This document shows positions 1 through 46,796 of a stretch of DNA of 46,796 bases, one piece after another (positions within the stretch are counted from its first letter, which is position 1; every line of letters starts with the position of its first letter). Position numbers and translations under genes: made by a program. This DNA comes from Microcoleus sp. FACHB-DQ6. Lineage in GTDB: Bacteria; Cyanobacteriota; Cyanobacteriia; Cyanobacteriales; Microcoleaceae. The stretch is taken from contig JACJNV010000360.1 in NCBI GenBank assembly GCA_014695175.1, positions 1 to 46,796 on the forward strand, in the 5' to 3' direction. The notes beneath the pieces were generated by a model, which was not told the origin of the DNA, did not search any database, and saw only the letters and a program-made list of their open reading frames with translations.

Positions 1-87
1 ATTTCCGGGGCGCAGTGGAAATCTGAAAGTGTTTCTCAAATGTTACAACTGCGTTGTGCTTACTTGAATGGTGAATTTGCAGTTTAA
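1..87 (+). pseudogene. Partial ORF at left edge, possible transposase C-terminus
   Basis: An open frame enters from the left edge and stops with TAA at 85-87. It encodes 28 residues, including GAQWKSES and LQLRCAYLNGEF. The pattern of a Trp followed by a Leu/Arg-rich turn and an NG near the end resembles C-termini of some bacterial transposases. This is weak pattern recognition only, because too little of the gene is present. It overlaps the next fragment in another frame, which suits an IS-disrupted region. Confidence 0.25.
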
Positions 88-340
88 TGTTTTTGCAAAA
101 TCGGGATGCTCCCACTACCAATCGCATTGGGACGGTTTATCCAATCAATTCCGTGAAGGGATGATGGATGGTATTGTAGGATTTGAGTTGACTGTAAATC
201 GACTGGAAGGAAAGTACAAGCTCAGTCAAAACCGCAGCCAAGTCGATCGGGAAACTGTGTCAAACACATTGCTACAGAGTTCAGATCCGGCAGCTCGTGC
301 CGTGGGTGTCGAGATGAAACAGAACCTGGAAGCGAATTAG
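68..340 (+). pseudogene. PaiB-type FMN-binding protein, C-terminal fragment
   Basis: The last two-thirds of this 90-residue frame reads like the C-terminus of PaiB-family FMN-binding proteins, split-barrel flavoproteins annotated as negative transcriptional regulators of about 200 residues. Recognisable pieces are EGMMDGIVGFEL, RLEGKYKLSQNR and a tail with AARAVGVEM. The first 25 or so residues do not resemble the family, and the FMN-binding N-terminal half is absent. It is therefore most likely a truncated remnant. The family assignment rests on the RLEGKxKLSQNR stretch. It could also be a short divergent gene, but the missing domain argues against function. Confidence 0.55.
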
Positions 341-701
341 ACAGTCGATAGCACAATTGCTGCTGCTTAACTGTAGGATGAAGGGAAAATTCAACATTTA
401 GCTTTGAGTAATTGTGAAGATATTTTAGACCCACCTGCTATGGGGTTCAATCGTTGATATTAGGCTGAGAGTATCCGAACATTTGGCAGATAATTCTAGA
501 GTGTTTAATTTGATACTTGATGCTACGCATGTCGATCTGCCGAGCCCTATTTTTGAGAAATCTAGGGACTTGCATGAGTCGATTGGGGACTGTGGCGACA
601 AATATCGGCGGTGAGAGCGGTGGCGAAAATTAGTAGATATGACGAGGCCGACATACACAAAAGATATATCATAACCTTAACCAGATCATTTCTGCCCAGA
701 T
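341..701. other. Gene-poor stretch upstream of the kinase gene
   Basis: There is no convincing gene in these 361 bases. A plus-strand frame of about 60 codons, roughly 442-620, stays open (it includes LADNSRVFNLILDATHVD) but lacks a good start, and I do not recognise it. It could be another decayed fragment. The promoter of the downstream kinase gene must lie here, but no clear -10/-35 pair stands out. Confidence 0.4.
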
Positions 702-2732
702 ATGTTCTACTGTTCTAATCCCACGTGTTCTCATCCTTTCAACCCCGACAATTCTAAATTTTGTCAAAGTTGCGGAGCTCAAGGCCTCACGCCTCTCTTC
801 AGAAACCGCTACCGCGTGATTCGACTGTTGGGCGAAGGGGGATTTGGCAGAACTTATGAAGCGGTAGATACCGATCGCATGGACGATCCCTGCGTAATTA
901 AGCAGTTTGTACCCCAATTTCAAGGAACCTCAGCACTTGAAAAAGCCGCAGAATTGTTTAAGCAAGAAGCGAAACGACTTTACGAACTCGGGGAACATCC
1001 CCAAATTCCTCGATTAATTGCTTATTTTGAGCAAGACAAGCGACTTTATTTAGTACAAGAGTTGATAGAGGGGCAAACTTTACTGGCTGAATTAACTCAG
1101 CAGGGCGTTTTTAGCGAAGAAAAAATTTGGCAATTGCTGGCAGATATTTTGCCAATTCTGAAATTTGTGCACGATCGCAATGTCATTCACCGAGACATCA
1201 AACTTGAGAATATCATGCGGCGTCGCACCTCTGTTAGCTCCTCCCTGCCAAAGGCGGGAAATTTTCGCAATTCAGCTTTCCGAAGAGGAGGGCGCGGAGA
1301 GTTAGTGTTGATAGATTTCGGCATTTCCAAGCAAGTTACAGGCTCGCTGATGAGCAAAGTAGGCACGACGGTAGGAACGCCCGGATATTCGCCGATAGAA
1401 CAAATGCGCGGTCAAGTTTTCCCCGGAAGCGATTTGTACAGTTTGGGGATAACTTGCCTGAGACTGCTAACTCAATGTTTACCAAAAGTTGACGGTTCCG
1501 ATGACCTTTATGACCCGATAAACGGCGGCTGGATTTGGAGAGAACGGTTGCCAGCCGGCACAAAAGTCAGCAGCGACTTGACAAAAATTTTAGATAAGTT
1601 AATTGAAGATTATCTCAAAAATAGATATCAATCGGCTGATGAAGTAATCAAAGCTTTAAATCTCTATTCTTTACCTCCCCAACCCCCTTTTGTCAAGGGA
1701 GGACAACTTGCTTTAAATTCTTCTGTGACAAAGGGAGGGCCACTTGCTTTAAGTTCTTCTGTGACAAAGGGAGGGTCACTTGCTATTAATACTCCGCTCA
1801 ATCAAAGCGGGAAAATCAATAGCAATATATCTGTCAGTCCCACAGGAAAACCCAACACCAATCCACCTGCCAACAAGGCACCGCAGAGAATTGCCCCTGT
1901 CAAAAGCACTTTTGAGTTTCAGGTGGTGACAGTAGACAAGCGCGGGAAGCAAACTAATGTTAACAGCGGCAAAGCGCGTTTTTTTGAAGAACATCTTGGT
2001 AGCAGTACAGTGCTGGAAATGGTATCTATTCCTGGCGGTACTTTCCTCATGGGTTCTCCCAAAGAACGGGGTGATAGCGACGAAAAACCGCAGCACCCAG
2101 TAACTTTAGAATCTTTCTATATTAGCAAATTTCCAGTTACTCAGGCTCAGTGGACAGCAGTTGCGGCGCTGCCGGAAATTAAAATATTTCTCAATCCCGA
2201 TGCAGCCCGTTTTAAAGGTGCAAATCGACCTGTAGAAAATGTATCTTGGTACGAGGCTGTGGAGTTTTGCGCTAGACTTTCTCGCAAAACTGGTAAGAAT
2301 TATCACTTGCCTAGCGAAGCCCAATGGGAATATGCTTGCCGGGGGCAAACTACGGGGCCGTTTCATTTTGGGGAAACGATTACCAGCGAGTTAGCGAATT
2401 ACAACGGAAATTCTAATTACGCTGATGCGCCGAAGGGAGTTTATCGCTTTCAAACGACAGATGTTGGCAGTTTTAAACCTAATGCTTTCGGATTGTACGA
2501 TTTCCACGGAAATGTTTGGGAATGGTGCGCGGATTCTTGGCACAATAATTATAACGGTGCGCCTGCGGATGGTAGCGTTTGGGAGTCTGACGGGGACTCT
2601 TCGCTGAGGTTGTTGCGGGGGGGTTCTTGGAACGATCATCCTCCGAATTGTCGCAGCGCGTGTCGCCTCAGATATCAGCCGGATTGCAAGGCTAGTATTG
2701 TGGGTTTTCGAGTGGTTCTTTCTGTTGTTTAG
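702..2732 (+). CDS. Ser/Thr protein kinase with zinc ribbon and FGE-sulfatase-like C-terminal domain
   Basis: A 676-residue multidomain signalling protein. Residues 1-27 form a zinc-ribbon-like segment (CSNPTC then CQSCG). Residues 34-320 are a Hanks-type kinase with a GEGGFGRTY glycine loop, catalytic Lys in CVIKQF, VIHRDIKLEN catalytic loop, LIDFGIS magnesium loop and a GTPGYSP activation segment. Residues about 335-420 are a low-complexity linker. Residues 445-676 are a formylglycine-generating-enzyme/sulfatase-modifying-factor type domain (MVSIPGGTFLMGSP, FHGNVWEWCAD, LLRGGSW, ACRLRY, GFRVV). This architecture is common in cyanobacteria; the C-terminal domain probably senses or binds rather than making formylglycine, which is inference. 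Two oddities: about 24 extra residues lie between the HRD and DFG motifs, and the linker holds a 12-residue tandem repeat. It is probably cytosolic. Confidence 0.9.
   Translation: MFYCSNPTCSHPFNPDNSKFCQSCGAQGLTPLFRNRYRVIRLLGEGGFGRTYEAVDTDRMDDPCVIKQFVPQFQGTSALEKAAELFKQEAKRLYELGEHPQIPRLIAYFEQDKRLYLVQELIEGQTLLAELTQQGVFSEEKIWQLLADILPILKFVHDRNVIHRDIKLENIMRRRTSVSSSLPKAGNFRNSAFRRGGRGELVLIDFGISKQVTGSLMSKVGTTVGTPGYSPIEQMRGQVFPGSDLYSLGITCLRLLTQCLPKVDGSDDLYDPINGGWIWRERLPAGTKVSSDLTKILDKLIEDYLKNRYQSADEVIKALNLYSLPPQPPFVKGGQLALNSSVTKGGPLALSSSVTKGGSLAINTPLNQSGKINSNISVSPTGKPNTNPPANKAPQRIAPVKSTFEFQVVTVDKRGKQTNVNSGKARFFEEHLGSSTVLEMVSIPGGTFLMGSPKERGDSDEKPQHPVTLESFYISKFPVTQAQWTAVAALPEIKIFLNPDAARFKGANRPVENVSWYEAVEFCARLSRKTGKNYHLPSEAQWEYACRGQTTGPFHFGETITSELANYNGNSNYADAPKGVYRFQTTDVGSFKPNAFGLYDFHGNVWEWCADSWHNNYNGAPADGSVWESDGDSSLRLLRGGSWNDHPPNCRSACRLRYQPDCKASIVGFRVVLSVV
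1228..1302 (+). repeat. Repeat-derived in-frame insertion in the kinase catalytic region
   Basis: The segment encodes SSSLPKAGNFRNSAFRRGGRG, rich in Ser/Arg/Gly and unlike kinase sequence. It sits between the HRD catalytic loop and the DFG motif, where family members usually have a few residues. The DNA has the look of an interspersed cyanobacterial repeat: CTCCTCCCTGCC near one end, GAGGAGGGCGC near the other, and an AAAGGCGGGAAATTTTCGC core. The reading frame is preserved. Confidence 0.5.
1695..1802 (+). repeat. 36-bp tandem repeat in kinase linker (3 copies)
   Basis: AAGGGAGG recurs at 1695, 1731 and 1767, giving a 36-bp period. Each unit encodes 12 residues: KGGQLALNSSVT, KGGPLALSSSVT and KGGSLAINTPLN. 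It lies in the linker between the kinase and the C-terminal domain. The copies differ by a few bases, so this is not an assembly artefact. The opening CCCCTTTTGTCAAGGGAGG resembles a dispersed cyanobacterial palindrome. Confidence 0.85.
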
Positions 2733-2837
2733 ACTCCAATTGTAAGCATTCCTTCTTCTATCTTGAAATGCTTCTACGGTTTCCCTATCAATCAAAGATT
2801 TATGCAATAAGCCTATTGATCTTGTCTCGGCATAGAG

Positions 2838-2866
2838 AAACCCGGTTTCTGCAAGAAACCGGGTTT
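2838..2866. repeat. Perfect hairpin repeat AAACCCGGTTTCT
   Basis: A 13-base arm AAACCCGGTTTCT is followed after three bases by its exact complement AGAAACCGGGTTT. It lies 105 bases after the kinase stop codon and could act as a terminator, but no T-run follows. Related CCGGTTTCT/ACCGGGTTT pieces occur near 5165 and 20430, so it looks like a dispersed palindromic repeat. Confidence 0.75.
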
Positions 2867-2975
2867 GGGAATGGACGATCGCCCAAATTATTGCCTTATA
2901 TCGTTTCCGGTTGCATCGGAATAATAAAATCGAGTCAACAGTTAACACTCAATCATTTAGTTTTTCGACCCGCCC

Positions 2976-2996
2976 GTCAACAGTCAACAGTCAACA
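2976..2996. repeat. CAACAGT heptanucleotide tandem repeat (STRR)
   Basis: Three successive CAACAGT-type heptamers. This heptamer is one of the short tandemly repeated repetitive sequences described in filamentous cyanobacteria. The reverse-complement form appears again at 26753-26799. It sits in the kinase/transporter intergenic region (2733-3025), which otherwise holds only the hairpin above and no gene. Confidence 0.7.
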
Positions 2997-3025
2997 ATTC
3001 CGAAGGAGTGCAACCGGAATTGATA

Positions 3026-4795
3026 TTAACTAGCCTTCTTTGGAGGAGCGACTATGCGTTCCACACTCATAGCAGCCACGCTCAATGTCACCACAGCCAT
3101 GCCGAGAATTGCCACAGGCTGCAACTTCTCATTGATAATTAGAAACCCGAAGAGTGCGGTCATTGCCGGCCCCAAAGTGCCAATTACTGAGGCTAAGGCG
3201 GCCCCCGCCAAGCGGATGGCAAAATTATTCAAAAGATAGCTAAACAGCGTCAGCACCCCTAAAACAACGCCTCCCATAATCAAACCAGGCCAAACATTTT
3301 GGTCGATTTTAGGAGAAAAATTTTCCGACAGCGGCACCCACAAACTCAGGGAGGAAAATACAAAAATCGCTGCGAAATTAACTAAACTAAAAGGAATAGG
3401 GTGCAGCTTGCCTGCGGCCATTTGCGTCAGCAATACGTAACCTGCAAAGGTAATCCCAGAAGCCAGTGCAGCCGTGACTCCCACCCCGACATTGCCGCCG
3501 CCCGGAGCTGGGGCCGCAAAACTCGGCCACCCAGCTAAAATCAAACCTGCGGTAATCCCCACTATCGCCAAAAAGCCAACTGTGCTGGGGCGAGAGCCAA
3601 ACAAGATCCAAGAACCCAGTACGGTGACGATCGGATAAATAAAGAAAATCGTAATCGCAATCCCCGCTGGAATATTGCCGATCGCCAAATAAATCAAAAC
3701 CTGAGACAAAAACAGAAAAAAGGCGCTTCCTAAAACTTTACTCCACAAAGCTCGATCGCCCGACTCGAACAACCGCCTAATATCTTTCCACACAGAAGGA
3801 TACAGAAATGTCGCCAATATCGGCATCAAAGCCATCACTACGATCAGTCGCATCAACAAAATCAACAAAGAATTTCCAAAACCTGGAGTCACCACCCCCG
3901 GAAATTCAAACAACCCAAAAACCATGCGAGGGTTTTTGCCTTTAATCAGAATTCTTAAACAAACATTAAACAGCGACAATACCACCGCCGAAGACAAAGC
4001 CAGTACCAAACCTGTCTGCACTTGAGAAGATGCTTTAGCGGGTGCTGGAGAGGGTACTGAAGACGGTTCCGGCACGGATTCTTGCGGCCTTGGAGCAGGT
4101 GTTGGCGGCAGAACTTGCGCGCGGACAGAATTAGTTGATTCCTCGGGATAAGAATCTTGAGCATCGAAAGGATTCTCAAGATATTCTTCTTCTGATTCAA
4201 GTTCTTCCCTGATGCGGTTTACGAGATTTTGTAACAGCTCTTCCCCTTGTCGCTCTAGGGTTTGCATATTATTGAGCCGCACGGAAAGCTCGCTTTCATA
4301 GCTGCTCAAATCTTGTTCCAGCATCTGGAAACTGCGATCGATCCTTTCATCCAGCGCCGCCAACAACTCCGAGGCTCGTTCGTCGTAGTTGCTCGGCGGC
4401 AGGGGTATCGGGAACTCGCCGCTGGGAATAGGGCTGCTGAGAGAATTTCCCGAGTTAGCGCTGAGTTCGTTGAACCGCTGCACCAACAAATCCTGCAAAT
4501 TGTGAGCCAAAACTTGAGCCAACTGCTTCAGCCACAATTGCTGCTGCTGAATGTATCGCCCAGACAGAGATTCCATTTGCTGAGACTGCAATTTGCGATA
4601 TTGCTCCCGGAGGTCTTCAATATCCTCAATCAGGTGATTTTTTTCAGTTTGCAGCCGAGTAATGTCTTGATTTAACTGACCTTTGACATTTTGATGCAAA
4701 GCTTCCAGTTCTTGCATTACTGAGTGGAGGACTTCTTCTGGTGATTGTGCATCCTCTGGCTCGTCCTTTGACGAGTATACGTTCCGCTGCGCCAT
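3026..4795 (-). CDS. EamA/DMT-family transporter with N-terminal coiled coil
   Basis: A 589-residue inner-membrane protein. The N-terminal 240 residues are soluble and rich in Gln/Glu/Leu, with coiled-coil character (MQELEALHQNVK, QQMESLSGRYIQQQQLWLKQ), followed by a Pro-rich linker (VPEPSSVPSPAPA). Residues about 260-580 contain around ten hydrophobic helices in two halves, as in EamA drug/metabolite transporters; the last half ends GTLGPAMTALFGFLIINEKL. The membrane half has the usual EamA length, so the protein is about twice the family norm. The substrate cannot be read from sequence. It is transcribed convergently with the kinase gene, and its start ATG has no rival upstream. Confidence 0.85.
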   Translation of the reverse strand: MAQRNVYSSKDEPEDAQSPEEVLHSVMQELEALHQNVKGQLNQDITRLQTEKNHLIEDIEDLREQYRKLQSQQMESLSGRYIQQQQLWLKQLAQVLAHNLQDLLVQRFNELSANSGNSLSSPIPSGEFPIPLPPSNYDERASELLAALDERIDRSFQMLEQDLSSYESELSVRLNNMQTLERQGEELLQNLVNRIREELESEEEYLENPFDAQDSYPEESTNSVRAQVLPPTPAPRPQESVPEPSSVPSPAPAKASSQVQTGLVLALSSAVVLSLFNVCLRILIKGKNPRMVFGLFEFPGVVTPGFGNSLLILLMRLIVVMALMPILATFLYPSVWKDIRRLFESGDRALWSKVLGSAFFLFLSQVLIYLAIGNIPAGIAITIFFIYPIVTVLGSWILFGSRPSTVGFLAIVGITAGLILAGWPSFAAPAPGGGNVGVGVTAALASGITFAGYVLLTQMAAGKLHPIPFSLVNFAAIFVFSSLSLWVPLSENFSPKIDQNVWPGLIMGGVVLGVLTLFSYLLNNFAIRLAGAALASVIGTLGPAMTALFGFLIINEKLQPVAILGMAVVTLSVAAMSVERIVAPPKKAS

Positions 4796-5332
4796 TAGCC
4801 TATAACCTCTAATTTAAACTGCACGTTCAGTGTTCTTAAGTATGTTGACAAATCAGGTCGCAAGTTTTAGTGAGTTGATCTAAGAGATTGCGAACACTGT
4901 TTAATCAATAGTAGTCGCTAAGCTAGAAATGTGAGAAAATTGCGTGAAGCAAAGCTATCCCGCAGGGCATCCCCCCAAGAACACTTTGTGCAATTAAAAA
5001 TCATACTACAGCTTGACCACTCCACGGATTGCTCCCGGTAATTCTCGCATTTAACTCACCCGATTGCACCCGAATCACAAGCGTGACAGCGCGTTCCGCG
5101 ACTAAATTTGATTGGGGGGTGGCACTCCTAGCCCCTCAATGGATAACTTGATGCCGCGGCCAGAAATCCGGTTTCTTTTGCCCGCCTTTCTCCCGCACTC
5201 CCGCACCCAGATTTATGATTTTAACAGTTCCGATCTTTTGCTCGCGAAAGTTTTAAGAGGCGATCGCACCCTGAAAAAGCCACCCCGTGCCATCAAAAAA
5301 TTAACACATCCCATCCCCCAAGAGCAACAGAT
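4796..5332. other. Divergent intergenic region between transporter and NRPS1
   Basis: This 537-base region must contain the divergent promoters of the EamA gene (minus) and NRPS1 (plus). It holds a dispersed repeat at 4942-4967. A 90-codon frame at 5112-5384 overlaps the NRPS1 start and encodes nothing recognisable, so I do not call it. No clear Shine-Dalgarno precedes the NRPS1 ATG at 5333. One HIP1-like GGCGATCGCACC lies near 5260. Confidence 0.5.
4942..4967 (-). repeat. Dispersed 26-bp repeat, intergenic copy
   Basis: On the minus strand it begins CCCTGCGGGATAGC and ends TTTGCTTCACGC. The same 26 bases, with one mismatch, lie inside the NRPS3 gene at 18646-18671 in plus orientation. This shows that the element inserts both between and within genes. 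Confidence 0.8.
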
Positions 5333-8300
5333 ATGGCATCCGAAATTTATGACAATTCCTTTACAAGCGATCGACAAAGCCTGAATATTTCTGAGGATGC
5401 GGAAGTGTGTGTCTTTCCGGCATCATTTGCCCAGCAGCGCTTGTGGTTTCTCGACCAATTCGCACCGGAAAACCCTTTCTATAATGTAGTAACAGCACTG
5501 CGCTTAACTGGTTCCCTCAACTTAACAGCCTTAGAGCAAACCTTCAACGAAATAGTGCAGCGGCACGAAACTTTGCGAACCACTTTTGCAGCGGTATCAG
5601 GTCAACCAGTACAGATAATCTCTCCCGCTTTCAAGACTAATTTAAAACTATTAGAACTGCAACATTTGCCCCCCGAACAACGGCAAACAGAAGCAAAGAA
5701 ACTCTCTGCTGCCGAATCTCTTCGCCCTTTCAATTTATCCACCGGGCCGCTGATGCGAGTAACCATCCTGCGGCTGACAGAAACCGAGCATATTCTCTTG
5801 CTAAATATGCACCACATAGCCTCCGATGACTGGTCAATCGGGGTGCTAATTCGAGAAGTGGAGGCTATCTATACAGCTTTGATAAATCAACAGCCATCTC
5901 CCCTACCAGAATTATCACTTCAATATGCCGACTTTGCCGAGTGGCAGCGCGAATGGCTGCAAGGTGAAGTATTAGAAACTCAGCTTGCTTATTGGCGGCA
6001 GCAATTGCACGGGATTTCTGTGTTAAATTTGCCCACAGATCGCCCTGCACCACCTAGGCAAAATTATCGCGGAAAAACTCAATATTTAGAACTGCCAAAA
6101 AAATTGAAGGACGCACTTGTAGCGCTTTCGCAGCGAGAAGGAGCGACTTTATTTATGACAGTGCTGGCAGCATTTCAAACTTTGCTTTACCGCTACTCGC
6201 AACAAGAAGATATTGTTGTAGGTGCGCCGATCGCCAATCGCAACCTGAGCGAAATCGAAGCATTAATCGGTTTTTTTGTCAATACTTTAGTGCTGCGAAC
6301 AGACTGCTCGGGAAACCCGACATTTCGAGATTTTTTGGGCCGGGTGCGGGAAGTAACCCTGGGAGCTTACGCTCACCAAGATTTGCCTTTTGAGAAGCTA
6401 GTCGAGGAATTGCACCCAGAGCGATCGTTGAATCGTCACCCGCTGTTTCAGGTGGTATTTGGGCTGCAAAATGGACCTGTGGACGAGCTAGAATTGCCAG
6501 AATTAAAGTTGAGTTCTTTTCATTTGGAGACTCTAACAACCCGCTTTGATTTAGAGCTACATTTGTGGGAAGCTTCGGATAAGTTTAGGAACAGATACGG
6601 CGAAAAGTGGGAAGATGCGGAAGGGCTCAGAGGCGTAGCTGTGTACAATACAGATTTATTTGATGAAGTTACCGTCGCCCGAATGCTGAGGCATTTTAAA
6701 ACGCTGCTGGAAAGCATTGTGGCTAATCCAGAACAAAGAATTTCTAACTTACCTTTATTGAGCGAGGATGAAGTGAATCAATTATTCAAAGAATGGAACG
6801 ATACTCGGACAGATTATCCTCAAAATAAGTGCATTCATCAGTTATTTGAAGAGCTGGTTCAGCAGCATCTGGAGGATGTCGCCCTAACTTTCGACAGCCA
6901 GCACCTCACTTACAGAGAACTCAACAGTCGCAGCAACCAACTGGCGCGCTACCTACAAAAACTGGGCGTGGGGGCGGAGGTTTTAGTGGGGCTTTGTGCA
7001 GAGCGATCGATCGACCTAATTGTCGGGATGTTGGCTATACTGAAAGCGGGAGGAGCTTACCTACCGTTAGATCCGAGCTATCCGCGCGATCGGCTAAACT
7101 TGATGCTGGAAGATGCTCGAGTTAAAGTCTTGCTAATTCAGGATAAATTGATTGAGAATTTCCGAGACTTCTCAAACTCGGTGATTTACTTCGATCGCGA
7201 CTGGGAAGACATAGCCAAAGAAAGCGCCGAAAATCCCGCCAACACCGTAACAGCAGACAACCTAGCTTACGTTATTTACACATCTGGCTCAACAGGAAAA
7301 CCCAAGGGAGTTGCTGTCACCCACAAAGCAGTAAATCGGCTGGTACTCAACACCAACTATATAAAAATAGAACCTACCGATAAAATTGCCCAAGCATCAA
7401 ACGCTTCATTCGATGCAGCCACATTCGAGATTTGGGGAGCCTTGCTTAACGGCGCTCAACTCGTGGGAATTAGCACCAATATTACCCTTTCGCCTCACGA
7501 TTTAGCTTTAGAACTGCGCCAAGAAGGCATCACAGTTTTATTTTTAACAACAGCCTTATTTCAACAAATTGCTAGAGTTTTACCGCAAGCTTTTGATTCG
7601 CTGCGCTGCTTGCTGTTTGGCGGAGAAGCGGTCGATATGAGATGGGTTAAAAAACTTCTCAAACAAAATCCCACCACTCAATTAATTCACGTTTACGGGC
7701 CTACAGAAAATACCACATTTTCGGCTTATTATTGCGTGCAAGACGTACCCGAAACCGCAACATCTATCCCCATCGGCCGCCCGATCGCCAACACGCAAAT
7801 TTATCTCCTCGATGCGGATTTGCAGCCGGTGGCGATCGGTGTTATAGGTCAATTGTACGTCGGCGGTGACGGATTGGCGAAAGGCTACCTCAACCAGCCA
7901 GATTTAACTGCTGCTGCATTCATTCCTAATCCTTTTAGCAATAAATCTGGTTCGTGTCTTTATAAAACTGGTGATTTAGCTCGCTATTTAGCTGACGGCA
8001 ACATCGAGTTTTTATGCCGCGTTGACGACCAAGTAAAAATTCGCGGCTACCGCATCGAATTGGGAGAAATTGAAGCGGCTTTGTGCCAGCATCCACAAGT
8101 GCGCGAAGCAGTAGTAATTGTGAGGGAAGACATCCCCAACGATAAACATTTGGTAGCTTATGTTATTCCTGACGGCATCGATGAAAAATCAGGAAGTCAC
8201 AATCTAAAATCAAGTGACTTGCGCCAATTTTTGAAAGAAAAGTTACCAGGATATATGGTTCCTGCAACTTATGCAGTGTTGGAGAATATGCCACTGACGC

Positions 8301-8668
8301 CTAATGGCAAAGTAGACCGCCGCGCCTTGCCTGATATAGATACAGACAGCGAGGATATAACAGAAAATTATGTAGCGCCTCGGACCGATCTCGAAAATGC
8401 GATCGGGAAAATTTGGGCTAAAGTTTTGGGAAAACAGCAGGTTAGTATCTACGATAATTTCTTTGAACTAGGCGGGCATTCGCTGCTAGCAACTCAGTTG
8501 ATTTCTCGCATCCGAGACGCTTTGCAAGTCGAGTTATCGGTCAGCAATTTGTTTGAGGCTCCGACTGTGGCGAGTCTGGCAAAATACATTGAAACAATGC
8601 GCTGGGCTGCGAAAGGTTTGGATACTCCCAGAACCGACGAAAATGAGCGCGAAGATGTGGAATTTTAA
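5333..8668 (+). CDS. Nonribosomal peptide synthetase, module 1 (C-A-T)
   Basis: A 1111-residue single-module NRPS. The condensation domain covers residues 20-450, with HHIASDDWS at about 160 in place of the usual HHxxxDG. The adenylation domain covers about 490-990: YTSGSTGKPKGV (A3), VYGPTEN (A5), YKTGDLARY (A7), RGYRIELGEIE (A8), NGKVDRRALP (A10). The carrier domain has its phosphopantetheine Ser in LGGHSLLA, about residue 1050. Aligned by eye to the GrsA pocket, the specificity code reads D-A-F-F-L-G-V-T-F-K, which suggests a branched-chain residue, probably Ile. The acidic end NEREDVEF fits the short C-terminal peptides bound by TubC-type docking domains, matching the docking domain on NRPS2. 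There is no epimerase. Because it starts with a C domain, it either takes an acyl starter or follows a module outside the window. Confidence 0.93.
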   Translation: MASEIYDNSFTSDRQSLNISEDAEVCVFPASFAQQRLWFLDQFAPENPFYNVVTALRLTGSLNLTALEQTFNEIVQRHETLRTTFAAVSGQPVQIISPAFKTNLKLLELQHLPPEQRQTEAKKLSAAESLRPFNLSTGPLMRVTILRLTETEHILLLNMHHIASDDWSIGVLIREVEAIYTALINQQPSPLPELSLQYADFAEWQREWLQGEVLETQLAYWRQQLHGISVLNLPTDRPAPPRQNYRGKTQYLELPKKLKDALVALSQREGATLFMTVLAAFQTLLYRYSQQEDIVVGAPIANRNLSEIEALIGFFVNTLVLRTDCSGNPTFRDFLGRVREVTLGAYAHQDLPFEKLVEELHPERSLNRHPLFQVVFGLQNGPVDELELPELKLSSFHLETLTTRFDLELHLWEASDKFRNRYGEKWEDAEGLRGVAVYNTDLFDEVTVARMLRHFKTLLESIVANPEQRISNLPLLSEDEVNQLFKEWNDTRTDYPQNKCIHQLFEELVQQHLEDVALTFDSQHLTYRELNSRSNQLARYLQKLGVGAEVLVGLCAERSIDLIVGMLAILKAGGAYLPLDPSYPRDRLNLMLEDARVKVLLIQDKLIENFRDFSNSVIYFDRDWEDIAKESAENPANTVTADNLAYVIYTSGSTGKPKGVAVTHKAVNRLVLNTNYIKIEPTDKIAQASNASFDAATFEIWGALLNGAQLVGISTNITLSPHDLALELRQEGITVLFLTTALFQQIARVLPQAFDSLRCLLFGGEAVDMRWVKKLLKQNPTTQLIHVYGPTENTTFSAYYCVQDVPETATSIPIGRPIANTQIYLLDADLQPVAIGVIGQLYVGGDGLAKGYLNQPDLTAAAFIPNPFSNKSGSCLYKTGDLARYLADGNIEFLCRVDDQVKIRGYRIELGEIEAALCQHPQVREAVVIVREDIPNDKHLVAYVIPDGIDEKSGSHNLKSSDLRQFLKEKLPGYMVPATYAVLENMPLTPNGKVDRRALPDIDTDSEDITENYVAPRTDLENAIGKIWAKVLGKQQVSIYDNFFELGGHSLLATQLISRIRDALQVELSVSNLFEAPTVASLAKYIETMRWAAKGLDTPRTDENEREDVEF

Positions 8669-8909
8669 GGCCTTACATAATTGCGGGGTGATTTTGATTG
8701 TTTTGTGGAATTGGCATCTGCCCTGTCGGTAGAAATTACCGCAATGGGAACTGATATTCAAGCCTGCTTCAGGAGGAGATTTAGAGCTGTTACTTGCTAA
8801 CATCCTAAAGGCTGAGCCTGTCTATATACTTGCAAGATTGCTTGCGGGGCATTACAAATAAGTGAGAAAATCTTCTCTCAACAGCCACTCATCCAGAAAA
8901 TCAAAAACG

Positions 8910-10007
8910 ATGTCCAACCAAGCGTCTGACCGTCTTAAACAAAATTCTGAAAAAATTATGGGGATGTGGGAGAAGCGGGCGCGTGAGGAAGTCGGTGCAT
9001 CAACGCATCACAATTCTCTTGTCTTGCAAGATTCCCTACCTCTGTACTTAAACCAACTGGTAGATGAACTCTCAAACAGAATTGACAGGACACCTGCCCG
9101 AATCACAGCCGACGAGGTAGAAAGCACCCGGATTGGCAAGAAGCACGGGCATGAACGGGCGGGGTATGCTGACTACTCTATGAGTCAACTTATTTTCGAG
9201 TATCAGATCCTCCGTCAAGTAATATTTCAAGTTTTAGAGGAAGAAGCACCTTTGGAAGTGCGGGATCGAGACATTATTATCTGCTCCATTGAGCAAGCCG
9301 TTAATGACGCCGCCACTCAATTCTCCGAAACGCTGCGAGATATTCAAGAACTATTTATGGTGACGCTAACTCACGACCTCAGAAATCCCATCAATGTCGT
9401 AAAAATGGGAACTCAACTGACTCTGCGGCGGCTGGAACGAGGAGATAGCCACGCGGATGTGGCCGCGAGGATGCTCAGTGCGATCAATCGGCTGGATTCG
9501 ATGATTCAAAATCTGCTTGATGCGAGTCGCCTGCGGGCAGGGCAAAGCTTAAAGATGGAATTTGAAGAATGCGATTTTGTGAGGCTAGTCCAAGACGTGG
9601 TAGAAGATTTGAGCTTCGCGTATGGAGATCGGTTTGTTGTGGTATCTGAGTCTGAAATTAGGACTTATTGCAGCCGTAAAGAAATACGGCGGGTGATTGA
9701 AAATTTAGCAATTAACGCTGTGAAATATGGTGCGCCTAGTACGCCGATTACACTCACGCTCCAGCAAACTGAAACGCAGATCAGCCTTACTATCCATAAT
9801 GAAGGCGATCCGATCGCCCTAGACGCTCAATCGATCCTATTTCAACAATTTCGTCGAACCATTTGTGCTGAGGAGCAAACGGGCTGGGGATTAGGATTAT
9901 TTTTAGCAAAAAATATTACTGAAGCCCATAAAGGGACACTGGAGGTTGAAAGTGCAGAGGGCAAGGGGACAAGCTTTATTATCAATTTACCTAAAGTTCT
10001 TCATTAG
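8910..10007 (+). CDS. Sensor histidine kinase with RsbRD-like N-terminal domain
   Basis: From ATG 8910 the product is 365 residues. A GTG at 8862 would add 16 residues but is less likely. The first 160 residues are helical and lack membrane segments, resembling RsbRD-N-type sensor regions (MGMWEKRAREEVGAS, LPLYLNQLVDELSN). A HisKA domain follows with phosphoacceptor His in VTLTHDLRNPINV. The HATPase domain has NLAINAVKYGA (N box), a GWGLGLFLAK G box and GKGTSFIINLP. It is a soluble two-component kinase, and no response regulator is nearby. It lies in the gap between NRPS1 and NRPS2 in the same orientation, so it could regulate the cluster or be an unrelated insertion. Confidence 0.88.
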   Translation: MSNQASDRLKQNSEKIMGMWEKRAREEVGASTHHNSLVLQDSLPLYLNQLVDELSNRIDRTPARITADEVESTRIGKKHGHERAGYADYSMSQLIFEYQILRQVIFQVLEEEAPLEVRDRDIIICSIEQAVNDAATQFSETLRDIQELFMVTLTHDLRNPINVVKMGTQLTLRRLERGDSHADVAARMLSAINRLDSMIQNLLDASRLRAGQSLKMEFEECDFVRLVQDVVEDLSFAYGDRFVVVSESEIRTYCSRKEIRRVIENLAINAVKYGAPSTPITLTLQQTETQISLTIHNEGDPIALDAQSILFQQFRRTICAEEQTGWGLGLFLAKNITEAHKGTLEVESAEGKGTSFIINLPKVLH

Positions 10008-10083
10008 TTTGGGACATTAAGACTAAGAAGAAAAATAGGGCATCCCCAGCCCGAACCTACAGGATTTTAACTCACATTTTTAG

Positions 10084-11232
10084 TCACGAAATTTCAGTGC
10101 AGAATGCCCTGACAGCTTGTGCAAACTGCTGGTTGTGCTCGATTAATGCCATGTGTCCTCCTTTCTGTATAGTAACTAGCTCTGCTTGAGGTAATTCTGC
10201 TTTCATTCGCAGGCTAGCTGGGGGAGTAGTGGCGATATCTGAATCGCCGCAGATCACCAACACAGGAATGTCAATTGATGGCAAAGTTTTTGTTTCGTCA
10301 AAGTTGAGCATTCCCAGTGTGCCGCGAGCGAGAACGCCGGGAGAACCCAAGGCTGATAAAAAAGCTGAGAAATCTAATTGACCGCGCGTTTCAGTGCCTT
10401 TAAATCCCGATATTTCTACACTGATGTACAGTGAACCATTGAGATAGCTCAGCCAAGTCATTCCCCACATAATAGGTTCAAGAGCTATGGTGAGGTAGAG
10501 CATAGGTTGGAGCAGCGGCTTTTGCAAAGCGCGTAATAAACCGCTAAAAATAGCAGTTTTGAGAGGATTAGTATAAGTCGTATCTACCAGAATTAAACCA
10601 GCTACTCGGCTACCGAGAAGTTCTGGGAAAAGCCGACTGAATGTTAGAGCAATCATGCCGCCCATGCTGTGTCCGAGTATGATAACAGGTTTAGTTCCTG
10701 CTATGGCAATGACGGCTTCGAGATCCCGGGCAAATTTTTCTAGGGAGTAGTCGCTGTTTTTTGGTCGAGTGGATTTTCCCAAACCTGGAAGATCCCAAAC
10801 AATCACTCGGAAGCGATCGGTTAGTTGCCGTTTCGCGTAATACCAAACCATACTGTTCGGCCCCCAACCGTGCGAGAGGATAATCGGCTGTCCGTCCTCT
10901 GGGCCGTAGAATTCTACTTGTAAAATAGTGCCATCAGGCCTCTCTACCCGCTGCACCGTACCCGTCCGCGTGGGCTTGGGTTCGTCAGCACCGGGGCGGC
11001 GGAACAGGGGCAAACTGATAAAGCGGCCGCCAACAGACCAAAGAAGCATCAAGACTCCGCTGACTAAGTAGGACATCCCTACAAGTTCGCCGATGTACCA
11101 TTCGTAAATAATGTATATACCTCCGCCAAGGACGCCGAGGGACAGCAGTCCCACCAGCCATAGAAACAGGAAATTGAAGGGCATGAACGGCATAAGCTGA
11201 AACCTTGGGTAGGATTTGGGTTGCGGATTCAA
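10084..11232 (-). CDS. Membrane-anchored alpha/beta hydrolase
   Basis: A 382-residue alpha/beta-hydrolase-fold protein. Two hydrophobic helices near the N-terminus (about residues 17-45 and 52-70) anchor it in a membrane. The fold starts at about residue 95: oxyanion segment ILSHGWGPNS, VWDLPGLGKS, nucleophile elbow GHSMGGM, acid in VICGDSDIA, and catalytic His in KGGHMALIEH. The substrate is unknown. It runs opposite to the NRPS genes, only 115 bases from the NRPS2 start, so the two promoters are divergent. It is too diverged from a type II thioesterase for me to tie it to peptide synthesis. Confidence 0.85.
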   Translation of the reverse strand: MNPQPKSYPRFQLMPFMPFNFLFLWLVGLLSLGVLGGGIYIIYEWYIGELVGMSYLVSGVLMLLWSVGGRFISLPLFRRPGADEPKPTRTGTVQRVERPDGTILQVEFYGPEDGQPIILSHGWGPNSMVWYYAKRQLTDRFRVIVWDLPGLGKSTRPKNSDYSLEKFARDLEAVIAIAGTKPVIILGHSMGGMIALTFSRLFPELLGSRVAGLILVDTTYTNPLKTAIFSGLLRALQKPLLQPMLYLTIALEPIMWGMTWLSYLNGSLYISVEISGFKGTETRGQLDFSAFLSALGSPGVLARGTLGMLNFDETKTLPSIDIPVLVICGDSDIATTPPASLRMKAELPQAELVTIQKGGHMALIEHNQQFAQAVRAFCTEIS

Positions 11233-11347
11233 ACAGAATCATACTCAGGTTAGGCCACAGTCGGCAAGCGGTAAGTTAAGCTCTTAATTTGTGCGCTGGT
11301 AGAATTTATTTTATTGATTTGCCCAAGTAGTGACAGGATGACTCAAA

Positions 11348-14300
11348 ATGCCCGATCCAAAAATATCGAGTTCATCGCCAAATGCCAGAGATTCTGTCAC
11401 GGTGGAGTTAGTTGAGTTTTTATCTTACCTTCGCAGTCTAGATATTAATATTTTTGTTGAGGGCGAGATCCTGCGCTGCAATGCTCCCGAAGGAATTCTT
11501 ACACCCGAACTGCGCGCCGAAATTTCTCATAAAAAAGCAGAAATTATTTCCTTTTTAAAAGCAGCTAATCGTACTTCGAGTTTCACTCCTACACCGATTG
11601 TTCCTATGGGGCGGGACGGAAATTTACCGCTTTCCTTTGCACAGCAGCGCTTGTGGTTTCTCGACCAATTAGTACCGAACAATCCTTTTTATAATGTTCC
11701 CGCAGCATTGCGCTTGACAGGTTCGCTCAATTTTTCGGCGCTGCAACAAACCTTCAATGAAATTGTGCGCCGCCACGAAGCTTTACGGACGACTTTAGCA
11801 GTAGTTTCGGGGCAACCTGTTCAGAGAATAGCTGCTGCTTTCCACCTCCCGATTAATGTAGTGGATTTGCGAAATTTGCCCAAGGAATCCCGACAAACTG
11901 AAGCAAACAGGCTCACCGCTGAGGAAGCTCAACGCTCTTTCAATTTGTCCAATGACTTGTTGCTGCGAGTCACATTATTGCAGTTAGATGATGCCGAATA
12001 TTTACTAATGCTGAATATGCACCATATTGTCTCCGATGGTTGGTCTATCGGAGTGCTTATTCAGGAATTAGGCGCACTTTACACGGCATTTGCTAGCGAA
12101 AAACCTTCGCCTTTACCGGCTTTATCGATCCAGTATGCTGATTTTGCAAAATGGCAGCGCGAATGGCTGCAAGGGGAAGTTTTAGAAACGCAGCTTGCTT
12201 ACTGGAGACAGCAGTTAAACGGCATTTCTATGCTAAATTTGCCTGCGGATAGACCCCGGCCAGCAATTCAAAGTTACCGAGGAAAAAGGCAATTTTTGCA
12301 ACTGCCAAAACAACTGAGCGAGGCTTTAGAAACGTTGAGCCAGCGCGAAGGAGTGACGCTGTTTATGACAATGCTGGCAGCTTTTAAAACGTTGCTTTAC
12401 CATTACGCGCAGCAAGAAGATATTGTTGTAGGTTCGCCGATCGCCAATCGCAACCGCAGTGAAATTGAAGCACTAATCGGTTTTTTTGTCAATAGTTTGG
12501 TATTGCGTACAGATTTGTCGGGAAATCCAACTTTTCGGGAACTTTTAAACCGAGTCAAAGAGGTAGCATTAGGAGCTTACGCTCACCAAGATTTGCCGTT
12601 TGAGAAGTTAGTAGAAGAACTGCACCCCGATCGCGCGTTGAACCAAAATCCCTTATTTCAGGTGGCATTTGCGCTGCAAAACGCGCCGGGGAATCAGTTA
12701 GAATTGCCAGAATTAACACTCAGCCCGCAGCAGTTAGATGTGGGTACAGCGCGGTTTGATTTGGAGTTTCATTTGTGGGAGCGATCGCCCAACAGTTCGG
12801 GAAGCAACCAATCGCCCAGCAATAAGCTGTGGGTTGATAGCTCTGAGGGCATCAGCGGCATGGTTATTTACAGCGCCGATTTGTTTGATGAAGCTACGAT
12901 TACCCGCCTGATCGGGCATTTTCAAACCTTGTTAGAAAGCATTGTGGCAAATCCCGAAGAGCGAATTGCCAACTTGCAATATTTGAGCGACCAAGAGCGC
13001 TATCATTTGTTAGTTGAATGCAACAAGACTCAGGCGGATTATCCGCAAGATTTGTGCATCCATCAGCTATTTGAAATGCAGGCCGATCGGACACCGGATG
13101 CGGTGGCGCTGGTATTTGGAGAGGAGCGAGTCACCTATCGAGAGCTAAATCTCCGCAGCAACCAACTAGCACGTTATTTGCAAAAAATGGGGGTTGGGGC
13201 GGAAGTTTTAGTCGGGCTTTGCTGCGGGCGATCGCTCGATCTGATCGTGGGGATGTTGGGTATCCTGAAAGCGGGAGGAGCTTACTTAATTTTAGATCCG
13301 AGCTATCCTGCTGAGCGATCGAGCTTTATGATAAAAGATGCTCAAGTGTCAGTATTGCTTACCCGCCAGGGAATAAATTCCCTGTCTAATAGCGAAAGTC
13401 GTCTAAAGACGACTGAAGGAGGACAAGTTTCCAGTCGGCTTCAGCCGACTTCAGCTATGAGCCAGGGAATTTATTCCCTGGTGGATGATGGCGAAGTGCA
13501 AAATTTAGAAACACAGTCAGATGATAAAATTCACCATCCAAGGGTTGTTTTTCTAGACACAGACTGGGAGATGATTTCCCAAGAAATCGCCGACAATCCC
13601 ACCAGCGCAGTCACAGCCGAAAATCTGGTTTACGCGATTTACACCTCCGGGTCCACGGGAAAGCCGAAAGGAGTGGAAATTGAGCACGGGAGCTTGTTAA
13701 ATCTCGTTTTTTGGCATCAAAGAGAGTTTGGGGTGTCAGCGGGCGATCGAGCAACGCAAATTGCAGCGATCGGCTTTGATGCTTGCGGGTGGGAAATTTG
13801 GCCTTATCTCGCCGCCGGATCTAGCATCTACTTTCCAGAAGATGACATCAGGCGAGATCCTGAAAAACTGCAAAACTGGTTAGTATCAAACGCCATTACA
13901 ATTAGCTTTTTGCCAACACCTTTAGCCGAGAAAGTTTTGCTATTAGATTGGCCTCAAACAACAGCGTTGCGAATCTTGCTCACAGGCGGCGAAAAACTGC
14001 AACAAAATCCTTTAAAATCCCATCCATTTAAGCTAGTAAATAATTACGGCCCAACCGAAAACACCGTCGTCACAACTTCCGGTTATATTCCTGTAACAGA
14101 GCAAACAGACATCGCCCCGACAATTGGCCGCCCCATTGCTAACACTCAAATCTACATATTAGACAAATATTTGCAGCCCGTACCAGTGGGCGTTGTTGGC
14201 GAATTGTACATCGGCGGAAACGGACTCGCTCGCGGCTACCTCAACCGCCCAGATTTAACCGCACAAAGCTTTATTGTCAATCCTTTTAAACCAAATTCAG

Positions 14301-16294
14301 GAGAGCGAATTTACAAAACCGGCGACTTAGTGCGCTACAGAACCGATCGCAACCTTGAATTTTTAGGACGCATTGACGAACAAGTAAAAATTCGCGGTTT
14401 CCGCATCGAATTAGGAGAAATCGAGACAGTATTAACTCAACATCCGGCCGTGCAGCAAACTGTAGCAATAGCTTCGGAAGATGGACAGGGAGATAAACGT
14501 TTAGTAGCTTATATTGCCCTGAATGCAGAATATAGCGTTGCCCGCGAAAAAAACCAAATAATGCAATTGCAGGACGAACAGGTGTTGCAGTGGCAAATGC
14601 TCTACAATGAAACTTACAATCAACCTGCTGTTGACTCAGATCCAACATTTAATATTGTCGGCTGGAATAGCAGTTATACTAATCAGCCAATCCCAGCAGA
14701 ACAGATGCGCGACTGGGCGAACAATCAAGCCGCCCAAATTTTAGCTTTGCAGCCTAGCCGAGTGTTAGAAATTGGCTGCGGCACAGGTTTGTTGCTGTTC
14801 CAAATTGCGCCTCGCTGCACTCAATACTGCGGCACCGACTTTTCACCTATTTCGCTCAACTATATTCAGCAGCACTTGGCAAATCAAGAGTTAGCTAATG
14901 TAACGCTGCTTCAGAAAATGGCGACTGACTTTGAAGGAGTAGAGACAGCAGCTTTTGACGCGGTGATTCTCAACTCAGTCGTGCAATACTTCCCGACTAT
15001 CGACTATCTCGTGCAGGTGCTAGAAGGTGCGGTGAAAGCAACTGCACCAGGCGGCTTTATATTCATCGGAGATGTCCGCAGCTTGCCGTTGCTGGCAGCT
15101 TTTCACGCTTCGGTACAACTGTATCAAGCCGAACCTTCTCTCGCGGGCGAACAGTTGCAGCAGCGAGTACAAATGCAAATTTTTCAAGAAACAGAGTTAG
15201 TTATTGAACCCGATTTTTTTAGCGCATTAAAGCACCGCTTTCCGCAGATTGGTGGCGTAGAGATTCAATTAATTCGCGGTAGTTATCACAATGAGTTAAC
15301 TGATTTTCGGTACAATGCTATTCTGCATATTGCGTCGGAAACAAATCCCCCCCAATCCCCGGAACAAGGGGAGTTGGGGGAATCGAAACGGCTGGATTGG
15401 TCGGCTGAAAATCAGAATCTGACTGTTACCAAGGTGCAACAAATATTATTGGAAAATCAACTCGATGTTTTAAGAATTGCTAATGTGCCTAATGCGCGGG
15501 TAATGGCAGCAGTTAAGGCGGCAGAGTTGCTGTCTGTTGTCGATAAATTTCCAACAGCAGGTCAGTTGCAGAAAGCCGTGGAAAAAGTCGAGGATTTAGG
15601 AGTAGATCCCGAAGCGTGGTATGCTTTGGAAGTTGCGTATAATGTTAATATTAGTTGGTCTAATTCCGACAGTCAAGGGCGCTACGATGTAGTGTTTGCA
15701 CGGGGCGAAATTAGAGATTTTGTGCCAGAAACCCGAGGCGATAACTTGCGTCCTTGGCGCTCTTATGCTAACAATCCCTTACAAGGTAAAGTAGCACGGA
15801 AATTAGTGCCACAGTTGCAGGCTTATCTAGCAGAAAAACTGCCGGAATATATGGTTCCGTCGGCTTTTGTGGTGCTGGAGTCGCTACCTGTGACGCCTAA
15901 CGGAAAGGTCGATCGCCTCGCTTTGCCTGCACCGCAGCCGATTAAGTTAGAATGGGCTGGCGGGTATGTTGCGCCTCAGACTTCTATTGAGGAAGTTTTA
16001 GTGAAAATTTGGGCTGAGGTATTGGGGATAAAGCGAGTGGGTATCCGGGACAATTTCTTTGAATTAGGAGGCCATTCGCTGCTGGCGACTCAGCTTGTTT
16101 CTAGAGTGCGAGATGCTTTCGCGGTAGAGTTGCCTTTGCGCCGCGTTTTTGAAGCACCGACAATTGCAGAATTATCGAAGATTGTGGAGAGTTTAAAAGA
16201 GAGCGATGCTAATATTAAAGCTCCTGCTTTAGTGGCGATTTCTCGGGACAGTCGGCGGATGAAGCTATCATCTTTTAATCAAGAAAGTAAATAA
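11348..16294 (+). CDS. Nonribosomal peptide synthetase, module 2 (TubC dock-C-A-NMT-T), N-methyl-Leu
   Basis: A 1648-residue single-module NRPS. Residues about 15-75 are a TubC-type N-terminal docking domain (VELVEFLSYLRSLDINIFVEG, LTPELRAEISHKK). The C domain has HHIVSDGWS at about 225. The A domain has TSGSTGKPKG at about 765 and RGFRIELGEIE. An N-methyltransferase is inserted after A8, with SAM-binding VLEIGCGTG near residue 1140. A10 is NGKVDRLALP, and the carrier Ser is in LGGHSLLA at about 1575. The pocket code read by eye is D-A-W-F-L-G-N-V-V-K, the classic leucine signature, so N-methyl-leucine is predicted. Two repeat elements are inserted in frame, at 13366-13481 and about 15347-15380. 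It is followed by NRPS3 after 37 bases, so the two are probably co-transcribed. Confidence 0.95.
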   Translation: MPDPKISSSSPNARDSVTVELVEFLSYLRSLDINIFVEGEILRCNAPEGILTPELRAEISHKKAEIISFLKAANRTSSFTPTPIVPMGRDGNLPLSFAQQRLWFLDQLVPNNPFYNVPAALRLTGSLNFSALQQTFNEIVRRHEALRTTLAVVSGQPVQRIAAAFHLPINVVDLRNLPKESRQTEANRLTAEEAQRSFNLSNDLLLRVTLLQLDDAEYLLMLNMHHIVSDGWSIGVLIQELGALYTAFASEKPSPLPALSIQYADFAKWQREWLQGEVLETQLAYWRQQLNGISMLNLPADRPRPAIQSYRGKRQFLQLPKQLSEALETLSQREGVTLFMTMLAAFKTLLYHYAQQEDIVVGSPIANRNRSEIEALIGFFVNSLVLRTDLSGNPTFRELLNRVKEVALGAYAHQDLPFEKLVEELHPDRALNQNPLFQVAFALQNAPGNQLELPELTLSPQQLDVGTARFDLEFHLWERSPNSSGSNQSPSNKLWVDSSEGISGMVIYSADLFDEATITRLIGHFQTLLESIVANPEERIANLQYLSDQERYHLLVECNKTQADYPQDLCIHQLFEMQADRTPDAVALVFGEERVTYRELNLRSNQLARYLQKMGVGAEVLVGLCCGRSLDLIVGMLGILKAGGAYLILDPSYPAERSSFMIKDAQVSVLLTRQGINSLSNSESRLKTTEGGQVSSRLQPTSAMSQGIYSLVDDGEVQNLETQSDDKIHHPRVVFLDTDWEMISQEIADNPTSAVTAENLVYAIYTSGSTGKPKGVEIEHGSLLNLVFWHQREFGVSAGDRATQIAAIGFDACGWEIWPYLAAGSSIYFPEDDIRRDPEKLQNWLVSNAITISFLPTPLAEKVLLLDWPQTTALRILLTGGEKLQQNPLKSHPFKLVNNYGPTENTVVTTSGYIPVTEQTDIAPTIGRPIANTQIYILDKYLQPVPVGVVGELYIGGNGLARGYLNRPDLTAQSFIVNPFKPNSGERIYKTGDLVRYRTDRNLEFLGRIDEQVKIRGFRIELGEIETVLTQHPAVQQTVAIASEDGQGDKRLVAYIALNAEYSVAREKNQIMQLQDEQVLQWQMLYNETYNQPAVDSDPTFNIVGWNSSYTNQPIPAEQMRDWANNQAAQILALQPSRVLEIGCGTGLLLFQIAPRCTQYCGTDFSPISLNYIQQHLANQELANVTLLQKMATDFEGVETAAFDAVILNSVVQYFPTIDYLVQVLEGAVKATAPGGFIFIGDVRSLPLLAAFHASVQLYQAEPSLAGEQLQQRVQMQIFQETELVIEPDFFSALKHRFPQIGGVEIQLIRGSYHNELTDFRYNAILHIASETNPPQSPEQGELGESKRLDWSAENQNLTVTKVQQILLENQLDVLRIANVPNARVMAAVKAAELLSVVDKFPTAGQLQKAVEKVEDLGVDPEAWYALEVAYNVNISWSNSDSQGRYDVVFARGEIRDFVPETRGDNLRPWRSYANNPLQGKVARKLVPQLQAYLAEKLPEYMVPSAFVVLESLPVTPNGKVDRLALPAPQPIKLEWAGGYVAPQTSIEEVLVKIWAEVLGIKRVGIRDNFFELGGHSLLATQLVSRVRDAFAVELPLRRVFEAPTIAELSKIVESLKESDANIKAPALVAISRDSRRMKLSSFNQESK
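13366..13481. repeat. Nested-palindrome element inserted in the NRPS2 adenylation domain
   Basis: Four palindromes lie in 116 bases: CAGGGAATAAATTCCCTG (13367-13384), AGTCGTCTAAAGACGACT (13397-13414), AGTCGGCTTCAGCCGACT (13433-13450) and CCAGGGAATTTATTCCCTGG (13462-13481). The outer pair are near-copies and so are the inner pair, giving a mirrored layout. The insert encodes about 40 extra residues between A2 and A3 that modules 1 and 3 lack. The frame is kept open. Confidence 0.85.
15347..15380. repeat. G/C-run palindrome inside NRPS2
   Basis: CCCCCAATCCCC is followed by GGAACAA and then GGGGAGTTGGGGG, forming a near-perfect hairpin. It encodes the Pro/Glu/Gly segment NPPQSPEQGELGES in the distal part of the N-methyltransferase region. 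It looks like a dispersed cyanobacterial palindrome carried in frame. Confidence 0.65.
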
Positions 16295-16331
16295 AAATTA
16301 GGACGGTAGAACGGGTGCAATTTCGATAAAT

Positions 16332-19300
16332 ATGCAGCAAGAAACAGAAGTTTTCGTCTTCCCGGCATCCTTTGCCCAGCAGCGGCTTTGGTTCCTCAAT
16401 CAATTAGCACCGGGCAATCCTTTCTACAATGTCTCAACAGCGCTCCGCTTAACAGGTTCCCTCAACTTAAGATCCTTAGAGCAAACCTTCAACGAAATTG
16501 TGCAGCGGCACGAAACTTTACGCACCACTTTTACGCTTTTGGAAGGGGAACTCGTACAAATTATTACTCCCATTCTCACTGTATCTCTCCCCACAATCGA
16601 CTTACAAAATCTCTCGCCAACTCAGCAGGAAACCGCAGCGCTGCAACTCGCAACCGATGCAGCGCAATGCCCTTTCGATTTAGCCACTGGGCCGTTATTC
16701 AAAGTAACGCTGTTACAACTCAGTGAAACAGAACATATATTGTTGCTGAATTTACATCATATTGTGGCTGATGGTTGGTCGATAGGAGTGCTAATTCGAG
16801 AGCTGGGAACGCTCTACACAGCATTTGTAAAAAATGGGAGCTCGCACTTACCAGCACTGCCCGTGCAGTACGCCGACTTTGCAGAATGGCAGCACGAATG
16901 GTTGCAGGGCGAAGTATTAGAAACCCAGTTAGCTTATTGGCGGCAGCAGTTAAACGGAATTACCACACTCAATCTACCAACAGACAGGCAAAGACCAGCC
17001 GTTCCATCCTACCGCGGCGCTAAACAATTTATAACACTATCACCTGCTTTGAGCGAGGCGCTAAAGTCATTGAGCCAGCAAGAAAGCGCGACTTTATTTA
17101 TCACTCTACTAGCCGCTTTTCAAACTTTGCTGTACCGCTATACAGGACAAGTAGATATTGCAGTAGGAACGCCGATCGCCAATCGCAACCAGAGCGAAAT
17201 AGAAGCATTAATCGGTTTTTTTGTCAACAGTTTAGTGCTGCGTGCAGATTTATCAGGAAACCCAACTTTTCGGGAACTATTGCATCGGGTAAAAAACGTC
17301 GCAATGGCAGCCTACGCCCACCAAGATTTGCCCTTCGAGAAGTTGGTTGAGGAAATGCACCCCGATCGCGAGTTGAGCCGCAACCCCCTATTTCAAGTTA
17401 GTTTTAGCCTGCAAAACACTCCTATAGCAGCGCTAGAATTGCCGGGAATCGCTTTCGAGGCGATCGACTTTGACGCGGGAACCGCCAAGCTCGATTTAGA
17501 GTGCCACTTGTGGGAAGATGCAGGAAGTATTCAAGGGCAATTTGTCTACAGCACAGACTTATTTGATAGCGGCACAATTGCGCGCATGGCGGGACATTTC
17601 CAAACGCTGCTCGAAGCCATTGTTGCCAATCCCAAACAGCACCTCAGCGACTTGGCTTTGCTGACAGCGCCAGAATACCAGCAATTATTAATCGATTGGA
17701 ATGACACTCAGAGAGATTATCCGCAAAACCAGTGTTTCCATCAGCTATTTGAAGATCGAGTCGCGCGATCGCCCGATGCTGTCGCCGCCGTCTTTGAAAA
17801 CCAGCAGTTAACCTACCGCCAACTCAACAGCCGAGGCAACCAACTTGCACGTTACTTGCAGCAGTTGGGAGCAGCACCAGAAGTTTTAGTGGGCCTTTGT
17901 GTAGAACGTTCCTTAGATGCGATCGTCGGATTGCTAGGCATTATCAAAGCAGGCGCAGCCTACCTGCCTTTAGATCCAACTTATCCTCAAGAGCGCCTTA
18001 ACTTCATGTTAGAAGATGCTCAGGTGTCGATTTTGGTAACTCAGCAGCACTTAGCAAAAAACTTAACGCAGCCGGAAAATTACGGAGTTTTTTCAGTAGT
18101 GCGTTTGGACTCCGACAGAGAAATTATCGCCCGACAAAGCCCAGAAAACCCAACTACAAATATCATACCAGAAAACCTAGCCTACGTCATTTACACATCA
18201 GGTTCAACCGGAAAACCTAAAGGCGTTTTAATCGAACATCGGGGACTCTACAACTTAGCCCTAGCTCAAAGAAAAGCTTTTAACTTAAACTCAAATCACC
18301 GCATTTTGCAATTTGCATCCCTGAGTTTTGATGCCTCAATCTTTGAGATTGTCATGGCCTTGGGAACCGGAGCAACACTTTACTGTGCCAAGAAAGAATC
18401 TTTGTTGCCCGGACAAACATTAATCCAATTTTTGCAGAACAATGCTATTACCCACGCTACCCTCCCGCCCTCGCTGCTAGCTGTCCTTCCAAACGCCGAA
18501 CTTCCGGCACTGCAAACAATCATCTGTGCTGGCGAATCCTGTTCCCCGGATATTGTTAAACGCTGGGCTTCTGGGCGCAGATTTTTTAACGCTTACGGCC
18601 CTACAGAAGCGACTGTCTGGTCAAGTTTGGCCGAAATTGGCGATTCCCTGCGGGATAGCTTCGCTTCACGCAAAAAACCGCCAATCGGCCGCCCAATAGC
18701 TAACACTCAACTCTATATTTTAGATAAAAATTTACAGCCTGTACCCGTTGGAATTCCCGGTGAATTGTACATCGGCGGCAGCGGATTGGCGCGAGGCTAC
18801 CTGAACCGCCCCGAATTAACCGCCCAGCGATTTATTGCTAATCCGTTTAGCCAGAAAGCAGGAGAACGAATTTATAAAACTGGTGACTTAGCTCGCTATT
18901 TTCCCGACGGCAATATTGAGTTTTTAGGCCGCACTGACGCACAGGTAAAACTTCGCGGTTATCGAATAGAATTGGGAGAAATTGAAGCGCTGCTGGTTCA
19001 GCATCCAGCAGTCAAAGAAACAGCGGCGGTTGCTGTGGATGATTTGTCGGGCAACAAACGCCTAGTTGCTTATGTCGTCCCCAATCACAATCAGACGCTT
19101 AATCCCGGGGAAATACGCAATTTCCTCAAACAACAACTGCCCAATTACATGGTTCCCAGTGCTTTTGTGGCGATCGATTTTCTGCCCCTAACTCCCAATG
19201 GCAAAATTGACCGCCTGCGCCTACCTGCACCGGGAACTCTAACTAGCAATTCAATAGATAAAAGCTGCATTGCACCTCGCACACCAACCGAGTCAACCCT

Positions 19301-20405
19301 CGCCCAAATTTGGGCCCAAATCCTCAACGCAGAGTGCGTTGGCATTGGCGACAACTTCTTCGATTTGGGTGGAGATTCCCTGCTGGCAATCCGCCTCATC
19401 AATGAGATTAACCAGCAATTTCAGCGCGAATTGCCGCTGTCTGCTCTTTTTTTAAATCCGACAATTGAAGGTTTAGCCGATTCGCTATCTTCAGAAACAA
19501 ATTCTCTGGAATGGTCGCCTTTAGTTGCAATTAAGCCTCGCGGTAAAAATCCCCCGTTCTTCTGCGTCCATCCCATCTTTGGCGTCGTATTTCCTTATGT
19601 CGAGTTAGCGTTTCAGCTAGGAGAAAATCAACCGTTTTACGGGCTGCAACCAAAGGGGATTGACGGCGAAAGTTCTCCGTTAACTAGCATTGAAGACATG
19701 GCGACTGACTACATCGCAGCCTTGCGAACAGTTCAACCAAAAGGGCCTTATTTTTTAGGAGGTTGGTCTTTTGGAGGTTTGGTTGCTTTTGAGATGGCTC
19801 AACAGTTGCTCGCAGCGGGGGATGAAGTGGCTTTACTTGCTGTGCTGGATAATTTAGCGCCGGTTTCTGCTAACAAACCTTCTTTTTGGGATGGTTGCAA
19901 GTTTATTCTGACTACTGTTTCGCGCTCTATCTGGCCTTTTGTAGTAGATTATTTTCGCTTAGTGGCTGCGGCAGAAAATGTTCAAAGTGGCGGTATTGCG
20001 GCCAAATTTCCGAAATTAAATAAGATGCTTAATTTGGCTGCTAATTTTTGGCATCGCTGGAATTGGAAACAGGCCATTATGGTTAGCATCCTATCTCAGG
20101 AGTCAAAAGAAAGGAGCTGGCGCGAGCTGGCAATTCCCTCGATGTTTACTGTATTTCAGGCTAATAGTCAAGCAACTCTCAGCTATGTACCGAAAATTTA
20201 TCCGCAGCGAATTACTCTGTTTAGATCGAGGGAACAGCTAAGCATGAGTCATCAAGATCCGACTCTTGGCTGGAGTGAATTAACGACGGAAAAAGTAGAG
20301 GTGATTAGAGTTCCTGGGAATCATCTTACTATGCTGAGAAAGCCAGGGGTCGAAGTGCTGGCTCAACAGCTAAAGCATTGCTTGGAGAAAGAATTAAGTG
20401 ATTGA
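16332..20405 (+). CDS. Nonribosomal peptide synthetase, terminal module 3 (C-A-T-TE)
   Basis: A 1357-residue terminal module. The C domain has HHIVADGWS at about 142. The A domain has TSGSTGKPKGV at about 622, NAYGPTEATVW, YKTGDLARY, RGYRIELGEIE and NGKIDRLRLP. The carrier Ser is in LGGDSLLA at about 1014. Residues 1085-1357 are a type I thioesterase with nucleophile in GWSFGG at about 1146, an Asp in AVLDNLAP and His in PGNHLTML. The pocket code read by eye is D-A-F-T-I-A-A-V-W-K, close to aromatic (Phe-type) codes but with an unusual Trp near the end, so the substrate is uncertain. There is no N-terminal docking domain and no epimerase. A 26-bp repeat interrupts the A domain at 18646-18671 without breaking the frame. 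The TE releases the product by hydrolysis or cyclisation. Confidence 0.94.
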   Translation: MQQETEVFVFPASFAQQRLWFLNQLAPGNPFYNVSTALRLTGSLNLRSLEQTFNEIVQRHETLRTTFTLLEGELVQIITPILTVSLPTIDLQNLSPTQQETAALQLATDAAQCPFDLATGPLFKVTLLQLSETEHILLLNLHHIVADGWSIGVLIRELGTLYTAFVKNGSSHLPALPVQYADFAEWQHEWLQGEVLETQLAYWRQQLNGITTLNLPTDRQRPAVPSYRGAKQFITLSPALSEALKSLSQQESATLFITLLAAFQTLLYRYTGQVDIAVGTPIANRNQSEIEALIGFFVNSLVLRADLSGNPTFRELLHRVKNVAMAAYAHQDLPFEKLVEEMHPDRELSRNPLFQVSFSLQNTPIAALELPGIAFEAIDFDAGTAKLDLECHLWEDAGSIQGQFVYSTDLFDSGTIARMAGHFQTLLEAIVANPKQHLSDLALLTAPEYQQLLIDWNDTQRDYPQNQCFHQLFEDRVARSPDAVAAVFENQQLTYRQLNSRGNQLARYLQQLGAAPEVLVGLCVERSLDAIVGLLGIIKAGAAYLPLDPTYPQERLNFMLEDAQVSILVTQQHLAKNLTQPENYGVFSVVRLDSDREIIARQSPENPTTNIIPENLAYVIYTSGSTGKPKGVLIEHRGLYNLALAQRKAFNLNSNHRILQFASLSFDASIFEIVMALGTGATLYCAKKESLLPGQTLIQFLQNNAITHATLPPSLLAVLPNAELPALQTIICAGESCSPDIVKRWASGRRFFNAYGPTEATVWSSLAEIGDSLRDSFASRKKPPIGRPIANTQLYILDKNLQPVPVGIPGELYIGGSGLARGYLNRPELTAQRFIANPFSQKAGERIYKTGDLARYFPDGNIEFLGRTDAQVKLRGYRIELGEIEALLVQHPAVKETAAVAVDDLSGNKRLVAYVVPNHNQTLNPGEIRNFLKQQLPNYMVPSAFVAIDFLPLTPNGKIDRLRLPAPGTLTSNSIDKSCIAPRTPTESTLAQIWAQILNAECVGIGDNFFDLGGDSLLAIRLINEINQQFQRELPLSALFLNPTIEGLADSLSSETNSLEWSPLVAIKPRGKNPPFFCVHPIFGVVFPYVELAFQLGENQPFYGLQPKGIDGESSPLTSIEDMATDYIAALRTVQPKGPYFLGGWSFGGLVAFEMAQQLLAAGDEVALLAVLDNLAPVSANKPSFWDGCKFILTTVSRSIWPFVVDYFRLVAAAENVQSGGIAAKFPKLNKMLNLAANFWHRWNWKQAIMVSILSQESKERSWRELAIPSMFTVFQANSQATLSYVPKIYPQRITLFRSREQLSMSHQDPTLGWSELTTEKVEVIRVPGNHLTMLRKPGVEVLAQQLKHCLEKELSD
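18646..18671 (+). repeat. Dispersed 26-bp repeat, copy inside NRPS3
   Basis: It begins CCCTGCGGGATAGC and ends TCGCTTCACGC, matching the intergenic copy at 4942-4967 (opposite strand) with one mismatch. It encodes GDSLRDSFASRK between the YGPTE motif and the PPIGRP motif, a loop that is shorter in modules 1 and 2. It is in frame. Confidence 0.8.
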
Positions 20406-20660
20406 GGAACCTGCGTGCTTGTGTGTCGCAACCGGGTTTGATGTGCGAAAGCGCTATTAGTCCTGAATCTGATCTTCATCTGCGTGAATCAGCGTCAATC
20501 CATTGTCATCTGCGGTTAACAAATTCTCTTTTTTTAACCGCAGATGAGGGCAGATAAACACAGATTAACGCAGATTAATTCAATCAATTCCGGTTGCAGC
20601 ATCCATCCGTGATTGTTGACTGAGGACTGTTCTGAAATGCCTCAATCTAAAATCTAAAAT
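20406..20660. other. Repeat-filled convergent intergenic region
   Basis: Contains an inverted pair, ATCTGCGGTTAA (about 20509) and TTAACCGCAGAT (about 20535), that could form a hairpin between NRPS3 and the convergent permease gene. Further related AACGCAGATT pieces and a TCTAAAA heptamer array (20645-20667) follow. No gene. Confidence 0.6.
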
Positions 20661-20667
20661 CTAAAAT
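20645..20667. repeat. TCTAAAA heptanucleotide tandem repeat
   Basis: Three copies of ATCTAAA(A) in tandem, running into the 3' end of the permease gene. The same heptamer array occurs at 22976-22998, 24489-24518, 34059-34088, 35994-36023, 39253-39283 and 39372-39402, always at gene borders. It fits the STRR class of cyanobacterial repeats, though I do not recall this exact heptamer being named. Confidence 0.75.
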
Positions 20668-22034
20668 TGCCCAATGGATTGCGCGATGCTGAAGATGATA
20701 GCAGCCAAACCTGCTGCGATCGGAATTGTCACTAGCCAAGCCGAACCAATTGACAGCAAAGTTTGCAAGCGTACTGATTTCCAAGCTTTGATCAGCCCGA
20801 CTCCGACAACTGCACCGACTAAAGCGTGGGATGTGGAAACTGGCAAACCGAAGCGGGATGCTAGCAAGACTGTGGTGGCTGTGGCTAATTCCGCGCAAAA
20901 TCCGCCGCTTGGTTGGAGTTCGATGATTTTTTCGCCGACTGTGGCAATTACATTTTTGCCCCAGATGGCTAAACCGATGACTATTCCTGCGCCTCCGACG
21001 ACTAAAATCCACAGGGGAACGCTGAAATCTTCTGAGGGAAAGGAACCTGTGCGCCGGATGTAGGCGATCGCAGCTAGGGGAGCAACGGCATTTCCTACGT
21101 CGTTGGAACCGTGGGAAAATGCTACAAAACAGGCGCTCAAGACTTGAAATCTCGCCATTTGTTGCTCGATGGGAGAGTGAGAGAGTTTCGGAGTTTCGGA
21201 GGGTGGGAGAGTGGGAGAGTTTGTGTTTGTACTTCTTCCTTCTTCCTTCTTCCTTCTTCCTTCTTCCTTCTCAACTGATTCTAATTTTTTCCAGCTATTG
21301 AGTGTCAGGGCGATCGCAGCTATTGCCCCGATGCCAATGACAATATCGTGAGTTGGAAGATTCCAGCCAAATCGATCGTGCGCTAGGGCGATCGCCCCTG
21401 TCTGCACCAAAGCAACATCCACCACAGACGGCAGTACAATTATCCCAAATACGCTCAGCATTGCTGCACTCAGCCAAGGTATCCACTCGCGCATTTGAGA
21501 TAGAGGATCTGGCCGATCGAGAATCGAATACTTCACCACACTGTAAAATAGCGCGGCTAAAGCACCGCTGGCAACAGGTGTCGCCACCCAAGTTAGGGAG
21601 ATTGTGCCGATGGTTCCCCAATCAACTGCATTAATTCCGGCTGCAACACAGCTAAAACCCGCGATCGCGCCCACCACTGCATGGGATGAAGAAACCGGCA
21701 AACCTCGACTGGTAGCGATTTGCAGCCAGATACCGCAAGCTATCAGCACTGACACCATCCCGATTAAAAATACTTGCGGTTGGGCAGCGAACACTTGTGC
21801 ATTCACAACTCCTGTTGCCAGAGTTTCGGAAACGCCTTGCCCGAACAGCACGGCGCCGGAAAACTCCAGTATGCCTGCAACAATTATTGCCTGCCGCAGC
21901 GTTAGCGCCTTCGAGCCTACGGATGTCCCCATCGAGTTAGCGACATCGTTGGCCCCCAAGTTGGCGGCGACGTACAAGGCGAGTGCAGCCATTGCCCCCA
22001 GTTGCAGAAATACGACCTCAGAGGTATTTAACAT
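20661..22034 (-). CDS. PiT-family inorganic phosphate permease
   Basis: A 457-residue integral membrane protein. Both PiT signatures are present: GANDVANSMGTSVGS near the N-terminus and GSNDVGNAVAPLA in the second half, each with flanking hydrophobic helices. It imports phosphate (or sulfate in some relatives) coupled to H+ or Na+. The start chosen is ATG 22034 (MLNTSEVV), because a longer frame to 22157 would run antisense into rplS and adds no family sequence. The central cytosolic loop carries a low-complexity EEGRRKKEEG stretch encoded by tandem heptamers. It is divergent from rplS, with the two starts only 67 bases apart. Confidence 0.9.
   Translation of the reverse strand: MLNTSEVVFLQLGAMAALALYVAANLGANDVANSMGTSVGSKALTLRQAIIVAGILEFSGAVLFGQGVSETLATGVVNAQVFAAQPQVFLIGMVSVLIACGIWLQIATSRGLPVSSSHAVVGAIAGFSCVAAGINAVDWGTIGTISLTWVATPVASGALAALFYSVVKYSILDRPDPLSQMREWIPWLSAAMLSVFGIIVLPSVVDVALVQTGAIALAHDRFGWNLPTHDIVIGIGAIAAIALTLNSWKKLESVEKEEGRRKKEEGRSTNTNSPTLPPSETPKLSHSPIEQQMARFQVLSACFVAFSHGSNDVGNAVAPLAAIAYIRRTGSFPSEDFSVPLWILVVGGAGIVIGLAIWGKNVIATVGEKIIELQPSGGFCAELATATTVLLASRFGLPVSTSHALVGAVVGVGLIKAWKSVRLQTLLSIGSAWLVTIPIAAGLAAIIFSIAQSIGQF
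21232..21271. repeat. TTCTTCC heptamer tandem repeat inside the permease gene
   Basis: About five TTCTTCC units encode the Lys/Glu/Arg-rich loop of the phosphate permease on the minus strand. The same heptamer fills 37023-37072 just upstream of the inositol-phosphatase gene and occurs briefly at 24314. It is an example of a short tandem repeat tolerated within a coding region. Confidence 0.8.
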
Positions 22035-22101
22035 AGAATTTTTTTGACATAAAACGGGCATTTCGATATATGATAAGGGATTGTGAGTTTTGGTAAATCC
22101 C

Positions 22102-22485
22102 ATGAAAGGCGCAGAAATAATCCGTTCTATCGAAACGGAAGAAATAAATAGAGTCAAGCAAGAACTTAATAAACAACTCCCGGAAATTTACGTGGGCGAC
22201 ACAGTGCGAGTCGGCGTGAAAATTAGAGAGGGTAACAAAGAACGGGTTCAGCCCTACGAAGGGACTGTGATTGCCATGCGTAACGGCGGGATTAATGAAA
22301 CAATCACCGTCCGCCGCGTGTTTCAGGGCGTCGGAGTGGAACGGGTGTTTTTGATTCACTCGCCCCGCATCGCCACGATCCAAGTGATGCGCCGCGGGAA
22401 AGTCCGCAGAGCAAAACTTTACTACCTGCGCGATCGGGTGGGCAAAGCTACCCGCGTCAAACAGCGGTTCGATCGCTCCCTGTAG
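22102..22485 (+). CDS. rplS: Large ribosomal subunit protein L19
   Basis: A 127-residue bL19, which sits at the 30S/50S interface. Typical segments are [56 protein letters not shown] and [19 protein letters not shown]. An in-frame TTG at 22090 would add four residues, but the ATG at 22102 fits family starts better. It heads the L19/tRNA-Trp/SecE/NusG block. Confidence 0.97.
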
Positions 22486-22516
22486 GAATGCACCCAGCTT
22501 CCCCTTGGTTCATGGT

Positions 22517-22560
22517 TGATGGGAAATTGAAAAATTTCAAAAAAAAGTTTCCCATTTATG
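22517..22560 (+). terminator. Possible hairpin after rplS
   Basis: ATGGGAAA (22519-22526) and TTTCCCAT (22548-22555) are complementary, and the loop contains a second small inverted repeat. It lies between rplS and tRNA-Trp. No clean T-run follows, so it may be a weak terminator or just an AT-rich inverted repeat. Confidence 0.35.
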
Positions 22561-22619
22561 AGCGCACTGTGTTAAAATAGAAATCTAGGGGTTAAGCGAA
22601 TTTCAGCAACCTCACCTGT

Positions 22620-22692
22620 GCGCTCTTAGTTCAGTTGGTAGAACGCAGGTCTCCAAAACCTGATGTCGGGGGTTCAAGTCCTCCAGGGCGCG
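22620..22692 (+). tRNA. trnW: tRNA-Trp (CCA anticodon)
   Basis: A 73-base cloverleaf. The acceptor arm GCGCTCT pairs with AGGGCGC with one G-T wobble. The D arm includes AGTTCAGTTGGTAGAACG, the anticodon loop reads CTCCAAA with anticodon CCA, and the T arm includes GGGGGTTCAAGTCCTCC. The 3' CCA is not encoded. It lies between rplS and secE, a common cyanobacterial arrangement. Confidence 0.95.
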
Positions 22693-22975
22693 CTGAATCA
22701 CCAAACTTTAAATTCTGCCCGAAAGCGCCCGGATTATTGGCTGGCAACAGTCAAAACCGCAAACTTTCGGGTAGAATTAATTTTTGTGGGCGGTTCGCAA
22801 AAAATGCCATCAACAAATGCTCGGTGTCGCTTCTCGATCGTCGGTTTAGGCGATCGGCAGTTACACAGTTGATAGGTTGGGCTTGTAAAAAAGTCGTGGC
22901 TTTAGATTTGAGATTTGGGACTTGGGCGTAAGTGGTTAGTGTCACAAAATCTGAGAGCCGCGGGCCACTCACACC

Positions 22976-22998
22976 ATCTAAAATCTAAAATCTAAAAT
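22976..22998. repeat. TCTAAAA heptamer array upstream of secE
   Basis: Three ATCTAAAA-type units end just before the secE Shine-Dalgarno. They occupy the secE leader. The rest of 22693-23016, between the tRNA and secE, shows no gene. Confidence 0.75.
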
Positions 22999-23016
22999 CG
23001 CAAGGAGGATTGAATC

Positions 23017-23250
23017 GTGGCGAAAAAAGACCAAGCTCAAGAAACTCAAGAAATAACGGCGCCTGGGTTTAATCCTGCGGGTTTTTTAAAGGAAACTAGA
23101 GAAGAACTCGACAAAGTGGTTTGGCCCAGCAGGCAGCAGTTAATCAGCGAGTCTTTGGCAGTGCTTTTGATGGTAATCCTCTCAGCAAGCCTGATTTATT
23201 TGGTGGATAACTTCTTTAACTGGGGCGCGGGAAAGGTGTTTGGGCCATGA
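23017..23250 (+). CDS. secE: Preprotein translocase subunit SecE
   Basis: A 77-residue single-span SecE, part of SecYEG in the plasma and thylakoid membranes. It has the conserved amphipathic helix FLKETREELDKVVWPSRQQL followed by one membrane helix (AVLLMVILSASLIYLVDNFF). It starts at GTG 23017 behind a strong AAGGAGG. Its last four bases overlap the nusG start (ATGA), indicating translational coupling. Confidence 0.96.
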   Translation: MAKKDQAQETQEITAPGFNPAGFLKETREELDKVVWPSRQQLISESLAVLLMVILSASLIYLVDNFFNWGAGKVFGP

Positions 23251-23885
23251 CTTTTGCATCAGAAGAATCTGAGTATTCCACAGAAGCGACGGGACAGCCA
23301 GCATCGCCAGATGTGCCGGAGATTGATGCTCGCTGGTATGCTGTTCAAGTTGCCTCGGGCTGCGAAAAGCGCGTGAAGGCAAACTTGCAGCAGCGGATTC
23401 AAACTTTGGATGTTGCCGATCGCATCGTTCAAGTAGAAATTCCGCAAACTCCGGCAATCAAAGTCGGCAAAGACGGTTCCAGGCGGCAGTCAGATGAAAA
23501 AATCTTTCCCGGCTACGTACTCATCCGTATGTTTATGGACGAGGATACGTGGCAGGTGATCAAGAATACCCCGAATGTAATTAATTTTGTCGGGGCAGAG
23601 CAGAAACGCCGCTACGGGCGCGGCAGGGGTCACGTCAAACCGCTACCTCTGAGTCATTCAGAAGTAGAACGGATCTTCAGAAACGCTCAGGAATCAGAAC
23701 CAGTTGTCAAAGTATCGATGTCTACTGGAGACCACGTTGTGGTACTTTCCGGGCCGTTTAAGGATTTTGAAGGTGATGTGATTGAAGTTAGCCCGGAACG
23801 AAACAAGCTCAAAGTTTTACTCTCGATTTTTGGGCGCGATACGCCTGTAGAATTGGAGTTCAATCAGGTTCAGAAACAGAACTAA
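23247..23885 (+). CDS. nusG: Transcription termination/antitermination protein NusG
   Basis: A 212-residue NusG. The NGN domain begins RWYAVQVASGCEKRVKANL and includes IFPGYVLIRMFMDEDTW. The KOW domain has GDHVVVLSGPFKDFEGDV followed by VLLSIFGRDTPVELEF. It binds RNA polymerase to suppress pausing and link to Rho or ribosomes. It overlaps secE by four bases and is followed by rplK after three bases. Confidence 0.97.
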   Translation: MTFASEESEYSTEATGQPASPDVPEIDARWYAVQVASGCEKRVKANLQQRIQTLDVADRIVQVEIPQTPAIKVGKDGSRRQSDEKIFPGYVLIRMFMDEDTWQVIKNTPNVINFVGAEQKRRYGRGRGHVKPLPLSHSEVERIFRNAQESEPVVKVSMSTGDHVVVLSGPFKDFEGDVIEVSPERNKLKVLLSIFGRDTPVELEFNQVQKQN

Positions 23886-23888
23886 CTA

Positions 23889-24314
23889 ATGGCAAAGAAA
23901 GTTGTTGCAGTAATTAAGTTGGCGATTACGGCGGGAAAAGCCAACCCAGCTCCTCCGATCGGCCCAGCTCTGGGTCAGCACGGCGTCAATATTATGATGT
24001 TTTGCAAGGAGTACAATGCTAGAACCGCAGACCAAGCGGGTCTGGTGGTTCCGGTAGAAATTTCGGTTTTTGAAGACCGCAGTTTTACGTTTATTCTCAA
24101 AACCCCGCCGGCGTCGGTTTTGATTCAAAAAGCTGCTGGCATTGCTAAGGGTTCGGGAGAGCCTAACCGCAAGCAAGTAGGGACGATTACACAGGCTCAG
24201 TTGCGAGAAATCGCTGAAACCAAAATGCCTGACCTCAATGCTAATGATGTTGAGGCTGCTATGAAAATTGTGGCAGGAACGGCTAAAAATATGGGCGTGG
24301 CGATCGCGGATTGA
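23889..24314 (+). CDS. rplK: Large ribosomal subunit protein L11
   Basis: A 141-residue uL11, which binds the GTPase-associated region of 23S rRNA. It shows [28 protein letters not shown] near the N-terminus and [17 protein letters not shown] with [20 protein letters not shown] at the C-terminus. It follows nusG by three bases, so the two are co-transcribed. Confidence 0.97.
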
Positions 24315-24488
24315 AGGAAGAAGGAAGAGTTTTCCTAGTCCAAGTTCCCAATTGCTAATCCAAAATTCCTGATTTTGAAGCTAAAATCTTCAAGCTCCAA
24401 TCGCAAATCCTAAGTCGGTTCAGGGGGAGAAGCAAAGCTTCGCTAGTAACCGAAAACGGGTAGATTTTAAGATTGTCCGATAGGTTCA

Positions 24489-24518
24489 ATCTAAAATCTA
24501 AAATCTAAAATCTAAAAT
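24489..24518. repeat. TCTAAAA heptamer array between rplK and rplA
   Basis: About four ATCTAAA(A) units end about 22 bases before the rplA start. The 226-base rplK-rplA gap also contains GAAGCAAAGCTTCGC-type repeat sequence near 24430 and no gene, so a repeat-rich spacer has been tolerated inside a ribosomal operon. Confidence 0.75.
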
Positions 24519-24540
24519 CGACTGACCCCAGGAGATAACA

Positions 24541-25254
24541 ATGGCAAAGAAAGTATCGCGAAGACTGCAAGAACTGCAAAAGAAAGTTGAAGACAGACCT
24601 TATCTACCGCTGGAAGCTCTGCAACTTTTGAAAGAAACAGCAACCGCTAAGTTTGGCGAAGCTGCTGAAGCTCACATCCGTTTGGGAATTGACCCGAAAT
24701 ATACTGACCAACAGTTGCGGACAACTGTATCGCTACCAAAAGGAACTGGTCAAGTAGTCAGAATTGCGGTGATTGCTAAGGGCGAAAAAGTTAAAGAAGC
24801 TCTAAATGCCGGCGCGGATATTGCTGGTTCGGAAGAGTTGATCGATGAAATTCAGAAGGGCATGATGGACTTCGATTGCCTGATTGCTACCCCAGACGTG
24901 ATGCCGTTGGTGGCAAAATTGGGTCGGTTGTTGGGCCCGCGCGGTTTGATGCCTTCTCCGAAAGGTGGCACGGTGACGACTGACATTGCTCAGGCGATCA
25001 ACGAGTTTAAAGGTGGTAAACTAGAATTCCGTGCCGATCGAACTGGCATCGTTCATGTTATGTTTGGCAAGGCAGCTTTCTCAGCGGAAGATTTGCTGGT
25101 CAACCTTCATGCTTTGCAAGAAACTGTTGACCGCAACCGTCCTTCTGGTGCTAAAGGTCGCTACTGGCGCAGTCTGTACGTATCCGCAACAATGGGCCCG
25201 TCGATCGAAGTCGATATCAGTGCTCTGCGCGATACCAAACTTGATGCTGCCTAG
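24541..25254 (+). CDS. rplA: Large ribosomal subunit protein L1
   Basis: A 237-residue uL1, the L1-stalk protein and, in many bacteria, a translational repressor of its own operon. Recognised by [33 protein letters not shown]-like [30 protein letters not shown] and the C-terminal [17 protein letters not shown]. An AGGAG-type ribosome site lies just before the ATG. Confidence 0.97.
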
Positions 25255-25375
25255 TACAGAATTAAGCAGAAGGCAGAAGGTAAAAGACAGCTTCGGCTGT
25301 CTGTGTAAATCTCTCACAAGACTTACGCCAGACCCTTGCTAATCTCTGCCTTCTGATGGTAGCCTAATCAAAAAT

Positions 25376-25530
25376 CAATAAGCTGAAGACCGCAGGTGCC
25401 GACCGCTTAATTTCCTGCCGAGGCTGAAGAAATAAAAACTCAAGACTCAAAGATTAGAAATTTTCTATTTTTAATTCTGACTTGTTAATTTTTAATTCTC
25501 TGCCCCGGCTCTAAGGTCGGGGTTTTTGGT
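25376..25530 (+). promoter_or_regulatory. L10 leader (autoregulatory RNA of rplJ-rplL) with attenuator-like hairpin
   Basis: The 312-base gap before rplJ carries sequence typical of the L10 leader: GACCGCAGGTGCCGACCGC followed by TTTCCTGCCGAGGCTGAAG. It ends in a hairpin, CCCCGGCTC/GGTCGGGG, at 25505-25525, followed by TTTTT. In bacteria, L10-(L12)4 binds this leader to repress its own synthesis. The hairpin plus T-run could act as an attenuator upstream of the AAGGAGGTG ribosome site at about 25551. The outer boundaries are approximate, and structure was judged by eye only. Confidence 0.65.
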
Positions 25531-25566
25531 GGGCAGTTTTCGATCCTAAAAGGAGGTGAAATAAGT

Positions 25567-26175
25567 ATGGGCAAAACTTTAGCAGTAAAAAATGAGATTA
25601 TTGCAGACCTCAAGCAAACCTTGAGCGAATCTCAACTGGCGATCGTAATTGACTACACGGGCTTAACTGTTGCTGAAATTACAGATTTGCGTCGGCGTTT
25701 GCGTCCGAAAGGCAGCAGTTGCCAAGTGGCAAAAAACACGCTGATGCGAATTGCGGTTGAAGGCAACGAAACCTGGCAGCCGATACAGGAATTGCTGACC
25801 GGTACGTCGGCGTTTCTGTTCGTGCAAGAAGATATTGGCGGCGCGATTAAAGCTTACCAAGAATTCCAAAAAGTCTCTAAGAAGACTGAACTTCGCGGCG
25901 GCGTGATGGAAGGACGGGTGCTGAAAGAAGCTGATGTTAAAGCATTAGCCGATCTGCCGTCGAAAGAACAACTCATGGCTCAAATTGCTGGCGCTATCAA
26001 CGGTGTCGCAACCAAGTTGGCTGTGGGTATCAATCAAGTTCCTACTTCGATCGCTCGCGGTCTTAAAGCTTATGCTGAAAAAGACGGCGGTTCAGCAGAA
26101 GTAGAAGCAGAAGCACAACCAGAAGCACAACCAGAAGCGCAACCAGAAGCAGAAGCAGAAAGCGCATCTGTGTAA
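25567..26175 (+). CDS. rplJ: Large ribosomal subunit protein L10
   Basis: A 202-residue uL10, the base of the L12 stalk. The conserved N-terminal half includes ESQLAIVIDYTGLTVAEITDLRRRLR and VAKNTLMRIAVEG. It is longer than typical L10 (about 165-175 residues) because of an acidic tail, EAQPEAQPEAQPEAEAE, encoded by tandem GAAGCACAACCA-type 12-mers. The tail extends beyond the L12-binding helix. A strong ribosome site (AGGAGGTG) precedes it. Confidence 0.96.
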   Translation: MGKTLAVKNEIIADLKQTLSESQLAIVIDYTGLTVAEITDLRRRLRPKGSSCQVAKNTLMRIAVEGNETWQPIQELLTGTSAFLFVQEDIGGAIKAYQEFQKVSKKTELRGGVMEGRVLKEADVKALADLPSKEQLMAQIAGAINGVATKLAVGINQVPTSIARGLKAYAEKDGGSAEVEAEAQPEAQPEAQPEAEAESASV

Positions 26176-26313
26176 GTCATTAGTAATTAGTCACGAGTCC
26201 TCAGTCATTAGTATTTAGCAATAGATAGAAGACTGGAGACGAAAAACTAAGGAAGAATGAGCAAATCTCAAATCTGAAATCCCAAATCTACAATCGAACT
26301 AGGAGTTTAACGA

Positions 26314-26706
26314 ATGTCTACTGCAACTGATGAAATCTTGGAAAAACTTAAGTCTCTGACTTTGCTCGAAGCATCTGAATTGGTCAAGCAAATTGAAGAG
26401 GCTTTCGGCGTCAGCGCTGCTGCTCCTGTAGGCGGCATGATGATGATGCCCGGTACGGGTGGTGGTGCCGGCCCTGAACCCGTAGAAGAGCAAACCGAGT
26501 TTACTGTCATGCTCGAAGAAGTTCCTGCTGACAAGAAAATCGCAATTCTGAAGGAAGTCCGCGCAATTACCGGTCTGGGTCTGAAGGAAGCAAAAGACTT
26601 GGTAGAAGCCGCACCGAAGGCTGTTAAGGAAGCTATTGCTAAGGAAGCTGCTGAAGAATTGAAGAAACAGCTTGAAGCTGTGGGCGCAAAGATTTCTATC
26701 AAGTAG
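26314..26706 (+). CDS. rplL: Large ribosomal subunit protein L7/L12
   Basis: A 130-residue bL12, the stalk protein that recruits translation GTPases. The N-terminal dimerisation segment is [22 protein letters not shown], then a hinge, then a C-terminal domain with [25 protein letters not shown]. It is the last gene of the block, terminated by the hairpin at 26811-26848. Confidence 0.97.
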
Positions 26707-26752
26707 TCATAGAGTGTAGTTGATATCAATTCCGGTGACACCGGAATGATGG

Positions 26753-26799
26753 TTAACTGTTGACGGTTGACTGTTGACTGTTGACTGTTAAGTGTTAAC
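26753..26799. repeat. ACTGTTG heptamer array (STRR)
   Basis: About five ACTGTTG-type units (the reverse complement of CAACAGT) lie between rplL and its terminator. The same family occurs at 2976-2996 in the other orientation. Confidence 0.75.
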
Positions 26800-26810
26800 T
26801 ATTCCCTAAA

Positions 26811-26855
26811 ATTAATCGCGCGATAGTTACATCTCTCGCGCGATTAATTATTTTT
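26811..26855. terminator. Bidirectional hairpin terminator between rplL and crtD
   Basis: ATTAATCGCGCGA (26811-26823) and TCGCGCGATTAAT (26836-26848) form a perfect 13-bp stem with a 12-base loop, followed by TATTTTT on the plus strand and preceded by AAA (TTT on the minus strand). It lies between convergent genes, so it can stop both. Confidence 0.85.
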
Positions 26856-26885
26856 GGGGTAGGGAAACGGCATTGCCGTGTCCTC

Positions 26886-28502
26886 TTAGATTTTAGAGGC
26901 GGCTTCCATTTGTCGCACTACTGTTAAAGCAGAATAGGAAACACCGGCAGTGCCTTCTCCGGGATGGGTGGAGTCACCTACTAACCACAAATTTTTAATT
27001 GGTGTGCGGTTGGCAAATCCGAATGGCCCGAAGGTTGGTATTCGCTGACCGATGCCACCTACAACGCCTCTATCTCTCGCTGTGTAGCGGGCAAAGGTGC
27101 GGGGTGTGGCGGCTTCTTGGTGTACGATCGACTCTGGCGTCAAATTGAAATATTCGCTCAAACGGGCGATCGCCCCTTCAGTATATTTTTGCTTCAATCC
27201 TTCATAATCAACCGAATTCCACCACATTCGAGTATCAGTAAATGACGAAGCGATAATTGTCGCCATTCCCTCCGGTGCTCGCCCATCACCCGGATGACTG
27301 ACTGAAACAAATAATGAATTATTCTCCCCAATCTCGCCGTCGTAATCGTAGAGAAACTGAAGGTGCGGCGGACAATTTTCCGGGATTGCGCTTTCATTCA
27401 CTCCCAAATATATCACGAAAGCACCGGATGCGGGCGGCAATTTATCAACTCGATATTTGTAGCCTGCCATTTGATTTGGGAGTTTGTTTGTTGTCTCTGA
27501 AGTATCTGATTTAACGGATAAATTATCTGTTAGATTGCCCCCACTTGGCTCGCTTGAAATCAATTTTACTAGATTTTGCGCTGTCACGTTGGCAACAATG
27601 CGATCGGCTGTTTCTGTCCAAACTTCGCCTGTTTTTTGATTGCGAATCACTGTACCGGTGGCTTTGCCGTTGGCGGTGACAATACTTTCAACTGTGTGCC
27701 GCAATAAGACTTGACCGCCGTAGAGTTCGATCGCCTCTACGAGTCGATCGCTCAACACCTGCATACTTCCTTCTAGATGATACAATCCCTGCGGCTCTTG
27801 CGAAACTCCTAAAGCCGTAGCCGCGTAAAGTAGCGCCGTTTCTTCGGTATCGACTTGAGAATACAATTTTAACTGCAAATCCAGAAAAGTTCTCAAGCGC
27901 AAATTGTCGCCCAACCCACAAAGCCGCAAAGCATCTCCCACTGTCATAAAAGTGAAAGGCAAAGTAATTAAAGTATCGGGGCGAACTGCTTGAATTAATT
28001 GCCAGAAATCCCATAAGTTTCTGGGCGGTAAAACTGGATCGCGCCCTTGAAATTTCCAGCTAGCTTTGAACAATGCAGACAATAATTGCCAAAAAGGTTC
28101 GCTTCCGGGAAACTGCCGCTGCCTTTCTTGCTGCCACTTTTGCGGATCTCGCCACACCCTAATCGGTGCGGTTTCTCCCGGCAAAAACACGGCACAAGCG
28201 GGATCGCAGGGTGTCGCGGGGGGAAGTTCTATTTGTAATTCTGAGAAAATTCGGTGGTGAATGCCTCCTGGTTCCAATCCTGCAACCTGCGTGGCGCCGA
28301 CATCGAAGGTAAAGCCTTTGCGCTTGAAGGTGGAAGCGCATCCGCCCGGGACGATCGCCTGGTCTAAGACTAGCACTTTGTATCCTCTGCGGGCTAGCAG
28401 GGCGGCTGCTGTGAGTCCGCCGATGCCGCCTCCAATTACCGTGACGCGGCCCTTAGTGTCTGCGGGACTGGATTTGCTCTCAGGGGTGCGATCGCCTCTC
28501 AT
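26886..28502 (-). CDS. crtD: Carotenoid C-3',4' desaturase (CrtD-like FAD oxidoreductase)
   Basis: A 538-residue FAD-dependent amine-oxidase-fold carotenoid desaturase. The N-terminal dinucleotide-binding motif is VIGGGIGGLTAAALLARRGYK, then GGCASTFKRKGFTFDVGATQ. The C-terminal FAD contact is LWLVGDSTHPGEGTAGVS. Family members convert carotenoid end groups during myxoxanthophyll synthesis in cyanobacteria. The CRTISO and phytoene-desaturase relatives are alternatives, but the GATQVAGLEPGGIHH segment suggests the cyanobacterial CrtD clade to me. The ATG start at 28502 fits. It is convergent to the ribosomal operon. Confidence 0.72.
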   Translation of the reverse strand: MRGDRTPESKSSPADTKGRVTVIGGGIGGLTAAALLARRGYKVLVLDQAIVPGGCASTFKRKGFTFDVGATQVAGLEPGGIHHRIFSELQIELPPATPCDPACAVFLPGETAPIRVWRDPQKWQQERQRQFPGSEPFWQLLSALFKASWKFQGRDPVLPPRNLWDFWQLIQAVRPDTLITLPFTFMTVGDALRLCGLGDNLRLRTFLDLQLKLYSQVDTEETALLYAATALGVSQEPQGLYHLEGSMQVLSDRLVEAIELYGGQVLLRHTVESIVTANGKATGTVIRNQKTGEVWTETADRIVANVTAQNLVKLISSEPSGGNLTDNLSVKSDTSETTNKLPNQMAGYKYRVDKLPPASGAFVIYLGVNESAIPENCPPHLQFLYDYDGEIGENNSLFVSVSHPGDGRAPEGMATIIASSFTDTRMWWNSVDYEGLKQKYTEGAIARLSEYFNLTPESIVHQEAATPRTFARYTARDRGVVGGIGQRIPTFGPFGFANRTPIKNLWLVGDSTHPGEGTAGVSYSALTVVRQMEAASKI

Positions 28503-28558
28503 AATTTATTTATTGTAATATTTCTTAATAGTATGCTCATATTTTGCAATAAAAAGCT

Positions 28559-28592
28559 CTTGTAGCGACAGGTTGAAATCTATCGCTACAAG
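28559..28592 (-). terminator. Hairpin terminator after the coiled-coil repeat gene
   Basis: CTTGTAGCGA (28559-28568) and TCGCTACAAG (28583-28592) form a perfect 10-bp stem. Read on the minus strand it is followed by AGCTTTTTATT. It lies between the stop of the repeat protein (28677) and the crtD start (28502), so it would separate the two transcripts. Confidence 0.7.
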
Positions 28593-28676
28593 AGGAAGGA
28601 GGCCGAGTTTAGAGGACGTTTTAGGAGTAAAGTGCTCCGGGCCCACCCGTTAGACAGTGCCGTGCTGATGAGAGAA

Positions 28677-30107
28677 TCAGGGACGGCGCCACTTGTTGAG
28701 ATAAGCTTCGCCAATCCCAGCCACAGCCTGCATTTGACCTAGCTGTTCCCGTAAAGCTTTGATGGTTCTTAGCTGTTCTTGATACTGTTGTTGCAAAGCG
28801 TCGTAATTTCGCTGTATCGCCGCACTCTGGTTCAATTGATTTTCTAGAGATTGCAACTTGCTCAGTTGAACTTGGAATTCGCCGATCGCACTTGACTTTT
28901 CTGCTAACTCGTGCTCCAAAGATTCGTAACTCGACTGCGACACGGTTTCCTGCAATTGGCTTTCGAGATTTTGCTTTTCGGTGGCGAATTGCTGCTGCAA
29001 AGATTCCAGAGCACTGGATTTTTCGGCGAATTGCTGCTGCAAAGATTCCAGAGCACTGGATTTTTCGGCTAGCTGCTGCTGAAATTCGTGTTCCCGGTGT
29101 TCTCTTTCGGCCAATTGCTGCTGTAAAGATTCCAGAGCACTGGATTTTTCGGCTAACTGCTGCTGAAACTCGTGTTCCCGGTGTTCTTTTTCAGCAACTT
29201 GCTGCTGCAAAGAAGCGATCGAACTTTCGCGTTCACTCAACTGCTGCTGTAAACTTTCGTAACTTGACTTCGCTACTGTTTCCTGCAATTGGCTTTCGAG
29301 ATTTTGCTTTTCGGTAGCGAGTTGCTGCTGCAAAGAAGCGATCGAACTTTCGCGTTCACTCAACTGCTGCTGTAAACTTTCGTAACTTGACTTCGCTACT
29401 GTTTCCTGCAATTGGCTTTCGAGATTTTGCTTTTCGGTAGCGAGTTGCTGCTGCAAAGAAGCGATCGAACTTTCGCGTTCAGCCAACTGCTGCTGTAAAC
29501 TTTCGTAACTTGACTTCGCTACTGTTTCCTGCAATTGGCTTTCGAGGTTTTGCTTTTCGGTAGCGAGTTGCTGCTGTAAAGAAGCGATCGAACTTTCGCG
29601 TTCACTCAACTGCTGCTGTAAACTTTCGTAACTTGACTTCGCTACTGTTTCCTGCAATTGGCTTTGGAGATTTTGCTTTTCGGTAGCTAATTGCTGCTGC
29701 AAAGAAGCGATCGAACTTTCGCGTTCACTCAACTGCTGCTGTAAACTTTCGTAACTTTCTTGCAGCGGATTTGGCTTTACACTCACCGAGTCCGATAGAG
29801 TTTCTGCCGTTACAGCGTCATTAAGCTCGCTTTCTTCGGCTGTTTCCCCTTGCAAGTCGGGGGTCTCTACCTGCGTTTCTTCACCTTTTTTCCAAGTGAC
29901 AGTAACTTCCGTCTTGTCCTTAGAAATATCCAGAGCGCCTTGTGCCAAGCGTTCTAGGAGTTCCGACCTTGATATTCCGAGCTTGCGAGCGATCACGTTT
30001 AATCGATCGGCACTAGAAGAAGTCAGCGAAAGTCCGACTTTGACTTTGCTGTCTGAATTGGAACTAACTACATTGCGATTTTTTTTGACCATTGGCATTT
30101 TCCTCAT
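28677..30107 (-). CDS. Ribbon-helix-helix-like N-terminus with long tandem-repeat coiled coil
   Basis: A 476-residue protein of unknown function. Residues 20-62 (KVKVGLSLTSSSADRLNVIA then LGISRSELLERLAQGAL) resemble a small ribbon-helix-helix DNA-binding domain. Residues 115 onward are almost pure Gln/Glu/Leu coiled coil: about five copies of a 41-residue unit (SYESLQQQLSERESSIASLQ and so on), then shorter EKSSALESLQQQ and EREHREHEFQQQ units. The very C-terminus is IKALREQLGQMQAVAGIGEAY. A DNA-binding head on a long rod recalls KfrA-like or structural chromosome proteins, but that is analogy only. The ATG at 30107 is used; an ATG at 30092 preceded by GAGG is an alternative. Confidence 0.8.
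   Translation of the reverse strand: MRKMPMVKKNRNVVSSNSDSKVKVGLSLTSSSADRLNVIARKLGISRSELLERLAQGALDISKDKTEVTVTWKKGEETQVETPDLQGETAEESELNDAVTAETLSDSVSVKPNPLQESYESLQQQLSERESSIASLQQQLATEKQNLQSQLQETVAKSSYESLQQQLSERESSIASLQQQLATEKQNLESQLQETVAKSSYESLQQQLAERESSIASLQQQLATEKQNLESQLQETVAKSSYESLQQQLSERESSIASLQQQLATEKQNLESQLQETVAKSSYESLQQQLSERESSIASLQQQVAEKEHREHEFQQQLAEKSSALESLQQQLAEREHREHEFQQQLAEKSSALESLQQQFAEKSSALESLQQQFATEKQNLESQLQETVSQSSYESLEHELAEKSSAIGEFQVQLSKLQSLENQLNQSAAIQRNYDALQQQYQEQLRTIKALREQLGQMQAVAGIGEAYLNKWRRP
29221..29835 (-). repeat. 123-bp tandem repeat (about five copies) in coding sequence
   Basis: The marker GAACTTTCGCG recurs at 29221, 29344, 29467, 29590 and 29713, exactly 123 bp apart. 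Each unit encodes 41 residues of coiled coil. Neighbouring copies differ by only a few bases, which indicates recent expansion or conversion. The 41-residue period is one short of six heptads. Confidence 0.92.
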
Positions 30108-30152
30108 GCCAACCTACACTTATTAGTATAGTGGCTGAAGCTTGTATTAAAA

Positions 30153-30917
30153 TTAATTCTTGTTACTTACCAATTGTGCCAGCTTGCGTTCCAAATTGAA
30201 CAAAAAGCCGTGAATGTATTCTTCGATCCATTTCTCGCCGTAGAACCGCTTAAACATTCCCCGGGTCGGTTTTTTTTCGGCAAGATACGGCAGATAGCAC
30301 AGTTGAGCTTGTCAGATACTATCTAACTTTGCGCCCGATGTCACTGGTTCGGCGCGATCGACCAAATCCAAATAAGCCGCCAGATAGTCTTTGAACGCTG
30401 CAAAAACGCGAGTTTCCAAAACTTCCGTTTCCTTGGGGCGAGTCCACAGGAACGGCGACGAGAAAAACTGCTTCGCTTCCTGTAGAAAGTCGCCACCCCA
30501 GGGAAGGTGCGGTTGATGAGCTTGAAAAATTTGTTCGATCGCTCCAGTATACTTAGGCTGCTAGTCAGCCTCGCCGCCAAACAGAGGCTGCATATCCAAA
30601 GTAATTAAATGGCCACCCGGCAGCGTTACCAAATCCGCGCCAAAAAACGGCAAATCAAAGTTAAGATGCGGGAATATCACAAAATAGAGAACTTGCAACC
30701 TTCTGCCGTCTTGAACGTGATCCACCCCAAACTGCTGCAAATTCCGGGATGCAAAAGCCTAACTGATAGTTACGATTTCCTGAGTTGGTTTTTTTCCTGT
30801 GCCGACTGTAGCTTCCTTGAGTTCAAACCCTTGTGGAATCTGGTAATACTGTAAGTCTAACCAATTTTAAATTTTAGCGATCGCCGCATCTAAAAAAGCC
30901 TGATAAAGACTGATATC
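30153..30917 (-). pseudogene. pebB: pebB pseudogene (phycoerythrobilin:ferredoxin oxidoreductase), four in-frame stops
   Basis: Read on the minus strand, one continuous frame of about 255 codons matches the ferredoxin-dependent bilin reductase family, most like PebB. It contains [79 protein letters not shown] and [15 protein letters not shown]. Four stops interrupt it, all in the same frame: TAA at 30867-30869, TAG at 30759-30761, TAG at 30561-30563 (where family members probably have Trp) and TGA at 30312-30314. No frameshift is present. The start codon also appears lost, replaced by ATC/GAT next to a heptamer repeat. PebB makes phycoerythrobilin for phycoerythrin. The frame ends with TAA at 30153-30155, close to family length. 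Confidence 0.88.
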
Positions 30918-31097
30918 GATTTGAGATTTGAGATTTTACCTTCTCAATCCACAGGTTGATAGAAAAATAAAGTTTTTTTCCGGTCTATTTGAGATTTGAG
31001 ATTTGAGATTTTACCTAATCAATCGAGAGGTTTGTCGTCATGACTAAAGTTCTGACGGCGAACTTGTTTTTTTGAGAAATATATGTAAACTTAGCGG

Positions 31098-31240
31098 TCA
31101 TCGCGAGTTCGCGGTTACAGCTAAAGGCACAGCATCTTCAAACAAAAATTTCTCAAGAAATTTCTCAGCGAATTCGTGACCGAAATAACTGCTAAACAAT
31201 CCCCAAGCCTGCTCTCTGTCTGCACTGTATCCGTAACATA
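31098..31240 (-). pseudogene. pebA: pebA C-terminal remnant
   Basis: On the minus strand this frame encodes YGYSADREQAWGLFSSYFGH then EFAEKFLEKFLFED, and stops at TGA (31098-31100). It resembles the C-terminus of 15,16-dihydrobiliverdin:ferredoxin oxidoreductase (PebA), the enzyme just before PebB in the pathway and usually just upstream of pebB in operons. That is exactly its position here. Sequence above 31240 does not look like the family, so roughly the first three-quarters of the gene is gone. Confidence 0.6.
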
Positions 31241-31340
31241 GATAAATTGGGGATGGGCAGCGCGATCGGGCTAATCTAAGGGCGGGTTTAAGAGTTTAAG
31301 GGCAGCTACCAATGTCTGCTCGATCTTGTAAGCCCTTGTT

Positions 31341-31997
31341 TTACAGCGAAGCTTCCAAAGTCGCACCTGCAACCCGATGATCTCGATCTTTTGCCAAATA
31401 GCTCACAGCAGCGCGAGCTTGAGGATTGTCAAATTTGCTCAGCGCGCGAGCAACTCGCAGCCGAATTCCCCAATAATCGGCGCTCACAAGAGGTAATAAT
31501 TGCTGCAAAGCCTCTTCTTGCTTCTGGGTATTGGCCAGCAGACCAAATCCGTCAATTGCTACTTCCTGAACTGGTAAATCTTCGCCGCCAAGAGCGATCG
31601 CACAAATTTCAAATACTGCATCAGGACACTGCATTTCATACAGCGGAGCCATAATGCTGCGGCGGACGAGCCAATTGTCATCGCGACGAAAAGCTTCGAC
31701 TAAATGAGAAATTGCCTCGGTTCCGAACCTTGACAAAGAGTTAGCGGCTTCTGCTCGCACGTTCGGATCGCGATCGAACTGCATCATTTTTAACAGCGCC
31801 GCAAAAGCTTCCGCAGTTTGAATCTGCCGCAATCCCATCGCCACGAACGATCGCACCATAAACTCGCGATCGTCCACTTTACTCAGCAACATCGGTAGCG
31901 CCACCGCAGAATCGCACTTTCTCAGAGCCGTTACCCCCCGCAGCCTGTCTTGAGAATCCGAACTTTGCAGCGCTGCTTGGATTTCGCTAATTTCCAT
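31341..31997 (-). CDS. HEAT-repeat protein
   Basis: A 218-residue protein made of about six HEAT repeats: RLRGVTALRKCDSAVALPML, FMVRSFVAMGLRQI, NVRAEAANSLSRFG, WLVRRSIMAPLYEM, PVQEVAIDGFGLLA and GIRLRVARALSKFD. Such proteins in cyanobacteria include phycobilisome lyase subunits and chaperones (CpcE, CpeY, CpeZ types). Its position beside pebAB remnants makes a phycoerythrin-related role possible, but HEAT sequences diverge too freely to assign by eye. The gene is intact with no signs of decay. Confidence 0.8.
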   Translation of the reverse strand: MEISEIQAALQSSDSQDRLRGVTALRKCDSAVALPMLLSKVDDREFMVRSFVAMGLRQIQTAEAFAALLKMMQFDRDPNVRAEAANSLSRFGTEAISHLVEAFRRDDNWLVRRSIMAPLYEMQCPDAVFEICAIALGGEDLPVQEVAIDGFGLLANTQKQEEALQQLLPLVSADYWGIRLRVARALSKFDNPQARAAVSYLAKDRDHRVAGATLEASL

Positions 31998-32291
31998 AAG
32001 TCAATTATATATTTTTGTTACTTTTCTTTACAATTTTAGCAATTATTCCCGGATTTTGGGCAGATTTAAAAAAAATTCACTGCTGAATAAGAAATTTTGT
32101 GGGTATTTAAGCGAACTTTTGTATTAGTAATGAAGGGAATCAGTACCCTATTTATTTGAGGAGGCGGAGGCATCCTTTATTTTTTTAAATAGGTTTTAAC
32201 AGCCGATTTTTTACAAGCAGCGGCTTGGGCGGAGTGCAGAATATAATCAGTTTTAACCCCAATTTTCGGAGATAAAAGCGCCATTTAAAAC

Positions 32292-33194
32292 CTAATTATC
32301 CCGCGCATAAAATCCCAAATGATTGGAAACTGGACGTTCTTGCATGGGGATTTTATTCTGAATCGGAGCATTCAACAGTTTCGCTCCTGACGGCGATGCT
32401 ACTGCAAAACTTACCGACCCGCCGCCATCTAAATTTAGCACTGTCTCGGCTCCCAACTGCATCGAAATATCAGTTATTTCGCTCAATTTCAGCCCTTCAC
32501 TGTAAAGCCTCTGCTTGCCGTCTACCAGAATTAACCACAACTTGTCGCCTGTTTTGTCGATCGCCGCGACTGCACGGGGATATGGTTTATCCTGTTTGCG
32601 TTCTTCCTGACTTTGTGCTACAGATTGGCCATTTTTCACCAGCAAAGTATCTCCGGCAACTGCATAGGCTGTCCCTGCAGGACAAGTGCCGTTTTCGATT
32701 ATTTGAGCGCGGTTTTTGGCATCAAAACAAAGGGCGGGAAAGCCTGGATCTGGTTGAGAATAAGCTTGGCTTTTGGCAATGGCGTGTCCGACATTATTTA
32801 CTCGATCGCCACTGCGGGGGTAGTAATCCCAAGGTGCTTTCTCGATGCAGGGATAAAAAAAATTGCCGTTGACTGCTAATTGCAATTTAAATTCTTTGAG
32901 GAATTCAGTAGCGGTGCGGGCATTGGTTTCTGTTAAATCGGCTGTTGGGTTTCCGGGAGTGACAAAAATTCCTATTCCCGGCGCTTTTAGGTCGATGCTA
33001 ACAATGTGAATTAGGGTGGGACGCGGATTAGTCCGAAATTCCCTGCGGTAGCCTATTCCTTGAAAGAGCGATCGCGCTTCGTTTGTTTGTTCGGGACGCA
33101 AAAAGTAGGGAATGTTGTAGAGTAGTATTGGTGCGAGCAATATTCCGAGACCGAGAATATGCCAAATTTGTTTGAGAGTGGGTCGATCAGTCAT
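32292..33194 (-). CDS. Phosphodiester glycosidase (NAGPA-like) family protein
   Basis: A 300-residue protein with an N-terminal membrane anchor or uncleaved signal (WHILGLGILLAPILLYNIPYFL) and an exported domain of the phosphodiester N-acetylglucosaminidase-like family. Family features are LAVNGNFF, NNVGHAIA, YPRAVAAID, LWLILVDG and the strong ETVLNLDGGGSVSFAV near the C-terminus. Members act on exopolysaccharide or spore-cortex glycans; the substrate here is unknown. It is probably periplasmic. Confidence 0.85.
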   Translation of the reverse strand: MTDRPTLKQIWHILGLGILLAPILLYNIPYFLRPEQTNEARSLFQGIGYRREFRTNPRPTLIHIVSIDLKAPGIGIFVTPGNPTADLTETNARTATEFLKEFKLQLAVNGNFFYPCIEKAPWDYYPRSGDRVNNVGHAIAKSQAYSQPDPGFPALCFDAKNRAQIIENGTCPAGTAYAVAGDTLLVKNGQSVAQSQEERKQDKPYPRAVAAIDKTGDKLWLILVDGKQRLYSEGLKLSEITDISMQLGAETVLNLDGGGSVSFAVASPSGAKLLNAPIQNKIPMQERPVSNHLGFYARDN

Positions 33195-33268
33195 ACCATT
33201 TTAGATTTGAGATGGGGGACGGGAACACTGAGAGATTTATTATATATTTTCCAGCATCCTGTACTAAT

Positions 33269-34078
33269 ATGAAGTATTCGGATTCCAATAATTTTAGCAA
33301 TCAAATTTTACGAAATCGATCGTTCCAAGGACAAGTTCTTAACGGTGCTGATTTCAGCGGTGCGGATGTTCGAGGCTGCAATTTTAGAAATGCTCAGTTA
33401 GCGGGTGCGAATTTTCTAGGTGCAAAAATCGGGCTTTCTCGGCGACAGATTGCTGTTTTGAGTGCTGGGGCGATCGCGATTTGTTTGCTTGTGGGCGATG
33501 TTCTGACTCGACTGATTTTGGGAGTTCAAGGACAAATATCGGAGTCTCGCAGTTGGCCTTTTGTTCTGTTGCTGTACGGGGTTTTGAGCGCTGCTGGTTT
33601 CGCTTCGGCGATCGCCAGCAAACAGCCAAAAACTTCAAAAGCGGGTAGATTGGCACGAACAATTTCTGCTATTCTATCAGGAGCTTTGTTGGGATTTTTC
33701 TATGCTGGCACTGCAACTAATAATAATTCCCAGGCTGCTCTTGCTGGAATGGCGATCGGCGGGGTGTTAATGTTTTTTGTGAGTTCCCGGATTGGTGGTC
33801 AATTTGCACAGGTGGCGATCGCATCGGCTGGAAGTGTGGCGACTTACGCAGCGGCTTTTTTGTTCAGTGCAACGGCGAGCGCTTTTCTGAGCACTTACAA
33901 ACTGTTTTCGGGTATGTGTTTCGGTTTGCTGTCGCTGCTGTATCTTTGGTTTGCGTTTGTGTCTTTCTCGGCTATTGTTCGAGAGATTGGAAATGCTGAG
34001 GGTACTTCGTTCAGAGGGGCAAATCTCGCTGATGCTAAGTTCGATATAAGTTACCTCAATCTAAAATCTAAAATTTAA
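33269..34078 (+). CDS. Pentapeptide-repeat membrane protein, C-terminally truncated
   Basis: A 269-residue protein starting at ATG 33269 (an ATG at 33212 adds 19 unlike residues). It opens with pentapeptide repeats (NRSFQGQVLNGADFSGADVR then NAQLAGANFLGAK), followed by five or six membrane helices. It then begins a second repeat block, GTSFRGANLADAKFD, which stops abruptly in ISYLNLKSKI, encoded by the TCTAAAA heptamer array. Relatives usually continue with many more pentapeptides, so the end looks lost at the repeat. Function unknown. Confidence 0.75.
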   Translation: MKYSDSNNFSNQILRNRSFQGQVLNGADFSGADVRGCNFRNAQLAGANFLGAKIGLSRRQIAVLSAGAIAICLLVGDVLTRLILGVQGQISESRSWPFVLLLYGVLSAAGFASAIASKQPKTSKAGRLARTISAILSGALLGFFYAGTATNNNSQAALAGMAIGGVLMFFVSSRIGGQFAQVAIASAGSVATYAAAFLFSATASAFLSTYKLFSGMCFGLLSLLYLWFAFVSFSAIVREIGNAEGTSFRGANLADAKFDISYLNLKSKI

Positions 34079-34088
34079 AATCTAAAAT
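34059..34088. repeat. TCTAAAA heptamer array at a gene-truncation junction
   Basis: About four TCTAAAA-type units. The 3' end of the pentapeptide gene and the 5' end of the HEAT fragment both terminate in it, suggesting that a deletion or rearrangement joined them here. Confidence 0.75.
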
Positions 34089-34451
34089 TCCCCGACTGAT
34101 ATTCAAACAGCAATTGAGCCTGCAGAAAGCGACGCTTTGCTGCAAACGGTGAGGGAGCAAATGGCCCTGGCAACTTTCAATCCCAGCGACAGCGAACTGC
34201 TCAAAAAGATGGTCGAATGTATGGGAGATTCGCAGGGAATGGTGAGGCTGAGTTTAGCCGAAACTCTCGGCTCAATTGGCAAACCTGCAACTCCTTTTTT
34301 GCTGGAAGCTCTAGCACATCACCTCAACCCTGTCGTGCGTAGAGCCTCTGCTAAAACGCTGACTCTGATTTGCGAGGCGATCGCCCCAACCACGCTGCAG
34401 AAGCTTTTTTACACGATGAGGATCAAGTCGGGGGAGGAAGAGTGGGATTAA
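34086..34451 (+). pseudogene. Bilin-lyase-like HEAT protein fragment, frameshifted
   Basis: An open frame from the heptamer array encodes AIEPAESDALLQTVREQMAL and HEAT units (QGMVRLSLAETLGSIGKPA, HHLNPVVRRASAKTLTLI) similar to phycobilin lyase-type HEAT proteins (CpcE/CpeY group). After residue TLIC the frame departs. In the +1 frame, the same bases read AAEAFLHDEDQV, which continues the HEAT pattern, so a frameshift lies at about 34375-34395. Both ends are missing. It is most likely a relic of a lyase gene; which lyase is unclear. Confidence 0.6.
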
Positions 34452-34767
34452 AGACAAAGCCTGCGGTTTCCAACCGCGCCTACACAGACAAAACCCACTT
34501 GGAGTGGGTTAAAGAATTTTTACTCGATCGGGCCTTGACATCTTCCTCTCAAAATGAGAGGATAAGCAGAGTAGCCAAACAAAACAGCAAAACAGGTATT
34601 GTAGGGTGCGTCAGTTTTAAGGCGTTTTCCATGTATAGTCAGTGTTCTAGCTGACGCACCCTACGTGGATAGTTAGTGGTTTAAATGCTCCACAGCTTAT
34701 GCAACCAAAAGTGTCAACAAATTAGCAATCACTATGCAAAACAAAATAAAAAATAAAAGAAAAAGAA
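34452..34767. other. Hairpin-rich spacer before the toxin-antitoxin pair
   Basis: No gene is seen. It contains AACCCACTTGGAGTGGGTT (hairpin, about 34490-34509) and the 64-bp inverted repeat at 34601-34664. An A-rich run precedes the higB start. Confidence 0.5.
34601..34664. repeat. 64-bp miniature inverted-repeat element
   Basis: GTAGGGTGCGTCAG (34601-34614) and its exact complement CTGACGCACCCTAC (34651-34664) flank 36 bases. The whole element could fold as one hairpin. A related GCGCACCCTAC end is found near 41085, suggesting a dispersed family. Confidence 0.8.
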
Positions 34768-35067
34768 ATGCACCTAATCTCGATCCGCAACCTCCGTAAT
34801 GATGCTGCCCAGTATCCCGATGTCAAAAATCAAATTGATAGCTGGAACGCAACTGTAAAACAAGCAGAATGGCAGAATCTGGAGGATGTTCGCAAGATTT
34901 ACCGAGATGCCGAAGCAGTAGGAAACTTCACAGTCTTTAATATCAAAGGCAACGAATATCGCCTGATTGTCGGCATCAACTACGAGGAGCAAACTATTTT
35001 CTACAAATATTTCCTAACCCACGCTGAATACGACAAAGACAAATGGAAAAATGATCCTTACTTTTGA
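34768..35067 (+). CDS. higB: HigB-type mRNA interferase toxin
   Basis: A 99-residue RelE-superfamily toxin of the HigB family. It shows RNLRNDAAQYPDVKNQIDSW, a DVRKIYRDAEAVGNFTVFNI strand segment, GNEYRLIVGINYEEQTIFYK and the typical end FLTHAEYDKDKWKNDPYF. It cleaves mRNA on the ribosome. The stop overlaps the antitoxin start by 17 bases, and the toxin-first order is characteristic of higBA loci. Confidence 0.88.
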   Translation: MHLISIRNLRNDAAQYPDVKNQIDSWNATVKQAEWQNLEDVRKIYRDAEAVGNFTVFNIKGNEYRLIVGINYEEQTIFYKYFLTHAEYDKDKWKNDPYF

Positions 35068-35449
35068 TGGAGCCACTTATAGCAAATTGCTTGCAGAAAT
35101 CGCTCCTAGGGCGATCGAAACCGAAGAGGAATACGATCGCCTCCTGGCTGTGGCAGAACGGCTAACGTTCGCTAAAAACCTCACTCCAGAGGAGAGAGCT
35201 TTATACAAGTTGTTAGTCACGCTGATTGAAGTTTATGAGACAGAAAATTATCCGATGGACAAATCTGAGCCTCATGAGATTTTGCAACACATCATGGAAT
35301 CCAGCGGCACCCGTCAAGCGGACTTGGTAGGTATCATCGGATCGAGCGGTGTGGTGTCTGAGGTTGTGAATGGGAAAAGAGCGATTAGCAAGGCACAAGC
35401 TAAGGCACTAGGCGATTATTTTAAAATCTCACCTAGCTTGTTCATTTAA
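35051..35449 (+). CDS. higA: HigA-type antitoxin with XRE helix-turn-helix domain
   Basis: A 132-residue antitoxin. The C-terminal half is a helix-turn-helix (EILQHIMESSGTRQADLVGI, SGVVSEVVNGKRAISKAQAK, ALGDYFKIS) that should bind the operon promoter. The N-terminal half likely wraps HigB. It overlaps the toxin gene by 17 bases, so the pair is translationally coupled. Confidence 0.88.
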   Translation: MILTFDGATYSKLLAEIAPRAIETEEEYDRLLAVAERLTFAKNLTPEERALYKLLVTLIEVYETENYPMDKSEPHEILQHIMESSGTRQADLVGIIGSSGVVSEVVNGKRAISKAQAKALGDYFKISPSLFI

Positions 35450-35610
35450 TTTGGAAATTGGGCATTGCCCATAGGGCATTGGTTATTTGTGATTAGAAAA
35501 ACTACTAACCAGTAACCACTAACTATTACCCAATGGTTTTCTACTATTGGCATTATATCTGGGCGTGTTTTTCCCCGCGATCGCCCTAAATTACACTCCA
35601 AAATATAAAA

Positions 35611-35653
35611 GCGAGATCCCTTGATTGTTCTAAAAGAATTCAAGGGATCTCGC
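35611..35653 (-). terminator. Hairpin terminator downstream of tRNA-Ser
   Basis: GCGAGATCCCTTGA (35611-35624) and TCAAGGGATCTCGC (35640-35653) form a perfect 14-bp stem. On the minus strand it is followed by TTTTATATTTT, a good intrinsic terminator for the tRNA gene 75 bases upstream. Confidence 0.8.
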
Positions 35654-35727
35654 TCTAATCAAAGTATTTATCTCATATCAGAGATTTTTGTTGCAAGCTG
35701 TTTATTTTGCCTAAACAGCTTGTTTAA

Positions 35728-35812
35728 CGGAGAGGGAGGGATTCGAACCCTCGTTAAGTTGCCCTAAACACACTTTCCAGGCGTGCGCCTTCAACCGCTC
35801 GGCCACCTCTCC
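35728..35812 (-). tRNA. trnS: tRNA-Ser (GGA anticodon)
   Basis: An 85-base class II tRNA. The acceptor arm starts GGAGAGG and pairs with CCTCTCC. The D region is TGGCCGAGCGGTTGAAGGC, the anticodon loop CTGGAAA gives GGA, a long variable arm spans GTGTTTAGGGCAACTTAAC, and the T arm is GAGGGTTCGAATCCCTC. No CCA is encoded. Confidence 0.95.
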
Positions 35813-35993
35813 AGGGCTAAATTCATTCATTTAGCCACAGCTAAACTATATTAGCAGAACAAATCTGATTTGGGAAGGGGTAACGGCATAAATTTGCTGT
35901 TTAATATGGGTAGGGTGTGAAACGGGCAGGCTTGGGTTCTCCTCCCGGGGTCGCAAACCCATTCATTTCAAGGATCTTGCCCCGCCAACCCCA

Positions 35994-36023
35994 ATCTAAA
36001 ATCTAAAATCTAAAATCTAAAAT
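35994..36023. repeat. TCTAAAA heptamer array upstream of the ferredoxin gene
   Basis: About four units end only three bases before the ferredoxin ATG, replacing any normal ribosome-binding site. The rest of 35813-36026 holds no gene. Confidence 0.75.
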
Positions 36024-36026
36024 TCC

Positions 36027-36395
36027 ATGACTAACTCTTACACAATTAAAATTCATAACCGACAGACAGGCGATCGCCACACCGTGCGAGTACCCGAAGA
36101 CCGCTACATCCTCCAAAGCGCCGAAAACCAAGGAGTAGAATTGCCCTTTTCCTGCCGCAACGGCGCTTGTACAGCCTGTGCGGTGCGCGTCAACTCAGGA
36201 GAACTGCACCAGCCAGAAGCAATGGGGCTTTCTGTGGAACTGCAAAAAGAGGGTTATGCCCTGCTGTGCGTCAGCTATCCCCGTTCCAACATCGAGGTAG
36301 AGACGCAAGACGAAGACGAAGTGTACGAACTGCAATTCGGTCGTTACTTCGGCAAAGGTAAAGTTAGAGCCGGTTTGCCGTTGGATGAAGAGTGA
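36027..36395 (+). CDS. Plant-type 2Fe-2S ferredoxin with C-terminal extension
   Basis: A 122-residue electron carrier. The cluster ligands are in CRNGACTAC (three Cys with Cx4Cx2C spacing) and LLCVSYP (the fourth). The fold is otherwise ferredoxin-like (DRYILQSAENQGVELPFSCR). The C-terminus runs about 20 residues past normal PetF (FGRYFGKGKVRAGLPLDEE), and the loop CTACAVRV differs from the photosynthetic CSTCAGKV, so it resembles the FdC2-type alternative ferredoxins of cyanobacteria and plants. It is not expected to be the main photosystem I acceptor. Confidence 0.85.
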   Translation: MTNSYTIKIHNRQTGDRHTVRVPEDRYILQSAENQGVELPFSCRNGACTACAVRVNSGELHQPEAMGLSVELQKEGYALLCVSYPRSNIEVETQDEDEVYELQFGRYFGKGKVRAGLPLDEE

Positions 36396-36429
36396 GGCAA
36401 TTTGATAAATTATCAACTACCAATTATCC

Positions 36430-36945
36430 ATGCTTTATCGATTATTGGCGATCGCCCTTTGTCTGTTGCTAGCTAGCTGCGAAAAACCAGAAATGCCCCA
36501 AGGTACGATCGCCAAAGTAGAAAGGGCCATCAGCGGCCAAACAATCGAAGTTATCAGTACAGCCGACAAAATAGCCTTATTAGAACAAATCAGGCTGATT
36601 GGTATTGATGCGCCAGATTTAAAACAGCAGCCTTGGGGAGAAGCAGCCAAACAAAGACTAGAACAGCTAATTGGGGGAAAACAGGTATTGTTAGAATCCG
36701 ACATCCAAGAGAAAGACCAGTTCGATCGCAAACTAGCCTACTTGTGGCAAGATAAAAATTTGCTCAACGAACAGCTAGTCAAAGAAGGTTATGCCCTAGC
36801 CTCAGTGCGATCGCCCAACACCAAATATCAGCAGCGACTCATCAACGCTCAAGAATGGGCGAGACTCATGGGTAAAGGTCTGTGGAATCCAGAACGAGCT
36901 TTGCGCCAAACTCCCGCAGAATTTCGCCAGCAAAATCGGAAATAA
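36430..36945 (+). CDS. Thermonuclease (SNase)-family lipoprotein
   Basis: A 171-residue protein. The N-terminus, YRLLAIALCLLLASC, is a lipoprotein signal with the lipobox LLASC (Cys at about residue 17), so it is likely membrane-anchored outside the cytoplasm. The nuclease domain follows: VRLIGIDAP-like IRLIGIDAPDLKQQPWGEAA, QFDRKLAYLW, LLNEQLVKEGYALA and QEWARLMGKGLW. It begins 34 bases after the ferredoxin stop. Confidence 0.85.
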   Translation: MLYRLLAIALCLLLASCEKPEMPQGTIAKVERAISGQTIEVISTADKIALLEQIRLIGIDAPDLKQQPWGEAAKQRLEQLIGGKQVLLESDIQEKDQFDRKLAYLWQDKNLLNEQLVKEGYALASVRSPNTKYQQRLINAQEWARLMGKGLWNPERALRQTPAEFRQQNRK

Positions 36946-37022
36946 TCATGAGTCATTAGTCATTAGTCAAGGACTAAAAACTACTCAGTTATAACTAATA
37001 ACTAATGAGCAATGATTTCATT

Positions 37023-37072
37023 CTTCCCTCTTCCTTCTTCCCTCTTCCTTCTTCCTTCTTCCCTCTTCCTTA
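37023..37072. repeat. TTCTTCC/CTTCCCT heptamer array
   Basis: A pyrimidine-rich heptamer array immediately upstream of the inositol-phosphatase gene. It leaves an open frame back to 37012 (FFPLPSSLFLLPSSLF), but this is repeat translation, not protein. Confidence 0.75.
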
Positions 37073-37113
37073 GTGTCCTTCGCGTCTTCGCGGTTCGTAC
37101 TTCCCTCTTCCTA

Positions 37114-37929
37114 ATGACTGATAATCAACTGCAAAACTTCTTAGAAATAGCCACCGAAGCAGCCCTAGCCGCCGGTTCCGTCCTGAAATCTTTCTGCGGA
37201 AAATTAGAAAAAATTCAAGAAAAAGGCCGATCGGGCGATTTAGTCACAGAAGCCGACAAAGCCTCAGAAGCCGTCATCTTAGAAATTCTCGGCCGCCACG
37301 TACCCGACCACGCTATCCTCGCCGAAGAATCCGGCAAATTAGGGGATGCCAGCAGCAAATACCTGTGGGCGATCGACCCTTTGGACGGCACAACAAATTT
37401 TGCTCACCAATATCCTTTTTGGGCCGTGTCGATCGGACTTTTAATCGACGGCATACCACAAATTGGAGTAATTTACGACCCTTTGCATAACGAATTGTTT
37501 CGGGCTGGCAAAGGATTGGGAGCAACCTGCAACCGATCGCCGATCGAAGTTTCCCAAATCCCAGAATTGAGAACCAGCTTGCTAGTCACTGGCTTTGCAT
37601 ACGATCGGCGCGAAACAGCAGACAATAATTATGCCGAATTCTGTCACCTCACCCACCTCACCCAAGGCGTGCGGCGCAGCGGTTCGGCATCCCTAGACCT
37701 GGCACACCTCGCCTGCGGGCGATCGGACGGATACTGGGAACGGGGACTCGCCCCTTGGGACGTAGCAGCCGGTGTAGTCATCGTCTCCGAAGCGGGAGGT
37801 CAAATTACAGCTTATGACGGCAGTGCCTTTGAGATGAACTCGGGTCGGATTTTGGCCACGAACGGCAGAATACACGGCGAACTCAGCAGCGCACTGCTAG
37901 CAGTTCCTCCCTTATCTTCCTGGAAGTAG
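37114..37929 (+). CDS. Inositol monophosphatase family protein
   Basis: A 271-residue Mg2+-dependent sugar-phosphate phosphatase. Metal-binding motifs are EES (AILAEESG), WAIDPLDGTTNF and APWDVAAGVVIVSEAGG. Members dephosphorylate inositol phosphate or related substrates; in cyanobacteria some also act on histidinol phosphate or bisphosphates, so the substrate is unresolved. The start is ATG 37114 (MTDNQLQNF). The longer frame to 37012 is repeat-derived. Confidence 0.88.
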   Translation: MTDNQLQNFLEIATEAALAAGSVLKSFCGKLEKIQEKGRSGDLVTEADKASEAVILEILGRHVPDHAILAEESGKLGDASSKYLWAIDPLDGTTNFAHQYPFWAVSIGLLIDGIPQIGVIYDPLHNELFRAGKGLGATCNRSPIEVSQIPELRTSLLVTGFAYDRRETADNNYAEFCHLTHLTQGVRRSGSASLDLAHLACGRSDGYWERGLAPWDVAAGVVIVSEAGGQITAYDGSAFEMNSGRILATNGRIHGELSSALLAVPPLSSWK

Positions 37930-38031
37930 CGCCCCCGCAGCCAAGGATCGGGGGTAGTACGGGGGTCATAACCCCTTGACTCAAGCTACATTAAAGAATA
38001 GTGAAAAGCCAGGAAAGGAAGAGTAAAAGTT

Positions 38032-38955
38032 ATGTCTTTTGAAATGACAAAAGGGCTGTTCAAGTATGACTTTACGGATCAGCACGCAATTTTGGGAATT
38101 CCCTTAGACGCCGAGTTTAACGACATCCGCAAGCGCTACATGAAAATCGCCCGCCGCTTGCATTCGGATACTTGCTCTTTTGAAAGCCAAGCCGATAAAG
38201 ATTGGGCTAACCAATTTTTGTCAAAAGTAGTCAATCCGGCTTACAACAAATTCTCCAAGGAAAGCGATCGCAAAGAATACAGCCTGCTATTAGCAGCCAT
38301 CGCCAAGCGCGTCGTTAAAGAACAGGCGAAAATGCAAATTGAAAGCGAAGCAGCCAAACAGTTAGCTACCGCTAAAGATTGGGAAGAAGCTTACAAAACA
38401 GCAGTTAGCAAACTCGCTCTTAAGCAGTACGAATCAGTTAAGGAAACGCAAGAGGCGATTAATCAAATTAGCGAACTTAACATGGTTTACCTGCTGCGAA
38501 AAGAGCGCCTTGGTGGTGTTGGGGTTGCACCCGCTTCACCCATAAAAGATGCAACCCCAATAAAAGATGCAACCCCACCCCCAACCCCAACCCCAACCCC
38601 AACCCCAACGCCAACTCCGCCTCCTGCCAAAGACTCGCAGACCGAAGCCTATTGCCGCCGAGCTCAAGGATTCATGAACAGCCAAAGTTACGCCAAAGCA
38701 ATTTTAGAGTTGAAAGAAGCGGTGAAACGCGATCCGAAACACAGCCAGGCCCACGCTTTGTTAGCAATGTGTTACATTGAACAAAATCAAGCCACAATGG
38801 CTAAACTTGAGATGAACAAAGCTTTGGCATCAAATCCTGAAGAACCGACGGCTTTGGAGGTTAAGAAAAAGCTAGAACAAGCTTCCGCAAAGGCCAAAAA
38901 AGGTGATGATAAACCCGGATTTTTTGCAAGTTTGTTTGGCGGGAAGAAGAAGTGA
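38032..38955 (+). CDS. J-domain and TPR protein with degenerate HPD motif
   Basis: A 307-residue protein. The N-terminal J domain is DQHAILGIPLDAEFNDIRKR then YMKIARRLHSDTC, with HSD in place of the catalytic HPD. A charged helical segment (residues 90-160) follows, then a low-complexity linker of Pro-Thr dipeptides (about residues 183-200), a TPR pair (AQGFMNSQSYAKAILELKEA, HALLAMCYIEQNQATMAKLE), and a basic end FFASLFGGKKK. Classical J proteins need HPD to stimulate Hsp70, so this one may bind without stimulating. Gene intact, GGAAAGG ribosome site upstream. Confidence 0.82.
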   Translation: MSFEMTKGLFKYDFTDQHAILGIPLDAEFNDIRKRYMKIARRLHSDTCSFESQADKDWANQFLSKVVNPAYNKFSKESDRKEYSLLLAAIAKRVVKEQAKMQIESEAAKQLATAKDWEEAYKTAVSKLALKQYESVKETQEAINQISELNMVYLLRKERLGGVGVAPASPIKDATPIKDATPPPTPTPTPTPTPTPPPAKDSQTEAYCRRAQGFMNSQSYAKAILELKEAVKRDPKHSQAHALLAMCYIEQNQATMAKLEMNKALASNPEEPTALEVKKKLEQASAKAKKGDDKPGFFASLFGGKKK

Positions 38956-39405
38956 GAAGTTGTGAGTTGTGAGTCAGGAATATTTAGAAATTGGTAAACT
39001 GCTCAGCAGTGAAGTGATCGGGCTCAAAACAATCAAGACTGGGTGAGATCACATCCGCTCGCAGTCGGAATTATATCGTCAGTATGAGCGTCCCGCGATC
39101 GCGGATGATCCAGAAAGAGCGGGACGATCGCACTGACGGGGAAAATGATTATTCCGATGCAAACAAAAACGATATGACGCCTTAATTTGTTAAAGTCGAA
39201 TGTTAAGCTTGCCTCCTTCGACTTTAACACCGTCCCCTAAAGCTAAGCTTCTCAGCCCAATCTAAAATCTAAAATCTAAAATTGATATGACACCTTAATT
39301 TGTTAAAGTCGAATGTTAAGCTTGCCTCGTTAGACTTTAACACCGTCCATAAAGCTAAGCTTCTAAGCCCCATCTAAAATCTAAAGTCTAAAATCTAAAA
39401 TTGAT
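38956..39405. other. Repeat-duplicated leader of hisZ
   Basis: No gene. The first half (38956-39170) has GTTGTGAGT-type heptamers and a decayed-looking stretch without long frames. The second half is an imperfect tandem duplication (see next entry) that ends at the hisZ start codon. Confidence 0.5.
39171..39402 (+). repeat. Imperfect tandem duplication (113 and 119 bp) carrying a hairpin, upstream of hisZ
   Basis: GATATGAC begins at 39171 and again at 39284, and GATATGGT with the hisZ ATG is at 39403. Each copy contains GTTAAAGTCGAA, then TTAAGCTTGCC, then TTCGACTTTAAC, a 12-bp hairpin stem (one arm changed in copy two), then CTAAGCTTCT and a TCTAAAA heptamer array. The hisZ start triplet appears to have been duplicated together with its leader. 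Confidence 0.85.
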
Positions 39406-40641
39406 ATGGTTCACCAACCCCCATCCGGTGCAAGAGATTTATTGCCCCTTGACGTTGCTCAAAAAATTTCGATCGAACGGCGCTTGCAGCAGGTTTTTCA
39501 CCGCTGGGGCTATCACCGGATTATCACCTCTACTCTAGAAAGGCTGGAGACATTGATGGCTGGGGGCGCGATCGACCGATCGACCTTAATTCAATTGCAA
39601 GACGCCGAGGATGGAGAACTCGGTTTGCGGCCGGAATTGACAGCATCCATCGCCCGGGCGGCGGCAATGCGGATGGCCGGGACTCGCTGGCAGCCTCAGC
39701 GCCTCTACTACAACGCCAACGTGTTCCGCAAAAGCCCAGATACTGGCTCAGGTGGGCAACAGGAGTTCTATCAAGCTGGGGTAGAACTCCTCGGCGCGGG
39801 GGGGATGGTTGCGGATGCAGAAGTGCTGCTGCTGCTGTCTGAATGCTTGCAGAGTTTGGGAATTGATGACTGGCATTTGGTTTTGGGAGAAGCGGGCTTG
39901 ACTGCAACATTGCTGGAACCGTTTCCGCCAAACGTGCGCCAAAAAGTTCGGGGGGCGATCGCCAATCTCGATCGAATTGCCTTGGAAACTTTGCCGCTGT
40001 CAACCGAATTGCGAGAAAGAGCTCTGCTGTTATTTGACTTGCGCGGCCGCCCAGAAGAGGTGTTGCCAATTGTTGCCAAGCTGGATTTAGATTTGCCGCA
40101 GCAAGCCGCGTTAAATAATCTCAAATCGGCGATCGAATTGCTGCACCAATGCCAGTCAAAAATTCCCAATCTAAAATCCCACATTCACCTCGATTTGAGT
40201 TTAATTCAAACATTTGACTACTACACTGGAATTGTGTTTGAAGTTGTCAGCAGCAGCAAAACAGGACAGCGAGTTTTAGGACAAGGGGGACGCTACGACC
40301 AACTGTTGGGACTGTTCGATCCGCAAGGGCAAAATTCCCCCGGCATCGGGTTTTGTCTGAATATTGAAGATTTGCACCAAGTTTTGCTGACAGAGGGGCA
40401 ATTGCCCAGCCAGACGCCAGCTAGCGACTGGTTGGTTGTGCCTCAAACTCCTGAAGCTAGTGCAGCCGCGTTTGCTTACGCTCGCAAACTCCGAGACTCT
40501 ACTCACCTAGTTCGGGTGGAAATAGATTTGGAGAGTCGGGAGACAGCAGAGTCGGCGCGGGAATACGCGCGCGATCGACGAATTGCTCAAATTGCTTGGG
40601 TAAATGCCGAAGGATTGCCAACAATTGAAACGGTAAATTAG
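39406..40641 (+). CDS. hisZ: ATP phosphoribosyltransferase regulatory subunit HisZ
   Basis: A 411-residue HisRS paralog that lacks aminoacylation activity and, with short HisG, forms the first enzyme of histidine biosynthesis. It shows class II synthetase features: GARDLLPLDVAQKISIERRL, LRPELTASIARAAA (motif 2 region), FYQAGVELLGA, and HLDLSLIQTFDYYTGIVFEV with GQGGRYDQLLGLFD. HisS would carry a longer anticodon-binding domain. The start is the ATG at 39406, directly after the duplicated repeat. Confidence 0.92.
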   Translation: MVHQPPSGARDLLPLDVAQKISIERRLQQVFHRWGYHRIITSTLERLETLMAGGAIDRSTLIQLQDAEDGELGLRPELTASIARAAAMRMAGTRWQPQRLYYNANVFRKSPDTGSGGQQEFYQAGVELLGAGGMVADAEVLLLLSECLQSLGIDDWHLVLGEAGLTATLLEPFPPNVRQKVRGAIANLDRIALETLPLSTELRERALLLFDLRGRPEEVLPIVAKLDLDLPQQAALNNLKSAIELLHQCQSKIPNLKSHIHLDLSLIQTFDYYTGIVFEVVSSSKTGQRVLGQGGRYDQLLGLFDPQGQNSPGIGFCLNIEDLHQVLLTEGQLPSQTPASDWLVVPQTPEASAAAFAYARKLRDSTHLVRVEIDLESRETAESAREYARDRRIAQIAWVNAEGLPTIETVN

Positions 40642-40649
40642 CCTAATTG

Positions 40650-40680
40650 GTAATTGGTAATTGGTAGTTGGTAATTGGTT
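40650..40680. repeat. TTGGTAA heptamer array
   Basis: About four TTGGTAA-type units follow the hisZ stop. A short run of TTGCTAA (40736-40751) lies just before the ferredoxin gene. Confidence 0.7.
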
Positions 40681-40785
40681 AAAAATCACCGGATATGATA
40701 GTATGTATCCTGCTGATTGATAGAAGGTTTTGCCAATTGCTAATTGCTAATTCCCTATCTAACTAAAATCTTTTGAGAGAACACT

Positions 40786-41013
40786 ATGGCACACACTATT
40801 GTTACGAATATTTGCGAGGGAATTGCTGATTGCGTTGGCGCTTGTCCGGTTGCTTGCATTCATCCCGGTCCCGGCAAAAATGTCAAGGGTACTGATTGGT
40901 TTTGGATTGATTTTGATACCTGTATTGACTGCGGTATTTGTTTGCAGGTGTGTCCTGTCGAAGGTGCGATCGTTCCAGATGAGCGGCCTGAGTTGCAGCA
41001 AACTCCCTCTTAA
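40786..41013 (+). CDS. Small 4Fe-4S dicluster-type ferredoxin
   Basis: A 75-residue bacterial-type ferredoxin. Cluster Cys residues are CEGIADCVGACPVAC, with the second group CIDCGICLQVCP. The first group has the longer spacing typical of the 7Fe/8Fe class (a Cys-X7-Cys variant), so one 3Fe-4S or 4Fe-4S plus one 4Fe-4S cluster is likely. It is a cytosolic electron carrier, partner unknown. Confidence 0.9.
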   Translation: MAHTIVTNICEGIADCVGACPVACIHPGPGKNVKGTDWFWIDFDTCIDCGICLQVCPVEGAIVPDERPELQQTPS

Positions 41014-41341
41014 TTGCAACTTGATTGCAATTGAGGGCTAGATAGGTACATAAACTAAGGGGTAAGGTGCGCGACCCGGCGCACCCTACAGTAACTTTTT
41101 TATGAACCGCAGAGGGCGCAGAGGACACAGAGAAGAGAAGTGAGAAATAGTGGAAAAATCTAACGTTTAGATATCTAAGTGCAGGTAATTAATGAAGTTA
41201 CTTTTGTAAGTTCTTTCTCTTCCCTTCTCTTGTCTTCCTACCCTTCGGGAACGGCTTCGCCGAACGTGTCCTTCGCGTCTTCGCGGTTCGTTTAAAAAAA
41301 AGCCCGATCGCACTTTACAAAAAAAACTACAATAAAATCCT
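41014..41341. other. Repeat-containing spacer upstream of the JAMM gene
   Basis: No gene. Contains a short hairpin (GGGTGCGC/GCGCACCC-type, about 41068-41090), GAACCGCAGAGGGCGCAGAG (a common interspersed cyanobacterial sequence, about 41104) and TTCGGGAACGGCTTCGCCGAA (about 41244) with CTTCGCGTCTTCGCGGTTCG (about 41272), which recurs at 37080-37098. Confidence 0.6.
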
Positions 41342-41821
41342 ATGCAGCCGATCGCACTTTCCGAATCTCAAATTTTATCCATGCGTACCCACGCCGAAAG
41401 CGCTTATCCTGAAGAATGCTGCGGTTTGTTGCTCGGTCGAGTTACTGGCGGTGTTAAAACTTTGGTAGAAGTTTGGCCGACTGACAATGCTTGGAGTGCG
41501 GAAGCTGAAGAGAATTGGCCTGAAGAAAAGGGATTGACAGAACGACGCAGATATGCTATTAAGCCGGAAGATATGTTGCGGGCGATGAAACATGGGCGCG
41601 ATCGCAGTCTGGATATTATCGGCATATATCATTCTCACACGGATTGTCCCGCAGTGCCCTCAGAGTGCGATCGGACATTGGCCTGGGCCGAATACTCTTA
41701 TATCATTGTGTCCGTCCGACAAGGCTGTTGGGAAGACCTCCGCAGTTGGAGTCTTGACGGAGAGGGGAACTTTCAAGCAGAGGAAATTCGCCTAGTGGAA
41801 CCGACTGAGATTAAGAAATAA
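41342..41821 (+). CDS. JAMM/MPN+ metalloprotease
   Basis: A 159-residue Mov34/MPN-PAD-1-like metalloprotease. The zinc site is complete: Glu in YPEECCGLLLG and HSHTDCPAVPSECD (HxH with downstream Asp). Bacterial relatives such as Mec+ trim ubiquitin-like sulfur carriers (CysO, ThiS or MoaD-like) to expose a C-terminal diglycine or release cysteine. Next to MoeB (79 bases downstream) this fits sulfur-carrier processing. No carrier gene is adjacent. Cytosolic. Confidence 0.9.
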   Translation: MQPIALSESQILSMRTHAESAYPEECCGLLLGRVTGGVKTLVEVWPTDNAWSAEAEENWPEEKGLTERRRYAIKPEDMLRAMKHGRDRSLDIIGIYHSHTDCPAVPSECDRTLAWAEYSYIIVSVRQGCWEDLRSWSLDGEGNFQAEEIRLVEPTEIKK

Positions 41822-41900
41822 TTAGTAAAAATAACAAACACGTAAAAATGCGAAAGATTCAGATAGGATGTAATTCAAAATCTGCGCTACACACAATATC

Positions 41901-43073
41901 ATGCTAAATCCTAATCTGGAGGATATCCAGCTCAACAAACAAGAATACGAACGCTACTCTCGCCACCTGATCTTGCCAGAAGTTGGATTGGAAGGGCAAA
42001 AGCGTCTCAAAGCTGCCAGCGTGCTCTGCATCGGTACGGGAGGCCTCGGTTCGCCGCTGCTGCTGTATTTAGCAGCCGCCGGTGTTGGCCGCATTGGGAT
42101 TGTAGACTTTGATGTTGTAGACCATTCTAATTTGCAGCGGCAAGTAATTCACGGCACTTCTTGGGTTGGGAAACCGAAGATTGAGTCGGCTAAAAATCGG
42201 ATTTTAGAAATTAATCCTTTTTGCCAAGTTGATTTGTACGAGACTCGCGTTAGTTCCGAAAATGCGATCGACATTGCCACTCCTTACGATATCATCATCG
42301 ACGGTACGGACAACTTCCCGACTCGCTATTTGATGAACGACGTTTGCGTGCTTCTAAACAAGCCCAACGTCTACGGTTCCATCTTCCGATTTGAAGGACA
42401 AGCAACAGTTTTCAACTACGAAGGCGGCCCGAATTACCGCGATTTGTACCCGGAACCCCCGCCTCCTGGCATGGTTCCTTCTTGTGCAGAAGGCGGCGTT
42501 TTAGGCGTTTTGTGCGGTGTTGTCGGTTCTATCCAAGCAACGGAAGCTATCAAGATTATCTTGGGTCAAGGCACTACTTTGAGCGGCAGACTGTTGCTTT
42601 ACAATGCCTTAGATATGACGTTCCGCCAATTGAAATTGCGGCCTAATCCAGTGCGTCCGGTAATTGAAAAGTTAATCGATTACGAACAATTCTGCGGCAT
42701 TCCTCAAGCTAAAGCGCAGGAAGCAAGTCAGCAAACGCAAATTCCTGAGATGACTGTCGCAGAACTTAAGGAGTTAATCGACAGCGGTGCGAAGGATTTT
42801 GTCTTGTTGGATGTTCGCAATCCCAATGAGTATCAAATTTGTCAAATTCCTGGGTCGGTTTTGGTTCCTTTGCCGGATATAGAACACGGCGCAGGTGTCG
42901 CTAAGGTCAAGGAATTGGTGAACGGCCACCGCTTGATTGCACACTGCAAAATGGGCGGGCGTTCTGCGAAGGCTTTGGGGATTTTGAAGGAAGCTGGAAT
43001 TGAGGGGATTAATGTTAAGGGCGGAATTACTGCTTGGAGTGAAGAAGTAGACCCGTCTGTACCTCAATATTAA
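41901..43073 (+). CDS. moeB: Sulfur-carrier adenylyltransferase MoeB with C-terminal rhodanese domain
   Basis: A 390-residue E1-like enzyme. The ThiF/MoeB domain covers residues 12-260: YSRHLILPEVGLEGQKRLKA, GTGGLGSPLLLYLAAAGVGR, DGTDNFPTRYL, and VPSCAEGGVLG with the catalytic or metal-adjacent Cys. The rhodanese domain covers residues 290-390, with active Cys in IAHCKMGGRSAKAL. It adenylates the C-terminal Gly of a sulfur carrier and hands on sulfur for molybdopterin, thiamine, cysteine or tRNA. It shares direction with the JAMM gene and is probably co-transcribed. Confidence 0.92.
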   Translation: MLNPNLEDIQLNKQEYERYSRHLILPEVGLEGQKRLKAASVLCIGTGGLGSPLLLYLAAAGVGRIGIVDFDVVDHSNLQRQVIHGTSWVGKPKIESAKNRILEINPFCQVDLYETRVSSENAIDIATPYDIIIDGTDNFPTRYLMNDVCVLLNKPNVYGSIFRFEGQATVFNYEGGPNYRDLYPEPPPPGMVPSCAEGGVLGVLCGVVGSIQATEAIKIILGQGTTLSGRLLLYNALDMTFRQLKLRPNPVRPVIEKLIDYEQFCGIPQAKAQEASQQTQIPEMTVAELKELIDSGAKDFVLLDVRNPNEYQICQIPGSVLVPLPDIEHGAGVAKVKELVNGHRLIAHCKMGGRSAKALGILKEAGIEGINVKGGITAWSEEVDPSVPQY

Positions 43074-43120
43074 GGCTAATCTTTTTCTGGGGCGGGCGAT
43101 TTGCCCGCCCGGAACCGGGA

Positions 43121-44677
43121 TTATGTCGGCGGCAACTGTTTATTTCTATTTAGTAGATTCTTGAACTTACCTAGTAGATTCTTGGAATTGGCACTCAACA
43201 TAACCACACCCCAAACTAGAGCCCCGGCACCGATACTAATCAACAATACGAAGGCAAAAGAATTAATTCCCACCTTCAGGAAAGGCAAAGGCAAAGCAAC
43301 AATTTGATTCGGCGGGTCTTGTTTAATCAAATAAGGAGAACTGCCAGCCACTACCCCGGCTACTCCCAAACCAAAGCCGACAGCCTGAATCGTGACCTCT
43401 AATTTTGCATCTCGATAAGCTTCTTCGATCGCCACAATAGCTCTAATTGCCTCGGTTGCTTGGTCTAGCAAGCCGGAACCGTGTTTGAAATAGCCTAAAT
43501 CTGCTTGAATCTGCCTTTGAAACTGCGGGCAAGTTTCTTTACTGAATATTTCGAGAAAACTTAAATCGGCATCACTATCATTGTACTTTTTAGCTGCTTT
43601 GATGTCAAGACTTATTTGATTTAATTTATCCTGGTAATTTTGGGCGTTAATTGCGATCGTATTTTGGCGAAACTCCAAATCAATCAGCATTCGGGCATAC
43701 TTCACAGCCCGAGGCGGCATCTCAATCATCTGAGTTTCCAGATATTTTAATTCTTCCTCCTTTAAACCCGCACCTTTCGATTGCCTCTGCTGAGCTTTAT
43801 CTCGCTGCAAATACTTAAAAGTATTGTCAATATCCAGTTCAATTTGTTTGTATTTCTCGCGAGTCACGGCGTAAAGCTTGCGGCTGTCGTGATAAGCGCG
43901 AAGAATCTTATTTCGGTACAAAAACAAATCCATAAAATCGCTGTACCGCGTCTCATCCCAGATTTCATCGGTTGCGGAACTGTTGAAAAACCAGATGATA
44001 ACGTGGCAGTCGGTATCTTGCCGACTCGGATTGCCGTATTCTAAAATCGGGCTACCGAACAATTCGCCTTGACGGTAAAAATCGGGCAGATTTTGACCAG
44101 AAATCAACTTTTCTAGACACTGTTTGCCTAAACTTTTGAGAAACTGCGAATCTGCCCGCGCCGCCTGATTTTGTTCGACACTCAGCCAAGCTGTAAGCAG
44201 CAGAGTTTGCCCGAAATAACTCTGCACGAAATCCGGCAGCAAGCAGTTATCGGGATTAAATTCCTTGAAGATGCTAACATCGACAGCCGATGTTTTATTG
44301 CCGTCAACTTTTTCGGGAACGCGAATTTGTAAACCCAAAGCGTAGCTGTCATCAATCCGCAGCGGTTGGGCAAAACCTTTGAGGCTAATTTGTTGGTTTT
44401 CGTGGGAAATATTCTTAGCAAAAGCCAGAGAATTTCGCTGGTCAACCACTTCTTTTTTAATCAGGTTGACTCGCCATCCGGCAGGTTCGTCTTTTTTGGA
44501 CAAGTAGCTGCCGTTGAATGCCTTACCGACTGCTAATTTAGTTTGCAAAATCTCATCGCACTTCTGCCACAAACGGGCGAATTCCACAGGGTAACTCGAC
44601 TCTGATTCTAGGGGTTGGCAGAGGTGAAAGGCAAACAAATAGACGTTGGGGGCATAGATTTTACTGTTTTCAGTCAT
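43121..44677 (-). CDS. Unknown protein with helical middle and two C-terminal membrane helices
   Basis: A 518-residue protein I do not recognise. The N-terminal 220 residues form a mixed domain (ENSKIYAPNVYLFAFHLCQP, FGQTLLLTAWL). Residues 230-440 are strongly helical (KLYAVTREKYKQIELDIDNT, KYLETQMIEMPPRAVKYARM). Two hydrophobic helices follow, AVGFGLGVAGVVAGSSPYLI and SFAFVLLISIGAGALVWGVV, with a short basic tail. The start is ATG 44677, which overlaps the end of the upstream gene by 8 bases (ATGACTGA). The order CHAT protease, small protein, this protein suggests one transcript. The topology resembles a soluble sensor with a membrane-disrupting or membrane-anchored end; this is inference. 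Confidence 0.7.
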   Translation of the reverse strand: MTENSKIYAPNVYLFAFHLCQPLESESSYPVEFARLWQKCDEILQTKLAVGKAFNGSYLSKKDEPAGWRVNLIKKEVVDQRNSLAFAKNISHENQQISLKGFAQPLRIDDSYALGLQIRVPEKVDGNKTSAVDVSIFKEFNPDNCLLPDFVQSYFGQTLLLTAWLSVEQNQAARADSQFLKSLGKQCLEKLISGQNLPDFYRQGELFGSPILEYGNPSRQDTDCHVIIWFFNSSATDEIWDETRYSDFMDLFLYRNKILRAYHDSRKLYAVTREKYKQIELDIDNTFKYLQRDKAQQRQSKGAGLKEEELKYLETQMIEMPPRAVKYARMLIDLEFRQNTIAINAQNYQDKLNQISLDIKAAKKYNDSDADLSFLEIFSKETCPQFQRQIQADLGYFKHGSGLLDQATEAIRAIVAIEEAYRDAKLEVTIQAVGFGLGVAGVVAGSSPYLIKQDPPNQIVALPLPFLKVGINSFAFVLLISIGAGALVWGVVMLSANSKNLLGKFKNLLNRNKQLPPT

Positions 44678-45038
44678 TGTCTGTATTTGATTGATTCTCT
44701 GCATCTAGTTGTTCTTGAATTTTTTTGTAGCTATCTTCAATGCTTTGACGCAGAGTTTGAGTGATGTTAGTTAGTGGGTCAGTGATAGGTGGGGTGGGTT
44801 CGCCCGGATCGTCGATTTCTTTTTTGTTTTGGCCGGCCGCAATTTTTAATTCTTCTCCCAATTGATGACGAGAACACCACTTGCTGATAGCCATAGCAAT
44901 AAAAAACAGTTGATCGTCTGCGAGTTCTCCCATTTCTGTTTTTAATTCGGGTAAATCTTGCCATGCTGTCGGCATGAAAATAGTCGGATTTTCGTGCAGC
45001 CATTGGAGAAAAGCATTGATAATTTTGTCAGGTTCCAT
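44670..45038 (-). CDS. Small acidic protein in the CHAT locus
   Basis: A 122-residue soluble protein of unknown function. The N-terminal 75 residues are a small helical domain (INAFLQWLHENPTIFMPTAW, LADDQLFFIAMAISKWCSRH) that could be an adaptor. The remainder is Pro/Asp/Gln-rich and disordered-looking. The start is ATG 45038, behind a clear GGGAGGAATTAC ribosome site; the longer frame to 45092 is repeat-derived. It overlaps the downstream membrane-protein gene by 8 bases. Confidence 0.75.
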   Translation of the reverse strand: MEPDKIINAFLQWLHENPTIFMPTAWQDLPELKTEMGELADDQLFFIAMAISKWCSRHQLGEELKIAAGQNKKEIDDPGEPTPPITDPLTNITQTLRQSIEDSYKKIQEQLDAENQSNTDND

Positions 45039-45071
45039 TGTAATTCCTCCCGTGATTAAAAAATATAAATT

Positions 45072-45275
45072 TGTAGGGGCGGGTTTCACCAACCATAATT
45101 GCCTGAAACAAACAATCTCAAAAACCCGCCCCCACCCAGCGAAAAATCATCATCTACATTTTAGCATTCGATGCAAATTTCAGGTTGATGTGGGTTATTG
45201 GTGGGGTGGGGGCGGGTTTATCTAGATTGTTGGTCATCGTTATATATTGTTTGTAAAACCCGCCCCTACAAAATC
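45072..45275. repeat. MITE-like inverted repeat between the CHAT gene and the small-protein gene
   Basis: TTGTAGGGGCGGGTTT (about 45072) and AAACCCGCCCCTACAA (about 45258) are inverted ends about 200 bp apart. Inside, AAAACCCGCCCCCACCC and GGTGGGGGCGGGTTT form a second inverted pair. No open frame lies inside. It separates the CHAT gene from the other two genes of the locus and could be a nonautonomous mobile element. Confidence 0.75.
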
Positions 45276-45292
45276 CTGATGGCACACCTAAC

Positions 45293-46666
45293 TTAATATC
45301 CCGTTGCACAGAAGGCAGCCCAATATTTCGGATCGCTGAAAGGCTGTTCGTCATTCGAGTTAATTAACCACAATTCCGTACCTTGTTGCCATTTCTCATC
45401 TAAATTTAACAATTTTACCCAAACTCTAACATCCTCCTTACTAACACCGCGCATCCAGTTTTGCGCCGCATTCAAAGCGAGGGCTACTGAATCTGCATCC
45501 GGCAATTCCTGATAAAATTTAATCATCAAAATTGCGGTGGCAAAATCATCTACAGCCCACAGACTGCTGACAACATTCATGCTACCCGCATACAAAAAAC
45601 CGCTGGGTAAACCAATGTATTCATCCGTCATTGCGGTTGAGGTGGTTAACCCGGTTTCGCAGGCGGAAAGTGTGACGAGACTGCACTGCGGTAACTGCAA
45701 TTCGGCAAAGATTTCTCGCAGGGTGAGGCATTTTTCTGGGATGGCTTTTCGGCCGCTGCGTAGGGTGACATAGCGCTGTTTTTCATCGGGCTGATTTGAC
45801 TCTGGGGGCGGGGGTGAGGTTTGCGGTTCCAGGGAATCGGCTAAGACTAGGGATGACAGCAGCGGATTGTCAAAGTTGAATACGCCGTGACAGGAAAAGT
45901 GCAGGTAGTTGGCGTTTGAGAGGTTTTCTCGGTTTTCGTTGAGGGCTGTTTTTGTGGCTTGTTTTTTGAGTAAAATTTGATGCGGATTGAATCGGGTTTT
46001 GATGGTTTCTACTTCCATGTCGGCGTTGAATAAGTCTTCGGTGGGATTCTGGAGGGCGAATAGTTGTTGCTGGTTTTGTGGGGAAGATTTTCGGGTGGTG
46101 ATGCGATTTTTTACGAGTTGCAAAAGTTGCAAGCTGGGGGCGTATTTCACACCGTCTGGGAAGCTATCTAACAAATACCTCGGCCCGCCATCTGAGGTGA
46201 ATTGGAGGGCGTGGAGGGGGAATAAATGTAGGTAGCGGTGGGGTACTAGGATTAGTTGGCGGCTGGTTTGGGGGATTTTGGCGACTATTTCGTTGAGGCG
46301 CAGGATTTGTGAGAGTTGTTGGAGTTTTTGGGAGAGGGTTGTTTGCCAGATTTGGTTGGTTTTTTTGTCGCGGTATTGGTCGAGATAGTTGTTTTTCCAG
46401 GTTTCTAATTCGGCGATTTCGGTTGCGGTGTAGGTGACTAATTCGATGTTGTCGCGGGTGATGATGAAGGCAAATCCCGTAGGGGCGGTGCCCCCGTGCC
46501 CGCCCTCTGGGGAATTGCCGATGTACCATTCTATGATGGCTGTTTTAGTGTCTAGGGTTTGTTGGAATTTGATGATGTCGATTGGTTCGACTTTTTGAGT
46601 TAGGGTGAATTCTGGTTCTCGTTGTTTTCTGGGGGGGTGACAAAGAGGCCTACGAGATAGACCGAA
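45293..46666 (-). CDS. CHAT-domain (caspase-like) protease, 5' end frame-disrupted
   Basis: The open frame encodes a CHAT peptidase domain. Catalytic His is in NYLHFSCHGVF and catalytic Cys in LSACETGLTT, with supporting LVPHRYLHLFPLHALQF, FLYAGSMNVVSSLWAVDD and a C-terminal WAAFCATGY. Upstream it reads EPEFTLTQKVEPIDIIKFQQ and WKNNYLDQYRDKKTNQIWQT, as in TPR-CHAT proteins. A repeat inserts PEGGHGGTAPTG near 46480-46510. The frame departs from protein-like sequence at a run of seven G (46631-46637), and no start codon is convincing, so the N-terminal part is frameshifted or outside the window. CHAT proteases in bacteria cleave partner proteins in defence or stress. The gene is the first of a probable three-gene unit. 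Confidence 0.75.
   Translation of the reverse strand, partial: FGLSRRPLCHPPRKQREPEFTLTQKVEPIDIIKFQQTLDTKTAIIEWYIGNSPEGGHGGTAPTGFAFIITRDNIELVTYTATEIAELETWKNNYLDQYRDKKTNQIWQTTLSQKLQQLSQILRLNEIVAKIPQTSRQLILVPHRYLHLFPLHALQFTSDGGPRYLLDSFPDGVKYAPSLQLLQLVKNRITTRKSSPQNQQQLFALQNPTEDLFNADMEVETIKTRFNPHQILLKKQATKTALNENRENLSNANYLHFSCHGVFNFDNPLLSSLVLADSLEPQTSPPPPESNQPDEKQRYVTLRSGRKAIPEKCLTLREIFAELQLPQCSLVTLSACETGLTTSTAMTDEYIGLPSGFLYAGSMNVVSSLWAVDDFATAILMIKFYQELPDADSVALALNAAQNWMRGVSKEDVRVWVKLLNLDEKWQQGTELWLINSNDEQPFSDPKYWAAFCATGY
46478..46510. repeat. GC-rich palindrome inserted in the CHAT gene
   Basis: CCCGTAGGGGCGG and CCCCCGTGCCCGCC form an interspersed GC-rich repeat that adds the Gly/Pro-rich peptide PEGGHGGTAPTG in an otherwise conserved strand region. 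It resembles in part the TTGTAGGGGCGGG ends of the element at 45072-45275. Confidence 0.55.
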
Positions 46667-46796
46667 TCAGGGTTGCAGCCCGCATACCTTGTTGATAAAA
46701 GCGACGTTTATTTGGAGTTAACTTTATTAACTGTTCCACCACATCAGAATATTGTTCGAGATAATTAACCCACTTTTCTCCATCTAAGCCAACACC
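46650..46796 (-). CDS. Partial coding frame at right edge, C-terminus of upstream gene or of the CHAT protein's N-terminal region
   Basis: The frame enters from the right edge and encodes GLDGEKWVNYLEQYSDVVEQ, LIKLTPNKRRFYQQGMRAAT and LIRSIS before TAG at 46650-46652. It is protein-like but not recognised. It is either the end of a separate upstream gene or, given the frame breaks just after it, the helical N-terminal part of the CHAT protein cut off by mutations. Confidence 0.4.
   Translation of the reverse strand, partial: GVGLDGEKWVNYLEQYSDVVEQLIKLTPNKRRFYQQGMRAATLIRSIS

Follow-up and report, generated by a model that had tools for sequence, protein, structure and literature searches.

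The locus described here lies on contig JACJNV010000360.1 of Microcoleus sp. FACHB-DQ6 (assembly GCA_014695175.1; 6.72 Mb in 402 contigs, 98% complete; abbreviated as G000), and ‘the window’ denotes the whole stretch of DNA that was analysed, i.e. positions 1–46796 of that contig. On the minus strand of the window, a PebB-like (phycoerythrobilin:ferredoxin oxidoreductase) frame can be translated over its full length at 30153–30917, with four in-frame stops and no frameshift, and it closes at its natural stop codon (30155–30153). The bilin reductase family PF05996 matches 30195–30887 (minus strand; model positions 3–228 of 228, E 1e-60), far above chance and with all four stops inside the match. 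Alignment with five intact pebB copies of the same locus (in genomes G004, G009, G015, G021, and G027) delimits the relic, from its lost start codon (30914–30912) to its natural stop, as 30153–30914 on the minus strand. Its identity as pebB follows from its position in this alignment, in which the intact G015 and G004 copies pass the NF009723 cut-off; it differs from the G015 copy at 94 of 756 nt. A first-pass annotation made from the letters alone had placed the frame and its stops correctly and had added that there was no indel: there is indeed no frameshift, but one codon is inserted in frame relative to the aligned intact relatives, an insertion common to four relics.

Two of the four stops, all on the minus strand, are private to G000. 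The TAA at 30867–30869 stands where the five intact copies and the three sister relics alignable there have a Lys codon, and the TAG at 30561–30563 replaces a Tyr codon found in the five intact copies and in the relics of G018, G020, G024, and G008 (His in G011). The TAG at 30759–30761 is common to G000, G018, G020, and G024, the five intact copies having Tyr, and the TGA at 30312–30314 recurs in G018 and G020 and is TAA in G024 and G011, with Leu in the five intact copies and in the G008 relic. (G012 reads TTA at this last site and was left uncounted, because a deletion breakpoint at this very point marks the start of its relic.) The earlier suggestion that two of the stops arose by C-to-T or G-to-A changes, from Gln to TAA and Trp to TAG, is thus wrong: the intact copies at the locus have Lys, Tyr, Tyr, and Leu codons, and each of the four stops requires a transversion from these.

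The genes around the frame are those of a phycoerythrin (PE) cluster, here called type A, whose order can be read on one contig of G004 as crtD-RHH-pebB-pebA-HEAT-NAGPA-pentapeptide-lyase-like-cpeB-cpeA-cpeY-cpeZ and in pieces in G009, G021, G015, and G027. This order is preserved in the window, although pebB is broken, only stubs of pebA and the lyase-like gene are left, and cpeBAYZ is gone. The remnant of pebA, upstream of the pebB frame, comprises about its last 43 codons (31098–31229, minus strand; PF05996 model positions 198–228 at 31137–31229, E 1.7e-4, below the family cut-off). About 690 nt present in intact relatives are absent: the gap runs from the HEAT–pebA spacer into pebA, as far as about codon 201, and its junction was placed by eye at about 31228/31229. 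The lyase-like gene, which belongs to the HEAT-repeat proteins and encodes 302 aa in G004 and G009, survives as a relic at 34095–34412 (plus strand; 77–82% identity by tblastn) that has lost its start codon and is cut after about codon 108; stubs of it are also found in G011, G012, G020, and G024. Between this relic and a ferredoxin gene, at 34413–36026, lies the site that, by tblastn synteny, is occupied in G021 by the type-A cpeB-cpeA-cpeY-cpeZ genes. In the window, the gap holds a HigB toxin gene (34768–35067, PF09907), a 132-aa ORF, and a tRNA-Ser (ARAGORN), and tblastn gave no match to cpe genes anywhere in the window. The type-A cpeY and cpeZ were named by similarity to a cluster in G011 whose CpeY passes the NF058505 cut-off; the type-A lyase gene beside cpeY is presumably cpeZ.

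Three genes of the old cluster are still open in the window. An intact NblB-like HEAT-repeat gene (31341–31997, minus strand; NF045915 E 1e-31, below its cut-off) has a pairwise dN/dS of 0.12–0.18 between G000 and G018, G020, G024, and G012 and of 0.25 against G011; it has outlived the PE cluster and is under purifying selection, and because the value is 0.12–0.18 against the PE-less G018, G020, and G012, it has a use without PE. The intact phosphodiester glycosidase (NAGPA) gene at 32292–33194 (minus strand; PF09992 E 1e-26) gives 0.24–0.32 against the same four genomes and 0.66 against G011. The pentapeptide-repeat gene at 33212–34078 (plus strand; PF00805) gives 0.63–1.02 against five X-clade genomes (defined below) and 0.40–0.49 against the PE-bearing G004 and G009; it appears relaxed and seems to be next in line for loss, possibly a pseudogene in the making. 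On the other side of pebB, the window encodes at 28677–30107 a ribbon-helix-helix protein with a long coiled coil of 123-bp tandem units (4.5 copies, 97% matches), the matched length of which varies between relatives. Farther away, 5333–20405 encodes nonribosomal peptide synthetases, recognised by their condensation and AMP-binding domains, and a 78% match to this region in G011 carries one TGA and one TAG inside; a 1111-aa ORF considered as a species marker was dropped on proving to be nonribosomal peptide synthetase, and rpoB and crtD were used instead.

Part of the damage is not confined to G000. The approximately 690-nt pebA deletion, the loss of the pebB start, and two of the stops (one reading TAA in G024) are common to G000, G018, G020, and G024, and the pebA deletion junction is identical in all four. 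As these genomes belong to different species, the common lesions predate the split of the four, unless they were exchanged, and the recent loss that the first-pass annotation had put forward does not fit them. The trees of rpoB, crtD, and pebB conflict within the X clade, i.e. the rpoB clade of G000, G011, G012, G015, G018, G020, and G024, and crtD puts G024 outside that clade (support 97). Recombination, or a mixed assembly in G024, may lie behind this conflict.

Selection on the relic was estimated by codon-model likelihood from ten sequences (five relics, that of G011 being partial, and five intact copies), with stop and gapped codons treated as missing. The dN/dS ratio was 1.03 on the relic branches, 0.64 on the stem, and 0.087 on the intact branches; allowing the relics a separate ratio gave a 2dlnL of 68.8, and fixing that ratio at 1 a 2dlnL of 0.02, so that it does not differ from 1. 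Private changes fall on the three codon positions as 20:25:10 in four relics versus 12:5:35 in the five intact copies (chi-square p 5e-7). A ratio near 1, which the first-pass annotation had named, together with absence of bilin, as a sign of a pseudogene, is what comparison with intact homologues yields. That pebB is here a neutral pseudogene is strongly supported, because its dN/dS is 1.03, its start is lost, its partner pebA is deleted, and no PE genes were found. Compared with a functional PebB (PF05996, NF009723), the frame is homologous over its full length and matches the bilin reductase family, but it contains four stops and offers neither a start-bearing ORF, nor purifying selection, nor a PebA partner to supply dihydrobiliverdin.

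Four nonsense changes without a frameshift had been called unusual, and the numbers say otherwise. From 50–80 random substitutions on the G015 gene, a mean of 1.5–2.5 stops is expected, and the probability of at least four is 0.05–0.24, depending on the number and the substitution model; four stops are on the high side, yet within expectation. Small frameshifts do occur in sister relics (2-nt in G018 and G020; 1-nt in G020, G024, and G011), and an eye count of the alignment gives four such indels for approximately 143 expected substitutions on the relic branches, so that the chance of no frameshift on the G000 line is 0.15–0.39 for 67 down to 34 substitutions. The pattern in G000 is not unusual, and the substitution-biased decay invoked to account for it is unneeded, since the sister relics carry frameshifts and the chance of none here is 0.15–0.39.

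The mutation spectrum was also recorded. Between G000 and G018, there are 739 transitions to 985 transversions over 40401 aligned bases of the window (1–46796), and 139 transitions to 256 transversions outside hand-listed ORFs, where 74 of the 395 differences are C<>G. At fourfold rpoB sites, C<>G is the commonest of the six classes in 14 of 15 X-clade pairs and in 2 of 7 other pairs; against such an excess, fitted rate matrices keep C-T above C-G in every set. Little transition bias together with many C<>G changes would favour the conversion of Tyr codons to TAG.

A full-length frame with stops nevertheless invites other readings. It is tempting to suppose that recoding or read-through of the stops lets the frame still make PebB, as the first-pass annotation had allowed; the unbroken frame and the PF05996 match at E 1e-60 are what one would expect if so. 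Yet all three stop codons occur inside the frame and all three also end ORFs of the window (29 hand-picked ORFs end with TAA 14 times, TAG 8 times, and TGA 7 times), and a protein free of constraint (dN/dS 1.03, near the value of 1 that speaks against this reading), with its start lost, pebA gone, and no CpeB found in the genome, leaves this reading hardly credible; a full-length frame with stops need not imply recoding. We think it very improbable, although less so, that a second function, such as a regulatory RNA or a short peptide, has kept approximately 760 nt free of frameshifts in G000: the relics of G018, G020, G024, G011, and G012 have frameshifts or large deletions, substitutions are neutral, the chance of no frameshift is appreciable as given above, and no Rfam family is present at the locus (at the gathering threshold, the matches in the window were two tRNAs and an L10 leader, none of them here). 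Nor do we give any real credence to the idea of a working gene marred by errors of sequencing or assembly. G000 is a 402-contig assembly, but other assemblies, among them the single-contig genomes G018 and G020, show two of its stops, the missing start, and the pebA deletion as well, and the lyase-like gene is broken too.

The rest of the G000 genome agrees with the loss of PE. PF05996 finds three places in it, namely the pebB relic, the pebA stub, and the intact C38, which passes the PcyA cut-off (NF002760) and is the sole intact bilin reductase found. A phycobiliprotein search gave 10 places, with the C366 pair passing the phycocyanin beta and alpha cut-offs; the CpeB query matched only the C366 phycocyanin beta (at E <= 1e-40, a threshold that a badly broken cpeB would escape). 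Intact PebAB and PE linkers were not found in the 402 contigs (98% complete). Among 11 genomes searched for linker domains, six were counted in each of G000, G018, G020, G012, and G023 and nine in each of the PE-bearing G024, G011, G004, and G015; G028 has seven and G013 has five.

The genus set comprises 29 genomes, all of which matched DNA of the relic locus, several only via another pebAB or a short 3' piece. The five with an intact pebB at the locus (G004, G009, G015, G021, and G027) keep both pebA and pebB intact there and have a CpeB 82–85% identical to the query. Another 16 (G001, G002, G003, G005, G006, G007, G008, G010, G011, G016, G017, G019, G022, G024, G025, and G026) have their intact pebAB at another place, together with a CpeB at 73–76%, here called B-type, and G014 represents another type (CpeB 80%). 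CpeB was not found in 6 of the 29 (G000, G012, G018, G020, G023, and G028), and none of the 29 has both pebAB pairs intact. PE-cluster genes adjoin the B-type pebAB in 11 of the 16; in the remaining five (G003, G005, G007, G008, and G026), cpeB is on the same contig. Ten of the 16 give one more PF05996 match (E <= 0.001; in three the family cut-off is not reached), and all ten lie by synteny at the relic locus. A search of plasmids yielded distant pebAB only, on three plasmids.

In G028, pebA is apparently frameshifted, and pebB is divided between two contigs near codon 122, the sort of break that an insertion would leave (L046, L048); cpeZ and cpeY are stop-free over the matched part, and only the end of cpeA is matched. 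The PE system of this genome looks freshly broken. G013 has B-type cpeBA, cpeY, and cpeZ (L268:6081–9511) with the five linker domains mentioned above, and an intact pebAB was not found in it; it may be an incomplete assembly or a system in transition. As a side observation, an orphan allophycocyanin-like protein of 188–192 aa, far below the phycobiliprotein cut-offs, is encoded next to the NblB-like gene in each of the two types of PE cluster (L061:3576–4145; L069:7240–7818).

On a single 7.5-Mb contig of G011, an A relic (at 1228343) accompanies an intact B cluster whose pebB is at 1178038. The gene order of this B cluster resembles a circular permutation of that in G001, G010, G016, G019, and G024. 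In the tree of B-type pebA+pebB DNA (17 rows; groups named after the first tree, and root G014 long-branched), G011 joins G002 (98/95); a constraint uniting G011 and G024 is rejected (AU p 1e-78), as is forcing G002 with its rpoB companions G005, G022, and G025 (p 2e-4). In the rpoB tree (G007 30% filled, six rows of odd composition), G011 and G024 instead fall within the X clade (100/100), and a grouping of G011 with G002 is disfavoured (p 0.019). Both G002 (640 contigs, completeness 74%) and G024 (670 contigs, contamination 4%, and placed outside the X clade by crtD) may be mixed assemblies; with the two removed, G011 still stands outside the other B rows, and forcing it with its rpoB companions G001, G003, G007, G016, and G019 is rejected (p 0.001).

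These trees bear on whether the genus pattern needs any transfer. If an ancestor had possessed both systems and lineages had then lost either one, with no later acquisition of B, A relics would be expected beside intact B clusters, as they are found in many genomes. Near-identical B-type cpeZ remnants with a TGA inside also occupy equivalent positions in G011, G020, and G012 (L203:1007–1127; L265:8330–8456; L263:7127–7250, respectively), adjoining NMT1-like and histidine-kinase genes; they suggest that, in this clade, the site formerly held a B cluster that was then lost. Against such an ancestor, the B-type pebAB of G011 departs from rpoB whether or not the two weaker assemblies, G002 and G024, are included, and not one of the 29 genomes retains both pairs; we therefore regard differential loss from a doubly equipped ancestor as doubtful. 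On balance, we lean, by a small degree, towards PE in Microcoleus being a revolving trait, in which an older system decays in place and lineages already without it, or in the course of losing it, take up a second, horizontally moving cluster.

Taken together, the frame is almost certainly a dead pebB in a decaying type-A PE cluster, in a genus in which PE loss is recurrent and another, mobile PE cluster supplies pebAB in some lineages. The course of events would have begun when PE became dispensable, PcyA and phycocyanin remaining. The cpeBAYZ genes were probably deleted, the HigB module now filling their gap. After the common lesions, pebB drifted unconstrained, G000 gaining two further stops. 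Across the genus, there have been several losses of the type-A system, and in some lineages, of which G011 is the best case, pebAB now comes from another PE cluster that moves between lineages.

By kind, the frame is an ordinary pseudogene within a larger PE-cluster scar, which is a known kind of thing; the lineage pattern is the interesting part. Its closest precedent is the horizontal transfer of a PE gene cluster between strains of Planktothrix (Tooming-Klunderud et al. 2013, as cited in PMC9366434 and PMC4349496). As those citing papers present it, a PE cluster moves there, too, between strains of a filamentous genus, and pigment state departs from the strain tree; in Microcoleus, by comparison, the old system persists as stepwise relics at its own locus, once on the same contig as the other cluster. 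In marine Synechococcus, PMC2246261 describes rod genes whose evolution, separate from that of the core, proceeds through duplication, transfer, and loss, with pebA and pebB in the PE region; that is another lineage, whereas in Microcoleus the lost system has left relics that can be placed in a time sequence. A literature search by title and beginning of the abstract gave, among the matches listed, no paper on pebAB relics in Microcoleus.

The 28 relatives and G000 thus form a ladder of one loss, from the five intact clusters through the fresh break in G028 and the near-full relics of G000, G018, G020, and G024 to 3' scraps in others. This ladder lets the order and the repeatability of PE loss, and whether the replacement cluster came before or after, be tested directly. 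If the revolving trait is real, red colour would have been lost and regained among close relatives, and the relic in the window would be a time stamp of one such loss.
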